A stretch of 64,000 nt of DNA from Effrenium voratum (taxonomy: Eukaryota; Sar; Dinophyceae; Suessiales; Symbiodiniaceae): NCBI GenBank assembly GCA_963377175.1, contig CAUJNA010000486.1:43501-107500 (forward strand). Direction: 5' to 3'. The translations under genes and the position numbers were made by a program. The notes under the pieces were generated by a model. The model was not told the DNA's origin, searched no databases, and saw only the letters and a list, made by a program, of their open reading frames with translations. Shown here piece by piece: positions 1-64,000 of the stretch (position 1 is the stretch's first letter; the number at the start of each line of letters is the position of its first letter).

Positions 1-3000
1 TTTCTGAGCAGGTAGAGTTTGTTTCAACGTTGCCAATTCCTTAGGCAAACCGGGAGGAGGCTGCTTAAACAAGAGAGGCTTAGAGATGTGGACATGGGTC
101 AAAATTCCAGCACCAGGGGACCGCAGGTTCTAGTCCATGTTGGCCTTTACCAGGGTTCCGTTTTGGGTACCTATTTTCGACCCACATCCATTGCTGGCTG
201 TCAGTCTGAGGCGCCTCTAGGTGAGGGTGTCAAAGGCCCCTGGTTGTGGGATCCTGCGGTTTGACGGATGTGTCCTTTTGGTGTCCCTTTAAGCCAACAC
301 CAAAAAGGGTTACCCCAACAGAAGCATGTGTAGATGTGCAGATGATGGCCTCTCCTTGGCAAGGTTTTATGAAACCCTCCCCTTGCGGAATCTGGAATCT
401 GAGAGGCCAGTTGCGATTTCCCTCGGAACGTTCCTTTCCGGTGGGGGTAAATCCCATGAAACTGTCGGGCTCCTGGGAGGCATCAATTGGAAGCTTGGAC
501 CTTGACCTCCCAAGAACAACAAACAACCAGAGCTTCTTGTTTTATTTTTTTTCCCTATTTTCTTTCCCTTTCGCCCACCAAACCCACGGGCTCGGCCACC
601 AAATGAAGCGGGCGAGCCATTTTTAGCCCCCAGGCGACGCAGCGGCCTCTTGCGCCTTGGAGGCCTTGGTATCCCACCTCACTGGGGGCCGACCAAAAGC
701 CAAGCATGGCCAAGTTGGGATCGACATTCTTTTTTTCCCCAGGCACGGGGGTTGAAATCCAGGCACCTAAAAGTGGAACAAATGGTACCAAAAACCAGGG
801 TACCTTGGAACATTTTGCTCATGGTGGCTTAGTGGTTGAAATCCAGGCACTCAACTGCTAAAATATATATTGAATTTTTGCTCCCCTTCCAACGTCAACC
901 AAGTACCCGGCTTCGATTGGTTTGGGGCTGAAGGAGCCAAATGGGGAAGGTACCCCCTAACGTCTAAACCACCAAACCAAACTGCCAAAGGAAGACCCCA
1001 GGGTTCCACGTTTTTGACGATTTCCCAGGGTAGACTTGGCGGTGGGTCAAAAATATGCATTCAACATGGGGTTGCCCTGGTAAGTGGAAACATGGACCAA
1101 AACCTGCGGTCCGCTGCAGGGCTGACTCATTCCCCCAAAAGGAGAAGACTTGGACTTTTTAGTCTATCTTGGGGTAGTCCAAAACTGGAACCCTGGACGT
1201 TTTGGATGGCCTCCCCAGCAACCAGGAAAAACAATGAAGGCGTGTCATGGACGGGCTTTGGGGGGAGGGGGTCTATCGGGTGGGGAGTGGGGGGTGGGGC
1301 GGGGATAGGATACGATGGGCTATCCCAGGATCACCCAAGCATAAGCCAAGGATACCAAGGGGTGAAGAAAGGATATCAACCGTCCCCATAGCCCACTCCA
1401 TGAATGTGGTTTGCTTGGGTTTGACCTTTGGCTCCCAAAACTCATCAAAACTCGTGTTTGGGTCTCCCTGATCACTACTTGTGCGCAGTTGGAATCCCTG
1501 GTGGAAGCGCGGGCGTTAGCCTCGGGTGACCCTAAACATGGTGTTTTCCTTTGGGTGCCTGGTGAAGAAGGTCTGAAGCAAGTCCTGTGCAATCAAAGAC
1601 TTGCAACTCTGAAGCTATTCTATATTTTTGTGGTAAAAGGAAGCAGAACCTGAAAACATGATGTGCTTTTTGTGTATTGCTTTTTTTGGGTGCAGACGTG
1701 GGGCTTTTTCCATGGGGCGTTCATCAAATTCCCAAAGCATGGGTTGTGTCCTTGAGGTTGTCTTTTTTCTTTTTTTAATCATCCAAGGGGTCCATTTTTA
1801 AAATGTCTCGTCCTTGTTGAAGCCTTTGTGCCCCTTTGCGGATTTAAATCCTTGGAACATCAAGAGGGGAGCGCCATTTTGGGGATCTCGACGAGCCGCC
1901 CATCTGCACACTCCAACTCAGCCCCAGTTCCACCACAACCCCCCAACTCACCAACAACTCCACGCCCCGACTCAACCCCAACTCCACCCACTCCAACTCC
2001 CACATGGCTCTGAGTTTTAATGGAAAACCCCCTAACAAGTGGTTGGTGGACCTACATCCCCAACTAAATCTGCTGTCCACCATTTCGGGTCCCGAACTAA
2101 AAAGAAAGCCACCACCACCACCACCTCCTCCTCCTCCCGAAAAGTTGGCCCCTCGGCCCGCCTGGTGCGACTCGCTCCAGGCCGCTCTGAGGGACAAGGA
2201 CCCCACGGTGCGAAGGGTGGCCGCCGGCGCGCTGGCCGGGCAGCTGGGAGGATGCTTTGCATCGGAGCCGAGCGGAGAATCAATCGAGCCCTGGGTATTG
2301 ATGTGACGCCCCGTTTATTAAGACAAGGCTGTGGTGGTCAAAACCGTTTTGGTTGATCCAATTTTGGGGGTTTTCGGTGAATTCACCACCGGTTTTGGAA
2401 CCTATTTTGGTGGGGATTGGGATGTTCACTCGGGTACGGGCTTTTGACCCATGGCCAAATGTTAACTAATACTGTGGATTTTGCGAAATCCATTTCGCAC
2501 CACGTGATGAATCCCACCCTAAATTAATCCTTAGCAATCCCTACCCCCCTAAACCAACCAAAACAGCAAACCACAGCAAGCCCCTCAACCAACCCCTGCC
2601 TAAATCAGCTACAATGCCAAACCCACCCTAAACCACTAAACCATCCCTAAACCTAAAAGGCAGCCAAACCAACAACCGAACCACTAAGCCTGTCCAAGCT
2701 TGTCCTAAACAAGCCACCCTGACCCAACCCTCAGCCAATGGAAAGCGAACTGGTGCTGAGGGAGTTGAGAGTGGAGGTTAAACCGATGGCATGTTGCCAG
2801 TGCTCGAATGCAACACGCGTATTTTGTTTGAATGTTCGCACCGGGAGAGAAGAACAACCTGAAGTTCGCCTCAGCAAAAAATGCAGTGGGTATCCCTTAA
2901 CAAACACGACGAGCGGCCCAAAAGATAGGAAGTGCTCTGAAGGTTTTACATAAAAAAAATAAAACACACAGAACACCGCATCCACAAACAAAAAACACAA

Positions 3001-3640
3001 ACCTCAAAGACCCAGAAAGTCAAACCTCCTCTTGGCTCCGGCTCCAGATCCTCGGTCGGCTAGGTGCACGTGGCGTCCTGGCCCTCGGCGCCGTTTTTGG
3101 CCCTCAAGGCCCAGGACCTCCCGGTGTCGACGTTTAGAGGGTGGATGGGTGTGACTGAAAAAGGGAGGGGCCTAAGCGATCAGAACCCGTTGATCTTCGG
3201 ATTGCTCTTTAAACCCCTCGGCAAAAAGCGTTCAACCGTTTTTGTGGGTTCAATTCGGAAGAAACAAAAACATGGTTGGGATGGGTGCCCCCAAGGAAAA
3301 AGGGGGCGGATTTCCTGGAGTCCCGAAGAAAGAAGCCGAAACCACGAAGAAGACCAACTGAAAAGAGGACTTGACCCCAAGACTTGAAGGGAGTACCCGA
3401 AACCGGTTCATTCCCCAAATCCCCAGTTGGGTCCAATTCTGGGGATGGCGCAATCCCATAAAACGCAAGCCACTTGGTAGGTGTCTTCAAGTCGCTACCG
3501 GGGGCGTCCTCTTTTTTCACCTGGCGCAACAGAAAACGAGCCGTGGGAATGCAGCCGTTGCTTGGAATGGACTCGGCCAAATTTGGAGCTCCAACAGCAA
3601 CATCTTGGAGACAGTCCCGGAAGTGGCCGTCCGTTGCTAA
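1..3640. other. gene-poor left flank
   Basis: I see no convincing gene in this stretch. The many short open frames overlap on both strands and show no recognisable domain. Positions 2515-2735 are a C/A-rich low-complexity run built from short AAACCAACC-like words. 2100-2140 is a CCA/CCT run. The only frame with some protein-like character is listed separately at 2004-2306. Confidence 0.6.
2004..2306 (+). CDS. possible HEAT-like repeat ORF (weak)
   Basis: A 100-residue frame opens with ATG and contains a run of prolines (about residues 36-45). It is followed by one stretch, SLQAALRDKDPTVRRVAAGA, that has the spacing of a HEAT/PBS-lyase repeat (helix, Asp-Pro-x-Val-Arg turn, Ala-rich helix). 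One repeat alone is not a functional domain, so this could be an exon or a chance frame in GC-rich DNA. No neighbouring exons were recognised. The polyproline run coincides with a CCA/CCT microsatellite, which weakens the case. Confidence 0.2.
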   Translation: MALSFNGKPPNKWLVDLHPQLNLLSTISGPELKRKPPPPPPPPPPEKLAPRPAWCDSLQAALRDKDPTVRRVAAGALAGQLGGCFASEPSGESIEPWVLM

Positions 3641-3689
3641 AGTTTGTCTAAAAAAAAGAGTGGCGATCCGGAGATCGCCCCGCCTGGCG

Positions 3690-6062
3690 GGATTCGGGAT
3701 TCGCGAATCCCAATCCCAGTTTCGGGATTCGGGATTCGGGATTCGGGATTCGAATCCCAAAACGGGATTCGCGAATCCCAATCCCAATTTCGGGATTCGG
3801 GATTCGAATCCCAAAACGGGATTCGCGAATCCCAATCCCAGTTTCGGGATTCGGGATTCGGGATTCGGGATTCGATCCCAAAACGGGATTCGCGAACCCC
3901 AATCCCAGTTTCGGGATTCGGGATTCGGGGTTCGGGATTCGAATCCCAAAACGGGATTCGCGAATCCCAATCCCTATTTCGGGATTCGGGATTCGGGATT
4001 CGAATCCCAAAACGGGATTCGCGAACCCCAATCCCAATTTCGGCATTGGGGATTCGGGATTCGAATCCCAAAACGGGATTCGCGAATCCCAATCCCAATT
4101 TCGGGATTCGGGATTCGAATCCCAAAGCGGGATTCACGAACCCCAATCCCAATTTCGTTATTCGGGATTCGGGATTCGAATCCCAAAACGGGATTCGCGA
4201 ATCCCAATTCCAATTTCGGGATTCGGGATTCGAATCCCAAAACGGGATTCGCGAATCCCAATCCCAGTTTCGGGATTCGGGATTCGGGAATCGGGATTCG
4301 AATCCCAAAACGGGATTCGCGAACCCCAATCCCAATTTCGGGATTGGGGATTCGGGATTCGAATCCCAAAGCGGGATTCGCGAATCCCAATCCCAATTTC
4401 GGGATTCGGGATTCGAATGCCAAAGCGAGATTTGCGAATCCCAATCCCAAGTTCGAGATTCGGGATTCGGGATTCGAATCCCAAAACGGGAGTCGCCAAT
4501 CCCAATGATTCGGGATTCGAATCCCAAAGCGGGAAATCGCCAATCCCAATTCCAATTTGGGGATTCGGGATTCGAGTTCCCAATCCCAGTTTCGGGATTC
4601 GGGATTCGGGATTCGAATCCCAAAGCGAGAGTCGCGAATCCAAATCCCAATTTCGGGATTCGGGGTTCGAATCCCAAAGTGGGAGTCGCGAATCCCAATC
4701 CCAATTTCGGGATTCGGGATTCGAATCCCAAATCGGGAGTCGCGAATCCCAAGCCCAATTTCGGGATTCGGGATTCGGGATTCGAATCCCAAAGCGGGAT
4801 TCGCGAATCCCAATCCCAATTTCGGGATTCGGGATTCGAATCCCAAAACGGGATTCGCGAATCCCAATCCCAGTTTCGGGATTCGGGATCGGGATTCGGG
4901 ATTCGAATCCCAAAACGGGATTCGCGAACCCCAATCCCAGTTTCGGGATTCGGGATTCGGGGTTCGGGATTCGAATCCCAAAACGGGATTCGCGAATCCC
5001 AATCCCTATTTCGGGATTCGGGATTCGAATCCCAAAACGGGATTCGCGAATCCAAATCCCAGTTTCGGGATTCGGGATTCGGGATTCGAATCCCAAAGCG
5101 GGATTCGCGAACCCCAATCCCAGTTTCGGGATTCGGGATTCGGGATTCGGGATTCGAATCCCAAAACGGGATTCGCGAATCCCAATCCCAATTTCGGGAT
5201 TCGGGATTCGAATCCCAAAGCGGGATTCGCGAATCCCAATCCCATTCGTTTCCCAAAGGGATTCGCGGATTCGGGATTCGAATCCCAAAGCGGGATTCGC
5301 GAACCCCAATCCCAATTTCGGGATTGGAGAGTCGGGATTCGAATCCCAAAGCGGGATTCGCGAATCCCAATCCCAATTTCGGGATTGGGGATTCGGGACT
5401 CGAATCCCAAAACGGGATTCGCGAACCCCAATCCCAATTTCGGGATTCGGGATTCGGGATTCGAATCCCAAAGCGGGATTCGCGAATCCCAATTCCGATT
5501 TCGGGATTCGGGATTCGAATCCCAAAGCGGGATTCGCGCATCCCAATCCCAGTTTCGGGATTCGGGATTCGGGAATCGGGATTCGAATGCCAAAGCGGGA
5601 TTCGCGAACCCCAATCCCAATTTCGGGATTGGAGAGTCGGGATTCGAATCCCAAAGCGGGATTCGCGAATCCCAATCCCAATTTCGGGATTGGGGATTCG
5701 GGGCTCGAATCCCAAAGCGGGATTCGCGAATCCCAATTCCATTTTCGGGATTCGGGATTCGAATCCCAAAGCGGGATTCGCGAATCCCAATCCCAGTTTC
5801 GGGATTCGGGATTCGGGCATCGGGATTCGAATCGCAAAGCGGGATTCGCGAACCCCAATCCCAATTTCGGGATTGGGGATTCGGGTTCGAATCCCAAAAC
5901 GGGATTCGCGAATCCCAATCCCCATTTCGGGATTCGGGATTCGAGGCCAAAACGGGATGCCAATCCCAATCATTCGGGATTTGAATCCCAAAGCGGGAAA
6001 TCGCCAATCCCAATCCCAATTTCGGGATTCGGGACTCGAATCCCAAAGCCCAATCCCATTTT
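3690..6062. repeat. 54-bp palindromic minisatellite (about 45 units)
   Basis: The basic unit joins 7-bp GGGATTC steps to two nested palindromes, GGGATTCGAATCCC and GGGATTCGCGAATCCC, plus an AATCCCAATTTC spacer, giving 54 bp. Units grow or shrink in 7-bp GGGATTC steps and carry point variants such as AAAAC/AAAGC. Because the unit lacks stop codons in most frames, very long open frames exist on both strands (874 codons on +, 836 on -). These have the same low-complexity composition and I do not regard them as genes. Each palindrome could form a hairpin or cruciform. Confidence 0.95.
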
Positions 6063-6074
6063 CGGGTCGGGCTC

Positions 6075-6310
6075 CGTTAAACATAGGCGGGGGGGTTGGG
6101 GGGGGGGGCTGCGCCCCCCCCTTGATAGAACTGAACAACTCCGCCAAACCTAGCGGGGGGGTTGGGCGGGGCGCAGCCTCCCCCCGTGATAGAACTGAAC
6201 AAGAACGACGAAGAACGCCGGGCTGTTTGGCGGGGGGGTTGGGGGGGGGCGCAGCTCGCCAAACATAGGCGGGGGGGTTGGGGGGGGGGCGCAGCCCCCC
6301 CCATTATAGA
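6075..6310. repeat. G-rich direct repeats with self-complementary C runs
   Basis: Four copies of a roughly 65-70 bp unit contain GGCGGGGGGGTTGGGGGG, then GCGCAGCCCCCCCC, then a TATAGAAC-GAACAA stretch. G runs of seven to ten bases could form G-quadruplexes or pair with the adjacent C runs. The array ends exactly where the viral polymerase fragment begins, so it may mark an integration or breakage point. Confidence 0.85.
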
Positions 6311-6979
6311 ACGAACAAGAACAACGCACTTCTCGCCCGACTTGCAGAGGACTCGGAGGCTGAGGTGGCTGTAGTCGCCCTGCTTGATCGCGGCCTGCAG
6401 GGCGCACCAGCCGCTGAGGGGCTTTGGCGCGGCCTTGGCCTTGGCCTTGGCCTTGGGTGCGGCCTCTGGCGCAGCCTTTCTCGCCGTCGCTTCCTTCTGC
6501 CTCGCTCTCGGTGGCGTCGTCGTCGCTGTCCTCGCCGAGCTCTTCGCGCGGCGCCCTGCAGACAGGAGAGCCCATCGTGGCGATGTAGCGCAGCAGGAAG
6601 TGGAAGTCGTAGCCGCCCCCGTTGTGAAAGACCACAGGGATGGTCTTGGGCGTCTGGGCCGCAATGTTGCAGGAGTGGCACAGCGCCCCGAGCCGTGGCA
6701 GTGGTGGAGCTTCTTCTCAGCGGTCTCGAAGGACGCGAGGCACTCCCTGCAGTGAGTGGCGGCCCTGTGCTCCAGCTCCTCCCGCCGGGTCATGCTGACG
6801 GGCCGAGTTCGGCGTCTCCAGGTGAGGTAGTGGTCGGTCAGCTTGAGAAGGTCGTTCAGCATGGCGCGGACGGCGTGGTACTTGTCGCTGTCCCGCTCGT
6901 GGTGCTCCTCCAGAGGCACGGCCCGGACAGCGCTGAGCCCCAGGCGGCCCCAGATGCGGTCAGACAGCTCGGAGATCAT
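6304..6979 (-). pseudogene. DNA polymerase B (protein-primed type), N-terminal fragment, frameshifted
   Basis: The frame starts at ATG 6979 and reads MISELSDRIWGRLGLSAVRA. It then reaches a Cys/His cluster (CRECLASFETAEKKLHHCHG) resembling the zinc-binding region that precedes the exonuclease domain of Polinton-type polymerases. After a frameshift near 6665 the match continues as CHSCNIAAQTPKTIPVVFHN and GGGYDFHFLLRYIATM. IPVVFHN followed by GYDFHFLL is the exonuclease I region of family B polymerases that use a protein primer. The frame then enters an acidic linker and is lost at the G-rich repeats; palm and thumb domains are absent. The more C-terminal parts of a related polymerase lie at 41.4-44.5 kb. 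Confidence 0.65.
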
Positions 6980-7095
6980 GGCGCGAATTGGTTTGAGCTG
7001 AATAAATTGCTTTCTATAGAAAAAATAATAAATATTCGGTCGGTCGGACGAGCGCGTCTTTTTTCTGTCCGGGATTCTGTTCTGTCTGTACCGCG

Positions 7096-7678
7096 TCACA
7101 GCGAGTCGGCGGTGCTGCCCTGCAGGTTCAGCGCAGTGAGGAGCTCTCTGGAGGCCTCGTCCAGCTCCTTGCGCGCCTTCTTGACCCGCTCCAAGGCAGC
7201 GAGGGTTGCGCTCTTGGCCGCTCAGCGATTTTCTTGCTGACGAGCTGCTCCTCCACCTCGTAGAGCTCTCTCTCGATCTGCGCCAGCGAGGCGATGTCGC
7301 TTGTGCAAATGCGACGCTGCCTCAGGGCCTCGCGCTTCTCGCGGAGCGTCTCGCAGCTCTCCTCCTGGCGCTCCTCGGCCACCGCTGGAGCGGAGCAGCG
7401 GGCCGTGCGCTGGTTAAGGCGCTTGCGAAGCTTGAGCCGAAGCTCTTGGGCATGCTTCAGCATCTCCCTCCAGTCCTGCATGTCGACCTCCTCCGCCGGG
7501 AACCTGCCGGCGACCCCGTCAGCTAACAGCCGCTCCAGCACGGGCGCTCCCCGAGTGAGCTCATCATGCAGCCGGCTCACCTCCTCCAAAGAGGCTCCCC
7601 GCTTCAGCGCCTCGGCATCGGCAGCGGCCCTCAGCAGAGGCCTCAGCTGCTCGCGGCGCTCCAGGACGTGGGTGGACA
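7096..7678 (-). pseudogene. coiled-coil viral protein, frameshifted
   Basis: Starting at ATG 7678 (MSTHVLERREQLRPLLRAAA), the frame is a highly charged, Leu/Glu/Arg-rich helix former, probably coiled coil throughout. Around 7215 the annotated frame turns into Pro/Ser/Arg-rich nonsense. The next frame carries on the coiled-coil character (ALERVKKARKELDEASRELL) to a stop at 7096, so a one-base indel has split the gene. The ATG follows ATTAAAAAATTCAGA, matching the A-rich start-proximal box seen at other genes of this element. No family was recognised; a structural or scaffolding role is only a guess. Confidence 0.45.
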
Positions 7679-7727
7679 TTCTGAATTTTTTAATGAGCAA
7701 AAAATCGGCTGCGGCATCGGAAGAAAC

Positions 7728-8231
7728 TACAGCGGGCACTCGCGAGACGGTGGCCCCACACGCAGATCCGTGACCTCAAGACTCAAGCCGCACATGCCGC
7801 TCATCAACCACAAGCTGCGCGCTCTCAGCCGAACGCGCGCGGCGCAGTGGGCCAGCTCTGCGGGGCGGTCCGCAAACGTGCCGCCAGCGTTCCAGAAGCG
7901 CGCGTGGGCCGGCAGCTTGGCTATCGCCGCCGCGCGATTGCCTCACAGAGGGCAGCAGCCGCTGGCGCACGGCCTCGGGCGTGAGCTTCGCGTCGAAGAC
8001 GCGCTCGGACGCGGCCGCCAGCTGCTCGACCAGATCGGTCTCGGCCCGCTCCCAGAAGAGCCTCGTGCGCTCGTCGGTTGCGAAGCTCACGCTGGGGCGT
8101 CCCATGGGCTCCCATGGGATTTCCAGCGAAGCTTCGCTCTGCCAAAACAGCGGCTCCAGGCTCAAGAACTTGCCACCCTTAGCATTGGAGCGCACCTCGC
8201 CCAAGTTCCACATGCTTGTCTGGCTCGTCAT
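7728..8231 (-). pseudogene. unknown viral protein, frameshifted
   Basis: The frame begins at ATG 8231 (MTSQTSMWNLGEVRSNAKGG), directly after an A-rich CAGAAAAGG box. For about 100 residues it reads as a plausible globular protein rich in Trp, Glu and Arg. After about 7930 the best reading shifts frame to AIAKLPAHARFWNAGGTFAD and runs to a stop at 7728. I do not recognise the family. It sits between the coiled-coil gene and the divergent cytosine methyltransferase gene. Confidence 0.35.
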
Positions 8232-8337
8232 CCTTTTCTGTCTCCGATTAAAAAAAGCTTGGTCCGAGCATGCGAAACTGCTTGAGCCGCGCCGTCGCCT
8301 GTGCGTGCTTCGTCGTGCTGGTGGTGATTATTAAACA

Positions 8338-8930
8338 TCCCGAGACTGCTGGAGCTGTTTTGCGGCACAAAGTCGATTGGCCGAGCCTTCGAGGCGGCGG
8401 GCTGGGAGGTCGTCTCCCTGGACATCGTGTCGAAATTTGAGCCCACAATCCTGTGCGACATCCGGAGCTGGGACTACACGCTGTTTCCGCCGGGGCACTT
8501 TGACATGGTCTGGGCCAGCCCGGTCTGCACGGAGTACAGCCGAGCTCTGACGATGCGCCCTCGACGACTCGAGGGGGGCGACGCGCTGGTGCTCAGAGCG
8601 CTTGAGATCATGGCGCACTTCGACCCGCTCATGTGGGTCATCGAGAATCCTGCCACAGGGCTGCTGAAGACCCGACCGTTCATGGAGCGCCTGCCCTGAA
8701 TGGACGTTACCTACTGCAAGTACGGGACTCCGTACAGGAAGCAGACGAGGCTGTGGAAGGCTGTGCAGGAGCGGCTGCCAGTGCGATGCGTGGGAAGACG
8801 GGAGGCATCTGAGGGGCGCCCAAGGGGGGCCTCGACTCATGGGAGTCGCGCGAGCTGCTTTACAGCATTCCTACGGCGCTGTGCGAGGAGATCGCGAGCG
8901 CGGCCACGGCAGAGCTTCGGACCAGGACAT
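8338..8930 (+). pseudogene. DNA cytosine-C5 methyltransferase-like protein, broken
   Basis: The frame reads LLELFCGTKSIGRAFEAAGW (SAM-binding motif I), then DMVWASPVCTEYSRA (motif IV region with a Cys in the catalytic position, though the usual Pro before it is Val) and VIENPATGLLK (ENP in place of motif VI ENV). The expected start codon is ATC at 8338-8340, so the ATG seems mutated. An in-frame TGA at 8697-8699 interrupts FMERLP-MDVTYCKYGTPYR, probably replacing a Trp codon. Beyond about 8755 the frame shifts again and ends as ELLYSIPTALCEEIASAATA. The gene is opposite in strand to its neighbours and lies just before the 8.9-10.4 kb array. Confidence 0.6.
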
Positions 8931-9178
8931 ATTTTTTTATTCTCAGGAGAGGCGCTCACCGGGTTGGCTGTGGAAAGAACCGTTTCTCGGCAATGATCCG
9001 TCTCGGACCAGGACATATTTTTTTATTCTCAGGAGAGGCGCTCACCGGGTTGGCTGTGGAAAGAACCGTCTCTCGGCAATGATCCGTCTCGGACCAGGAC
9101 ATATTTTTTTATTCTCAGGAGAGGCGCTCACCGGGTTGGCTGTGGAAAGAACCGTCTCTCGGCGATGATCCGTCTCGG
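8919..9178. repeat. three 86-bp tandem repeats
   Basis: Three nearly identical copies each contain GGACCAGGACATATTTTTTT, then AGGAGAGGCGCTCACCGGGT, then a tail ending in GATCCGTCTCG. They differ from the longer array at 9263-10397 in carrying GTTGGCTGTGGAAAGAACC in place of GCTGGAGGTGGAAAGATCC, so the two arrays are related but diverged. Confidence 0.9.
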
Positions 9179-9245
9179 GTGGAATCGAGCCCGTGGCCTC
9201 CTAGCTTCAGAGCTGCAACGCCTCTTCCGATTGAGCCATGGATCC
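9167..9245 (-). other. tRNA-like sequence, left of array
   Basis: Read on the minus strand, this 79-base segment starts GGATCCATGGCTCAATCGGA (acceptor and D-arm like) and ends with GGGCTCGATTCCACCC (T-arm like) followed by GGATC, which can pair with the first GATCC. The anticodon arm does not fold into a standard 5-bp stem with 7-base loop, and the T-stem has mismatches. I call it a degenerate tRNA or tRNA-derived element. A second copy closes the array at 10439-10515. Confidence 0.5.
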
Positions 9246-9262
9246 TTGCTACACTTGGATTT

Positions 9263-10397
9263 ATTCCCAGGAGAGGCGGTCACTGGGCTGGAGGCGGAAA
9301 GTTCCGTCTCGAAAATTTCTTGTTCCCAGGAGAGGCGCTCGCCGGGCTGGAGGTGGAAAGATCCGTCTCGGGGATTTCTTATTCCCAGGAGAGGCGCTCA
9401 CCGGGCTGGAGGCGGAAAGATCCGTCTTGAAAATTTCTTGTTCCCAGCAAAGGCGCTCACCGGGCTGGAGGCGGAAAGATCCGTCTCGAAAATTTCTTGT
9501 TCCCAGGAGAGGCGCTCGCCGGGCTGGAGGTGGAAAGATCCGTCTCGAAAATTTCTTGTTCCCAGGAGAGGCGCTCACCGGGCTGGAGGCGGAAAGATCC
9601 GTCTCGGACTAGGATGGACAGGTCTTTTAAGGAGAGGCGCTCACTGGGTTGGAGGTGGAAAGATCCGTCTCGGGCCAGGATGGAAAAGTCTTTTAAGGAG
9701 AGGCGCTCACTGGGCTGGAGGTGGAAAGATCCGTCTCGGGCCAGGATGGAAAAGTCTTTTAAGGAGAGGCGCTCACCGGGCTGGAGGTGGAAAGATCCGT
9801 CTCGCGAATTTCTTATTCCCAGGAGAGGCGCTCACCGGGCTGGAGGTGGGGAAGATCCGTCTCGAAAATTTCTTGTTCCCAGGAGAGGCGCACACCGGGC
9901 TGGAGGTGGAAAGATCCGTCTCGGGCCAGGATGGAAAAGTCTTTTAAGGAGAGGCGCTCACTGGGCTGGAGGTGGAAAGATCCGTCTCGGGCCAGGATGG
10001 AAAAGTCTTTTAAGGAGAGGCGCTCACCGGGCTGGAGGTGGAAAGATCCGTCTCGGGCCAGGATGGAAAAGTCTTTTAAGGAGAGGCGCTCACCGGGCTG
10101 GAGGTGGAAAGATCCGTCTCGGGGATTTCTTATTCCCAGGAGAGGCGCTCACCGGGCTGGAGGTGGGAAAGATCCGTCTCGAAAATTTCTTGTTTTGAGG
10201 AGAGGCGCACACCGGGCTGGAGGTGGAAAGATCCGTCTCGGAGATCCGTCTCAGGAAATTTCTTGTTCCCAGGAGAGGCGCTCACCGGGCTGGAGGTGGA
10301 AAGATCCGTCTCGGACTAGCATGGAAAGGTCTTTTAAGGAGAGGCGGTCACTGGGCTGGAGGTGGAAAGATCCGTCTCGGAGATCCGTCTCGGCTCG
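9263..10397. repeat. 59-66-bp tandem array, 18 units
   Basis: Eighteen units carry a conserved core GGAGAGGCGCTCACCGGGCT, then GGAGGTGGAAAGATCCGTCTCG. Two alternative spacers follow, one with TTTCTTGTTCCCA and the other with CCAGGATGGAAAAGTCTTTTA. Spacer types occur in blocks, which points to unequal exchange. Long open frames across the array (up to 260 codons) are repeat by-products. The array separates the cytosine methyltransferase gene from the 3' end of the capsid gene. Confidence 0.92.
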
Positions 10398-10438
10398 AGG
10401 GAGGAAAATGAATTCCCAAGGGCACTCGCCAGAAAAAT

Positions 10439-10515
10439 GATCCGCGCCCGGGTGGAATCGAGCCCGCGGTCTCCAAGCTGCAGAGCTGCAGCGCCTCCGA
10501 TTGAGCTATGGATCC
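10439..10515 (-). other. tRNA-like sequence, right of array
   Basis: This is the second copy of the tRNA-like element found at 9167-9245, with GGATCCATAGCTCAATCGGA at its 5' end and CGGGCTCGATTCCACCCGGG near the 3' end on the minus strand. Its anticodon-arm region CTGCAGCTCTGCAG is self-complementary, unlike a normal tRNA. It lies 3 bases downstream of the stop codon of the capsid gene, so it could act in 3' end formation of that transcript; this is inference. Confidence 0.5.
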
Positions 10516-10518
10516 ATG

Positions 10519-11757
10519 CTAGTCCAGCACAGAGACTCCTGTGCCTGAGAGCGTCACCAGCTGATAGGCAATCAGGTGGATGAACACGTCCGTCATCGTG
10601 CCGTCGAGCGCCTTGAAAGTGAACCGAGCCAGGTCGCCCGAGCGGGTGCTGACGCCGCTCAGGGGCATCTTGGGCACGCGCTCTGTCGGGAAGCCCGCGA
10701 TGAAGCTGTGGCGCAGGTAGCCCGCGCGGTCGATGTCGATGTTGCGCACCGTGTCGTCGTAGGTCCCCGCAAGGACCGAGAGGAAGTGGAAGTGCTCCGA
10801 GGCTCCCTTCATAGGGTTGTGCGGGTACTGCAGGCTGCCCAGCTGCATCTGCGACTCCAGGAGACTGTCTTCCTGCCTGGCCGCGCCGATGGGGGCCACG
10901 TCCTGCCCCGGGTTGGCCAGCAGGTGGATCTTAGAGCCCGCGTCGTTGTCCCAAAGGTCACGAACGCTCCCATGAGTTTCGTGAAGGCGCGCGCGACGGT
11001 GACGTTGTGCTCCGCCACGCCCGGAGGCACCGTGGACTGCTGCGTGTGCGTCCGTGGGGTAGCTGAACACGAGCGACCTTCCTGAGAGGAGCACGCGGTT
11101 GAAGGACTCGACCAGCGCAGAGTCCAGGACGACCTGGGAGGCCAGAACTCGGACGTTCTGGATCTCGAAGTCGGTGCTCAGCGTGGCTCCCGCCGGGTGC
11201 GCCCCGGCGTTCTCGGACCACAGCGCAGTCGTCGCGTCCGCGAACTCGATCTCTATCACCAGGTTCAGCTGCGGCGGCAGCATCTTCCCGCAGCGCAGGA
11301 TGCCCACCATGGTGGGGCGCAGCAGCACGTCCGCGTAGCCGCTCTGGTGCACCGCGCGGGGCGTCCGAGAGTTGTTCACCTCGTCGAAGCCCTCCACGGC
11401 CTTGTTCTGGTTGTACTCGCGGCCCTTCAGCAGGTCATGCACGGCCACGGTGCGGCCGTAGTAGTTAATGTCGTCGCAGCGCTGGCCGTTGGCGAAGACC
11501 TGGATCCTCTGGATGAAACAGGCGGGGTTCGGAGTGGCAGGCGCCAGCGGGTTGGTGGCGTCCGTGTTTCTGACTCTGAAGGCGATCTTGATCGACTCGG
11601 GGTCGATGAACGAGGTACCGCTGGTCAGCGGAATGCGGCAGACCCTCGAGGTGGCTGGGGAGAAGGAGCTCAGCGAGCTTGGGAAATACTGCACGTCGTG
11701 CCGTGCTGTCACGTAGTTGGTGTTGCTGGTTTTCAGCTTGTAGTCCAGGCTCTGCAT
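10519..11757 (-). pseudogene. major capsid protein (Polinton-type, probable double jelly roll)
   Basis: The ORF runs from ATG 11757 (MQSLDYKLKTSNTNYVTARH) for about 412 codons. The N-terminal half has the pattern of Polinton-like capsid proteins: a beta-rich stretch with FSPATSRVCRIPLTSGTSFI, IKIAFRVRNTD, then CFIQRIQVFANGQRCDDINY and a YGRTVAVHDLL segment. Between about 11050 and 10960 the reading shifts and then shifts back: the proper frame there is VAEHNVTVARAFTKLMGAFV, so two compensating indels scramble about 30 residues. The C-terminal half (KIHLLANPGQ, HFHFLSVLAGTYDDTVRNID) is intact. A partial copy lies at 40918-41407 on the plus strand. A TATAAAGAA box lies about 40 bases upstream of the ATG. 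Confidence 0.65.
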
Positions 11758-11796
11758 CAACTCATCCTGTGCTCCGGCTGTGACTACCTCTCATGC

Positions 11797-11805
11797 TTCT
11801 TTATA
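11797..11805 (-). promoter_or_regulatory. TATA-like box upstream of capsid gene
   Basis: TATAAAGAA on the minus strand lies about 40 bases before the capsid ATG at 11757, in an otherwise GC-rich gap between two genes. Dinoflagellate nuclear genes generally lack TATA boxes, so this would be a virus-type signal. The assignment rests on sequence and position only. Confidence 0.4.
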
Positions 11806-11882
11806 CATACGCGTTTTCACTTGTACGGCGAAGATCTCCCCGCCTGTAACTTCGGGGTGTCTGTGGGAGAATGGATTTTTTT

Positions 11883-13003
11883 TTACGCCGCCTCGATGTC
11901 TCGGGCCAGCTGGTCGTAGCTCGGCGGAGGCAGGCGGCTCTGGCGGGACTGTCCGGAGCTGCGAGAGCTTGCCCGGGAGTTCGGCTGGGACTGAGGCAAG
12001 TCACAGGGTTCAGGCCCAGGAGAAGGGGCGTGGCGTATGATTGGTCTGCGTCTGGACTTGGAAGCCAGACTGGGAGGAGGCGCGGCTGCTCATGTTGTTG
12101 GCGGACCGGACGTCCTGCACAGCCGCGTCCTCACTGCCCTGCTGAGGCCGGAAGAGCGTGTTCTCCAGCACCCAGCCCGTGCCGCGCGCGAGACCGTAGG
12201 CTGCGCCGCCTGCGAGTCCCACGGCCAACCCTGCCGTTGCCGCTGTTCCAGCGAGGGCTGCTGCTCCTTCTGCCAGGCCTCCCAGGTACCCAAAGGCCCC
12301 GCCTACGCCCTCGGCGGCAACGGCAACGCCTTCAACAACCTCTCCCTCCTCCGCAGCCACTGCTGCCGTCTCCTCTATGGCCTGCGCTGCGCCACGCTCC
12401 ACCTCCTGCGCGCGCTGCCCCGCCTCGTCCAGGAGGCGCTCTATGTCGTCGGGTCGGCCGATGATCTGCGGAGGCGGCTGCGGCTGCGGCCCTGGGCGGG
12501 GCATCACATTTAGGCGCACGTACTCGGCAGCGTCCTGGGGGAGCTGGGAGCGGAAGGCCTGCGCCGCCGCGAGCCCTGCTGCTCCTGCGCCCACGAGGTC
12601 CGCTGCTGCCTGCGCTCCATCGGCCGCGCTGCGCAAACGGCCCGTGATGGAGGGCGGGCCCTGACCGTTGTTTGTCAGCGCGTCGGCCTCGAAGTCTCCT
12701 GCAAGGTCGTCCTCGCCGAAGCGGTTTCCTCGGCCTTGGCGCATCCGGGCCAAGTCCTCGTCCGTGGCCTCTGCGGGAGTGCGGAAGCCTTCCTCAGGAA
12801 TTGCCCTCAAAGGCGTGTGCTGCAGAGGCTGCGGGTTGGGGGCTGGACTGCACAAAGTCGTCCAAGTAGAAGTGGCTCGTGATGAACGTGGTGGCCTTGC
12901 GGTCCGGCTGGTCCAGGGGCAGCGGCTCATTCCGCTCCAGGTAGCCCACAACCTGCTCGAAGCGCGGGCGCTGGCTGAAGCCGTGGGACCGAAGGCCCTT
13001 CAT
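11883..13003 (-). pseudogene. minor virion protein with glycine-rich hydrophobic segment and PPxY motif, frameshifted
   Basis: The gene starts at ATG 13003 (MKGLRSHGFSQRPRFEQVVG), right after GGATAAAAGAG. Near 12820 it shifts frame into LRAIPEEGFRTPAEATDEDL and continues through an Ala/Glu-rich helical part. It then enters a small-residue hydrophobic stretch (GLAVGLAGGAAYGLARGTGW) that could insert into membrane or pack inside a capsid. Near 12020 a second shift leads to the C-terminus RLPPPSYDQLARDIEAA and a stop at 11883. PPSY is a PPxY-type motif, known in viral proteins that recruit host NEDD4-type ligases, including adenovirus protein VI. A related copy lies at 40097-40905. The exact family is uncertain. 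Confidence 0.5.
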
Positions 13004-13015
13004 CTCTTTTATCCG

Positions 13016-13306
13016 TTACTGCGCGGCAACCTCGCCCGCTGCGCGTTCGACGCCCCGGCGCTCGGCGCGCGCGTAGCGCAGCTGGGGGACCTGGCGGTGC
13101 ACTGCCTCCGTCAGCCGGCTCACGTCGTCCAGGTGCCGCTGCCCCTCCTGGGCCAGCCTGCGCTCCCCTAGCCAGTTGTTGAAGGCCCGCGCCTCCTCCA
13201 GTTCTCGCTGGCGCTTCAGCAGCAGCGGCTGCAGGTCGTAGCTCGGGTAGGTCTTGCGAAACCACCGGAGCATCTGAGGCTCGTTGCGGGGTTCCATGGA
13301 CATCAT
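13016..13306 (-). CDS. small helical viral protein
   Basis: A 96-codon ORF starts at ATG 13306 (MMSMEPRNEPQMLRWFRKTY) and ends cleanly at 13016, 12 bases before the next gene's ATG. It is rich in Arg, Glu and Leu and probably forms long helices. It is one of the few intact frames in this copy. A GTGTAAAAGC box precedes the ATG. I recognise no family; the position among virion genes suggests a structural role. Confidence 0.5.
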   Translation of the reverse strand: MMSMEPRNEPQMLRWFRKTYPSYDLQPLLLKRQRELEEARAFNNWLGERRLAQEGQRHLDDVSRLTEAVHRQVPQLRYARAERRGVERAAGEVAAQ

Positions 13307-13310
13307 GCTT

Positions 13311-13882
13311 TTACACTAGTACGCTAGCGCCCGCCGTCAGCCGGTCGTAAGCCGACTGCCTCTCCAGCATGCGCATGGCGCGCTCGCTCGGCCGAGGCGC
13401 TTCTTCGGGCTCGGGCCGCACCTCGGGCCGTACCTCTCTGTGTGCCTCGGGCTCGGGCTGTACCTCGGGCTCTGGTCGTACCTTGGGCTCTGCCTCGGGC
13501 TCTGTCTGGGGAGCTGCCTTGGGCTTGGGTGCTGCCTAGCTGGCATGGCGGCTGCCTTGGGTGCTGCCTTGGACGCTGCCTTGGGTGCTGCCTGGGTGCT
13601 GCCTTGGGCGCGGGCGCTGCCTTGGGTGCTACCTTGGGCACGGGCGCTGCCTTGGCCGCTGCCTTGGGCGCTGCCTTGGGTGCTGCCTTGGGCTTGGGTG
13701 GGGGGAGCGGGAAATCTCACCCTCTTGGGCCGGAAGGGGGAGTCTATTTCGTATGCTGGCTCTGTGGGCAGATCGGGGATCATTCTTTTGCTCTTCGGCA
13801 GGGGCAGCACAGGCGGCTTGGGCTTGTTCTTACTGCCCGGAGGCCTGCCTCTAGGCCTTGGCGCCGGTTGCGCTTGCTTCAT
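13311..13882 (-). pseudogene. AT-hook basic repeat protein, frameshifted near C-terminus
   Basis: From ATG 13882 the protein begins MKQAQPAPRPRGRPPGSKNK, with an AT-hook core (RGRPPGSKNK) that binds the DNA minor groove. A low-complexity Gln/Ala/Gly/Ser/Pro region encoded by CTTGGG-type repeats follows. The conserved C-terminus, RAMRMLERQSAYDRLTAGAS, is in another frame and stops at 13311, so an indel in the repeats has shifted the gene. Basic, repeat-rich proteins of this type often condense DNA inside virions; that role is inferred. CTATAAAAAAAACCCG lies directly before the ATG. Confidence 0.5.
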
Positions 13883-13928
13883 CGGGTTTTTTTTATAGGA
13901 AATATTTTTTTAAACGACCTTCGGGGGA

Positions 13929-14690
13929 TTAGACGTGATCCAAAAACAGCACGAACGACAAGGACGAGCCCCTCAGTCGGACGACTTGCCCTTCCAGATC
14001 GGTCAGCCGGAAGCGCATGTGTCTCAGGGCGCAGCGCAGGTAGACCTCGTTGTATGCCATCATTCTCACGAATTCAAAGACCTGCTGCCCGCCGGAGACG
14101 AAGCTCGGGCCGAGCATGTGGTCGACGCTGAAGGGCTTGGATGGCGAGGCGGCCGGCGAGGTGGGGTAGTCCGCAGCGTCTGGGAACTGCTGCTGCAGCT
14201 CCAGATCGTTCAGAGTGAGGCGGTTGCCGTCGTAGGCTACGCTCAGGCTGTTCGTGGTCTCGCTGTAGGTGGCAGTAGCGAAGTTGGAGCTGATCCAGGC
14301 GGCCAACCGTGCGCCCGTGTAGGCGCCTTCCGGCAGTAACGCCCAGTTCAGAGTCGCAAGCGCGGCGTCGACCCAGTAGAGGTAGCGGCCCCGGTCTGTT
14401 GAGAGAAAGCTGTCCGCGATTCTGATCTTGTAGACGGCCAGCCGGGCGTCGCTCTGCAGGTGCAGGGACTCTCCCGGGTCGACCTCGAAGTCGCTGTCCG
14501 AGCCGGCTACCCTCTTGCGGCTGTCCACGTAGATCGTGGTCATTCTTTTCTTAAGGAAGCCACCAGTTCGACGGACGGGCTGGTGGACGGCTGCGACGGA
14601 GGTGCAGCAGGAGATGTTCTCACACCTCGCGTTGATCAGCGTGGAGCTGGCGAGCAGCTTCTGGCCCAGGAAGCTGAGCGCCGCTCCCAT
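13929..14690 (-). CDS. penton-like minor capsid protein candidate
   Basis: The frame has two possible ATGs, at 14690 (MGAALSFLGQKLLASSTLIN) and 14543 (MTTIYVDSRKRVAGSDSDFE). The later one follows TTAAGAAAAGA, the A-rich box seen elsewhere, and may be the true start. The body has alternating beta-strand-like segments and the pattern LLPEGAYTGARLAAWISSNF then SLSVAYDGNRLTLNDLEL. A leading GxYT plus a domain-swapped beta pattern is common in minor capsid or penton proteins of polinton-like viruses. It is fused in frame to the upstream ATPase only because of indels. The related copy at 28742-29094 keeps the two genes in different, overlapping frames. Confidence 0.45.
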   Translation of the reverse strand: MGAALSFLGQKLLASSTLINARCENISCCTSVAAVHQPVRRTGGFLKKRMTTIYVDSRKRVAGSDSDFEVDPGESLHLQSDARLAVYKIRIADSFLSTDRGRYLYWVDAALATLNWALLPEGAYTGARLAAWISSNFATATYSETTNSLSVAYDGNRLTLNDLELQQQFPDAADYPTSPAASPSKPFSVDHMLGPSFVSGGQQVFEFVRMMAYNEVYLRCALRHMRFRLTDLEGQVVRLRGSSLSFVLFLDHV

Positions 14691-15417
14691 CGGCTTCTGT
14701 TTCCAGTGCGAAACGCTCTTCGAAGCGCGTGTAGTTTGATTCTTCGGCTTTAGGTAATAGACGAAGAGGAAGCTATAGGGGTCCCTGGTCGCCTGCTCGT
14801 AGATCCTGTGCAGCTTGTCCTTCGGCAGCAGGGTGCTGAGCTCTTCGATGACGGCGTCCAGCTCGTGCTGGTTGCGCAGCCTCCAGCAGCAGAGAAATTG
14901 CATGTTCACCCGCACGGCTGCGCTGATGAGTCTCAGCTTCTGGGAGCTCACCCAGGTGCTGATTTGCATGTGCCTGCCTCGAATGAAGAGCGTATCCAGG
15001 GCGCCGTGAGGCTTGTGGAGCTGCGGGCTATCTGCGTAGTCGTCCAGGATAATCAGCACCTGGTACAGTTTCTTCATCTCCAACTTCTTGGATGTCTCGG
15101 TGATCTTGCGCTGTCTCTGGATGATGCCCCGCAGCGCTGCCTCGTCCCACTCGTCGTAGTAAGCCTGCTCCCGTTCGGTATTCACCCCCAGGTCCTGCTC
15201 GATGTACTTCTTGACGGGGATCCAGCTGTCGTCGATGTTCACGCTGGGACTGAATATATAGATTTCTCAAAGACTCCGCGGTATTGCTCCAGGCCACGGT
15301 TTTGCCAGACTTGCTGGGGCCGAGGAAAATGCCTGTGCATGGAACCTGGGGCACCACGGGGTCCGAGGGCTGTTTGCTAGTGTATTCTCTTGTGGGAAAG
15401 AGCTTGATCTTCCCCAT
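14620..15417 (-). pseudogene. A32-type DNA packaging ATPase, with deletion and frameshift
   Basis: The gene starts at ATG 15417 (MGKIKLFPTREYTSKQPSDP) and reaches Walker A, IFLGPSKSGKT. Just after it about 15 bases are missing and a further base is lost from an A run near 15265, compared with the copy at 28008-28812. The frame resumes as NIDDSWIPVKKYIEQDLGVN, with Walker B-like YQVLIILDDYADSP and a downstream ISTWVSSQKLRLIS segment. This layout fits the FtsK/HerA-like packaging ATPases of Polintons and nucleocytoplasmic DNA viruses. The native stop, judged from the sister copy, is at 14620, overlapping the next gene. The leader GGCAAAAGAACGA before the ATG is shared with the sister copy. Confidence 0.7.
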
Positions 15418-15536
15418 TCGTTCTTTTGCCTTTACTTCCCAAATTCGAAGCCGGGAAGCCGGGCGGCGAGTCCGTCAGCGCATCGCTGTGTAGCAGTGCA
15501 CTGTCGGAGTTTTCAGGGATAAAACTAAAGGCTGGT

Positions 15537-16308
15537 ATGCATCTGAAGTACATGGGAAGTAAATCGTGGCTAGCTCCACACATGGACCGGCTGCTGGGGG
15601 ACGTCGCTGTGCTTCACTCTCCCTTCTTCGGTTCCGGAAAGCTGGAGAGAGGTGCGCGGCGTCGACGCCTTCGAGCCCGTCGCAAACCTGCAGCGCTGTT
15701 ACTTGAGGCAAGACCCGGTCTTCCTGCGCTCCTTGCTGCGCCTGGTGGGGCTCAAGGTAGACAGGCGCTTCTACTTCAGGCGCCTCCTGGCGGGCTCTCA
15801 GAGAGGCCGTGCCGGGCGTCGGGCTGCCTGCTCATACGTCCTGCTGCGCAACAGCTTCTCGGGAAAGTGGGGCTCCTTCGCACAGCAGCGGCCGCTGGCC
15901 CTGAGCAGCGTGCGGCGTCTGCAGCGGCCTCCGACAAATGTAACCGTGCGGCGCCAGGACGCACTGGCCTATCTACGCGCTCTGCCCCGCCTGGCGCCGC
16001 GGCATTGTATCTATGCCGATCCTCCCTACATCTTCCCAGGTCGCAGCATGAACTACTATGGCACAAGGGGGCGGGGGCATGACATGGCCTTCCACTCGGA
16101 GCTCCGAGACGCACTCTTCGCAAGCGGCCTGCCCTTCGTCCTGAGCATCAACGACGTGCCTGAGGCCAGGGAGCTCTACAGCGGGGCCGACTCCATCATG
16201 GCCCTGTGCTCGGGCAAGAACCAAGCCCGAGCTGCGGTAGTGCATCGGGGCAATCCTGTGCTCACGGCAGGATTGAGTGGGGCAATCCTGTGCTCACGAC
16301 AGGATTGA
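15537..16308 (+). pseudogene. Dam-type (D12 class) N6-adenine DNA methyltransferase, frameshifted
   Basis: From ATG 15537 the frame reads MHLKYMGSKSWLAPHMDRLL and reaches FFGSGKLE, the SAM-binding motif I region of D12-class enzymes. A frameshift near 15645 moves the gene to EVRGVDAFEPVANLQRCYLR. It continues through NSFSGKWGSFAQ to YADPPYIFPGRSMNYYG, where DPPY is the catalytic motif. The order FxGxG, FSGKWG, DPPY matches the family. It would methylate adenines in short palindromes, as in many DNA viruses. The gene is divergent from the ATPase, sharing a 119-bp intergenic region. The last 15 or so codons run into tandem hairpins and may not be native. Confidence 0.65.
16251..16307. terminator. 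tandem hairpins at end of Dam-type gene
   Basis: Two copies of an inverted repeat lie 7 bases apart: CAATCCTG-9 bases-CAGGATTG at 16251-16275 and CAATCCTGT-7 bases-ACAGGATTG at 16283-16307. The stems are 8 and 9 bp without mismatch. They sit at the very end of the methyltransferase frame and could end transcription or stabilise the RNA 3' end. The function is inferred from position. Confidence 0.45.
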
Positions 16309-16318
16309 CTGAAAGGCA

Positions 16319-16395
16319 GCACCAGGCCCGCACCAGGCCCGCACCAGGCCCGCACCAGGCCCGCACCAGGCCCGCACCAGGCCCGCACCAGGCCC
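16319..16395. repeat. 11-bp GCACCAGGCCC tandem repeat
   Basis: About seven head-to-tail copies of GCACCAGGCCC occur, the last one imperfect. The array starts 12 bases after the second hairpin at the end of the viral gene. It looks like a simple minisatellite. Confidence 0.95.
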
Positions 16396-16580
16396 CAGGC
16401 AGGATTCTTCGGGCAAAATCTGAAGCTTGGACCAAAGTCGGAAATCCGACCTCGGTGCAGAGCGAAGTCGGATTTCCGACCTCGGCGGATAAGAGGGCTG
16501 CAGAACTGGCTACAGGCACCAACCATTTTTTGGTTGCTGCCCGCGTGGAGTTCCGCTGCAGACTGCCATCTCGGGAACCG

Positions 16581-17373
16581 CTTTTGCGCACTTTTCGGCC
16601 CCAAAGAGAGCGGTGACGAAGCGGTGACGAAGCGGTGACAAACGGTGACAACCTCGGCGGGCTGGAATTCGCCGGTTTTCCGGGCCGAGAGCGGAATCCT
16701 AAGCAATGTGAGCCTCTGGAGCCTGCTTTCGAGCGAAAACGAGCGAAACTTGAGGCTCAGGCATCCCACTTGCCGTCCGACACGGAAAAACGGACTCTTC
16801 GGACTCGACCGTTTTGAGCGTTTTTTGCACCAAAAACGGAGCCGGACGGAGCGGTGACATCAGCGGTGACATCAGCGGTGACAAGCTCGGCGGGCTGACG
16901 GACCACCTCGGCGGGCTGCCGGACTCCGAGCAGGTCCTCAGCGGGCTGTCGGACCGCGGAAAACCCTGCGGAGAACGAGCTCGGGAACTGGGGCCGCTTT
17001 TGCGCACTTTTTCGACCCAAAAGCGAGCGGTGACAAAGCGGTGACAAGCGGTGACGAGCTCAGCGGGCTGGAATTTGCAGGCTTTTCCAGGCAGAAAACG
17101 GAATCCGGAGCACGGCGAACGTCTGGAGCCCGATTTCGACCGAAAACGAGCGAATTTGGTGGCTCAGGCAGCACATTTGACGCCTGACACGAAAAAACAA
17201 ACTTTTCAGAGTTCGCCGTTTTCAGCGCTTTTTGCACCAAAAACGGAGCGGTGACGAAGCGGTGACATCGCTGGTGACGAGTTCAGCAGGTTGAAAATTA
17301 TGCAGTTTTGGTGGGTTTTTTGGCCAAAAAACGAAAATTAATAGGGGACTATAAGCTGCCTTTCCTTACTACT
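16581..17373. repeat. GGTGAC-rich dispersed repeat, copy A
   Basis: This consists of roughly 280-bp subunits, each starting with GCGCACTTTT(T)CGGCCCCAAA, followed by two to four GCGGTGAC steps, then AGCTCGGCGGGCTGGAATT and stretches with CCGAAAACGAGCGAA and TTTTTGCACCAAAAACGGA. It ends with AAATTAATAGG, then ACTATAAGC and TTCCTTACTACT. The same order and the same terminal box occur in copies B (39743-40096), C (51670-52448) and, more diverged, D (57555-58086). Short open frames across it are not conserved and I regard it as noncoding. Confidence 0.85.
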
Positions 17374-17375
17374 TA

Positions 17376-17567
17376 TACAAACCCCGTTCAAATTTTTTCA
17401 AGGGATGGATTCTATGGCAGGGCGCGCGTTTTTAGGCCGAGTGTCACAAAACGCTGCGCTCGTGCATACACAAGCCCCGTTCAATCCCCCGGAGGGACGG
17501 ATTCTATGGCAGGGCGCAGGTTTTGAGGTGATTGTCCAAAAACGCTGCGCTCGTGCATATACAAAAG
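17376..17567. repeat. two tandem copies of a 95-bp unit
   Basis: The two units share CCCCGTTCAA, GGA(T/C)GGATTCTATGGCAGGG and AAACGCTGCGCTCGTGCATA. They lie between the GGTGAC repeat and the tRNA gene. No coding potential was recognised. Confidence 0.85.
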
Positions 17568-17617
17568 TGAGTTCTGGCAAACAAAAATGTGCCGTGCTAT
17601 GGTGCTTGCATTGCCAA

Positions 17618-17690
17618 GTTCCTTTAGCTTAGTGGTTAGAGCGATGGTCCTATAAGCCATAGGTCGCGGGTTCAATCCCCGCAAGGAACA
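17618..17690 (+). tRNA. tRNA-Ile (anticodon UAU), no intron
   Basis: The 73-base sequence folds as a full cloverleaf. The acceptor stem GTTCCTT/AAGGAAC is perfect, with discriminator A. The D arm is GCTT/GAGC, the anticodon stem ATGGT/GCCAT, and the T arm GCGGG-TTCAATC-CCCGC is perfect. The anticodon loop is CCTATAA, giving UAU at positions 34-36. Position 33 is C rather than the nearly universal U, which may impair function. No CCA is encoded, as expected for a nuclear gene. It sits between the GGTGAC repeat and the 5' end of the split viral ATPase. Confidence 0.9.
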
Positions 17691-17895
17691 TGTGCCCATT
17701 CTAAGCAAGTTTGAGTTTGGAAGATTGCAGATTGCTGAAGAAGACTCCAGCCTTTTTGTGAGGTTCCGGCCTTGTCTGTTGCGGCAGTGTTACATTCAAC
17801 GTGTCTTCCAAAGGTGCACGCTGCATGCCGGCCTTTACTTTCAGGTCCCGGACTTGCTGGCCGGCTTCCGGAACTTGCGTAACGCAAAAGGACGA

Positions 17896-17923
17896 ATGGG
17901 GAAGATCAAGCTTTTCCCCACGC
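17896..17923 (+). pseudogene. 5' fragment of A32-type packaging ATPase, copy 2 (split by retroelement)
   Basis: ATGGGGAAGATCAAGCTTTT encodes MGKIKLFPT, identical to the first residues of the ATPase at 15417. The leader GTAACGCAAAAGGACGA also resembles the leader of that copy. The frame stops making sense at 17924, where the retroelement begins. The rest of the gene resumes at 28008. Confidence 0.75.
17910..17923 (+). repeat. target site duplication, left copy
   Basis: GCTTTTCCCCACGC (14 bp) is present here and again at 28008-28021. It is part of the ATPase reading frame on both sides (LFPT), so it marks the insertion of the intervening 10-kb element. Confidence 0.85.
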
Positions 17924-18125
17924 TCAACACACGCTTTGGCTTCTTAGCCTGGAGCAATGACGCCGGCTATTAGCGAACGCCACTGCCCCTCTTGTTTGAC
18001 ATTAACATCGATGTCTATTGCATCGGCTTGAGGGTCGAAAGTTCGCGCAAACGGGAAAGAACAGGGGGAACACCAAGCACAAACCAGAAAAAGGGGCCCC
18101 CAAAAAACCACAACGCGCGAACCCC

Positions 18126-21100
18126 TCACCTCCGTGACTGAATGAGACGGATATAGTTCCTCCTCTGGGTCGAGGGATCAAGATCAAGGTCTTCCGGTTC
18201 CGGAATTGGCTTGATCGTGGGCAAATCCAAAACGAGGCTCGTGGTTGGCTTGCCTCTTTGTACCGAAAGGTATCTGTACAGTGTCTCATGCACCAAATGC
18301 GCTTTCGGAAAAATTGGGCGGATGTTGAGACCACCTGCTTTGAAGGACAGCCCAAAGTGCTTGGTACTGCATCTGATGCAAGCGGCATCCGAAGGAAAAA
18401 GTGGCTGCATCAAAGTTTTGCTCAAGGTATCCAAGGCATTTTTGAAGGTCCACACTTCCGCGCCCAATGTTCTGGAGGGCATGCAATGTATCACGTGAAT
18501 TCCAGGTGTCAAATGGCAATTCATGTTTTTCGGATCTGCTACCGGGATGGCCATCCCGGTTTCCAAGCGAAAACTGACCATAAGCTCTATCCAGAGAACC
18601 GTCTGGTCCGGTGAGGCTGAAATCGGCCATTTGAGATCAGCCAACCATGACATGAGCTTTGCGTTAAAAGTCGTTCCCCAAGGTGATGCAGTCCTCCACT
18701 CACAAGTGGTGGGGTGCGTGAAGTAAGGATTTACCTCATGCACTGGGCCCACGGTAACAGCGACCGGCTCTCCCGTGAGTTCAGAGTCTTTGTTTTTGGC
18801 CGGTTGGCGGTTGATCCAATGCACGTATTCTCGCAATGCACATGCAATTGCGCTGTAGAGTTTCGGGAGGTTTTCCCTGTCCTCAGCTGCTTGCTTGTGT
18901 TGTTTTCGCCAGAGCTGCTGCAAGTCCTGTGAATCAAAACCTGCCGCCCTCTTTGCCGCGAGATCTGCGCAGTGGTTGCCAAAAAGGTGGTACGCATGTT
19001 CGTCCGTACCAAAATTGCTTGTGTGGCTTTTCACCTTCATGAGGCGGATTTTCCTGCTCTTGAGTGGCCAAGCATGCAGCGCACTATGTACACGAATTAT
19101 GATATCATAATTTGACTTAGATGCCCACCGGCAAAGCTGGTCGTCCTGCAAAAGTTTCTCTGTGACTTCTATCGCGTACTGGCAATCTGAGACAATCACA
19201 AGATTCTTTGAGAGGAGCAATGCATGTGCAATGGCAAAAAGTTCTGCTCGTGGCACAGTCTGCCTGTTGGGCACCCTTCCTGTAATGCAGACTTCAAAGT
19301 GCGTTGTGGGTGAACTCTGGATGGCATGTGTGACCTGGCGGCTTTCCTCCCCTCTGATGGGGTCTAGCACAACGGCGAACCCTGCGCAAGCAAGGTGTGG
19401 GTGACAGGAAGCGTACGCGCTTCCGTCTGTATATACAAAGGCGACATCTTCATCACCCTTCGGAAGTGCCGGAATTTCAAAGCTATCTGTGGGAATCGGC
19501 AAACACACTTCTGGTTTGAAAGCCCATGCCGAGTTGGCCTGACTACCGGCAAGCTGTGCTAGCAAAGGGTGTTCACGCCGAATTTGCTCGGTTGCAATGC
19601 AAGTGCATAAACGATGAGCCAACGTGTCTGGTTGTTTGCAAAGTTGACAGTTTATGGAAATATCTTGCCAGTGAGCAACACGGTGGTTGGTAGGGATTCC
19701 TCCTGCCAAGTATGTGCGGACCAAACGCGCATCCGCATCTGCAATGGAATTCAAAGCTCTACATGTGGCACGCAAGTCCAAATTTCCAAGGTTCTCCAAA
19801 CCCTGCCTTTGCCGGAGGTGTTTGGTAACCCCGTGTTCCCATGCATGTGTAACGCATTGTTCCAGCTCATTGGGGCAGCTGCGGAAGAAGTCGAGTTCCT
19901 TTCCAACTGGTGAAATGATTTTGCCATTTTCATGAACTGTGATGTTGACAAAGTTCAAGTAAGCTCCCAGAACCCGTGCCGGCCCATATGTGGCTTTGGT
20001 GTTCTCCGCACCCGTTTTAACTAGGTTCCAAAATTGTCCAAAACGTGACGGGTATGTACCAACCGCCCTTCGTGCCATGCGGCACGCACGCAAAATCAAG
20101 GCTAGTTTGGGGTCCCAAAGACCACAACCATAACCAAGCAATGCAACTTTCGGGCACAAGCCCCGGTGTGGTTTTGCGATGATGGAAGCTACCTCTCTGC
20201 GGAGTTGGGCAATGGATCTTTCACCGACATAATGCACTTCGCTGCCGTAAAAGGCAGCTGCAAAGGGTCCTCCTTTCACCGCCTCCATCCTTGCCACCTG
20301 TGGCAGTGGCAGGGAAGCAATGATCTTTGCTCTGCGGGCTCCTTCAACCAAGCGATATTTGAATTCCCCATGTTTATTGGATTTTTTGTAGTTCATGGCA
20401 CAACCAAGATTCACGGCGGAGTTTTTATTACCAAAGTGTGGTTGTCTTTCCAACAGACGGGCTGGTTTGGTACTCCATGACCAGGATTTGTCCTGGTCGA
20501 CTTTGAAACCCCATTGAACAAAGAAGTCAAGCGCAATGTCGGTCGCCATGTGAATGTCGGCCTCATCTTGTGCAATTATCTCTATGTTATCAATGTAGAT
20601 CAGAGGTTGAGCCGGGACATCTCTGGTGATGGCCCAATGGAGTTGGGCACCAATCATCACTGCAGCAACCACACTGAGTGGGTCGCCTTCCGGCACGCCA
20701 CATGTTGCCCTGCGGGGCAAGCTATAGCTGTCCTGCACGACCACCGAACGTTTCAAGGTGCCTAGCAATGTGAGCCAGCTCTCTACCAGACACTCCGGAA
20801 GTCCGAAACGAATCATGAGTTGTCGTAAAAAGGGGCGGGGTATTCCATTAAAGAATTTCTGCAAATCTGTGACACATCCATGAAGGGGATCTCCCTTTGT
20901 AAGAGCCTGCTCAATTAAGTGTTGGGAATGATACCACAGAATGCTACCATCTCTCTTCGGCAAACCCCCGACTATCGAAGGTGGCAGTTTGAAGGACAAA
21001 TGCATGAGGACCTCCCTTGCGATGCACTTCATTGACAGCCTGTACAAGAGACCGAGGATGTTGATGGGCCTACCATCTTTGATCATATTCGGCTCTGATG

Positions 21101-22337
21101 TTTTCCCCGGGAGCACCACACGTGCCCACTGGAAGGCCTGCGGCCATTCCTGCTGAGTTTCAATGCAATGATTGAAAATTTGCACAAAGCACGCCAGCGC
21201 CACGTCGCCTAATGCTTTTAGCTCAAACAAACGCCAGCCATCTGGGCCTACGGCTGTGTGCGGATCTGTGTCTTTGATTACCTCCTTGAGGCCATCAAGT
21301 GTAAGGCAGCAAGCTGGGGCGATCGTCCAGTCTGGTGGGACATCTAAGTCTGCCAAGTCGCCTCCCGGAGGAGCCTCACTTTCCCAGAACTGGGCCCAAT
21401 ATTCAAAGAAAGCCTTCTGGACCGCCTCCGGATGGTGGTGCCATGTTGTGGCTCGGATTTGAATAACATTTTCCTGGTTATCTGCGGTGGATACTTGGCC
21501 CCGTTGGCGGTTAACCCAGGAGCAATGCTTGGGCAGGCACACATGTGCGAAGTCAAGGTCTTGGGCTGCAATTTGGAAAGTGGCGGGTCCTTTAGACTTG
21601 CTTCTAATGCGTCTGGCTTCTAGCATAATTTCCTCTTTCGCGGTAGCTAGCCAAGGGTTGGTGGGTTTTTTGGACACCTTATGTGCCAGTTGGTTTCCTT
21701 TGTTTTTCCATGAGTGATGGAGGTCATTGTTCCATCTTTCCTGATTTGTTTTCCTGTCAATTTTGGCAAGTTCCTGGCTGCGGGCCTTGGTGATCCCAAG
21801 GAGTTGGTTTACCAAATCATCCGTCGGGTATTCAAGGAAATCGAGCTCAGCCCAGGCAAAGAAATCGGGCGAAAACCCCTTCGCCTGACTTACTGCTCGC
21901 CAATCATCCTGGACACATGCCTGGATTGTGGCGCCATGTTTGGCAAGCATACGAGAAATGCTTTCCAACCTACGGATCTGGCGCGTGCACTGCTTGGATA
22001 TCACGCTCGTGCCTCCGTGCGGGGGTTGGTAATCCCCCGGGCGGCCCAATTTTCCCTCCTTTTTTATTGGCAGAAGCTTATATACTGGCGGTCTGCCCCT
22101 CCCAAGTTGGCCCGGTTTGAGGCCAGGCTGTTCCTCCTGAATCAGACATGAGTTCATAGCTGATTCGGCTGCACTGGACCAAGCTTCCAGGCTCACGTTG
22201 CCCGGCGTTTCGGTGTCTAAATCTTGACTGCACATCACATCGACGAAAAATTCATCGTGCGCATCTGGCTTAATGATCTCTAGCTGCTCCGAAGAGAGTG
22301 GTTTAGGGATCTTCCAAACCCTTATATTAATGCACGG
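18126..22337 (-). CDS. reverse transcriptase - RNase H (ORF2, C-terminal part)
   Basis: Residue numbers count from codon 22238. The RT spans about 320-640: motif A has VTDLQKFFNGIPR (Asp458), motif B is GVPEGDPLS (514-522), and motif C is LIYIDNIEIIA, where the usual YxDD is YIDN. A Cys/His cluster, CQLCKQPDTLAHRLCTC, lies at 864-880. RNase H spans 930-1100 with all four acidic residues: YTDGSA (D938), VPRAEL (E999), VSDCQYA (D1018) and GNHCADLAA (D1092). The frame is open back to about 22337 with no obvious ATG. It lies one frame off the endonuclease stop at 22327, so the two were probably one ORF separated by a frameshift. The frame itself is intact over 1370 codons. Confidence 0.85.
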   Translation of the reverse strand, partial: PCINIRVWKIPKPLSSEQLEIIKPDAHDEFFVDVMCSQDLDTETPGNVSLEAWSSAAESAMNSCLIQEEQPGLKPGQLGRGRPPVYKLLPIKKEGKLGRPGDYQPPHGGTSVISKQCTRQIRRLESISRMLAKHGATIQACVQDDWRAVSQAKGFSPDFFAWAELDFLEYPTDDLVNQLLGITKARSQELAKIDRKTNQERWNNDLHHSWKNKGNQLAHKVSKKPTNPWLATAKEEIMLEARRIRSKSKGPATFQIAAQDLDFAHVCLPKHCSWVNRQRGQVSTADNQENVIQIRATTWHHHPEAVQKAFFEYWAQFWESEAPPGGDLADLDVPPDWTIAPACCLTLDGLKEVIKDTDPHTAVGPDGWRLFELKALGDVALACFVQIFNHCIETQQEWPQAFQWARVVLPGKTSEPNMIKDGRPINILGLLYRLSMKCIAREVLMHLSFKLPPSIVGGLPKRDGSILWYHSQHLIEQALTKGDPLHGCVTDLQKFFNGIPRPFLRQLMIRFGLPECLVESWLTLLGTLKRSVVVQDSYSLPRRATCGVPEGDPLSVVAAVMIGAQLHWAITRDVPAQPLIYIDNIEIIAQDEADIHMATDIALDFFVQWGFKVDQDKSWSWSTKPARLLERQPHFGNKNSAVNLGCAMNYKKSNKHGEFKYRLVEGARRAKIIASLPLPQVARMEAVKGGPFAAAFYGSEVHYVGERSIAQLRREVASIIAKPHRGLCPKVALLGYGCGLWDPKLALILRACRMARRAVGTYPSRFGQFWNLVKTGAENTKATYGPARVLGAYLNFVNITVHENGKIISPVGKELDFFRSCPNELEQCVTHAWEHGVTKHLRQRQGLENLGNLDLRATCRALNSIADADARLVRTYLAGGIPTNHRVAHWQDISINCQLCKQPDTLAHRLCTCIATEQIRREHPLLAQLAGSQANSAWAFKPEVCLPIPTDSFEIPALPKGDEDVAFVYTDGSAYASCHPHLACAGFAVVLDPIRGEESRQVTHAIQSSPTTHFEVCITGRVPNRQTVPRAELFAIAHALLLSKNLVIVSDCQYAIEVTEKLLQDDQLCRWASKSNYDIIIRVHSALHAWPLKSRKIRLMKVKSHTSNFGTDEHAYHLFGNHCADLAAKRAAGFDSQDLQQLWRKQHKQAAEDRENLPKLYSAIACALREYVHWINRQPAKNKDSELTGEPVAVTVGPVHEVNPYFTHPTTCEWRTASPWGTTFNAKLMSWLADLKWPISASPDQTVLWIELMVSFRLETGMAIPVADPKNMNCHLTPGIHVIHCMPSRTLGAEVWTFKNALDTLSKTLMQPLFPSDAACIRCSTKHFGLSFKAGGLNIRPIFPKAHLVHETLYRYLSVQRGKPTTSLVLDLPTIKPIPEPEDLDLDPSTQRRNYIRLIQSRR

Positions 22338-23892
22338 ATATTTTTGTCACCGAACCAGCAAGCTCCGGAGAGAAGAAGGTGGTATCATTTCTGGTCTCTT
22401 CTTTGTATGTGGGTTCCGTCGGAGTTCCTAAGACATCCTCGGCAAAAGTGTGGGCTTCTGACCAACCTTTCGCCTGCAGCGTAGGCCAAATCACCGTCTC
22501 CTGGGGGGCTTGATTGAGGTCACCTGCAATTATCGCAGGTCCACCCCATTGCGACACACGTTCCAAAGCGCGTTGCAGTAGGGAATCTGAAGCATCTTTG
22601 CGGTGTATGTACCAAGATTCATCCTTGGCATGCAAGTAAAGGGAAATTATGAGCACATAAGCCTCACCCAATTTCACTATGGTCTCAAGGTATCTGGCAC
22701 TGTCCCACTCGTCCAGTGCGCACTGGCACTGTGGCTGTCTTGATGCGGAAATCGTCAAACATCCCACACCCCCAAATAGGGGCTGGGTATTGCGTGAGGG
22801 ATCCGCACGACCCGTTGCACATGGCGCACCTGCAAAGAAGTTCAAATTCAACTTGTCCGCTGATTTCTTGGTGTGTTGTATGCAATGTAGATTTGCTGAT
22901 GTTTCCGCAATGCTGATAGCTCCTGGAAATTGTTTCCACAAGGTGAAAATGTCATCTATCGAGGTTCTCAATTTGGTAACATTAACCGTGGTGTGGTGAA
23001 AAAATTCCACTTGCTCAGCCGGTCCTGGATTTGATGCTTCACCCAACCTGCAGCATTTGTCCCACGGTATCCATGCACTGATCTGTGTGATCCGATTGTC
23101 AATGCAAATGAGCATAATATCCGTCTGCAAATCTCCAAGGGACTTCCCATCACAAACAAGGGCATGGTCGACAGTTTCCGTATTGAAGTGAAGGTCATGT
23201 CCAACAAGGGGACCCAGCAAAGGGGCAGCAAGCAACATCTTCCAAACCCACCCGGATCCTTCCTCAATGGAGTGCCCATGTCCGACGAGAGATCGTGGGA
23301 CACCATCTGAAAAGATCTCGTCAATCATCCACATGGAAAAGCAAAATGCAAAAAAGGAATCCATCGAAATACGAGCACCTGCTCCGTGTAAAAGGTTGTG
23401 GAAAATAACATTGTCCCGTTCTGAAAAATGATCTTTCCATCCGAGATAAAACTGATTGGTGAATGCCCGGACCACACCATGTACATCCGTGAACATTGGA
23501 GCACCCGCTCCATATAAAAAGCCGACATCGTTCACACTGCCGCGGATGTGCAAACCAAGCTTTTTCAATGAATCTCCCTTTTTGAGGGGCGGTTTGAAAC
23601 TCAAAAGGTGGGAAGCCTGCAAGCGTCTTTTCTCACCAAGTTTCATGACACCTGAGTAATGTGTGACACGTGAATGCCCCGAAGAGCCACCGCCTGACGA
23701 AGGTGGTAGATGCTGGAAATGCCCTGGATCCTGGTGCCAGTGGCAAATGTCGTCTTGTCCGTCAAATAATTCTTGTAAAACGAGGCCACTATTTGGCCCG
23801 TGGTTGGGCGAAAAGCACGGCTCCCCGATGAAGTCGCGCCGCCACAAGGTAAAATCAAGACAAGGGCAGAAACCCCATTGCTCCTGTCTCAT
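22327..23892 (-). CDS. AP-type endonuclease (EEP fold), ORF2 N-terminal part
   Basis: The open frame extends further upstream, but its 5' part overlaps ORF1. The first ATG after the ORF1 stop is at 23892 (MRQEQWGFCPCLDFTLWRRD). The C-terminal 300 residues carry the endonuclease/exonuclease/phosphatase pattern: RLGEASNPGP linker, AISIAETSA (metal-binding Glu), GGVGCLTIS, LIISLYLHAKD and AIIAGDLNQAP (GDxN). The final SDH-type motif expected next is missing because the frame ends at KISVH, where it should pass into the RT frame. It nicks target DNA for target-primed reverse transcription. The function of the N-terminal 200 residues is unknown. Confidence 0.75.
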   Translation of the reverse strand: MRQEQWGFCPCLDFTLWRRDFIGEPCFSPNHGPNSGLVLQELFDGQDDICHWHQDPGHFQHLPPSSGGGSSGHSRVTHYSGVMKLGEKRRLQASHLLSFKPPLKKGDSLKKLGLHIRGSVNDVGFLYGAGAPMFTDVHGVVRAFTNQFYLGWKDHFSERDNVIFHNLLHGAGARISMDSFFAFCFSMWMIDEIFSDGVPRSLVGHGHSIEEGSGWVWKMLLAAPLLGPLVGHDLHFNTETVDHALVCDGKSLGDLQTDIMLICIDNRITQISAWIPWDKCCRLGEASNPGPAEQVEFFHHTTVNVTKLRTSIDDIFTLWKQFPGAISIAETSANLHCIQHTKKSADKLNLNFFAGAPCATGRADPSRNTQPLFGGVGCLTISASRQPQCQCALDEWDSARYLETIVKLGEAYVLIISLYLHAKDESWYIHRKDASDSLLQRALERVSQWGGPAIIAGDLNQAPQETVIWPTLQAKGWSEAHTFAEDVLGTPTEPTYKEETRNDTTFFSPELAGSVTKISVH

Positions 23893-24004
23893 GTATTGTC
23901 CCGCTTGTGATTGTGCCGCTCTGAAAATTCTATCTGGATCTTGTCTCCCCTGATCCGGAGGATACACCCTGCAAAATCCAGAAGTGAACAAACTCCGCAG
24001 CTCA

Positions 24005-27000
24005 TCACATGTCGTCCTCCATGTCGTCATTGGAAGGAATTTTGGCCCGTTTCGCGGACTGCTGGTGGTCCGATGCCTGGCCTTGTGGTGGGAATCCCTT
24101 GAGCAGATTCTCCATGCTGGCCATGAGGTTCTGTGTTTGATTAAGCATAGCTCGGTCCAACGTTTTGGCGAAGGATTCTTTGACCTCTTTGATGTCTTTC
24201 TGGATCTGAGTTGTCTTGCGATCCTGCACATCTGTTTTTTCCTGGAGCTGACGCACCACGGCCTTGAGTTCACTGACCTCCGTCTGAACCGTAGCAATCT
24301 GCTTCTGTTGCTGTTGCAAATTCTTGTCCTGGGCAACGTTGGCATTCTGCAAAGACTTGGCCCATGGATCCTCTTGTTGCAGGATGTCTTTGCCTTTACC
24401 CTGTCCTTTGCCTGACCCAGAGGCGCGGATCGGATTCGGCGCTGATGTAAAAGATGGAAGCAACTGAAAAAGGACATTCTTACCATTGATTGAATATTGG
24501 ACTTCCGTGAGCTTCTCCTCCGTGCAAATCTTCCAATTCTGTCCCTGCTTACGCAAGGGCTTGCCTTTGATGCCGGCGTCCTTGAGAAAAGTGCCGATTG
24601 CTTCCAGGTCTGCCGAACCTGGTGCACCAAGCAATAACCAGTGAAAATTGGCAGTGATTTCCTCCGGCGTTGTTCGACCTGGGTAAAACAGAGGAAACGC
24701 CTTCTTAAATTCATCATTCTGCAAACGAATACCTCGTCCCGTGCGCCCGCGGATAAGCCCATGGTGTTGCTGAATCTTGGAAATTGCATCCGACGGCGGC
24801 ATGTCCCGGGGAATCCACAAGATTCTGAAATCAAATTTGTTCTGCATTGGCGATTTGTCATTGCTCTGTTTGTCCTCAACGTAGAAAGGGGGAAAGGTGA
24901 GGCCACTTTTTGCCAGCGGTTCCTTGGCGAGGGCGGATTTGACCTTAATCCAAAGTCTGAACGAAAAAGCCAAATCTGGTTGCGTGGGCTTGTTGTTCTT
25001 CCTCCACGAACGGCCCCACACCTCGTAAATCCCTGCTGTATCGAGAGCAAATGTCTCGATGACCAATTTCGCAGGTCCTTTAACCAGCTCGTTCCAAATT
25101 GCTTGCTTTTCCTGCCATTCGTCACGAAAGGCCGTGATTGCCAGAGTTTTGGTGTCCTCCAAAGGTATCTGCAAATCTTTGACCTTCCCTGGTTCGACAT
25201 GCTTCTTTCCGAACTGGAGCAACCATCCCTGCAAGAGCAGTCCGTTACCTGACTGATCACAAGCTGCAAATTCCACCTCACGGCATGGTACATTTGTCTC
25301 TGTTGGTTTGGAGAGCACCAGGAGGCCGAGTTCCTGAGGAACCAAGGGGCTCTTGCCTTTGAGAATCGTCGCGTAATCACATGGTGGCGTGGTAAAAACT
25401 CCATGGCCTGAAATGCAAAAAGTTCCTCCAATTGTCGCATGTTCACCTGAGGCAAGCAGAAAACTCCCCGTTGCAATGGTGAGGTTCTCCAAGGAAGGCT
25501 TCTGATGGATTCGCTGGGCTCGGCTTTGCTTCTTTTCGTGGCCCTCGTCCTTGGAACCGGAACCAAGTTTCCCACCACCTCTGTTTCTTGACGTGATGTG
25601 AAGTGTATCATGATTTCGTAAACGCAATTGGGCCAAAGATTGATCCAGGTCCAGCTGACGCACCCCGATATGGACCTTGTACTGCAAAGGATCGTCCTGA
25701 CAAATGTCAGAGATTGCCTGGCCCAGGGTAGTATCTGTGGTAACGCAAATGGAGCGAACTGGCCCCATGCATCCTGCCAGAAAAAGCTGGATGGTTTTAC
25801 GTGAGTCCTGAAAAGTTTGCAAGTCAAGCACTCCTCCCACCTGAACCAAATCTGCAACTGAATCCTCTGGCACCGGAAATTCTGCCGCAAGCATTCCAAG
25901 ATTCCATACTCTGCAAATGATCTGAGTTCCTGACTGATCTGCAATCTGCCGCTGCCTACTCGGTTCGTGTGCTTTCCCTGATGATTCAGGTTCCTGGCAG
26001 ACCGTGAAAGGGATCGTGGGACTAATTTCCTCCTCAAGTGATGTACCAAAGTCATCCTCGATCTCAAGTATGCCACCTCCTTCGATGAGGAATTGTTCAC
26101 AAACCTCTTGCCCCCGAAATCTGAAACGTCTTTCTCCAAACCACTGGACATCTCCCCACTCCAGAAATTGGCGAATGGTGAGTCCCAACGGGCAACGGAC
26201 CAATCGTCTGACTTCATGATATTGAATGCGAACCACCGCCTCAAATTGAGCGCGCGGCAGGGTGGGATCATCTGCATCGAATCCGATGATGCATCTGTCA
26301 TCCCTGAACTGAATATCGCCTGTCGCTTTGTGTCTGCATGCCTGAAAGGCTCTCACGCACTGATCAAAGTCCTGAAAATCTCCAATTGTCTGCAAGTCTT
26401 CATTCTCAATTACCACCCAAAAGGCAGCCATCGCATGAATTTGCATGATTGCATTGCCTGTTTCTGCGCATCCCTGCTTCAAGTTGACAGGTGAGTTGAT
26501 TCCATTTGTGAACCCCATGGCGGTGAGGATCTCCGGATGCGAAAACAGTCTCGGGCGGTTGTCCTGTCCCAAGCGAAGGTTTCCCAGAATTTTGGCTGAA
26601 CCCGTCTGGACCTCATGGAAAAGGTGCTGCTGTGAGTAACTTCGCATGATAGTAGTTGCAGGCATGGATCCCTCACCTGACACAAGTCTCAGCTCCAATG
26701 CCTGCTCTTGGCTGCGGACATATCTGGGTGATCTTCTTGGGCATGCATACAATTGCAGCTCATCATCTCGTAAGTGTACCTGGCAGGCAAGTTGCTGAGG
26801 AATCTGATCAAACCACATGCCCTCACTGCCCAGATTTTTGCATATCCCATGGAAGGCTCGCATCACCTCTTTCTTCTTCTGGCCGTCCCACAAAACTCGC
26901 ATGTTCTTCTTGATTGCAACTCCAATGAACCTGGAACGATCTGCCGGGACCACTGCCTTCGTCGAAATGACATCTGCGAAAATCAATTCAAAATGCTGAT

Positions 27001-27838
27001 CCGCAAGCTCCGCAAAAAGTGTTGATCTCCACGCCCAGTCTGTCCAAACAGGTGGCACATTTTCCAAAAGCAGGAAATTTGCTCCGATGAGGTTTGATTG
27101 TTGAACAGTAAATCGAAACATCTCTCTCGTCTCCTCTGACCATCCTTGCTGCAAACCTGCCGAGGAGAATGTGACGCAAGGCCAGGAAATCGTCACGATG
27201 TCTGTATTCAAAATTGATGCGCCCATCCAAGGGGATGATTGCAAGACATCACCCACCAGGACGCATGGCCGTTGCAGATGTACCGCCTGCAATGGTTGGT
27301 TGACCAGAGTCAACCCGTGGGATTGCGAGTATGATACCGCCGCTTCCCGCGAAATGTCCATGGCCAACGGGCACGTGAAAGGGTAACCGTGTTTGGTCAT
27401 GAATCGTGCCGCATGGGCCCAGCCTCCAATACCTCCGCAAAAGGGGCTGAAAATCACATGGTTGTTTTGGTTCACTCTGTTGCAGTTTCTTTTGATGAAA
27501 ATCGCGGATTCATTCGTGAGCCAAAGAACCAGGTCTCCTGATTGTTGTTCCGGTGTGGTTTTGTGGTTTCCACGCAAACAAAAAATTGCATTTCTGTCAT
27601 ATCCAACTCGAGCCACCATGCAGTGCAAATCCAAGGAAAAAGGAATATGCATCTTGATGCCCCGCATATCATCAGACTGTAAACTGCATGTAAGGAAATG
27701 TCCATCCTCTGAAAGGTCTGAAATATGAAAATCATCCAATTCATGTATCGCCGACCACAGTCGGGGATCCGGTTCCAGCTTCATCTGCTTTGCTGGCCTC
27801 ATCATCTGGTCAGCGGGAAGGGTTCCAGCCGAATTCAT
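24005..27838 (-). CDS. retroelement ORF1: DNA cytosine-5 methyltransferase + ubiquitin-like + coiled coil
   Basis: The 1277-residue frame starts at ATG 27838 and is intact. Residues about 127-465 hold a complete C5 methyltransferase: motif I IFSPFCGGIGGWAHAA, motif IV ISWPCVTFSSAG (catalytic Cys221), motif VI LLLENVP, motif VIII ADRSRFIGVAI, and a C-terminal motif region RLFSHPEILTAMGF...ETGNAIMQIHAMAAF. Residues 681-756 resemble ubiquitin: TIQLFLAG, VRSICVTTDTTLGQA, VRQLDLDQSLAQL, NHDTLHITSRNRGGG. The last 120 residues form a Gln/Lys/Glu-rich coiled coil like ORF1 proteins of LINEs, ending MEDDM. It probably methylates CpG in DNA; a link to silencing or protecting its own copies is hypothesis. 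Confidence 0.85.
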   Translation of the reverse strand: MNSAGTLPADQMMRPAKQMKLEPDPRLWSAIHELDDFHISDLSEDGHFLTCSLQSDDMRGIKMHIPFSLDLHCMVARVGYDRNAIFCLRGNHKTTPEQQSGDLVLWLTNESAIFIKRNCNRVNQNNHVIFSPFCGGIGGWAHAARFMTKHGYPFTCPLAMDISREAAVSYSQSHGLTLVNQPLQAVHLQRPCVLVGDVLQSSPWMGASILNTDIVTISWPCVTFSSAGLQQGWSEETREMFRFTVQQSNLIGANFLLLENVPPVWTDWAWRSTLFAELADQHFELIFADVISTKAVVPADRSRFIGVAIKKNMRVLWDGQKKKEVMRAFHGICKNLGSEGMWFDQIPQQLACQVHLRDDELQLYACPRRSPRYVRSQEQALELRLVSGEGSMPATTIMRSYSQQHLFHEVQTGSAKILGNLRLGQDNRPRLFSHPEILTAMGFTNGINSPVNLKQGCAETGNAIMQIHAMAAFWVVIENEDLQTIGDFQDFDQCVRAFQACRHKATGDIQFRDDRCIIGFDADDPTLPRAQFEAVVRIQYHEVRRLVRCPLGLTIRQFLEWGDVQWFGERRFRFRGQEVCEQFLIEGGGILEIEDDFGTSLEEEISPTIPFTVCQEPESSGKAHEPSRQRQIADQSGTQIICRVWNLGMLAAEFPVPEDSVADLVQVGGVLDLQTFQDSRKTIQLFLAGCMGPVRSICVTTDTTLGQAISDICQDDPLQYKVHIGVRQLDLDQSLAQLRLRNHDTLHITSRNRGGGKLGSGSKDEGHEKKQSRAQRIHQKPSLENLTIATGSFLLASGEHATIGGTFCISGHGVFTTPPCDYATILKGKSPLVPQELGLLVLSKPTETNVPCREVEFAACDQSGNGLLLQGWLLQFGKKHVEPGKVKDLQIPLEDTKTLAITAFRDEWQEKQAIWNELVKGPAKLVIETFALDTAGIYEVWGRSWRKNNKPTQPDLAFSFRLWIKVKSALAKEPLAKSGLTFPPFYVEDKQSNDKSPMQNKFDFRILWIPRDMPPSDAISKIQQHHGLIRGRTGRGIRLQNDEFKKAFPLFYPGRTTPEEITANFHWLLLGAPGSADLEAIGTFLKDAGIKGKPLRKQGQNWKICTEEKLTEVQYSINGKNVLFQLLPSFTSAPNPIRASGSGKGQGKGKDILQQEDPWAKSLQNANVAQDKNLQQQQKQIATVQTEVSELKAVVRQLQEKTDVQDRKTTQIQKDIKEVKESFAKTLDRAMLNQTQNLMASMENLLKGFPPQGQASDHQQSAKRAKIPSNDDMEDDM

Positions 27839-27990
27839 GGCGTCCGGGGCACGCCGCCTAGTGTGTCTCGCAAGCTATGCTGTTGAAAGGTTTTGCATGG
27901 GACAACGCAAATGGTAAATGACAAAAGGGTCACTGCCAGTGCTCTGTTGGTCACACGCCATGCCATGCTAACGGCCCAGCCGCGGGAAGG

Positions 27991-28007
27991 CCTGAGCCAC
28001 TTGAGCC
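27991..28007 (-). other. spliced-leader relics at retroelement 5' end
   Basis: On the minus strand, immediately after the target site duplication, the sequence is GGCTCAAGTGGCTCAGG. The first eight bases equal the 3' end of the dinoflagellate spliced leader (which ends TTTTGGCTCAAG). TGGCTCAGG looks like a second, older, mutated leader end. This is what reverse transcription of a trans-spliced mRNA would leave, truncated at the leader. Confidence 0.65.
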
Positions 28008-28021
28008 GCTTTTCCCCACGC
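28008..28021 (+). repeat. target site duplication, right copy
   Basis: GCTTTTCCCCACGC repeats the 14 bases at 17910-17923. The base after it resumes the ATPase frame (CTGAGTACACCAGC, encoding the PEYTS stretch seen in the sister copy). Confidence 0.85.
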
Positions 28022-28812
28022 CTGAGTACACCAGCAAGCAAGCCTCGGACCCCGTGGTGCCCCTGGTGCCATGCACGGGCATCTTCCTCGGGCCCAGCAA
28101 GTCGGGCAAGACCGTGGCGCTCATCAGCCTCATCCTGGAGCAGTACAAGGGCGTGTTTGAGCGGATCTACGTTTTCAGCCCAAGCGTCAACATCGATGAT
28201 GGCTGGATCCCCGTCAAGAAGTACATCGAGCAGGACCTGGGGGTGAACACGGAGCGTGAGCAGGCTTACTGGGACGAGTGGGATGAGTCCGCCTTGCGGC
28301 GCATCATCCAGCAGCAGCGCAAGATCACGGAAGCGTCCAAGAAGTTGGAAATGAAGAAACTGTACCAGGTGCTTGTAGTCATCGACGACTTTGCTGACAC
28401 GCCGCAACTCCACAAGCCGCACGGCGCCCTTGACACGCTCTTCATCCGAGGCCGTCACATGCAGATCAGCACCTGGGTGAGCTCGCAGAAGCTGAGGCTC
28501 ATCAGCGCAGCCGTGCGGGTCAACATGCAATTCCTCTGCTGCTGGAGGCTGCGCAACCAGCACGAGCTGGACGCCGTCATCGAGGAGCTGAGCGCCCTGC
28601 TGCCGAAGGAGCAGCTGTACCGGCTGTATGAGCAGGCGACCCGAGAACCTTACAGCTTCCTCTTCGTGTACTACCTGAAGCCGAAGAACGAAATGTTCTA
28701 CAAGCGCTTCGAAGAGCGTTTCGCGCTTGAAAAAGACGCCGATGGGAGCGGCGCTCAGCTTCCTGGGCCAGAAGCTGTTCGCCAGCTCCACGCTGATCAA
28801 CGCGAAGTGTGA
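28008..28812 (+). pseudogene. A32-type packaging ATPase, copy 2, 3' part
   Basis: Apart from the retroelement insertion, this ATPase is intact. It has Walker A IFLGPSKSGKT, the segment LILEQYKGVFERIYVFSPSV that copy 1 has lost, Walker B-like YQVLVVIDDFADTP, and ISTWVSSQKLRLISAAVRVN, and ends at 28812. It is thus the reference for the damage in copy 1 (14620-15417). Packaging ATPases of this family pump viral genomes into preformed capsids. The 3' end overlaps the penton-like gene by about 70 bases, a compact viral arrangement. Loss of function here is due to the 10-kb insertion. Confidence 0.8.
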
Positions 28813-29094
28813 GAACATCTCCTGCTGCACCTCCGTCGCAGCCGTCCAGCCGCCCGTCGTCCGCCGGACGGGCGGCTTCCTAAAGAAAAGGATGACGACG
28901 ATCTACGTGGACAGCCGCAAGAGGGTGGCCGGCTCAGACAGCGACTTTGAGGTCGACCTAGGAGAGTCGCTGCACTTGCAGAGCGACGCCCGGCTGGCCG
29001 TCTACAAGATCCGCTTGGCCGACAGCTTTTTGTCCACGGACCGCGGCCGCTACCTCTACTGGGTCGACGCCGCGCTCGGCACGCGACCCCCGTG
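28742..29094 (+). pseudogene. penton-like minor capsid protein, copy 2, truncated
   Basis: Starting at ATG 28742 (MGAALSFLGQKLFASSTLIN) or 28892 (MTTIYVDSRKRVAGSDSDFE), this frame is about 90 percent identical by eye to the first 115 codons of the gene at 14690-13929. It breaks off at VDAALGTRPP near 29076, where copy 1 continues LNWALLPEG. The truncation marks the right end of this viral fragment. Confidence 0.6.
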
Positions 29095-29934
29095 ATGTTG
29101 CGTTGATCCCCAGGCCCTTTCAGGTAGGTTGAGGTGTCCCCGAACCGTGCCCCCCTGTAGCACCTCGGCAAGTCCATCGGCGAGAGGTTGGGTCGTCGCG
29201 TGTCAAAACCACGATTTTACATGGAAAGTCTACGAGGGCTCACCTTCATATTGCCCTGATTTGTTTTTTTTGATGAGAAGCCTTCCCACACCGGCCGCAA
29301 AACGCGATCGGGGGCTGAAGGGCAGCGGCTGGTGAGGGAAGGGTGAGCAAGCGCAGAGCACAGCTTTCTTTGCCGGCAGCAGGCGATCGGGTGGTGCCAG
29401 GGATTGGCTGGCGGGGGAGGCGGGTGGCGACGGACGGCCACGGAGCAAGCGGCGGAGGCGCTGAGCAAGCGCCAAAAGGGCTGCCAAGCAGGCAGCTGGA
29501 TCCGCGCTGTGGCTGGGTGCTGGCCACAGGTGCTGGCCACAGATGCTGGGCTCCCTGGCCGCCATTTTATGCCTTTTTTTGGGAACAGGGGAATAAACAG
29601 GATGCGTTTGGGGGAACACGGGCAACAAAGGAAACTATGTGACGTGCAGTTTTTTTTGCGCGTCTGCGTGCGTGCGCGTGCCAAATGTGCTTATTTTTCA
29701 CACAAAAAAACATGTCTCGGCGAGTTGTGTGGTGCTTGCAGTCTCATCTGTCAGTCCTGGGTGTGCTGGGTGACCTGGGGTCCCTGAAATCCCCGGGGTC
29801 CCTGAGGTCCCTGAAGTCCCTGGGGTCCCTGGGGTCCCTGAGGTCCCTGGCATCTCCCGGGTTCTCTCACGCTCGGCGGGTTTTTCCGGGCGTGTTCTTT
29901 TACGTCGGCAATCCACGACCAAAAGAACGCCGGT
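29095..29934. other. intergenic, with GGTCCCTGA repeats
   Basis: I see no gene here. 29764-29860 is a run of ten or so GG(G/T)TCCCTG(A/G) steps, the reverse complement of the GGGACCCCA repeats at 31.4-32.6 kb. The remainder has T runs and GC-rich stretches without conserved frames. Confidence 0.6.
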
Positions 29935-30465
29935 TTAGAATGGACAGGAGTCCCCACCCGTACCGGGCTTCACCTGTAGATCCCTCGCTTCCAACACCAA
30001 ACCACACTGCTTACCCATGATCCAGACTTGCCTGGCCTCGACGCGGGCCTGGCACTCGCAGCCGGCAAGGGCCTCGGGCCTTTGGATCTTGTTGCCGTCG
30101 GTGTCCCAGAAACGGACGTTCCGTGCGTCCAGCTTGCACTTCAGGAAGGTGGCGCCCTGCCAGGACTCTTTGAGGCAGCTCTGCCACCTGTCTTTTGCAT
30201 CGCCGCAGTCGCTCCAGATGCGGTTGGACCGCAAAGACAGCTCGTTGACGCACTTCTTTTCGAAGTCATCCCAGGCCCCCCAGGCCTCGGAGCCTCTCTC
30301 CATGGCAAGGCACACGTTCTGCCTGGGTCCTTGGTCCTTGCCAAAGCTGCTGGGCTCCCACAGCATGTGGGTCCACTCGGATTGCCAGACTATGGGCTTC
30401 CCCTCGCACCTCAACGGCGCCGACTTGGCTCCCTTGGGGGAGGTCTGCACCTCCCCGACTGTCAT
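29935..30465 (-). CDS. possible ssDNA-binding-like viral protein (DUF5871-like)
   Basis: From ATG 30465 (MTVGEVQTSPKGAKSAPLRC) the frame reads as a well-mixed globular protein of about 176 residues. The C-terminal part, ARNVRFWDTDGNKI followed by QVWIMGKQCGLVLEARDLQV, resembles the conserved end of DUF5871-type proteins of large algal viruses, which pair an RFFD-type strand with a W-x-x-GKxGL strand. I rely on remembered pattern, so the call is tentative. It lies 840 bases beyond the truncated penton-like gene and on the other strand. The frame upstream of 30465 is not protein-like. Confidence 0.35.
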   Translation of the reverse strand: MTVGEVQTSPKGAKSAPLRCEGKPIVWQSEWTHMLWEPSSFGKDQGPRQNVCLAMERGSEAWGAWDDFEKKCVNELSLRSNRIWSDCGDAKDRWQSCLKESWQGATFLKCKLDARNVRFWDTDGNKIQRPEALAGCECQARVEARQVWIMGKQCGLVLEARDLQVKPGTGGDSCPF

Positions 30466-31594
30466 GTTGCTGGCGATGGCAGTTAATTTGACTGGGTTGC
30501 CGGTCTCTTTTCTTATAGGGCGGACAAAACAAACGGTCCGACCAAAGTGTCGGCCCCAGATCAAGCGGCTCGAGAGCCATTTCCGGAAAAGGGGTGTTTT
30601 TTTGTCATTTTTTCCGGAAACTCTGTTTTTGCACGGGTTTTGCGCACAAAAAAATGACAGGTTCTTGCTGTTGTTTCTCACGGTTTTACGTTGTCGGGTG
30701 TGAGCACTTGCCGCAGCCTTTTGGGGACACTTTTGGGTCCGGGGCGGTGGGGGGGGAACCGCTCGCGGGTGCAAGGCGTGGTTTCGACCCCACGTACAGT
30801 GTGCCGGCCATGTGGAGTTGGAGAACGGCGTCCCGCAACAGGCTTTGTGACCTCGAGATCTACCGCCTGGGCCTTCGCTTGGCTGTTTGCGCTGTCACTG
30901 CCAAGCCCAACTGATCTTGGAGGTTTGGGCCCAACAAGCCTTGCTTCTCGTGCCAAGGCTTGTTTAACCGCGGGATCTACATTGCCCGGACCTTTTGCTG
31001 TTTCCGTTGCCGTCGCCAAGCGCAGCTGATCTTTTGAGGTGATCCGTGAGGCTCTTGCTCAACTCACCGTCTGTCAGGCTCCCTTTCTGTTTGACCCGCC
31101 GAGCAATCACGTCACATGCCAGGTGCCAGGATCCACTGCGACGTGCAGATCTTCTCACGGTGCGGCCCTTTGGAGTTGCTTTTTTTTCACATTTTGTTTG
31201 GCCGCTTGCAAGGTGGATCCACAATTCGTTCTACAGGACTCCTGTGCAGGTTGCGCGGCGTTTTCATGGTCTGGTCCAATTTGCCAAGTTTGACCTGGTG
31301 AGGCCACGTGGATCTTCCTGTGTTTGTGGGTCTCTAGGGTCCCTAGGGTCCCTGATTCCCTGAAGGTTCCCTGGCGTTCTTGACGCAAGCATCCGTCAAT
31401 CTGAAGCGTCGTTGGAAACCCTGCGGACCCCAGGGGACCCCAGGGACCCTAGGGACCCTAGGGACCTTAGGCACCCGGGGACACCCTGTGGTACCTGGGG
31501 TGACAAGGTGGGGTGCAACGAACATTCCTGCGGTCAATTGCAGGTTTTTTGCTGGAAGCGACTTGTGAAGTGGTTTTTGATCATGTATCGGTTT
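30466..31594. other. intergenic, no clear gene
   Basis: No frame with recognisable domains was found. 31325-31350 and 31424-31480 hold short GGGACCCTA-type runs. A few 80-110 codon frames overlap on both strands and are most likely chance. Confidence 0.5.
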
Positions 31595-32095
31595 CAGTAG
31601 ATACAGATCTATTTATTTGTGTACATTCATAGATTTATCAATTTATAGATCTTTATATTATTGTATTTCTAGATTTGTAGATCTATACATTCATAGATTT
31701 TTAGATTTGTAGATTTATCAATTTATAGATCGATTTTTTTTTATTATATTTCTAGATTTGTAGATCTATACATTCATATATTTTTAGATTTGTAGATTTA
31801 TCAATTTATAGATCTTTATATTATTATATTTCTAGATTTGTAGATCTATACATTCATAGATTTTTAGATTTGTAGATTTATCAATTTATAGATCGATTTT
31901 TTATTATATTTCTAGATTTGTAGATCTATACATTCATATATTTTCAGATTTGTAGATTTATCAATTTATAGATCTTTACATTATTAGATTTCTAGATTTG
32001 TAGATCTATACATTCATACATGTTTAGATTTGTAGATTTATCAATTTATAGATCTGTACATTATTAGATTTCTAGATTTGCAGATTTTTAGACTG
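31595..32095. repeat. AT-rich 80-bp satellite, about six units
   Basis: Units begin TAGATTTGTAGATCTATACA and end with TCAATTTATAGATC plus a variable TTTATATTATTATATTTC. Starts at 31753, 31833, 31913, 31993 and 32073 show an 80-bp period. The array is far more AT-rich than its surroundings and could act as an easily melted or matrix-attachment region; no evidence here decides. Confidence 0.95.
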
Positions 32096-32187
32096 ATAGT
32101 CTACGTTGATTTGGTTTGCGTAGCAGAACGACTTTGTTCAATGGAGGTTCAAGGCACGCCACTTCCCAGAGGCTCCCCCCCTTCCAA

Positions 32188-32575
32188 GACCTGCGGAGTC
32201 CCCGGGGTCCCTAGGGTCCCTAGGGTCCCTAGGGTCCCTGGTGCCCTGACCCGGATTTAACACCCCCCCAAAGGTACCCAGGGTTTTCAGAGGGACCAGG
32301 GACCCTAGGGACCCCAAAAACCCCAAGCACGCTCGTGCGGATTTGTTTGAGGGGGGCCCACCAAGAACCCCCAGGGACCCCACAAACCCCAGGGTCTCCA
32401 GGGACCTTGGGTGCTTCAGATACTGCCCACCGCAAATCCGAGAAAATCCAGGGACCCCAGGGACCCCAGGGACCCCAGGGACCCCAGGGACCCCAGGGAC
32501 CCCAAAGACCCCAGGGACCCCAGGGACCCCAGGGACCCCAGGGGACCCCAGGGACCCCAGGGACGCTCGTCGGCC
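32188..32575. repeat. GGGACCCCA short tandem repeats
   Basis: Runs of GGGTCCCTA (32190-32240) and CAGGGACCCC (32445-32570, about twelve copies) occur, with scattered single copies between. The core GGGACCCC/GGGTCCC is nearly palindromic. Open frames here encode GTPGTPGTP- or GPQGPQ-like strings that mimic collagen but follow from the repeat alone. Confidence 0.93.
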
Positions 32576-32753
32576 CAGGCCGGGCCAGTAGAAGACGCCT
32601 GGTGCCCAGCAGATTCCAGCAGCAGCATGTGCACATGTGACTTTCAGAGGAGTTGGTCAGAATTTGGCAGACGAGTTGATCAGACTTTGGATGTGAGGGC
32701 TTGCGAAGCTGATTTTGGCTGAAATCTGAAAGTTGCTTGTGGATCTTGTTGCT

Positions 32754-33122
32754 ATGTCCTTCAATGCAGTTGCGGGCTATCTCGGCGACCTTGCCCGCGG
32801 CAAGCGTGAGGGTGACGGCGAGCCGGCCAAGTCTGACTGGGAAGACTTGCAGGCCGCCGTCTTGGCCGGTGACACAAAGGCCCTGCAGGTGGCCGACGCA
32901 GTGATGGCGCAGGCCAAGAGCCGCACTGACGCCGAGCGCATGGAGGCGTTGGGACGCCTCCTGCAGGAGGAGTCCGTGGAGGACTGGCGGAGCCTGCAGC
33001 TTGGCCCTCCGCGTGCAGCCATGCCTGCCTCTGACAGCGTCTCATCCAGGGACCCCAGGAACCTCAGGGACCCCAGCAACGCCAGGCGCCCCAGAAACCT
33101 CAAAACTTTCAGAGACCCCTGA
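32754..33122 (+). CDS. possible first exon of SAM/NTPase gene (uncertain)
   Basis: ATG 32754 opens MSFNAVAGYLGDLARGKREG, followed by a well-mixed helical stretch (DWEDLQAAVLAGDTKALQVA, ERMEALGRLLQEESVEDWRS) of about 85 residues. It then runs into GGGACCCC-type repeats (RDPRNLRDPSNARRPRN), which are probably intronic. It may be the first exon of the gene whose SAM-like and NTPase exons follow at 34.7-38.1 kb, or an unrelated small gene. Confidence 0.3.
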   Translation: MSFNAVAGYLGDLARGKREGDGEPAKSDWEDLQAAVLAGDTKALQVADAVMAQAKSRTDAERMEALGRLLQEESVEDWRSLQLGPPRAAMPASDSVSSRDPRNLRDPSNARRPRNLKTFRDP

Positions 33123-34079
33123 AACCCCCGCCCTCCAGGGCACGACAGCTTGTGACTTCCGCGGTGCCGATTTCGGTTGCCTGTTTTGCAGGCAGGCCAG
33201 TTTGGTATCTCGCTTGGACTTTGATGCAGCGGCAGGATGTGGGTCAGCCAGTCTGACGGATGGACGCTGCGAAGCCTTGCAAGGCTTGGCCCGACCGACC
33301 TTCAGGCCGCGAGTGAAAAGGAGGAGGAGCATCCAAACCCGTGCGTTGGTGTTGCCAAAGAAGCCAGTCAATCTTGTGTTTGCTCTGGAAACTTGGCTCG
33401 AGGGTACTCATCAACACTGACACAACAACAGCTCGCAATGGTTGCCCGATGGTCTAGTGCCAGTGCTTGAGGAATCGCAGGCCGCTCAAGCGCTTTTCGA
33501 ATAGCCATGGCGATGATGCGGACCAGGACCAAAAGCCGAGGCTGGCAAGCTTGTGACGCTACCGTGCCCGCGGTGGGCAGCGGCCAGGTATGTGCCTCTG
33601 CCTTCTCGGGATCGCATTGGCGCTGCTCGTGCAGCCGAGCACGGCCTGGGTCTTGGGACATATTTTTCCCGAAGGTTTTCGGGTTTCAGGAGTCCCTTGT
33701 CGCCGCCCAGGACTTTGCTCGAGGAGTTCCTGGGCTGAAGGAGCATGAAGTCCCTCCTTTGGATGTTCTTGTTTCGTGCTGAGTGCCAGGACGGCATATT
33801 GGCCCAGTTCTCAGAGTTGCCCGCAGGCGCAAGCAGATTGCACTTTGGCTCTTTCAGGCAAAACGGCACCCGTTGCATGCCGGAGTCGCTCGGCGCGCCG
33901 GGGCTGCGCAAGAGGACTCCTCCGACCCGAAGCCTGTTCGCATCGTTTGCCGGTTGCCGCCAGGACAACAGTGGCCAGGCCTGGGGGACACGTGCATCGG
34001 GCTTGAACGTTGGGCTTGTTGGTTGTCAGGACCGGCGCGATCTCGAGGAGGCGGCGGACCTTCAGAGAAAGCGACGTCC

Positions 34080-34345
34080 CAGCTTGGCCTCGCTCAGGTG
34101 GTCGCAGAAGCCGACAGGGTGCTGGAGGACAACGGCACGGTGAAAGAGACCAAAGCCGTCTTGCGCCGCTGGAGCAGCACGTGGGTCGGGGTTTTCAAGA
34201 GCGGTGAAAGTGTTGAGCTCAGGAAAAGCGCAGAAGATATATCCAGGGAAGTGGACCCTTTCAGGGAAGAAAGACGAGTTGCAACAAAAACTGCGCGAGT
34301 TTGTGGAGGAGGCAGGACTGCGTGCTTTGTCTGAGATTCGCAAGC
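34080..34345 (+). CDS. possible exon(s) upstream of SAM-like exon
   Basis: Two adjoining frames carry protein-like sequence: VVAEADRVLEDNGTVKETKA then LRRWSSTWVGVFKSGESVEL, and, in the next frame, KKDELQQKLREFVEEAGLRA. These are helix-rich and unlike the random frames around them. They may belong to the multi-exon NTPase gene. Exon borders could not be fixed. Confidence 0.25.
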
Positions 34346-34659
34346 GGTTTTCGTGCGACGCAGGCCAAAGCAACCAAAAAGGGCTTGGAAGAGGCCGTCG
34401 GTTCGTGCGCACAGCTGGGGTGTGTGAGTCGAGTTGGTGCAATTGGTCCGCCAGGATTCCCACAGGGCACAGGTCCAGATCTCGGCGTTGATGTGATTTT
34501 TTTGCCTAAATTTCAGCTCTTGAGGTGACAAGCTGGCACCCTGGGCGTGGCGGAGTTGCTTCGCGCGCCAGCCCGCAGCAGGACGCCCCAATCAGCAGTT
34601 GTAAATTTGGCCGGTTGCAATCGTGCCAGGACAGTGGTGCGGAGGCCGGGGGCTCGCAT

Positions 34660-34986
34660 GCGCCAGGCTTGGTTGTTGGTGAGTGCTGGCAGGACTGGCT
34701 CGCCAAGAGCCGCGAGGAGGTGGAGGCTTTTGGCGAAGAGGAGGTTCTGAGCTGGTCCGAAGCGGTGCTGAACGAGGGCAAGGTGAGAGATGAGCTCATC
34801 CAGCGCACGGTGACGACACTGCAGCAGCAGGGCGTCACCGGCAAGTCCCTGCTGGAGCTGACACTGGAGCAGATGATGCAGGATGGCATCCTCCGTGGCC
34901 CGGCAGTGCTGCTGACCAAGAAGATCCAGTTGCTGCAGGAGCCCCAGGCACGGCTGGAAAATCGTTTGCTCTTGACTTTGTTCTGA
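34660..34986 (+). CDS. SAM-like domain exon, copy A
   Basis: The frame AWLLV-free reading is GECWQDWLAKSREEVEAFGE, VLSWSEAVLNEGKVRDELIQ, LQQQGVTGKSLLELTLEQMM, QDGILRGPAVLLTKKIQLLQ. A W..(x)..L start, GVTGxxLLxLTxExM and GIxxGPAxxLxxxI match the five-helix SAM fold used for protein-protein contact. It lies about 1.2 kb before the NTPase exon in both duplicated copies, so I take both as exons of one gene. The ORF stop at 34986 may lie beyond the true splice donor. Confidence 0.5.
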   Translation, partial: APGLVVGECWQDWLAKSREEVEAFGEEEVLSWSEAVLNEGKVRDELIQRTVTTLQQQGVTGKSLLELTLEQMMQDGILRGPAVLLTKKIQLLQEPQARLENRLLLTLF

Positions 34987-36188
34987 GACATTGGTCGTTG
35001 CGTGCGGATTTGAGGAATTCCCCCCGCGGCCCGCAAATGCTTTCAATGGGGCTGCCCTGATCAACATCCACAGAACCAGGAAATCCCAAGTTTACATTTG
35101 TGCAGATTGCGGCGGTTCGTGTCGTTGGCAGGCTCGGTAGGGACCCCCCATGAACGGATGGTTGCCTTTCCTTGTTGGAGGTCGGTCATTCCTGCTGGTC
35201 GACATTGATTGAGACGTGCCGTTGATCGTTGTGAGTGATTTTGCGCTTGCCCCCAGCCTGCTTTTGAAAGAGCAAGACCTGCCCGTCTGCCGGGGAGAGG
35301 GAGGGCAAACTCTGATGTCTTTGCAATCATTGGGGCCCTTGCTGCTGCAGGCACAAGTGCATTCTATGAATGTTCTCTTTGATCTCCCTGGCGGTGTTCT
35401 TGCTCGATGTTTTGCCCGTTTTGCTGCCATTCCATCCCGTTCTGTTGTTCATTTTTCTCCGTACCTGTTCATATCTGCCTGATTTGGCGTGAGTGTTTAG
35501 CGCAAAACTATCAAACAGTCGAGGGGAACCCGCAAATATTGAAGAGCCTGCTGTTCCAGTCGCCTGCCTTTTGAAGAGCAAGACCTACCCTTCTGCCATG
35601 GTCGTTGCTGCTGCAGACACAATGCAATCCGAAGGTTAAATTTTGTTCCGACAGCACGAGCATGTAAAGTGTGCACAATGTATTTCTGCTGCCGGGTGAC
35701 GTTGAGACGTGCCGTTTGACGTTTTGTGTGGTTTTGATTTCCCCCGCGGAAATGCTTTCAGTGGGGCTGCCCTGATCACATCCACAGAACCTCAACATAT
35801 TTGACGCCACTCTCCCCCCTCATCAACCTTGTCGGGGTTCCTGGGAACTCAGTGGTTTTGCTCAGCGTGGAGCCCCACAAAAGGATTGTTGAGCTGAACC
35901 ACGCATCCCCCGCTTTGCGTCCATGGGCAGTGGCAGTGCTCCTGCTGGAAATTTTGGTTTTGTTTCGGGTTTGGTACCCTTGTATTCCTTACTTTCCCAG
36001 TGCTCGGCTTTCGCACCAAGTACCCATGCTTCTTTGTGATCAGTTGTGAATGGTTAGTGTTTTGCAAAAACATGAACCAGTGGGAAGGAACCTGCTAGTG
36101 ATCGATTTTCCCACCAATTGCCGATGCGTGTTTGGTTTGTTGCGATTGTTTGTCCTTCCCAGCATTCCCTCATGCACCTCCCGCGCAG
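34987..36188. other. probable intron with internal repeats, copy A
   Basis: The segment between SAM-like and NTPase exons has two related units, each ending in GGGGCTGCCCTGATCA(A)CATCC (35046 and 35764) and each containing a CAAGACCTxCCC(G/T)TCTGCC stretch (35275 and 35580). It ends in CTCCCGCGCAG, a good 3' splice site directly before the NTPase exon. The same structure occurs at 46190-47312. Confidence 0.5.
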
Positions 36189-38063
36189 GTTGAGCTCCCT
36201 CGTTTTAACGCCGCAGATCTCTCGGACTTTGAAGACCGCTTTTTGAACAGCCGAATCAACAACAATATTGAGAGGCCGTTTGAGGAAAGAGAGGCGGTTG
36301 TGAAGAGAGTTTTAGAGGAGATAGAGCTGATCCAGAGTTTGGAGACCAACAAGCCGACGGTCTTGGCCTTGTGGAGCCCACGGGGCACCGGCAAGACATC
36401 GCTCATCCGTCATTTGGCGAAGGTCTCGAACTTTTCCGAAAGTCGACAGTGCGGGCGGCTCTTGGTTGTTGATGCGTTGACGATTCCGCCAACGCTGCTG
36501 CGCAAAGATCCTGACTTGCTGGTTTCTGCCATCATCTTGTGGCACCTTTGCCAGATCTTCGATGGCTACTCTGTGGAGGTGAGCCAAGGGCCACCCATTG
36601 GTTTCCAGACGACGAGGTTCAGCGATTTGGTCAACATATTGGAATCCAGCCGATCATCGCCAGCTGTCAACAGCTTTGAGGCTTGGGTTCGCTTACGTTG
36701 CAGAATCAAGGAAGCTGTTTTCGAGCAGTGGCTTCTGGTGACGGCTGCAGCCTTCAATGCAACACCAGCCTGCCCTTGCTTACTGTTCCTCGATCAGGCA
36801 GAGCTGCTTGTGAACAGCACGGTCGATGGACTGAGTAAAATGGGTGGACAGAAATCGGCTTTCACCGAACTATTGAGCCGATTCCCGCAGAGGATGGGCA
36901 TGTTTTCCGCAGGCACAGTCAATGTCCTGCAAGATAGGCCATCCGAGGAGTACACCATGCTGGAGGTCCAGGAAGCTCCAGCTCTAGCGCCATTGTCACT
37001 GCAAGCTGCCAGACGAGCCATGAAAGGCTGGAGGGGTACGCAGTACCAGGAGGAGGAATTCAACAAAATTCACCTCTTCTCTGCCGGGGTACCCCGGCTT
37101 TTGGAGGCGGCTTTCCAGACCAGGGGTGAGTTGGCATCAACTGCTCAGGTTGCACTCAACGCCATGTCGAATGAGTTCGAAAGCTCGTACGCGGATGCAG
37201 CGCCTTATTTCGCTGAGCCCAAAGTGGCTTTGTCGTTGGTTCTTTGCTCGGCGGTTCGATGGCCTGCAGAAGGCCACCAGCTTGTGCCCGGAACCTCAGT
37301 GAGGTGGTCAGACATCTTCAGGGCCGGAGCAGCATTTCCAAACAACAAGTCCGTACTGGTTCCACGGCTGTGGTGGTGTAAGGATACCAATATCAAAGAC
37401 GCCCTCCAAAACGACTTGAAACAGCTGAACATTTCGTTGGAAGGGCTCCTGCCAGACTTGCTGGAACTGTTGAAAGGGCAGGAAAGGGGCGCTACAGAGA
37501 GGGGGCCGCTGTGGGAAGGCCTGGTGGCCAATTCCCTGGCTGTTCGCTTCCGCCTTCACTGCGTAGCAAGAAATCTCAGTCCTGAAGTCACCTGGGTCCC
37601 GTTTTCGGAGATCTACCCTACGGAGGATCCACATTTGCGAGCTGTTTTGGAGCCGTTCGAAGTTTGCTGGAGTGATGGTGTGGAATATCCAAGCGGCCAA
37701 GGCAATGAAGCAACTGTCATGAGTGACGTTGGGAAGGCCATCAAGTCCAACCGGAATTTTGCAACGGCTCACCACGACCTTTTGATCCCTGTGAGACGCA
37801 AGGCAACTGGTAAGCTCGAGTTCATTGCTGCGCAATGTCGTTATGGAAAGAAAAAGGATGCAGGCGGCCTGAAGTTGCAGGACAAGGCAAAGAAGGACAA
37901 CTTTGAGGACATGCAAAATGTGTTGCTGCAGATTTGCAGTGAGTCTGAAGGCTGGCGGTCCTTTACAAACGAGACATGGGCCAGACGTCAGGAGGAGAAG
38001 AAATACTCTCTCATGAGTTGCGAGACTATCATTGCGCAGCTGGACGTGCTGAAACTTTTGTGA
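36189..38063 (+). CDS. P-loop NTPase with C-terminal REase-fold domain (Crinkler/RHS-like), copy A
   Basis: Residues are counted from codon 36132, but there is no ATG and the true exon probably starts after CCGCGCAG at 36188. Walker A is SPRGTGKTS (82-90), Walker B CPCLLFLDQAE (214-224), and a sensor-like strand FSAGTVNVL lies at 258-266. The C-terminal 180 residues have a PD-(D/E)xK-like order: WEGLVANSLA (Glu462), AHHDLLIPV (Asp549), LEFIAAQCRYGKK (Gln568, Arg570). An NTPase plus REase-fold pair is the layout of Crinkler effectors and trypanosome retrotransposon hot spot proteins. The usual Lys of the last motif is Arg, so nuclease activity is uncertain. It ends at 38063; the paralogue is at 47313-49091. 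Confidence 0.65.
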   Translation, partial: VELPRFNAADLSDFEDRFLNSRINNNIERPFEEREAVVKRVLEEIELIQSLETNKPTVLALWSPRGTGKTSLIRHLAKVSNFSESRQCGRLLVVDALTIPPTLLRKDPDLLVSAIILWHLCQIFDGYSVEVSQGPPIGFQTTRFSDLVNILESSRSSPAVNSFEAWVRLRCRIKEAVFEQWLLVTAAAFNATPACPCLLFLDQAELLVNSTVDGLSKMGGQKSAFTELLSRFPQRMGMFSAGTVNVLQDRPSEEYTMLEVQEAPALAPLSLQAARRAMKGWRGTQYQEEEFNKIHLFSAGVPRLLEAAFQTRGELASTAQVALNAMSNEFESSYADAAPYFAEPKVALSLVLCSAVRWPAEGHQLVPGTSVRWSDIFRAGAAFPNNKSVLVPRLWWCKDTNIKDALQNDLKQLNISLEGLLPDLLELLKGQERGATERGPLWEGLVANSLAVRFRLHCVARNLSPEVTWVPFSEIYPTEDPHLRAVLEPFEVCWSDGVEYPSGQGNEATVMSDVGKAIKSNRNFATAHHDLLIPVRRKATGKLEFIAAQCRYGKKKDAGGLKLQDKAKKDNFEDMQNVLLQICSESEGWRSFTNETWARRQEEKKYSLMSCETIIAQLDVLKLL

Positions 38064-38255
38064 GTGTAAAAAAAAACGCGCTAGCAGGCTGGAGCACATG
38101 TTCCATGGGTGTCAGGCTTGCATCCACAAATTGAATGGCCGTTTTGGGCGGGGTCCAGGGATCGCTCTAAGGTCGAGATTCGCAAAATCGTGTTGGGCTA
38201 AAAGTTCTCTCCACAAGCTAAGGCATGTTGCTTCCGTCAGGTCTGCTCAAGAAAG

Positions 38256-39197
38256 TCAGCGGCCCGAATCGCTTCTGGGCCGCCTGGGCCCCAGGAAGTC
38301 GTCCAGCTGCCTCACCGCAGCCGGTCTGCCCCGCCTCGTCAGTCGGCCCGCCGCGTTGCCGCTGCCCTGGGGCGCCGGCAGGGCAACGCCAGCTTCAGCA
38401 GGGTCTCCCGGCCTTCGGTGCTCCGGACGGTCATGGAGTCCACGGCCCGCAGCTGCTGCACGTTGCCGTACTGTGGGTTGAAGCTCCACGCCGCATTCGT
38501 TGGTGCTCGGACAGCCCCACATCCTCGACTGCCTTGATGCGCCGGTCCGTGAGGTCCTTGTTGTGCTGAAATTTGTCGGCGTTGTCCTGCAGCAGCCGGA
38601 ACTCGGTGGCCGGCTGCTTCTCCACGTCCTCGGGCGCGTCGTATACCGTCTCGTGGAGCGCACGTTGTAGGCCGACGGCCGGCTTGAAGTGGTCGCTCCA
38701 CCGGCCGCCTCTGCGGGCCACCCTTGTAGCCAGGTCCTTCTTCAGCGTCTGGATGCCCCGGTCCACCACGGCCGTGGCGTTGCAATCCTCAGGGCGCTTC
38801 GTGCGGTGCACGCCGCCGGCAGGTCCCGGTCCAGCGTGGAGAACTCGTTGCCCAGGTCGGTCGTGACCACGAAGTTCTTGTCGTCCCCCACCAGCTCCTG
38901 CGTGGCACGCTTGGTGGCCTGGCCGACCGTCTCGGCGTTCTTGTTGTAGACGGGTGAAGACGTTCATGACCGCCAGGCCGTACTTCGTCTTCCCCCGCGT
39001 ATTCTGGCTGAAGTCGATGAGGTCCGCCTGCAGCCGGTCGTTCGGCCCCTCCGCAGCCGACTTCCCAGCGCCCGTGTTCAGCGCCTCAAAGGCCATGGCC
39101 TGCGTCACGTCGAGGTCTCGCTGCCTCGCAAGTCGGTACAGCATCCGTGGGTCCCGCACGTTGAAGTCGTCGGCCAGATCTCTCAGCGCCTCCATGT
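38256..39197 (-). pseudogene. retroviral-type (rve) integrase of Polinton-like element, frameshifted
   Basis: The gene starts at ATG 39197 (MEALRDLADDFNVRDPRMLY), directly abutting the stop of the preceding frame. The catalytic core shows LQADLIDFSQNTRGKTKYGL (first Asp). After a frameshift near 38950 it continues as TTDLGNEFSTLDRDLPA (second Asp) and, back in frame, TAVVDRGIQTLKKDLATRVA, where the expected catalytic Glu position is Asp. The C-terminal part (LLQDNADKFQHNKDLTDRRI) is frame-broken near 38540. Such integrases insert Polintons. A shorter copy of the same C-terminal half is at 49310-49763. Confidence 0.65.
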
Positions 39198-39740
39198 TTA
39201 CTTGTTCTTCGGCCCTCGCTGGGCCTGCCAGGCTTCCACCTCGTCCAGCCTGGCCTGGAAGCCCTGGCGCACCCCCACAGCACGCTGGTGAGGTGCGAGT
39301 AGTCGGGTGACCGTCTCGGCGCCGTCGCTCCACCGGGCGGTCCGCGTCAGGTTCTTCCACTTCGTTCCTGCGGAGTCGAAGAGCTGCTGGAGCTCCCCCA
39401 GGTCGGCCTCGGCCATCTCCGTCTTCACCCGGCTGTCCGGCAAGTTGGTGAAGCTCGTGTTGCAGACCACGTTGCCCGTGTTGCCGGCTATCACCAGGCA
39501 GCCGGGTTCCTCTGGTTTGTGTGAGGGACGCTGCGTCGAGAGGCTCTTCGTCTGGACCAGCGCCTCGTCGTTGATCATGATGAGCTCGCACTGGTGCGCC
39601 CCGCCGTCCCGCTCCAGGAAGACCCGCGCGCTCTGGTTGCCCAGCCGGGCCGCGGTTGGATGCCGCGCTGTTGTTGGAAATCTGCACCTTGCTCCAGCCC
39701 GCCCAGTTCTTCGTCAAAGTGAGGTCGTCCGCGAAGTCGG
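39198..39740 (-). pseudogene. C-terminal part of fiber-like/attachment protein, frameshifted
   Basis: Best reading is LTLTKNWAGWSKVQISNNSA, then (after a shift) MINDEALVQTKSLSTQRPSH, GCLVIAGNTGNVVCNTSFTN and an Arg/Glu-rich end GFQARLDEVEAWQAQRGPKN before the stop at 39198. Trp/Gly/Asn-rich beta pattern suits the head of a trimeric fiber. In the 49.8-51.4 kb copy a fiber-like gene lies directly before the same integrase, which supports this reading. The 5' part is cut off by GGTGAC repeat copy B. Confidence 0.35.
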
Positions 39741-39742
39741 AG

Positions 39743-40096
39743 GCGCTTTTTCGACCCAAAAAGGTAGCGGTGACATAGCGGTGACAAACGGTGACAAACG
39801 GTGACAAGCTCGGCAGGAGGGATCTTGGCAGCTTTTTCGGGCCGAAGACGGAAATCAAGAGGAGCGTACGAGCCTGTTTTCGGCCAAAAACAAGCAAATC
39901 GGGAGGCAGAGGCCCCTTACTTGTCGTCTGACAGAAAAGAACGAGCTTTTCGGGAATTCGGGAAGTTGGCCGTTTTGAGCACTTTTTCGGCCCAAAAGGG
40001 GAGCGGTGACATTGCGAAATTTGGCTGTTTTGGCGGCTTTTTCGAGCCAAAAACGAAAATTAATTAGGTAGTATAGGCCTATGTTCCTTACTACTG
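39743..40096. repeat. GGTGAC-rich dispersed repeat, copy B
   Basis: Begins GGCGCTTTTTCGACCCAAAA, contains five GGTGAC steps, GCTCGGCAGG and the CCGAAGACGG block, and ends AAATTAATTAGG, AGTATAGGCC, ATGTTCCTTACTACTGC. The following base is the interior of a viral minor virion gene, so the repeat end is sharp. It separates fiber-like and minor virion sequences. Confidence 0.85.
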
Positions 40097-40905
40097 CCCG
40101 CGCTTTGAGCACTTGCCCCTGGACCAGCCGGACCGCAAGGCCACCTCGTTCGTCACGAGCCACTTCTGCCTTTGCAGCTGCAGGCAATTCCCGAGGACGG
40201 CTTCCGCACTCCCGGCTGGCCCGGATCTACCAGGGCGGGGGAAACCGCATCGTCGAGGACTCGAGGCCGGCGCCCACGGACCGTCGGACCTGGTGAGCGC
40301 AGGAGCAGCAGGAGCGGGTCCTCCTCCGCGGGCCGCAAGCCAACGTCCACAAGGGCCGCTCGCAAGCCAACGTCGTCCTCCCTGTCAAGGGCGCCGGAGA
40401 GGAACTTCTTGGTCCCCCAGGACGCAGCTGAGTACGTGCGCCTGAATGTGCTGCTTCGCGGGGCGCAGCCGCAGCTGTCTCCGCAGATCATAGGTCGACC
40501 CGACGACGTTGAGCGCCTCCTGGACGAGGCGGGGCAGCGTGCGCAGCAGCGCAGGCCGTCGAGGAGACGGCAGCCGTGGCTGCGGAGGAGGGAGAGGTTG
40601 ATGTTGCCTTCGGGCACCTGGGAGGCCTGGCCGAGGGAGCAGCAGCCCTCGCACCCACGGTGGGCGAGGTTGGCTGGCGCAGCTGGAGTTGGCGCAGCGG
40701 CAGCGGCGGGACTGGTCGTGGGGCTTGCGGGCGGCGCAGCCTACGGCCTCGCCCGGGGCACGGGCTGGGTGCTGGAGAACACGCTCTTCCGGCCTCAGCA
40801 GGGCAGTGAGGACGCAGGCAGGACGTCCGGCGCCAACGGAATGAACGACGCCACGCAGCCTCAGCACTTCACGCCGCGCGCCGGCAGCAGCACGTCCGGC
40901 AGCCC
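40097..40905 (+). pseudogene. minor virion protein, copy 2, frameshifted
   Basis: The first part, PLDQPDRKATSFVTSHF, matches residues about 34-50 of the gene at 13003-11883. After a shift it reads LQAIPEDGFRTPG, then QDAAEYVRLNVLLRGAQPQL, and the hydrophobic glycine-rich stretch GLVVGLAGGAAYGLARGTGW and ENTLFRPQQGSEDAG. At least two frameshifts separate these. The N-terminus is lost at the GGTGAC repeat, and the end is fused by deletion to the capsid fragment that follows. Confidence 0.6.
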
Positions 40906-40917
40906 CGCAAGCCCCGC

Positions 40918-41407
40918 AAGCACCGACTTCGAGATCCAGAACGTCCGAGTTCTGGCCTCCCAGGTTGTTTTAGACTCGGCGCTGGTCGAGTCCTTCAACC
41001 GGGTGCTCCTCTCAGCAGCAGTCCAGCGTCCCGACGGGCGTGGCGGAGCACAACGTCACCGTGGCACGCGCCTTCACGAAACTGATGGGCGACCTTCTGG
41101 GACAACGACGCGGGCTCGAAGATCCACCCGGGACGTGGCCCCCATCGGCGCAGCGAGGCAGGAGGACGGGAGATGCAGCTGGGCAGCCTGTACCCGCGCA
41201 ACCCCATGTGAAGGGAGCCTCGGAGCACTTCCACTTCCTCTCAGTCCTTGCGGGGACGTACGACGACACGGTGCAACATCGACATCGGCTGTGTGGGCTA
41301 CCTGCGCCACAGCTTCATTGCCGGCTTCCCGACCGAGCGCGTGCCCAAGATGCCCCTGAGTGGCGTCAGCGCCCGTTCGGGCTCGGTTCACCTTGAAGGG
41401 ACTTGAC
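40918..41407 (+). pseudogene. major capsid protein, copy 2, C-terminal half, frameshifted
   Basis: The frame picks up at STDFEIQNVRVLASQVVLDS, identical to the middle of the capsid protein in copy 1. It then runs through several shifted pieces (VAEHNVTVARAFTKLMGD, ASEHFHFLSVLAGTYDDTVQ) to the C-terminal region. It ends near 41407, where the helicase frame starts on the other strand. The N-terminal half and the end of the preceding gene were removed together by one deletion. Confidence 0.6.
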
Positions 41408-44400
41408 GGCACCCCGCTCCGATGAGCCTCAGCCCCGGCCACACGCGCATGGGTTGCGACTTGTTTTGTTCCGCGGGGTCCGGGCCTTCCTCTGGCTCCA
41501 CGAGCTGCGCGTCCGCCGGGGCCAGCCGGCGGTTCGCGTCCGCGTTGATCGCCATCTGCTGGGCATGGCTGATCGTGAGAGTGGTGTCCGGCACGCCTGG
41601 CTTGCGCGGAAAGCGCGCAAGCCGTCGCGCCGTCTGCAAAGCTTCCTGCAGGGGCATTTGGTCCACGCGTAGGCTCCGCATGAGGTCGAAGATGCGCGCG
41701 TCGCTGCGCTTGTTCTCCGTCAGCTCGTGCCGCCAGCCGCCCGCAAGGTCCAGCATCAGCTGGCTGTGTCGCAGTGGCTTGTCGACGGGCGTGCCGGCCC
41801 AGGTGTCCAGCACGGCCGGGAGCTGCCGGAAGTCGCCCACCAGCAGAAACCGCACGTCGTGGTTCAGGGACACGCGCGCGATGTCCGCCCGCAAACCCGT
41901 GTCGAGCTGCGTGACCTCTTCCACCAGCAGCCAGTCCAGGCGCTGGCCCCCCGCACGTACTTGCGCACCCAGTGGTCGGCCGTCTTCGCGCCGGCGCCCA
42001 GGTTCTGCACGGCGCTGTGGGTCTTGCTGATGAGGTGCACTACCTCGCCGCGCTCCCGCAGCTTGGTCACGATGATCCGCGCCAGGTGCGTCTTGCGTGT
42101 GCCGGGCAGCCCGGTCAGCAGGAGCGGCCGGCCAGGCAGTGCGCCACGGGGTCGGCCACGTCCGTCCAGCCGGCGCTCCGCCTGCGTGCAGGGCGGCGCG
42201 TGCTTGCCTCGCAGCGGCTTCCGCGTCTCCTTGGCGGAATTTGGGCTTGCCATCTGGGTACGTGTTGTGGACGAGCCGCTCCAGGTTGTCTCGGAACTTG
42301 CGCGGCATGCCCTGCAGCGCCACGCAGTCCGTTTTCACCTGCTTGATGCACTTTGGTGGGAGCCTCAGTTCTCGTTGGATGCGTGCCACGAAGCCGAGCA
42401 CGCAGTCGTGGATGGGGCGCAGCGTCCCGTTGTTGTGGATTGAGCGGGTGGTGATGAAGTCCCACACGTACCCGCCTTCGCCGACGTAGAATACCTGCTT
42501 GGTGTCGGCCCCGTCGCGTCCAGCTCGTTGCTGCTGCGCAGCGTGTGCGCCTTGTTGCTGTCGTGTGCCATGAGCCCGATCATCGAGTTCACTGCGAGCT
42601 TTGCCATATGTTCTTCGCCCTCGGGCCAGGCCTGCTCCATGACGTCCAGCGCCGGCGCCAGGCACTCCGCGGTGACGTGGCTAGCCGCGTCCATCGTGTG
42701 GAGCACGTCGGACCACCGCGCCACGCCGCTGCACAGCATGTGTTCCACCGAGACCTTCGGGTACCAGCCCGGCCCCACGTAGGGCAGCAGCGTCACGGGG
42801 GCATCGCGTCCCCGATTTTGCAGGTCCGCAAACGAGAGGTCTGCGAGGTGCCCGGGCCGCGCCGGCTCGATGTTGTCGGCCGGGCAGAAGATGGGCAGCG
42901 GGAGCGGTGCGTTGGCCAGCCCGTTCCTGCGGCAGCGCGCCACGTCCACGCCTTCGGGCGGTCCGCTGCCCGGGGCCCGCGCCTGGAACACTAACGGAGG
43001 CTGCTTGAAAAAGCGTACATACGCGTCGTAGACCGAGCGCGTGAACCGTGACTCCAGCGACGTGGGCTGCGTGCTTTCGGTCTGGGTCTTTCTGGTGACA
43101 CTCGAAGCAGAGCGCCTGGAAGCGCTGCTGCTGCCCGGCGAAGGCCTGCCGCACCGGCACGATGTGGTCGAACTCCGCGCACCGGCGCCGATCGGCTGCC
43201 CGCAGGCGGCACGCTTGCCTCCCTGCTCGGCCAGCAGCAGCTTCTTCTGCCGCTGGCTCGGGGTGATCCTCGGCGCCTTGACCAGCGTGGAGAAAGCCTC
43301 GAAGCTCAGCGGCTGGCCTCTGTCCGCGGTAGTCCAGCCCCAGCCCCTTGGCCCATGCCTGCAGCAGCTCCCAGTCCTCGGGCAGCTCACGGATCACGCA
43401 CTGCCCGCCCTTGGCGCGCAGCTTCAGGCTCGAGAACTGCGCGAGCGAGCGGAGCGTGACCTGCGGGTTGTGCTCCGCGAGCAGCAGCTGCCGCCTCGTC
43501 TCCCGTAGGTCCGTCGTGTGGAAGTGACCTGGCTTGATCTCGCCCTGCCACGGGCTCCAGTCCTCCAGCGGCGGCACGGTCTGCTTCGGGTCGCGCCGGT
43601 ACACGACCAGCGCGCAGCCCATCTGCTCCAGCACCGGCCGGGCGTTCCGGTAGAAGAAGGCGTGCCCGTCGTAGTAGGTGAACACCACGGTCTTGGTGTC
43701 CCGTTGCGCGGGCTCGAAGCGGTCCAGGGGCTCGCCATGTTGGAGATGAGGACCATGGGCGCGTTGCGCCACGCGCAGACGGCTCGTATCTCCACCGGCG
43801 AGATGCCGCGCGCGCGCCAGTCGTGCTTTGCAAGGGCGTCGAAGTCTCCGCAGACCTCCTCGAAGGGCGCGCCAGGAGTTGAGCCAGCTGCGCATTCCAG
43901 GATACTGTTGAAGCACGGCAGCTGGTACGACACGCGGCGCAGGCCTCGCAGCCTCTGCCGCAGGATGGTTTCTACGTGTACGCGGCTGTTCCGGTATTGC
44001 GTCGTCTCCGAGGACACCACCCACTCCCCTTCCGGGTCGTAGAAGTACGTCTCGTCGCTGAGTTCCATGATGGGCGCCCTGCCGGCGGCGCGGTCCTCGT
44101 CCCCCGCGGTTATCAGCCGCAGCGTCTCCTGCTTGACGTTTTGCAGTTTTTGCTGCTCCGACAGCCTGTCGGGCTGCCGGCTGGCCTCTCCACCCAGGAC
44201 ATTTGCGGGGAGCCAGTCCCTGCGCTCGTAAGCCCGGCCCGCGTTTTTGCCGGCCCGCGCACCCCTCTGATGACCACTGGGATGTGTGCTACGTGCTGCG
44301 AGTACTTGTTCTTGAAGAGCCTCCCTAGGTTCGTCAGCTGGTAGTCCTCCCGCAGCCGCCGCACTAGGCCCCGCTGCCCGTTCTGCAACACACGTAGTCG

Positions 44401-44470
44401 GCCGCGCCCTCCCTGACCAGCGACTGCCTTGATTCGAAGGTCCTCGACTCTGGCTGCCGCCCGAGCATGC
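41400..44470 (-). pseudogene. DNA polymerase B with HNH-like insert, continuous with Pif1/RecD-like helicase; frameshifted, truncated
   Basis: From the 5' end: GLVRRLREDYQLTNLGRLFK, then HDWRARGISPVEIRAVCAWR and VVFTYYDGHAFFYRNARPVL. Next comes an HNH-like zinc site (CAACG, EFDHIVPVRQ, ALCFECHQK; 43090-43225) and polymerase motif B KLAVNSMIGLM (42570-42607). Motif C-like sequence IKQVKTDCVALQG (42310-42350) has Lys where the first Asp of DTDS is usual. Without any stop between them the same unit runs into helicase motifs: GLPGTRKTH (Walker A with Gly to Arg), DWLLVEEVTQLD, FLLVGDFRQLPAV (typical of Pif1/RecD) and LTENKRSD. It breaks off at MRVWPGLRLIGA, before the last helicase motifs, against the capsid fragment. 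Several frameshifts are present. Confidence 0.65.
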
Positions 44471-45756
44471 TAAAGTAGTTTTCGGCCCTGGTAACGCTCC
44501 CGTCCGCGCGCTAGAGCACCCACCCAAACCAAACCCCACCCAACCCCCCCCCCCCCAAACCACCCCCAACCCCCAACCCCCCCCAAGTGCACCCTCCCCC
44601 AATGCATCCTCCCGCCAAGTGCATCCCCTGCCCCAAGTCTACCCCAAGTGCGTGCATCCTCACTCAAGTGCGTCCCTGCCCCGAATATCCCTGCCCCAAG
44701 TGCCCCAAGTGTGCCCCCCTGCCCCAAGTGTGCCCCCCGCCCCAAGTGCGCGGGTGGCAGGGTTGAGAACCGGCGAGCACATGGCTGCCCTTCACATGGC
44801 TGAACTGGACGCTGGCCAAGAGGCCCCAAAAACAAAGCGGAGTCCGTGGCTGCGCCTCAGAGGGCTGGTTTGGCCAAGTGGACCTTCCGGGATCTGTGTG
44901 TGAACAAATCTGGGGGGACCCAGGGACTTTGAGAGCTCAAGGGAATCGGGAATCGGGGGGTGGATCCGGGAGGGTAGGGGACTTGGGGGACTTGGGGCAC
45001 CCAGGCGACTCTGGTGGAGGGAGCCTAAGCAACTGGGGATCGTGGCGCCCTTTGCTTGCAACCCATCCATGAGACGCTTGGGGCCCTAGGCCTGTGAGGC
45101 TTGCTTGAAGACTTTCGGGACGTGGTGGAGCCGAAGTCAGCCTCCTTCAAGACCTTGTGAGTGAAGAGCTTCCAACAAACCTGTTGCCAGGCCGAAGCCC
45201 AAACATCTTCCCGGGGCGTGGTTGGCGAGTGACGAGCTTCATGCATCCAGGGGGCAGAGGAGCTGGGAAACATTGCGCTTGCGGTGGTTTCGGATTTGAC
45301 GGATCAGCGCCCGCCATGCGAAATGTGTGAAAACATTTTTCTTGTAGCCTGGCCCAAAGAAGCGCTCAGAAGCAGCGCTGCCGACGGTCCACGCACACAG
45401 TGCAAAGTCGCGCTTTTAAATCCACATCGTATCGCAAACTAGTCACGAGGGAAACACTGCGCAGCCATGGGCGTGGAGACGACGAAGGGCAGGAGGAGCC
45501 GAGGCTGGTCAGCTTCAACTCGTGCTTGTTAGGACTCGTTGTCGTCAGGTGTTCGCTCCCGCATTCTCCTGACTGCAATCTCGTGGCTTTTCTTGCACAC
45601 GGCCAAGACCTCGGCAGCATTGTTCCAGTGCTTTGGTTTGCTGGTTGTGGCCCCAGGTACATCTCTTCACCATCCCTCACGGGCGGATTTCACCGAGTCG
45701 CCCGGGCTGGAAGGACACTAGATTCCTGGCATCTTGGCTGTTTTGTGTGGTGCCGC
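44471..45756. other. C-rich low-complexity DNA and intergenic
   Basis: 44520-44780 is dominated by runs of C and by CCCCAAGTGC(A/G) words, giving Gly/Trp-rich frames on the minus strand that are not genes. 44790-45756 has short open frames on both strands without recognisable domains. It lies between the viral polymerase fragment and the second segmental duplication. Confidence 0.6.
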
Positions 45757-45989
45757 CAGGATTCTTGCGGGCCACAGGTCCAGATCCCGGTGTCGCTGTG
45801 ATGTTTTTCTGCTTGGATTTTCAGCTCTTGAGGTGACACGCTGGCACCCTGGGCGTGGCGGAGTTGCTTTGCGCGCCAGCCCGCAGGACGCTCCAATCAC
45901 CAGTTGTACATTTGGCCAGTCGCAATCGCGCCAGGACAGCGACGCGGAGGCCGGGGGGCTCGCGCGCGCCAGGCTCGGTTGTTGGTGGG

Positions 45990-46189
45990 CGCTGGCAGGA
46001 CTGCCGCGAGGAGGTGGAGGGCTTCTGTCGAACTGGGTCGAAGCCGTACTGCTGGATGCTGGGTTTGAAGCAGACGACATCACCGAAGTCACCCCCATTC
46101 TGCTGAAGCAGAAGGTGATCGGAGCGGCCCTACTGCAGCTGACACTGGAAGAGCTGATGCAGGATGGCGTTCCGCGTGGCCTGCCCTGA
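45990..46189 (+). CDS. SAM-like domain exon, copy B
   Basis: The frame reads LSNWVEAVLLDAGFEADDIT, EVTPILLKQKVIGAALLQLT, LEELMQDGVPRG. It aligns with the exon at 34660-34986 and keeps the GxxLLxLTxExMxxDGxxRG signature of the SAM fold. The ORF stops at 46189 in the sequence CTGATCAACATCC, where copy A has intron, so the exon probably ends a few bases earlier. Confidence 0.45.
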
Positions 46190-47312
46190 TCAACATCCAC
46201 AGAACCAGGAAATCCCAAGATTACATTTGTGCAGATTGCGGCGCTTCCTGTCGTTGGCAGGCTCGGTAGGGACCCCCCATGACGGGATGGTTGCCTTTCC
46301 TTGTTGGAGGTCGGTCATTCCTGCTGGTCGACATTGATTGAGACGTGCCGTTGATCGTTGTGAGTGATTTTGTGCTTGCCCCCAGCCTGCTTTTGAAAGA
46401 GCAAGACCTGCCCGTCTGCCGGGGAGAGGGAGGGCAAACTCTGATGTCTTTGCACCCATGGGGGTCCTTGCTGCTGCAGGCACAAGTGCATTCTATGAAT
46501 GTTCTCTTTGATGCAGTGAGCTCAACCATTCCCGGCTTTGCATCCACTGGCAGTGTTCTTGCTCGATGTTTTGCCCGTTTTGCTGCCATTCCATCCCCGT
46601 TCTGTTGTTCATTTTTCTGCGTACCTGTTCATATCTGCCTGATTTGGTGCGAGTGTTTGGCGCAAAACTATCAAACAGTTGAGGGGGGAACCCGCAAATA
46701 TTGAAGAGCCTGCTGTTCCAGTCGCCTGCCTTTTGAAGAGCAAGACCTACCCTTCTGCCATGGTCGTTGCTGCTGCAGACACAATGCAATCCGAAGGTTA
46801 AATTTTGTTCCGACAGCACGAGCATGGAGGAGATGGCTAAAGTGTGCACAATGTATTTCTGCTGCCGGGTGACGTTGAGACGTGCCGTTTGACGTTTTGT
46901 GTGGTTTTGATTTCCCCCGTGGAAATGCTTTCAGTGGGGCTGCCCTGATCACATCCACAGAACCTGAACGGGGTTCCTGGGAACTCAGTGGCTTTGCTCA
47001 GCGTGGAGCCCCACAAAAGGATTGTTGAGCTGAACCGCGCATCTCCCGCTTTGCTTTCATGGGCGGTGTTCCTGCTGGAAATTTGGTTTTGTTTCGGTTT
47101 TGGTACCCGTGTGTTCCTCGCTTTCCTAGTGCTCGGCTTTCGCACTAAGTACCCATGCTTCTTGATCTGTTGTGAATGGTTAGCGTTTTGCAAGAAACAT
47201 GAGCCAGTGGGAAGGAACCTGCTAGCAATCGATTTTCTCACCAATTGCCGATGCGTGTTTGGTTTGTGATTGTTTGTCCTTCCCAGCATTCCCTCATGCG
47301 CCTCCCGCGCAG
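46190..47312. other. probable intron with internal repeats, copy B
   Basis: This matches 34987-36188, including the CTGATCA(A)CATCCACAGAACC elements at 46188 and 46943, the CAAGACCTGCCCGTCTGCC stretch and the terminal CCTCCCGCGCAG splice acceptor. A 27-base extra piece at 46515 and other indels distinguish it from copy A. Confidence 0.5.
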
Positions 47313-49091
47313 GTTGAGCTTGTTCGGAGTCTTGTGGAGCAAATAGAACAGATCCAAAGGAATGGGACCAACAAGCCGACGGTCTTGGCCTTGTGGAGCC
47401 CAAGGGGCACCGGCAAGACATCGCTTGTCCGACACCTGGCTTTGAAGGTCCCGAACTTCTCAGAAAGCCGAAGATGTGGGCGGCTTTTAGTGGTTGATGC
47501 GCGAGAGATTCCAAAGTCAGCGTTGCAGGAAGCTCCCAGTAGGATTGCTTCTGCAATTGTCGTGTGGCACCTGTCACAGTTGCTGTGCGGGTACAGCATC
47601 GAAGTGAGTGGGCTGGTGGTGAGTTTTAGGGGCATGGACTTCATTGCAGTGCTGGAGGCCCTCAAACGTACATCGGTACGACGTGAAATTGATATGTGCG
47701 ACAGCTTCGAAGTTTGGCTTGGCTCATTTTGTCAAAAGAAGCAGGGCGTCTTCGAGCAGTGGCTGTTGGTGACGGCTGCAGCCTTCAACGCAACACCAGA
47801 CTGCGCTTGCTTGGTGTTCCTCGATCAGGCAGAGCTGCTTGTGAATCATGAGGTCGAGGGACTGAGCCACCATGGACAGAAATCAGCTTTCACCGAAATA
47901 TTTGGCGAATTCCCGCAGAAGATGGGCATGTTTTCGGCAGGCACGGTGAATATCTTGACCGATAGGCCATCGGAGGAGTACACCTCGCTTAAGGTCCAGG
48001 AAGTACCGGCTCTGGCGCCATTGTCGCTGCAAGCCGCCGGACGGGCCATGGCAGAGTGGGGAGGCATGCAATACAAGAAGAAGGAACTCGACAACATTCA
48101 CCTCTTCTCGGCTGGGGTACCCCGGCTTCTGGAGGCGGCTTTCCAGACCTGGGGTGAGTTGGCATCAACTGCTCAGGTTGCACTCAATGCCATGTCGCAG
48201 GAGTTCAGAAGCTCGTATGCGGATGCAGCCCCCTACTTCAATCAGCCAGAAGTGGCTTTGGCGTTGGTTCTTTGCTCGGCGGTTCGATGGCCTGCAGAAG
48301 GCCACCAGCTTGTGCCCGGAACCTCAGTGAGGTGGTCAGACATCTTCAGGGCCGGAGCAGCATTTCCAAACAACAAGTCCGTACTGGTTCCACGGCTGTG
48401 GTGGTGTGAGGATACCAATATCAAAGACGCCATCCGAAACGATTTGAAAGAGCTGAACATTGACCCGGAGGGGCTCCTGCCAGATTCCTTGCAGTTGCTC
48501 AACAGCCCAACAAGGGGTGCCACTGAAAGGGGGGAGAAGTGGGAAGAGCTGGTTGCAAATTCCCTGGCAGCGCGGTTCCGCCTTCACTGCATAGCAAGAA
48601 ACCTGATTGCTGAAGTCACCTGGGTCCCTTTTTTGAAGATCTACCCTACGGAGGATCCACATTTGCGAGCTGTTTTGGAGCCTTTCGAAGTTTGCTGGAG
48701 TGATGGTGTGGAACATCCAAGCGGCCAAGGCAATGAAGCAACTGTCATGAGTGACGTTGGGAAGGCCATCAAGTCCAACCGGAATTTTGCAACGGCTCAC
48801 CACGACCTTTTGATCCCCGTGAGATGCAAGGCAACTGGTAAGCTCGAGTTCATTGCTGCGCAATGTCGTTATGGACAGAAAAAGGATGCAGACGGCCTGA
48901 AGTTGCAGGACAAGGCGAAGAAGGACAACTTTGAGGACATGCAAAATGTGTTGCTGCAGATTTGCAGTGAGTCTGAAGGCTGGCAGTCCTTTACAAACAA
49001 GACATGGGCCAGACGTCAGGAGGAGAAGAAATACTCTCTCATGAGTTGCGAGACTATCATTGCGCAGCTGGACGTGCTGAAGCTTTTGTGA
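47313..49091 (+). CDS. P-loop NTPase with C-terminal REase-fold domain (Crinkler/RHS-like), copy B
   Basis: The exon starts after CCGCGCAG at 47312 (VELVRSLVEQIEQIQRNGTN) and is open to 49091. Walker A is SPRGTGKTSLVRH, Walker B is CACLVFLDQAELLV, and FSAGTVNIL follows. The C-terminal region is almost identical to copy A (AHHDLLIPV, FIAAQCRYGQKKD). Middle segments differ much more than the ends, for example FRGMDFIAVLEALKRTSV against FQTTRFSDLVNILESSRS. Both paralogues have kept long open frames, unlike the viral genes nearby, which argues that they were under selection. Confidence 0.65.
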   Translation, partial: VELVRSLVEQIEQIQRNGTNKPTVLALWSPRGTGKTSLVRHLALKVPNFSESRRCGRLLVVDAREIPKSALQEAPSRIASAIVVWHLSQLLCGYSIEVSGLVVSFRGMDFIAVLEALKRTSVRREIDMCDSFEVWLGSFCQKKQGVFEQWLLVTAAAFNATPDCACLVFLDQAELLVNHEVEGLSHHGQKSAFTEIFGEFPQKMGMFSAGTVNILTDRPSEEYTSLKVQEVPALAPLSLQAAGRAMAEWGGMQYKKKELDNIHLFSAGVPRLLEAAFQTWGELASTAQVALNAMSQEFRSSYADAAPYFNQPEVALALVLCSAVRWPAEGHQLVPGTSVRWSDIFRAGAAFPNNKSVLVPRLWWCEDTNIKDAIRNDLKELNIDPEGLLPDSLQLLNSPTRGATERGEKWEELVANSLAARFRLHCIARNLIAEVTWVPFLKIYPTEDPHLRAVLEPFEVCWSDGVEHPSGQGNEATVMSDVGKAIKSNRNFATAHHDLLIPVRCKATGKLEFIAAQCRYGQKKDADGLKLQDKAKKDNFEDMQNVLLQICSESEGWQSFTNKTWARRQEEKKYSLMSCETIIAQLDVLKLL

Positions 49092-49309
49092 GTGTACAAA
49101 AATCGCGCTAGCAGGTGGGAGCAGGGCGGACTTCAGGTCACAAGAGGCTTCACATGTTCCATGGGTGTCAGGCTTGCATCCACAAACTGAATGGCCGTTT
49201 TGGGCGGGGTCCAGGGATCGCTCTAAGGTCGAGATTCGCAAAATCGTGTTTGGGCTAAAACTTCTCTCCACAAGCTAAGGCATGTTGCTTCCGTCAAGTC
49301 TGCTCAAGA

Positions 49310-49763
49310 AGGTCAGCGGCCCGATCGCTTCTGGGCCGCCTGGGCCCCAGGAAGTCGTCCCGCTGCCTCACCGCAGCCGGTCTGCCCCGCCTCGTCAGTC
49401 GGCCCGCCGTGTTGCCGCTGCCCTGGGGCGCCGGCAGCGCCAGCTTCAGCAGGGTCTCCCGGCCACTCGGTGCTCCGGACGGTCATGGAGTCCACGGCCA
49501 GCAGCCCTCGGAAAGCCCCCGCATCCTCCACGGCCTTGATGCGCCGGTCCGTGAGGTCCTTGTTTTGCTGGAACTTGTCGGCGTTGTCCTGCAGCAGCCG
49601 AAAACTCGGTGGCCGGCTGCTTCTCCACGTCCTCGCAACGCCGTATACCGTCTCGTGTGGCCGGGTTGTAGGCCCCCGCGGCACGCTCAAAGTGGTCGCT
49701 CCACTGCCCGCTTTTGCGGGACACGCGTGTGGCCAGGTCCTTCTTCAGCGTCTGGATGCCCCG
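49310..49763 (-). pseudogene. rve integrase, C-terminal fragment, copy 2
   Basis: Reads GIQTLKKDLATRVSRKSGQW, SDHFERAAGAYN, then after a shift LLQDNADKFQQNKDLTDRRI and KAVEDAG. It matches the second half of the integrase at 38256-39197. At 49763 it joins directly to the fiber-like gene, so the N-terminal half was deleted. It lies inside segmental duplication copy B. Confidence 0.6.
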
Positions 49764-51372
49764 TTGCCGTGTCCTGGTCGGCAGCCGAGCGGTACGCCAC
49801 CAGCGCCGAGGTGATCTGGTTGGTCGTGAAAACGTCCTTCCGGGCCCGTCCGGTAGGCCAGCAGCGCGCCCGAGATGGCAGCCTGCGTCTGTGTGTCCTG
49901 CGCGCTTGCCGTCCGGTAGTCGGCCAACAGGGCGTCCACCTGCGCCGAGGTGTAGTAGGCCAGCAGCGCAGCCGAGATGGCGCTGGTCGTCTCGGCGTCC
50001 TGCGCCGTCCCCGTTCGGTAGTCGACCAACAGCGCGTCCACTTGCGCCGAGGTGTAGTAGGCCAGCAGCGCAGCTGCGAGGGCCGCGTCCGCTGCTGCGA
50101 CGGAGTAGCAGTCGGCCGTGATGCTCAGCGTGTCGTCGCCGTTGGCCAGCGCAGCAGAGAGAGGAGCCTCCAGATGCAGGTTGCGAACGACGTTGCTTCC
50201 GCGAACGAGCTCCCAAGTTGTGAAGCCCGCCCAGGCCGGTGCGTAAACAACTCCGCCGCTGCCGGAAAGCTGCAGGGCGGCGAGCTCCGCGAGGATTGCG
50301 TCGAGGGCGCTCTGGAGCGTGGTCTCGCTGGCTGAGAGCGCGGCGTTCGTGGCGTATGAGGCCAGCAGCGTCGCGTCGGCCCTGGCCCCCTGGAGCGCCG
50401 CGATGCTGGCGTCCCGGCTAGCAAGCTGCGCTGCGACGAAGGCCTCGGTGGCGAGACCCAGCAGGGCATTTGCTATCTTGGTGTCTACCTCCAGCGGCGT
50501 GTCCAACCCGTCCACCGTGGAGAGCAGGGAGGCCAGCGCGCTTGCGTCCGCCTTGCCGAGGAGGGCCGCGTCCAGGGCTGCCGTGGTGACTGCGCCCAGG
50601 AGAGCGGCCGAGATCTTCGAGTCCACCTCAGAGGAAGTGTCCACGGCCGACTGCAGGGCGTAAGCAGTCAGGGCGCTGGCGTCCGCCTTGGAGGCCTGCA
50701 GCCCCGAGATGGAGGCGTCTCTGCTCGCGAGCTCGGAGGCCAGCGCCGCGGCGGTGACGGCCCCAGGAGAGCGTTGGCCACCTTGGTGTCCACCTCCAGC
50801 GGCGTGATCCTCGCCGCTATGTCCAGGGAGTGTTGGTCCACCACCGTCTTGAGACCGTAGGTGGCGGCCACCGTGGCCAGCGTGGCGTTGTTGGCCGAGG
50901 CGATGGAGCCGTTCATGGCCGCCGTGGTGCTGTAGTTGGACAGCTTCAGGTCCACTGAGTCGGGGGTGCTCTTAGTGGCCACCCCGCCCTCCAGCACGTC
51001 GAAGGCCGACTGGTCTGCCTTGTTGGAGAGACCCGTGGTCAGCGAGCTCTGCAGCGCTGCGATGCTGCTTCCGTGCGCGGCCACCTGACCGTCCGTGGTG
51101 GCCAGGGCCGCAGCCGTTGCTAGGGGCGCAATCGCCGGCGCCAGCGCGCTGCTGTCCAGCTTTGAGGCCAGCTCGGCGGTGACTCTGTCGTCCAGGGACT
51201 GGATGGCAGCGGCGTTGTTGCCGGAGGCTGCCGTGTTCACCGCCAGGTCAGTTACTTGAGCATAGGGCGTGAGAGCGAGGGCCAGCTGTCCTGCTGTGAC
51301 GTGCGTGCCGTCAGTCACCTCTCCGTTGTCCAGGACCTCCGGGATGTTGCCCGTGACAGGTCCTTCAAACAT
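49764..51372 (-). pseudogene. repetitive fiber-like (tail-fiber/adhesin type) protein, two frameshifts
   Basis: ATG 51372 (MFEGPVTGNIPEVLDNGEVT) follows CCTAAGAAAAC, the element's A-rich start box. About 530 residues consist of degenerate Ala/Leu/Ser/Asp repeats, for example DTKVANALLG, DSKISAALLGAVTTAALDAA, YYTSAQVDALLVDYRTGTAQ and YYTSAQVDALLADYRTASAQ. These heptad-like repeats are typical of trimeric fiber shafts and would mediate attachment. One base is missing near 50768 (NALLG to AVTAAALASELAS) and another shift occurs near 49840 (RKDVFTTNQITSALVAYRSA). The distal head is lost at the join with the integrase. Confidence 0.55.
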
Positions 51373-51669
51373 GTTTTCTTAGGAGTAGGTGTTACGAATA
51401 TAACGCAGGGGTGTTGTACTTTCGCAGCGCTCCCTCACTTGAGTTATATCAACTCGCAACAGCCCCTACCAGTACGCGAAGTGGCGCAGTGTCCTATAAA
51501 ATCGGCCACTGGGCATGATGCTATGAATTGACCGAAAATCTCGGTCAAAGAAACGTTTGGGACACCTTGGCCACCTGACGAGACCTGGGGCGGACCCGGG
51601 ACTGGCAGGAATGCGATTGAAGGAAAATATCCCTCAATTCAACTTCCCGTGCTACCAGTACACGAACTC
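51373..51669. other. gap between fiber-like gene and repeat copy C
   Basis: The 297 bases contain no frame of note. CCACTGGGCATGATGC and similar stretches show no repeat relationship elsewhere in the window. Confidence 0.4.
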
Positions 51670-52448
51670 GCGCACTTTTCGGCCCCAAAGAGAGCGGTGA
51701 CGAAGCGGTGACAAGCGGTGACATGCTCGGCGGGCTGGAATTCGCCGCTTTTCCGGGCCGAAAGCGGAAAACTGACGTCTGGAGCCCGCTTTCGACCGAA
51801 AACCTGCGAATTTGGAGGCTCGGGCATCCCACTTGCAGTCCGACACGAAAAACGGACTCTTCGGACTCGACCGTTTTGAGCGCTTTTTGCACAAAAAACC
51901 GGAGCCGGATGGAGCGGTGACATCAGTGGTGACATCAGTGGTGACAAGCTCGGCGGGCTGACGGACCACCTCGGCGGGCTGTCGGACTCCGAGCCTGGAC
52001 CTCGGCGGGCTGTCGGGCCGCGAAAAACCCTGCGGAGAAGGAGCTCGGGAACTGGGCCCGATTTTACGCACTTTTGCACCCAAAAAGCGAGTGGTGACAA
52101 AGCGGTGACAAGCGGTGACGAGTTCAGCGGGCTGGAATTCGCAGGCTTTTCAGGGCAGAAAACGGAATTCGGAGCACGGCGAACGTCTGGAGCCGGTTTT
52201 CGGCGGAAAACGAGCGAACTTGGAGGCTCAGGCACCACTTTGGACGTCTGACACGAAAAAACGAACTTTTCGGGATTTCGGAAAGTTGGCCGATTTGAGC
52301 ACTTTTTCGACCGAAACGGAGCCGAAAAGCAGTGGTGACATCAGTGGTGACGAAGGATTTTTGGGCCGCAAAATGGCCATTTGGGCAGCTTTTTGGCCCA
52401 AAAAGCCCAAATTAATAGGATACTATAAGCCTATGTTCCTTACTACTG
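51670..52448. repeat. GGTGAC-rich dispersed repeat, copy C
   Basis: This is colinear with copy A over nearly its whole length: GCGCACTTTTCGGCCCCAAA start, the CACCTCGGCGGGCTGTCGGA block, the second GCACTTTTGCACCCAAAA subunit, and the end AAATTAATAGG, ATACTATAAGCC, TATGTTCCTTACTACTGCC. Point differences and small indels are spread evenly, with no preference for codon third positions. Confidence 0.88.
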
Positions 52449-52589
52449 CCAGCAGGTTGCGGGCTGCGGCGGCGAGCTTCTCCTTTCGTAAAAATGCAGG
52501 TGGAGTCATGCTTAGCGTTTTATTGGTGGTGCACCATGAATGGAGGACACTGAGCGCCTGCCCGGGCTTCGCCCTGGCGGCCCAGCTCA

Positions 52590-52990
52590 TGCTGCAAGCG
52601 TTTTGTAGCTCGAGAAGCCACCTCCAGAGCGGCTGAAGCCGCGCTTGAAGTCCAGGTATACTCCACTGTGGCGGTACATATGCAGGTAGCTCTCTCGCAA
52701 AGTAGCCTCCCGACAGTACGTCTGCAGCCACCACAAGGGAATCTTTTTCTCATCGTGCCTCTGTGCCCACGGCTCGATTCGCTGCAGGCATTCGCCCAGC
52801 CGCTGGCGATCAACGTCCTCATGTCCACGGCGTCCTGCCAGTCTGGCTTTTTTAGCCTCTGGAGAACGCGGCACCCGCTGCTGGCTCGGGTGCTGGGAGA
52901 GGCCATGGTGACTCGGCAATCCGAGCTTGCAAGCAAGGCGAAAGGCAAGGGGTGCCTTACTTTCTGCAGGCAGTTTTACCAGACGCTGAA
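52590..52990 (-). CDS. unidentified ORF, possibly viral, frameshifted
   Basis: The upstream part reads RLKKPDWQDAVDMRTLIASG and, after a shift near 52800, ECLQRIEPWAQRHDEKKIPL, WWLQTYCREATLRESYLHMY and RHSGVYLDFKRGFSRSGGGF to a stop near 52587. The composition is protein-like and unlike the repeats around it. It is preceded and followed by element-type repeats and could be another gene of the viral lineage. No family was recognised. Confidence 0.3.
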
Positions 52991-53077
52991 GAAGGGTGCC
53001 CAGCTGAACAAGTTATAGCCTGGCTGGGTCGACGCCGGCCAGCAGGATGCAACCGGCCAGCAGGTTGCATTTGTGAC

Positions 53078-53447
53078 GAGTGTCACACTCAACTGCATTC
53101 GGTTTCAGTTTTTGAGGTCTTCCATTGCAAGGGATGGAAGTGACATGTGCCGCACTCAGCTGCATTCGGTTTGGACCAGATGTGTTTCAAAATGTTTCGT
53201 AATTTCAGTTTCTTGAGGTCTTCGATTGCAAGGGATTGATGTCACATGTGCCACGCTCAGCTGCATTCGGTTTGGAGCAAACGTGTTTCAAAATGTTTCG
53301 TAATTCCAGTTTCTTGGATCTTCGATTGCAAGGGGTTGATGTCACATGTGCCGCGCTCAGCTGCCTTCGGTTTGCATCAGATTGCAAGGGATTGATGTCA
53401 CATGTGCCGCACTCAGCTGCATTCGGTTTGGACCAGATGTGTTACGC
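53078..53447. repeat. about 100-bp tandem repeat, four to five units
   Basis: Units contain CTCAGCTGCATTCGGTTTGG, TGTTTCAAAATGTTTCGTAA and TTGCAAGGGATTGATGTCAC. The fourth unit has lost the middle third. No coding potential is evident. Confidence 0.9.
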
Positions 53448-53525
53448 AGCAGGCGGGAGTAGGCGTGCGTCCAGGCCGAAGCCGAAGGCCGGGACTTGTA
53501 GACTGCGTGTTTTCTTGTATTGTTT

Positions 53526-54085
53526 TGGCGAAGGGGGGCGAGTCAGCTTTGGGGGGCGCGAAGGGGGAAGGGGGGCGAGTCAGCTTTGGGGGTGGGTGTG
53601 AAACTGTTGCTGTTGTCTTCTTCTTTCTTTTTTTCGGGGGCGCGAAGGGGAAGGGGGGCGAGTCAGCTTTGGGAGTGGGTGTGAAACTGTTGCTGTTGTC
53701 TTTTTTTTTTCGGGGGCGCGAAGGGGACGGGGGGGCGAGTCAGCTTTGGGGGTGGGTGTGAAACTGTTGCTGTTGTCTTCTTCTTTCTTTTTTTCGGGGG
53801 CGCGAAGGGGACGGGGGCGCGAGTCAGCTTTGGGGTGCGTGACGGGGGAAAGGGGGCGAGTCAGTTTTGGGGGGCGCGAAGGGGGAAGGGGGGCGAGTCA
53901 GCTTTGGGGGTGCGAAGGGTTGGGGGGCGCGAAGGGGAAGGGGCTGTTGTCTTCTTCGGGGGGGGGGGCGGGGGCGTGAGTCAGCTTTGGGGTGTGCGAA
54001 GGGGACGGGGGGGTGAGTCAGCTTTGGGGGGTGCGAAGGGGGAAGGGGGGCCAGTCAGCTTTGGGGGGCGCGAAGGGGAAGGGGT
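53526..54085. repeat. GGGGGCGAGTCAGCTTTGGG minisatellite
   Basis: Thirteen or so copies of GGGGGCGAGTCAGCTTTGGG alternate with GCGCGAAGGGGAAGG. Three of them are linked by a 60-base spacer with GTGAAACTGTTGCTGTTGTC and a CTTTCTTTTTTTC run. It is G-rich on the plus strand throughout. Confidence 0.93.
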
Positions 54086-54339
54086 TTCTCGCGAAACTAC
54101 ACTCAAACTGCCCTCAATTTGTGCACGTTTTCCATTTTTTCATGTTTTTTTCCACAAACTGTCCCGCAATCACAGCTGTGCGTCGCCGCACACAGCTGTG
54201 ATTTTGTGGGATAGTTTGTGGAAAACACATGAAAAATGAAAATGAAAAACAAATGGAAAACATGCACAAATTGAAGGAGTTTGAGCGCACGTGAGTGCTG
54301 TTTGTATGTTTTGCGTGCAGACTGACTGCAATTTGAATG

Positions 54340-54790
54340 TAAACTGTACTCAAACTTCACTCAAACCACATTCAAACTGCGCTCAAACTTCACTCAAACT
54401 TCACTCAAACTTCACTCAAATTACATTCAAGCTGCAAAACTTCACTCAAACTTCACTTAAACTTCACTCAAACTTCACTCAAACTTCACCCAAACTGCAA
54501 ACCACTGTGTTAGTGAAGTTTGAGTGCAGTTTTGCAGTTTGAGTGAAGTCTGAGTGAAGTTTGAGTGAAGTTTGAGTGAAGTTTTGCAGTTTGAATGCAG
54601 TTTGAGTGCAGTTTGAGTGCAGTTTGAGTGAAGTTTTTTGCAGTTTGGGTGAAGTTTGAGTGAAGTTTGAGTGAAGTTTTTGCAGTTTGAGTGTAGTTTG
54701 AGTGAAGTTTGAGTGAAGTTTGAATGAAGGTTGAGTGTCCTTTTGCAGTTTGAGTGAAGTTTGGATGTAGTTTGAATGTTTTTTGAAAAT
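54340..54790. repeat. inverted minisatellite: CTCAAACTTCA then TGAAGTTTGAG
   Basis: 54340-54508 is built from ACTCAAACTTC units, and 54514-54790 from the reverse complement GTTTGAGTGAA units, with a short turning point near 54505-54515. The two halves could fold into one long imperfect hairpin. A few units carry GCA in place of AAG, the same variant on both arms. Confidence 0.93.
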
Positions 54791-54799
54791 GTCCTAAAT

Positions 54800-55237
54800 C
54801 TAAAATCTAATGCCCGGATTCTTATGTGCCGACTTGTTTAGCAGTCTGGGCACATGTCCCAGTGCTTTTGCGACGCTTTTTTCGGCAACACTGATGCAAA
54901 AGTGGGTTTGGATTCTTGGTATAAGCCATGTGCGTTGGTATAGTCTTGCTGGAACGCCCTTGCGCAAGACACCAGCACTCTCAATGATGGTCACAGCACG
55001 GGCAGCAAACACTATTGCAGCATGTTTTCGGACCTTTTCCATGCCCAAAATCTCCAAGTTTGCCCAAAGCCAATCAACCCTTTTTTGGTCATCCCACACA
55101 CTTCCAAACAGCTTTTTGTAAATCATCCAGTGTTGCTTAATGCTTCGCCCGAGGGAAACATCTAGGCAGTTGGCAAGAATAGGCATGTGGGTGTGTGACA
55201 CTTTATTGCCTGCGCATCGGCGAGGGCTGTGTGTCAT
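54800..55237 (-). CDS. hypothetical ORF
   Basis: From ATG 55237 the frame gives 145 residues with protein-like composition: NCLDVSLGRSIKQHWMIYKK, LFGSVWDDQKRVDWLWANLE, MEKVRKHAAIVFAARAVTII. It ends at 54800, next to the inverted minisatellite. No domain was recognised and there is no related copy in the window. It may be an exon or retroelement remnant. Confidence 0.3.
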   Translation of the reverse strand: MTHSPRRCAGNKVSHTHMPILANCLDVSLGRSIKQHWMIYKKLFGSVWDDQKRVDWLWANLEILGMEKVRKHAAIVFAARAVTIIESAGVLRKGVPARLYQRTWLIPRIQTHFCISVAEKSVAKALGHVPRLLNKSAHKNPGIRF

Positions 55238-55977
55238 TTTCTGCCAAGCCACACACTTATGCTAACCAAGACAAAGTAAACCAACATTCCTACTGGGAAT
55301 GCCAAAAGGGCACAGAATTTGCAGCGCCCGGCGAGAAGCTGTTCATCATGTGGGACGATGGCGAGGGCATGTGGATCACAGTGAATCTACGCTAGGCAGT
55401 CTTTGGCTGCAAGGGGAACTTCTTTGAGCGTGGATGGCGCAAATAGGCTTCTCAACTCCACGCGCTGACGTATATTTGTTTATCTTTTTTTTCTCTGTCG
55501 TGTGGTTCCGGGTCACACTGTGCAAAACGCAGCGTCATGCCAATCGGTCACTACGGACCCAGTGAGTGCAAATGGAGCGATAATGAAATGAGACCCGCGT
55601 CCCGAGCCCTTTTTCAAGTACAGAGAGAGATGATGCAGCTGTGGACTGTTGATTCTGCATATGATGTGCCAGAGCTTGCGCCGCCGCCGCGCACAAGATT
55701 GTTTGCTGTGAACAGTTTTCACCCAGTGTGCAATTGTGTGCTGACCAAACTGTTCTGTCTATAAAAAGAAACACGAAATTGATAGCTGTTGCTGTGCGGA
55801 AGCCTCTGTGTGCTCATGTTTACCCATCATCTGCAGACACAGCCGCAAAAGACCCGGCCGGCGCAGAAGTCCGAGGCGACAAAAGACCCGCGAACGGAGC
55901 TTGCAGCTTTCCTGTGTGTGTGACGTTCTTCCACACACAGCTCGTGTCGACACACATCCTGACGACGAATCTATAGC
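55238..55977. other. intergenic, no clear gene
   Basis: 55255-55395 on the plus strand gives a short protein-like frame (CQKGTEFAAPGEKLFIMWDD) that might be an exon, but nothing supports it. 55755-55775 has a TATAAAAAGAAAC stretch. Nothing else stands out. Confidence 0.4.
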
Positions 55978-56560
55978 GCCCTTCCACAGTTGTCTCGCAA
56001 TTTTTTTCTCCAGCTCCAGTTTCAACCCACAGGATCAAATGATGGGACTGGGCTCCATTTTGGCTCAAGTTCCGCGACAAGACAACCTTGAAGCCACCGA
56101 AAGGATAGGTAAACAAACTTGAAACCTGATAAAACTGCACATGCCCTAAATCTATAACGAATCCAAGAATGCCCCAGATTCCAATTTGCCGACTTTTTTC
56201 CCCACCCCCGCGCACAGTTTCAAAAAATCATTTTTTTGCGCAGCTCTCATGCGTCTATGCCGCCCTTCCACGGTTGTCCCACTGTTCAGCCGCATCTCCC
56301 TTCAAAACCTTTTTCCCCAGCTCCAGTTTGGTCAAATGATGCGACTGGGCTCCATTTTGGGCCCCACACTTATTTTCCTCAGCCCCAGACTTTCCTGTCG
56401 TGCAGTTCTTGCGAATCTTTATAGCGCCCTTCCAGTTGTCCCACTGATCATGCCGCATCTCCCTTCAAAACCTTTTTTGCCCAGCCCCACAGTTTCACGA
56501 CTCACAAGATCACCCAGCTCGCAAGGCGATCGCACAAACAATGAGACTGGCAGTTGTGGG
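55978..56560. repeat. three diverged direct repeats carrying spliced-leader-like sequence
   Basis: Three units start with GCGCCCTTCCA(C)(A/G)GTTGTC, continue with CCAGCTCCAGTTT or CCAGCCCCACAGTTT, and the first two share TGGGCTCCATTTTGG. In unit one this stretch continues into CTCAAG, the spliced-leader end. Units two and three share CCGCATCTCCCTTCAAAACC. Confidence 0.75.
56055..56069 (+). other. dinoflagellate spliced-leader relic (15 bases)
   Basis: CCATTTTGGCTCAAG is an exact match to the last 15 bases of the conserved dinoflagellate spliced leader, which is added to nuclear mRNAs by trans-splicing. Its presence in the genome suggests reinsertion of a processed mRNA. The bases before it (TGGGCT) do not match the leader, so it is 5' truncated. 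Confidence 0.7.
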
Positions 56561-56917
56561 TGACTGGACATGTTGTGCTGCATAGTTGATTTCTCTCTCC
56601 TGTTCCAAATTAAAACTAGAGGACGATTGGCCCGAAAGCATTTTTCCCCAATTGCTCAGCCAGCCGCGGAGACACCTTTTTACATCGCTGCGGCGAGCGT
56701 GTTTGCGCGCGGCGATGCTCAATGTGTATGGTCACATGAGAGCTCCATCTCATCGTCCTACGAGGGGAAGCGTGGCAGTGCTCGATCCCATATATCTACA
56801 TCCGTTAAAACAAGAAGAGTGGTGAAGCTCGTAAAGCTCGAAACGAATTACAAGCAAAAGGAAAAGCAATCAATAGCAAAGCTTACACGACGGCCACAGT
56901 TTCTGCAAAGCACGCTC

Positions 56918-57325
56918 GCGCAACTTAGCTCTGCGCAAGATGGCTCTGTGCAGCTTGGCTCTGTGAAAGTTGGCTCACTTTTCGCGAGTGGCTCTGCGCA
57001 ACTGGCTCTGCGCAAGTTGGCTCTGCACGAGTCTGCTCGGCGCAACGTGCTTTGCGCGAACTGCGCCGCGCGACTTCTCACGAAAGTGGTCTGCGCAAGC
57101 TGCATTGTTCCAGGCTGCTGGGCGCAAGTTGCTCTCTGCAAGCTGCTGCGCGCAAGTGCTCTGAGCAAGTGCGCAAGTGCTCTGCGCCAGTTGCTCCGTG
57201 CAAGCGCTTTGCGCATGTGCTCTGTGCAAGTTGGTCTGTGCAAGTTGCTCTGCGCAAGTGCTTTGTGCAAGTGCTCTGTGCAAGTTGCTCCGCGCAAGTT
57301 GCTCTGCGCAAGTGACTCTGTGAGA
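56918..57325. repeat. CTCTGCGCAAGTTG short tandem repeat
   Basis: A 12-16 base unit (GCTCTGCGCAAGTT, GCTCTGTGCAAG, GCTTTGCGCA variants) recurs about 28 times. TGCGCA is palindromic. The long ORF across it (56570-57355) is made of LRKLLCAS-type repeats and is not a gene. Confidence 0.9.
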
Positions 57326-57429
57326 ATGTACTTCGCGTACTATTTTTGTACTTAAAAGTTGCGATTATGCAGCCGGAGCTGCGGGAGCACGCTCCGCGTA
57401 CTACGTTTGTACTTAAAAGCTGCGATTTT

Positions 57430-57515
57430 CAAGCGGGAGCTGCCGTGGGGCAGGGGGGAATCGAACCCGCGACCGCGGGATTGCGAAAGCAGGCGCGCGA
57501 ACCACGAGACAATTT
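57430..57515 (-). other. tRNA-like remnant
   Basis: On the minus strand this reads GTCTCGTGGTTCGCGCGCCT (D-arm like), then TTTCGCAA, then CGCGGTCGCGGGTTCGATTC (T-arm like). The T-stem is good but acceptor halves do not pair and the anticodon stem fails, so it is a degenerate tRNA or tRNA-derived element. Confidence 0.45.
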
Positions 57516-57554
57516 CCAACAGCGCCCTGGACCGGGCTCGACTCCAGGCTGCGA

Positions 57555-58086
57555 TGACATCTGTCACAGAAACGATGACATTTGTCACAGAAACGATGAC
57601 ATCGCGGAATCGATGACTTATAAGACGCAGAAACGACAACGCGTGCCACAGAAACAATGACACATGTCACAGAAACGATGACAAGCTCGGCTGGCTGCCT
57701 TGTCACCCAAACACATCGTAGCTCAGTCGGTAGCGCCTCTTTCAGCAGCGCCCTGGACCGGGGCTCGAATCCAGGCGGCGACAAGGAAGCTCCCAGCTGC
57801 AGCGCTCGGGTTGCCTTTGTCAAGAATGATTCAATATTGACTCAAAAATGCCCTGGTATCAAGGCGTGTAAGCCTGCAGAGCAACTCTCAAAGCGAGAGA
57901 ACGAGGTTTTCAGAAGTTGCAGAAATGCATTTTGTGCCCTTTTTCCACCCCGCGGAAGCCGATGACAAGACGATGACATGCGGTGACAAGTGATGACATT
58001 GGCCCGAAAAGTGCCGATTATGCGTCCTTTTTGGGCCAAAACCGCATTTTTTTCGGTCCCTATAAGCTGGCTTTCCTTACTACTGC
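57555..58086. repeat. GGTGAC-type dispersed repeat, copy D (diverged, with tRNA-like insert)
   Basis: It starts with five TGTCACAGAAACGATGACA units and contains ACGATGACAAGCTCGGCTGG, equivalent to GCGGTGACAAGCTCGGCGGG of the other copies. The left part is interrupted by the tRNA-like piece at 57718-57786. It ends TTTTTGGGCCAAAACCGCAT, GTCCCTATAAGCTGG, CTTTCCTTACTACTGC, the shared terminal box. Confidence 0.7.
57718..57786 (+). other. tRNA-like remnant
   Basis: CGTAGCTCAGTCGGTAGCGC is a clear D-arm and GGCTCGAATCC a T-loop, but the anticodon region CTCTTTCAGCAGCG does not form a regular arm. The 3' half, AGCGCCCTGGACCGGG, is also present at 57519-57553, so a tRNA-like unit was duplicated. Confidence 0.45.
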
Positions 58087-58269
58087 AAACCAAAAATGCA
58101 TGTTCGTTTGGCGCAGCTCATGAGCAACAAGAAACGTTTGCTTTCCAGGAGATGTTGCAAAAGCTGGGCCACCCTGACAAGACCTCGTTTGAAACATCTT
58201 ATCTGGCTTTTAGCTCTGGTTGGCTGAAACCAAGCGGTGCCTTTTCCCAAGCGGTTAGTAGACCGTAGT

Positions 58270-58597
58270 ACAGCGTTGAGACTTTGAAGATGATGGCGAA
58301 GGGGCTAAACAAGTCCATTCTGCAACAGATAAGGGCCTTGGACGCAGAGCCGGAGTTGGTTATGAAAACGTGGGAGCAGACGGAGAAGGAAATCGCGTTT
58401 TTGCAAAGCCCTGCAAACATGTTTTGGCAAAGCGGTTTGGTCTGCAGCAGAAGACCAAAGTGAGAGCCAAGATGACTGTACCATAGGTGGCCTGAACAAA
58501 GCGCTGGGCTTGGCCAGCGCGGCAAGGCCGGGTACAAGGCAGAAAGGCTTTTGGGTCGCACCTACGACTTGAAGTCCGCTTACAAGCAATTTGTAAA
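58270..58597 (+). pseudogene. reverse transcriptase remnant of another retroelement
   Basis: Fragments in two frames read MMAKGLNKSILQQIRALDAE, ANMFWQSGLVCSRRPKVRA and finally GRTYDLKSAYKQF. The last is a reverse transcriptase motif A signature (DLKSAYKQ) common in dinoflagellate retroelements. The preceding finger region is broken by a stop and frameshift, and nothing follows motif A. It lies between GGTGAC repeat copy D and the transporter gene. Confidence 0.45.
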
Positions 58598-59361
58598 ACA
58601 TGTATCTATATATATATATACATATATGTTTTTCTTTTTTCCCCCCAAATATGCACAAGTGTTTAAATTTTCAAAGGCAAACAAAACAATGGCAGGTCCC
58701 ACATGGGCGCCATGGGGCCTGGTACTTTGGTTTTCGTTGTTTCAATACACAACGGTTTTCACGCGCTTTCAAAACATGCAACAAATTCGAGCCGCCAAGC
58801 AAACAACAAGAAATCGTGGAGTGTGTCGTTTTGTGTCTGAGCTTTTGGAAATCTCGTCGTTCTCACATTTTTCCAAACAGTATCCGGGCGCAACATCCCA
58901 AACAATAAAATGGGAATGCCGGGCCTGCCTACTTCTGACTTACTGTAGCACACGCAATTCTCACATGGGTTTGTGCATTTTTTTGGCCCACCAACTCAGC
59001 ATAATTGTTTTTCTCCCTGGCCGTTGTGAATGGTCGTGTGTGAATACCTCATTTGAAAAGAGTGCTTTGTATATTGACCCAAGTGAAAACTACATGAAAG
59101 TACGGTTTGGTAAGCAGTGAAATGGATTCAGATGAGGATCGATGGTGCGTAACACCTCTATTTGCATCAAATACAATGTGTGTTTTGCAGCTTTTGCACA
59201 TCGCAGCTGGAGCTGTTGCTTGTTCAGTTTTGGTGGTGCAAGTGGTGGAGTCTACGTGCAGTCCTTTTTCGTGGCCGGTGCCAAAAAAGGAAGGATGTCC
59301 AATGGCTGTTTGCCGACTGCCGACTGCTTTGAGGCTCAGAGGTTTGGGCCAGTGCCCAGAG

Positions 59362-62300
59362 ATGACGGACTTCATTGTGGCACCGGTGTCGGAAGGCAGC
59401 ATCGAGTCCATCCAGTCCATCCAATCGGAGGCTGATCCCAAAGGCCAAGCTTTGGGCAAGGGCCACACGGGCCACACGTACTGGGAATTCTCCAAGGCCT
59501 TCTTGAAGTTGACGTGGCCGCTTTTGCTGGGAAACACTTTGGAGTGGTACGAGTTTGGCATCTACAGCTACGTGGAGAAAGAGATCGCGGCCAATTTCTT
59601 TGGAGGATCTGCAATGGGCGCCTGGCTGGGCTACGCTGTCACCTTTGTTGCACGGCCCTTGGGAGGTGGCCGTGTCCGGAACCGCCGTGCTTTTTTGATT
59701 CTATTTTAGCTTCTGAGCGGCTCATGCAGACCGGTAGTGTGAACAAGCTTCAGCTCTTGTGCAGGAATCATCCTTGGCTTTATCGGCGATCACTGCGGGC
59801 GGAAACTTGCTGTGAACCTCTCCCTTGCGGGCATGGTCTTTGCCACCGTTGGGCAAGGCGGGCGGAAACAGTATTTTGCACAAGCTCACGTGATATCCCC
59901 AACAGCATGCGGTGCTCCTTTTAGTGCTCGCACCGCCCCGCAGCCTCGCAGAACCTCGTGGAACCCTGGTGGAACCCTGGTGCCTCAGGGCCGCCCCGGA
60001 CCACCCCGGAGCCTATCTGGGCTGGGACCCCAAGCTTTCAGCTGTTGGGGAAGAAACATATTTGGGCAACAGCGAAGCTTCAGTCGGCAAGGGAATGCCT
60101 CAAGGCAAACAGGATTGTGCCAGAGTGCATGAGGCAGTCTGCTGTGTTTTTGTGTTGTTGCATCTTGTTTATCACGGCCTGTCCATGTCTCCTTGTCAGA
60201 TCTCTTCAGAGTTTCTTGTGTTGGGTCGTGGAGAGGGGGATCCTTCCAGGTGCACCAGCCATACTTTTTGTGAGCCATTCTTTTTTCCTCGGTTCCAACG
60301 TGTCGCCGCTGGCCCTCAGACGGCTTTTCGGTTGCATCGAGGTCTGCTGCCGGGGGCCCACCTGGGGAAGAACTTCCAGGCGCAACATGCGGCAAACCGT
60401 CGGAACTCTGGGCACGTGGGCAGGTTTTGGGCCAGTTCACTGGGTAGAACGAGCGAAAGCCGTGGGGATCCCATTGTTGCAAGTTTTGGCATTTTACCTT
60501 TTGCGGATGTGACAGGTGCTGGGCCTGGTGCTTCTGATTTGCCTGCGAGCAGTGCAGGGCATCTCCGCGGGGGGTGAGATCGCGGCCATCGCGGCCTACA
60601 TGCTCCGGATCTGAATTGATGGGGGTGGGGGGGCTGGGGCCGTTGGCGGGATGTTCCCTTAGCAATGAGTTCATCCGCTTTGGTGCCCTTCATGTTTGCC
60701 CAAAGGTTTACTAGGCGAAACACTATTCCGTGGTTCGTTTGCGCTTTTGGCGGGGCTTTGCGCCGGTTGTTGCTTGAAAGGGCGCGAAGTTTGGTGGAAG
60801 TGTTTTGGTCATGAACGAAATGTATTCTTCATGTTGTTCTCAAATTACCGCCAAGCTCTCCCCAGTAAAAGGGCTTTCTTGCGCCTGCTCATCTAGTGAT
60901 CCGCAGCGCGCGGGGCATTTGGAGTGGGTGGAAAGACAAGAGTCTGCTTGTCAGATTTCATGTGCTCTCGTGCTTGCCACTCAGGCTGTTGGACACGCCA
61001 GGTGTTTGTTCATCTCTTTGGCTTAGTGTTTTCGCGAAGCCCTTGGCCGACCGATGTGAGGATGGAGGTGTCCCCGATGCAGACGCTGGGCATGGCGGTG
61101 TGCATGATCTCCGTTGGGAGCCAAATCGCCTGGGCCTTTGCCAGCGCACTGATGGCGCTGCTGAACTCGTGTCTGGGGCCGGAGCTGATGCTCACCTGGG
61201 GCTGGCGTGTGCCCTTTCTGCTCTCCGCACTGCCAGGCGAAAGGGGGGCGGCAGCAGCTACATTTGGAGCTCGGAGAAGAAAGGAACCTTGTTGGGGGGA
61301 CCCCACAACAAGGTGGCCTCCTCCTTTGAAAAAGCACCCTCAAACAGCAAGACAAAGACACACCCATGTCGTGCCGGCCAGGCCATTGCCATGTGGGGAC
61401 GGAACCGGATCCAGGAGAGCGAGGTTTTCATCGACGAGGCGGAGGGAGCGTCCCAAACCACTCCCAGAATTTGTTAGTTGTTGGCCAGCAAAAGCGTATG
61501 CACACTTGTGGTGTGGATTGGGGTGGGGGCCCACATCAACCTTGGTGAACACCTGGTGATTGCTGCAAAACGCATGGCAGAATCCTTCGAAAACTAGACG
61601 ACACCGTTATGAGGCTGTCAAAAGGCACAAGCTCAACATGAAGCCAACGATTTGGTGACAGAAGGAAGCACACCATAGCAACTGTTTTTCAGCTTTCTGT
61701 TTTGCCAAGCTTCACTATCCAGCTCACCGACTCATCAACAAAACAGTGACCGTCTCTAGGACCCCGTTCAAATGAAGGGCAACATCACACCAGAAGGGGC
61801 CCCTACTTTTTGACATCCCATCTTGACGCCAAAAGTCGATTGGTGAACAGTGAACAGTGCAAGGTTCCATTTGGTTGCTCTATTTGAGAGTTAAACCCAG
61901 GAGTGGGGCACGCGCTAAAAGGGCCCCCCTGGGTTTCACTGCATTTGGTGGCAACAAATAATAGAGATGGGGTTGCCTGTGCGCTCGCCCAGGTGGAGTC
62001 CGACACCAAAAGTGTCTGCAGCGTGGGGGAGCTGGTTCGAAATCATCCGGGAAGTCTGCTTGTGGGTATTGGGGCAGTGGCGGCAACAGCCACCATGTGG
62101 CGCCTTGGATGACGCATAGTGACACAGAAGTCCATAAGCGTGAGTGTGTGTGTGTGTGTGTGTGTGTGAACGCATGCATGTGTTTTTCGAGGGTGCCCTT
62201 TTCAGGTTGCTTCAAAGGGCGACCAACAGGGTCAAAACGTGATTTCCACATGTTGTTTCTTTTTTTTTTTCTTTCTTTCATTGAAGCTTCCCTTGAACAC

Positions 62301-64000
62301 AGAAAATGTTCAACCACAAATTTGCGAGCAGGTTGCAGTTTTTTTTGGAAATAGCGGCAACCAACGTGGTTGCAAACGAAGCAAAAACCGCAACATCTCC
62401 TGTTTCTTTGCAACTTCTCTCAATCAGATTGATGAAGGCATGGTTAGAAGCGGGAGCCGACGGGTTGCTTGTGGGGTTGGGAGCAAGTGTTGCTAGGTTC
62501 TCGCCACCCTTCTGGACCCTGAGCGCTTTGATGTCTGACCTGGGGGCCGCCGACGCCCTTTGGGTGGGCAACAGCTGCCAGCTGGTGGGCCTGGCAGTGA
62601 CGCCCCTGGCGGGACTCCTGGCGGACGGGGTTGAGTCAACCGAGTTGTCAACGAGGTTTCGAAGTCATCCTGCTACACCGAACGCCAGTTTGGGAGTCAG
62701 TTTAGGAGGCTTTGTGTTTCGGATCCAGCAAGCAGCCTCTCCCAGCTTCCATTCTGGGTCGTATTTCCCTTGTTGTTTCCCACAACACACTTCTAACCCG
62801 GGGCCATGCCCCAAGACATGGAGGGGGTTGACTGGCAAGGCGGCCAACGACACCACATGACAACATTGGCCACCAAGACCCTTGGCTCATTTGGGGCATG
62901 AGTCATCCGCCGACTTCCCTTGACTTCCGAAGGACTACTTTGGGGTGGCCTGGGTGCAGCTGGTGGGGGCGCTCTACTGCGCGCTCGTCTCCTTCCCCAC
63001 CTACGTGTGGCTCAGCTTCGACGCCTCCCGCCTGGCGGCTTACCTGGGGGTGGGCATCATCTTCGGGGTCGCGCAGGAGGGGCGGGAGGGGGTGGAGGCG
63101 CTGGTTTGCGGTATGGTGGCTGTGATGCTGGAAGCAAGATGTTGGTAGAACTATGTATGCATATATTATGATACATGGATTTGTGTGTGTGTATATTTTG
63201 TAAACGTGTATGATGCATTATGTTAGACATGCAAACTTGCCAGAGCCCTTTCCCAATGCCAAGGGTTTTTGTACGTGTGAGGTGTGCGGTGGCTAACATG
63301 AGCAGCATTTCGACCCCACACAGTTTCGCATTTATGCCGGGAATACGTTTGGGAACGCAAAAGAAGACCAAGGAATACAGGCTGACAAACAACTGTGCAG
63401 GTGCTTTGATGAGCATTTTCAATTATTTGACACAACGCAATTGACAATGTCCGTTTTGACACATATTGAGACACAAAGCAAGTTCCGGACTCCTTAGGAG
63501 ACAAAGCAAGTTCTGCACTTGAGACGAACGCCGAAAGCGGGAAAGGCTTTTTTGGAAGGTTTGCTGGTGCTCAGCAGGGAATGACCTTCCGGGTGTTGGA
63601 AAGGAACCTGGGGATTCCCTTGAAGGAAACCAGAAGGGATGTTTATAGGGGTCATTCCATTTTTCATTCCCTGCCTACCGAACCAACAAGAAATATTTGG
63701 TTGGTTTGGTTCTATTGTCTTCTTTCGCTTCGCTGGCTTCGATTCGGGCAGCTCAGGGCTTCAACGGGGCGACAGTGTACCTCTTCTGCGCGGAGCTCTT
63801 CCCGCCGAAGTTGCGGTGCCAGGCATCGCTGGTTGTCGCGATTGGCCCGTAAACGTTCAAAAACCGCGTGCGCCCACGGTGTGCAGGGCTTGCCCTCCCC
63901 CGCAAGAAAGATGCCAGATATTTTTGGGGCGTCCAAAGTGGCCTCAGGGCATGGCGCTGAGCTACAACCTGGGAGTCTCCTTCCTGGGAGGCTTCAGCGC
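59362..64000 (+). CDS. MFS transporter, metabolite:H+ symporter type (multi-exon, runs off window)
   Basis: Exon 1 starts at ATG 59362 (MTDFIVAPVSEGSIESIQSI) and holds TM1-2, LLLGNTLEWYEFGIYSYVEK to ARPLG, with a GT donor at 59666. Exon 2 (59765 on, after TTGTGCAG) joins in frame to give the MFS signature GIILGFIGDHCGRKLAVNLS. Later exons: about 60518-60603 (LVLLICLRAVQGISAGGEIA), 61061-61236 (MQTLGMAVCMISVGSQIAWA, GWRVPFLLSALP; GC donor), about 61391-61445 (MWGRNRIQESEVFIDEAEGA), about 61993-62106 (VGELVRNHPGSLLVGIGAVA), about 62490-62635 (SALMSDLGAADALWVGNSCQ), about 62935-63080 (VQLVGALYCALVSFPTYVWL), about 63740-63845 (QGFNGATVYLFCAELFPPKL) and 63955 onward (GMALSYNLGVSFLGGF). GNTLEWYEFGIY is typical of ProP/MHS symporters. 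The substrate cannot be told. No frameshifts in the exons suggest a live host gene. Confidence 0.75.
62141..62168. repeat. GT microsatellite in transporter intron
   Basis: An uninterrupted run of about 13 GT steps lies between two transporter exons. Confidence 0.95.

Follow-up and report, generated by a model that had tools for sequence, protein, structure and literature searches.

The interrupted ATPase gene

An ATPase gene in the window (the whole stretch of DNA analysed, 64,000 nt) is split after codon 9 by an insert on the minus strand (Table 1). The gene begins with an ATG at 17896 and resumes in frame on the far side of the insert at 28009 (LFPTPEYTSKQ...), and its stop codon ends at 28812. 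The 14-mer GCTTTTCCCCACGC directly precedes the insert and directly follows it, and no third copy occurs within the 64,000-nt window at up to two mismatches. An earlier note on this DNA had read the locus as a LINE-type retroelement with precise ends, flanked by a 14-bp target-site duplication (TSD) in a viral-type packaging ATPase gene. This reading is borne out: the ends hold to the base (17924-28007), both copies of the duplication were located, and the right part of the split gene matches the Pfam family Pox_A32 (2.5e-11; 43.9 bits against a cut-off of 22.8), an A32 ATPase domain by which the gene is predicted to encode a viral-type packaging ATPase (A32 type).

The alignment to the paralogue that the note had proposed was made with each flank compared separately. 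The minus-strand paralogue (ATG at 15417) reads MGKIKLFPTREYTSKQ unbroken across the insertion point and is 86% identical to 28024-29076; protein P0130 likewise has an uninterrupted MGKIKLFPTPEYTSKQASD. The 5' end of the LINE is defined by the TSD together with full-length copies from other lineages (C217, C256), which stop at this site too.

Table 1. Features of the interrupted ATPase gene, its LINE insert and the empty-site paralogue
Feature	Position	Strand	Remark
Paralogous ATPase, no interruption at the site	14359..15417	-	Empty-site comparison; degraded otherwise
Interrupted ATPase, start (MGKIKLFPT)	17896..17923	+	Ends in left TSD copy
TSD copy beside LINE 3' end	17910..17923	+	GCTTTTCCCCACGC
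Full-length DNMT-LINE, lineage A	17924..28007	-	10,084 bp, antisense to ATPase
3' untranslated region	17924..18125	-	Without poly-A
Reverse transcriptase / RNase H reading frame	18126..22346	-	RVT_1 and RNase_H above Pfam cut-offs
RT catalytic motif YIDN	20586..20597	-	Usual form YxDD
AP-type endonuclease domain	22330..23085	-	Predicted fold
ORF1 frame	24005..27874	-	Cytosine-5 DNA methyltransferase domain at residues 146-328
5' untranslated region	27839..28007	-	To first ATG of ORF1
TSD copy beside LINE 5' end	28008..28021	+
Interrupted ATPase, remainder	28009..28812	+	Pox_A32 domain

Architecture of the LINE

Three Pfam families are matched in the insert, namely RVT_1 (9.5e-10), RNase_H (4.5e-12) and DNA_methylase (1.7e-9). 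The DNA methyltransferase (DNMT) domain, whose match to TIGR00675 is below the cut-off of that model, lies in ORF1 upstream of the reverse transcriptase (RT) frame both in the window LINE and in another copy, C217. The endonuclease scores 16.7 bits with Pfam in the window LINE, under the cut-off of 24.5, and is not listed by Pfam in C12 and C217; its predicted fold is of the APE type. Endonuclease and RT lie in different frames in the window LINE and share a single frame in C12 and C217. In this LINE family the RT naturally carries YxDN for YxDD, a change that in yeast Ty1 abolishes transposition. As plain ratios, the observed/expected CG value is 0.70 in the LINE versus 0.87 in the remainder of the window.

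By its domains and ends the window LINE resembles SymbioLINE-Dnmt as described by de Mendoza et al. (2018, PMC5890265). Common to both are a DNMT in an ORF1 that precedes the frame for endonuclease, RT and RNase H, TSDs without poly-A, and CG depletion. The same source already places TSDs and conserved UTR ends on record, and the earlier note's claim that exact ends are rarely definable for dinoflagellate LINEs was thus overstated.

Occupied and empty sites

The 14-mer GCTTTTCCCCACGC occurs 390 times in the 1.156-Gb genome, versus 10 times for a backwards control. A sample was taken of the first 100 of the 390 listed places (98 fetched plus the two of the window); since only exact matches were counted, inserts inside the 14-mer would be missed. 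Intact ATPase sites account for 70 of the 100 places, sites with small changes for four and unrelated sequence for six, the rest being LINE junctions: eight left and ten right junctions that, with the pair of the window, represent 13 insertions. Insertions therefore stand at 13 of the 87 sampled ATPase sites, against 74 that are empty, and none of the 70 intact sites has a LINE protein match within 400 bp.

The inserts are relatives of the DNMT-LINE, belong to at least three lineages and are all antisense to the ATPase. Eleven of the 12 besides that of the window match LINE proteins, and the twelfth shares the 5' end of another. Duplications measure 14-17 bp in the seven insertions for which both junctions were read; one copy, C247, is without a TSD at its 5' junction.

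Genome-wide distribution of three lineages

Searches with 3' ends extend this pattern to the whole genome. Among the matches listed, copies abut the ATPase target in 15 of 15 cases for lineage A (queried with the terminal 200 nt of the window LINE), 22 of 25 for lineage B and 26 of 28 for lineage C, or 63 of 68 altogether. The numbers of matches are lower bounds (at least 15, 25 and 28), the 63 of 68 probably include duplicates (the C252 pair, the C3021 pair, C2448/C1583, C1833/C1490 and C2667/C1940), and all three queries were taken from copies at the site, which would leave lineages living elsewhere unseen. Two copies, one with a small deletion (L138) and one in a tandem LINE (L155), were scored at the target by eye. 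Judged by the 3' flank, five copies are off target. One of these (L144, C308) has only 10 nt of the target at its 3' flank and abuts the ATPase at its opposite end (L044); in L164 the 3' flank differs from the target; and in L148, L173 and L175 the matches stop short of the 3' end.

The earlier note had made its 3' boundary depend on other copies not running past 17924. Beyond each of the 15 lineage A 3' ends the target, exact or in variant form, begins within 0-4 nt, in four cases by way of a tandem LINE, and thus none of the 15 matches extends past the equivalent of 17924. Some copies stand in tandem at the site; L124/L125 and L127/L128, considered as targets outside the ATPase, were rejected as such because they are tandem LINE arrays.

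The lineages are strongly diverged. Their RTs are 53-56% identical between A and B, 50-52% between A and C and 48-52% between B and C, and in an RT tree of 18 rows the copies at the site form, with P0001 and P0002, a group of eight with support of 100/100. Points of 5' truncation vary among copies, and matches to the endonuclease region are retained in copies of all three lineages. The place of insertion is not accidental: several diverged lineages have inserted at a single position of this gene, which the earlier note had missed.

Probable site-specific insertion and its alternatives

Because nearly all checked copies of three lineages sit at one spot, the LINE appears to be site-specific, with the integrated virus as its landing pad. 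The insert in the window is very probably one member of a DNMT-LINE clade that is specific for codons 5-9 of a dispersed, multi-copy, viral-type packaging ATPase gene, as suggested by the single place and orientation, the TSDs of 14-17 bp, the diverged lineages and the many empty sites. From the geometry of the junctions, the AP-type endonuclease would recognise the ATPase sequence and nick its coding strand after ...CCCCACGC; the LINE RNA would be reverse-transcribed from its 3' end, primed at the nick (target-primed reverse transcription), and the other strand cut 14-17 nt upstream. The product would be an antisense LINE with a flanking duplication, and because this duplication re-creates the target, further LINEs could insert beside the first. 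Every insertion disrupts the ATPase frame close to its start, and by analogy with rDNA for R1 and R2 the multi-copy provirus gene may offer a niche of dispensable targets.

Alternatively, the LINE may enter free or replicating viral genomes and spread with the virus to other places; the association would then reflect the virus instead of the endonuclease. Elsewhere, retrotransposons have been recorded inside endogenous virophages and inside a polinton-like provirus (PMC8547959, PMC10120064). However, this explanation leaves the one place, the one orientation and the 14-17 bp TSDs of separate lineages unaccounted for, some 10 kb of LINE would presumably have to fit into a small viral genome, and we consider it unlikely. 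It is quite unlikely, too, that something else, for example a viral nuclease, often breaks the DNA at this site and that LINEs merely exploit the breaks. The site is indeed common to several lineages, and two of the 98 loci (L062 and L084) bear a 2-base deletion exactly at the inferred nick, but a left boundary this sharp and an antisense orientation throughout suggest that nicking and reverse transcription are coupled, and matches to the endonuclease region persist in copies of lineages A, B and C.

One old insertion in a single provirus, multiplied by segmental duplication or gene conversion, may explain some pairs: the flanks of L124/L125, L131/L132 and L160/L161 are identical or nearly so, those of the window and C3128 agree at 120 of 120 bases, and a different ATPase truncation junction has clearly spread by descent through 13 loci. 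As the sole cause, this process is refuted and very improbable. Identical 45-nt left ATPase flanks bear lineages A, B and C, with RTs only about 50% identical, the 5' truncation points differ, and in a set of five copies whose 200-nt 3' ends are identical the ATPase flanks agree at 83-98 of 120 bases except between the window and C3128. Chance insertion of a non-specific LINE, with the 14-bp repeat as nothing more than a usual TSD, fits the single locus taken alone but is refuted by the 63 of 68 listed copies that abut the site and by the occupation of 13 of the 87 sampled ATPase sites at one position, and has practically no chance of being correct.

The earlier note had also dated the insertion after viral integration. 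What the junctions establish goes no further than that the ATPase gene preceded the LINE. Insertion into an already integrated viral copy is the likelier reading because the genome has the 14-mer 390 times. On the virus side, a polinton-like virus ('Dino group') would be expected to have capsid genes beside the ATPase, and Pfam found no capsid family in 27 frames of the window that lie outside the LINE, ATPase frames included (scanned as 29 entries, two frames having been entered for the ATPase copies); no ATPase relatives were found in the viral contigs scanned, and viral and bacterial sequence collections gave no match.

Comparison with known systems

In the SymbioLINE-Dnmt family survey (PMC5890265), transposable elements are placed mostly in introns and intergenic DNA, and no site specificity is described in the passages drawn on here; in contrast, the present lineages lie almost only in one viral gene. 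LINEs of the R1 and Tx1 clades are APE-type and target-specific, and the homes listed for site-specific LINEs in the consulted part of PMC4640811 are rRNA, tRNA and spliced-leader genes, telomeres, microsatellites and transposons. The present LINE resembles the R1 and Tx1 elements in its APE endonuclease and its single fixed site in a repeated sequence, and differs in that its target is a protein-coding viral gene, outside the kinds given there. It also differs in carrying a DNMT and an RNase H.

R2 and other LINEs with a restriction-like endonuclease are likewise site-specific in a multi-copy gene and leave 5'-truncated copies, as here, but their endonuclease is of another type and the target of R2 is 28S rDNA. 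In Cafeteria, endogenous virophages contain nested Ngaro retrotransposons, some types of which prefer proviruses (Hackl et al. 2021, PMC8547959, in part). The nesting in proviruses is similar, whereas Ngaro elements use a tyrosine recombinase and, in the same passages, occupy several kinds of place (intergenic DNA, genes and TIRs) and not one spot.

In the literature searched, mostly papers open without subscription and with preprints left aside, an endogenous viral gene is unreported as a LINE target. It would widen the known range of targets by one kind, which has hundreds of natural sites in a single genome, and site-specific LINEs are a main route to studying target choice by retrotransposons. 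The system opens to test how a variable protein-coding site is read by an AP-type endonuclease, whether a DNMT cargo matters to a site-specific element, and whether proviruses in protists are held back by retrotransposons. It is possible, though doubtful, that an old LINE clade at home in the packaging gene curbs the provirus through its insertions, and perhaps its DNMT, in a way that propagates itself, which would make a three-level nested parasitism of host, virus and LINE with a fixed molecular address. More proviral copies would then provide more targets, and more packaging genes would be broken.

Further breaks in ATPase genes

The 13 loci mentioned above have a further ATPase break in common, at the equivalent of about 28261-28266. 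It was rejected as a second insertion hot spot; related sequence continues past the break, which has therefore spread by descent. Proteins P0133 and P0027 are leads at the protein level only, and the decision on the site rested on DNA. The extensions of P0074 and P0037 bear no resemblance to the window LINE. In P0133 the ATPase gene is broken at the same codon, by an insert with no significant likeness to the end of the window LINE (6% of the background was equally good). In P0027 a LINE 5' end stands in register before LFPT, with at least 14 of 54 nt differing at the best position in the window and 15 at the next best.

A LINE within a packaging ATPase gene

The A32-type packaging ATPase gene of the window is split after codon 9 by a LINE lying between two copies of the 14-mer GCTTTTCCCCACGC. 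An earlier note had proposed exactly such an insert between 14-bp repeats of the ATPase frame, and this is borne out; the gene's identity is likewise confirmed, its right-hand part matching Pox_A32 in Pfam at 43.9 bits (cut-off 22.8). In the minus-strand paralogue, which the note had offered for comparison, the ATPase is uninterrupted at the insertion place. The GC content is 0.505 in the insert versus 0.576 in the remaining window. No capsid gene was found beside the ATPase in the window frames scanned with Pfam; in the dinoflagellate Polarella glacialis, PMC10120064 counts 2,535 capsid genes belonging to endogenous DNA viruses. Self-comparison also revealed two long tandem-repeat arrays (3695-6049 and 9261-10391). 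A stretch of about 3.6 kb is directly duplicated (35049-38760 / 46178-49763) in pieces at 82-96% identity; its AAA / restriction-helicase matches in Pfam are weak and below cut-off.

Features of the split ATPase gene and its LINE (window positions)
Feature	Position	Strand	Detail
ATPase paralogue	ATG 15417	minus	unbroken across equivalent site
ATPase start, MGKIKLFPT	17896, left of insert	plus	reading frame
14-mer, left copy	17910-17923		exact
Insert between 14-mers	17924-28007	minus	10,084 bp
RT + RNase H frame	18126-22346	minus	Pfam
RT catalytic motif	20586-20597	minus	[YF]xDN type
ORF1 with C5 cytosine methyltransferase domain	24005-27874	minus	Pfam 1.7e-9
14-mer, right copy	28008-28021		exact
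ATPase continuation, LFPTPEYTSKQ	28009 to stop ending 28812	plus	reading frame

Element architecture

Read on the minus strand, the element consists of a 5' untranslated stretch, ORF1, an endonuclease region and the RT + RNase H frame. The ORF1 methyltransferase matches TIGR00675 at 6.1e-12, below that model's cut-off. By eye, what may be a ubiquitin-like stretch, at about residues 690-770 of ORF1 (24008-27874, minus), separates the methyltransferase from the C-terminal part. The endonuclease region of the window copy scores under the Pfam cut-off, and in the copies on contigs C12 and C217 of the same genome an endonuclease is not among the listed Pfam matches. The predicted structure of the window endonuclease (mean pLDDT 77.4, pTM 0.78) is most similar to exonuclease III (1ako, E 1.1e-9), followed by AP endonucleases and relatives and the L1 endonuclease (2v0s, 5.8e-7). 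Endonuclease and RT occupy separate frames in the window copy and a single open frame in the C12 and C217 copies; the window copy is therefore probably dead, or misassembled at the frame change. CG observed/expected is 0.70 in the LINE versus 0.87 in the remaining window, and this depletion and the absence of poly-A are among the features that it shares with SymbioLINE-Dnmt, as described in PMC5890265.

The RT catalytic motif is of the [YF]xDN type instead of YxDD, as in five other site copies of the RT tree and 11 of 12 homologous proteins (P0001-P0011), the sole exception being P0012 with FADD. In Ty1, according to PMC2148107, the same change of the second Asp to Asn preserved in vitro activity and abolished transposition, a defect partially rescued by RNase H mutations. 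RNase H is present in the [YF]xDN LINEs found here.

Occupancy of the site across the genome

The genome searched (1,155,904,702 bases, 3699 contigs; window at C486:43501-107500) contains 390 occurrences of the 14-mer versus 10 of its backwards control. The first 100 listed of these 390 places, the window's 2 and 98 others, were classified by sequence comparison and reading by eye. The 98 comprise 70 intact ATPase sites, three loci with a small indel beside the site (L053, L062, L084), one with an altered left flank (L080), 8 left and 10 right insert junctions, and 6 unrelated places. The 18 junctions represent 12 insertions (C12, C217, C218, C247, C256, C308, C334, C346, C436, C654, C718, C789), so that with the window there are 13 insertions versus 74 empty sites in this first 100 of 390. 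At the otherwise empty sites L062 and L084, two bases are deleted exactly where the nick is inferred, which could be a scar of abortive insertion or chance.

The 12 further inserts were read whole or in part, and 11 match LINE proteins, antisense to the ATPase beside the junction. No LINE protein match was found in the 10 kb read of the C654 insert, which has its 5' end in common with C436. The C334 insert contains an inverted piece and that of C308 a gap. The copies on C217 (9.84 kb, with open reading in both frames) and C256 (10.4 kb) are full-length; those on C12, C218, C247 and C789 are shorter. None of the 70 empty sites has a LINE protein match within 400 bp; at L008, an empty site of which 3 kb were read, such a match starts about 540 bp upstream. 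Among the 120 ATPase protein relatives listed of 1128, P0027 has a LINE-like start in register with the window junction, and a left-junction search recovered P0133, broken at the same codon, plus three unbroken proteins. Protein-match edges also delimit about 17 kb of other sequence within a lineage-C LINE (approximately C718:137255-154255, between L112 and L113).

Boundaries and proposed mechanism

The insert begins immediately past the 14-mer at each of the 8 left junctions and at the window's own, and its first base is never the target's C; these junctions were found via the exact 14-mer, so inserts inside it escape detection. Both junctions were read for seven insertions, and here the duplication measures at most 14 bp in two (window, C718), 15 bp in four (C12, C217, C256, C789) and 17 bp in one (C218). 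On C247 a duplication is absent, and the truncated LINE is joined directly at the predicted nick. From the fixed left edge, nearly fixed right edge, single orientation, shortened copies and short duplications, we infer target-primed reverse transcription that starts at a specific nick in the ATPase strand after CCCCACGC. Variant targets such as GCGTAGGAAACAGC or GCGTGGGAAAGAGC (LINE sense strand) show that target recognition tolerates change. The duplication would re-create the target, which would explain tandem LINE arrays.

Target specificity of three lineages

The 3' ends of lineages A (the window's LINE), B (the C217 copy) and C (the C256 copy) were located genome-wide. The terminal 200 nt of lineage A occur at at least 15 places; all 15 ends lead within 0-4 nt into the target or a variant of it, none running past the boundary proposed at 17924, and 11 continue directly into the ATPase start. 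At L127/L128 a short LINE-B-like fragment, another target copy and the ATPase start follow; at L124/L125 a lineage-C-like LINE follows, and farther along these contigs a lineage-C 3' end adjoins the ATPase (L162/L163).

Lineage B yielded at least 25 matches, 22 adjoining the ATPase start (3 from the 14-mer census, 18 + 1 from 3'-flank comparisons), including L138, with a small deletion and counted by eye. L144 (C308) has just 10 nt of target at its 3' flank, its other end (L044) adjoining the ATPase; L148 and L173 end short of the 3' end and are not beside an ATPase start. Lineage C yielded at least 29 matches at 28 places, 26 adjoining the target (3 from the census, 23 from 3'-flank comparison), including L155, where the 5' end of a further lineage-C element comes next in tandem. 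L164 has a different flank, and L175 ends short of the 3' end. In sum, 63 of 68 copies lie at the target, the match counts being lower bounds. Several pairs of copies, identical or near-identical in their flanks, may represent duplicates or haplotypes, and independent events would then be fewer than 63.

One 45-nt ATPase flank carries A (window, L030), B (L003) and C (L037, L081, L090), and RT-region identity is 53-56% for A-B, 50-52% for A-C and 48-52% for B-C. In an RT tree of 18 rows, the copies of the three lineages form one group with P0001 and P0002 (support 100/100), outside which fall P0012 and a further nine LINE proteins (P0003-P0011). The names that three of these nine bear, Symbiodinium or Polarella, suggest a dinoflagellate host. 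Five lineage-A copies are identical over the 3' 200 nt; over the 120 nt of flank they match one another at 83-98 positions, except for the window and C3128, which are equal at 120/120. Diverged lineages on equal flanks and identical A ends on differing flanks suggest a recent movement of lineage A and a site specificity that either predates the lineage split or was acquired repeatedly. C436, with 41% (ORF1) and 47% (RT) identity to the window copy, may be a fourth lineage. A search of titles and abstract openings, its coverage lying mostly outside subscription literature, found no report of a LINE that specifically targets a viral gene.

A shared truncation is seen in 13 ATPase copies (L008, L029, L034, L041, L046, L063, L069, L077, L078, L085, L089, L092, L096), which stop at nearly one junction: GAGC or GAGCAGGCT, then mostly GTTTCTGGCC. 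The junctions of L008, L029 and L092 lead into TTTAGGG telomere-like repeats.
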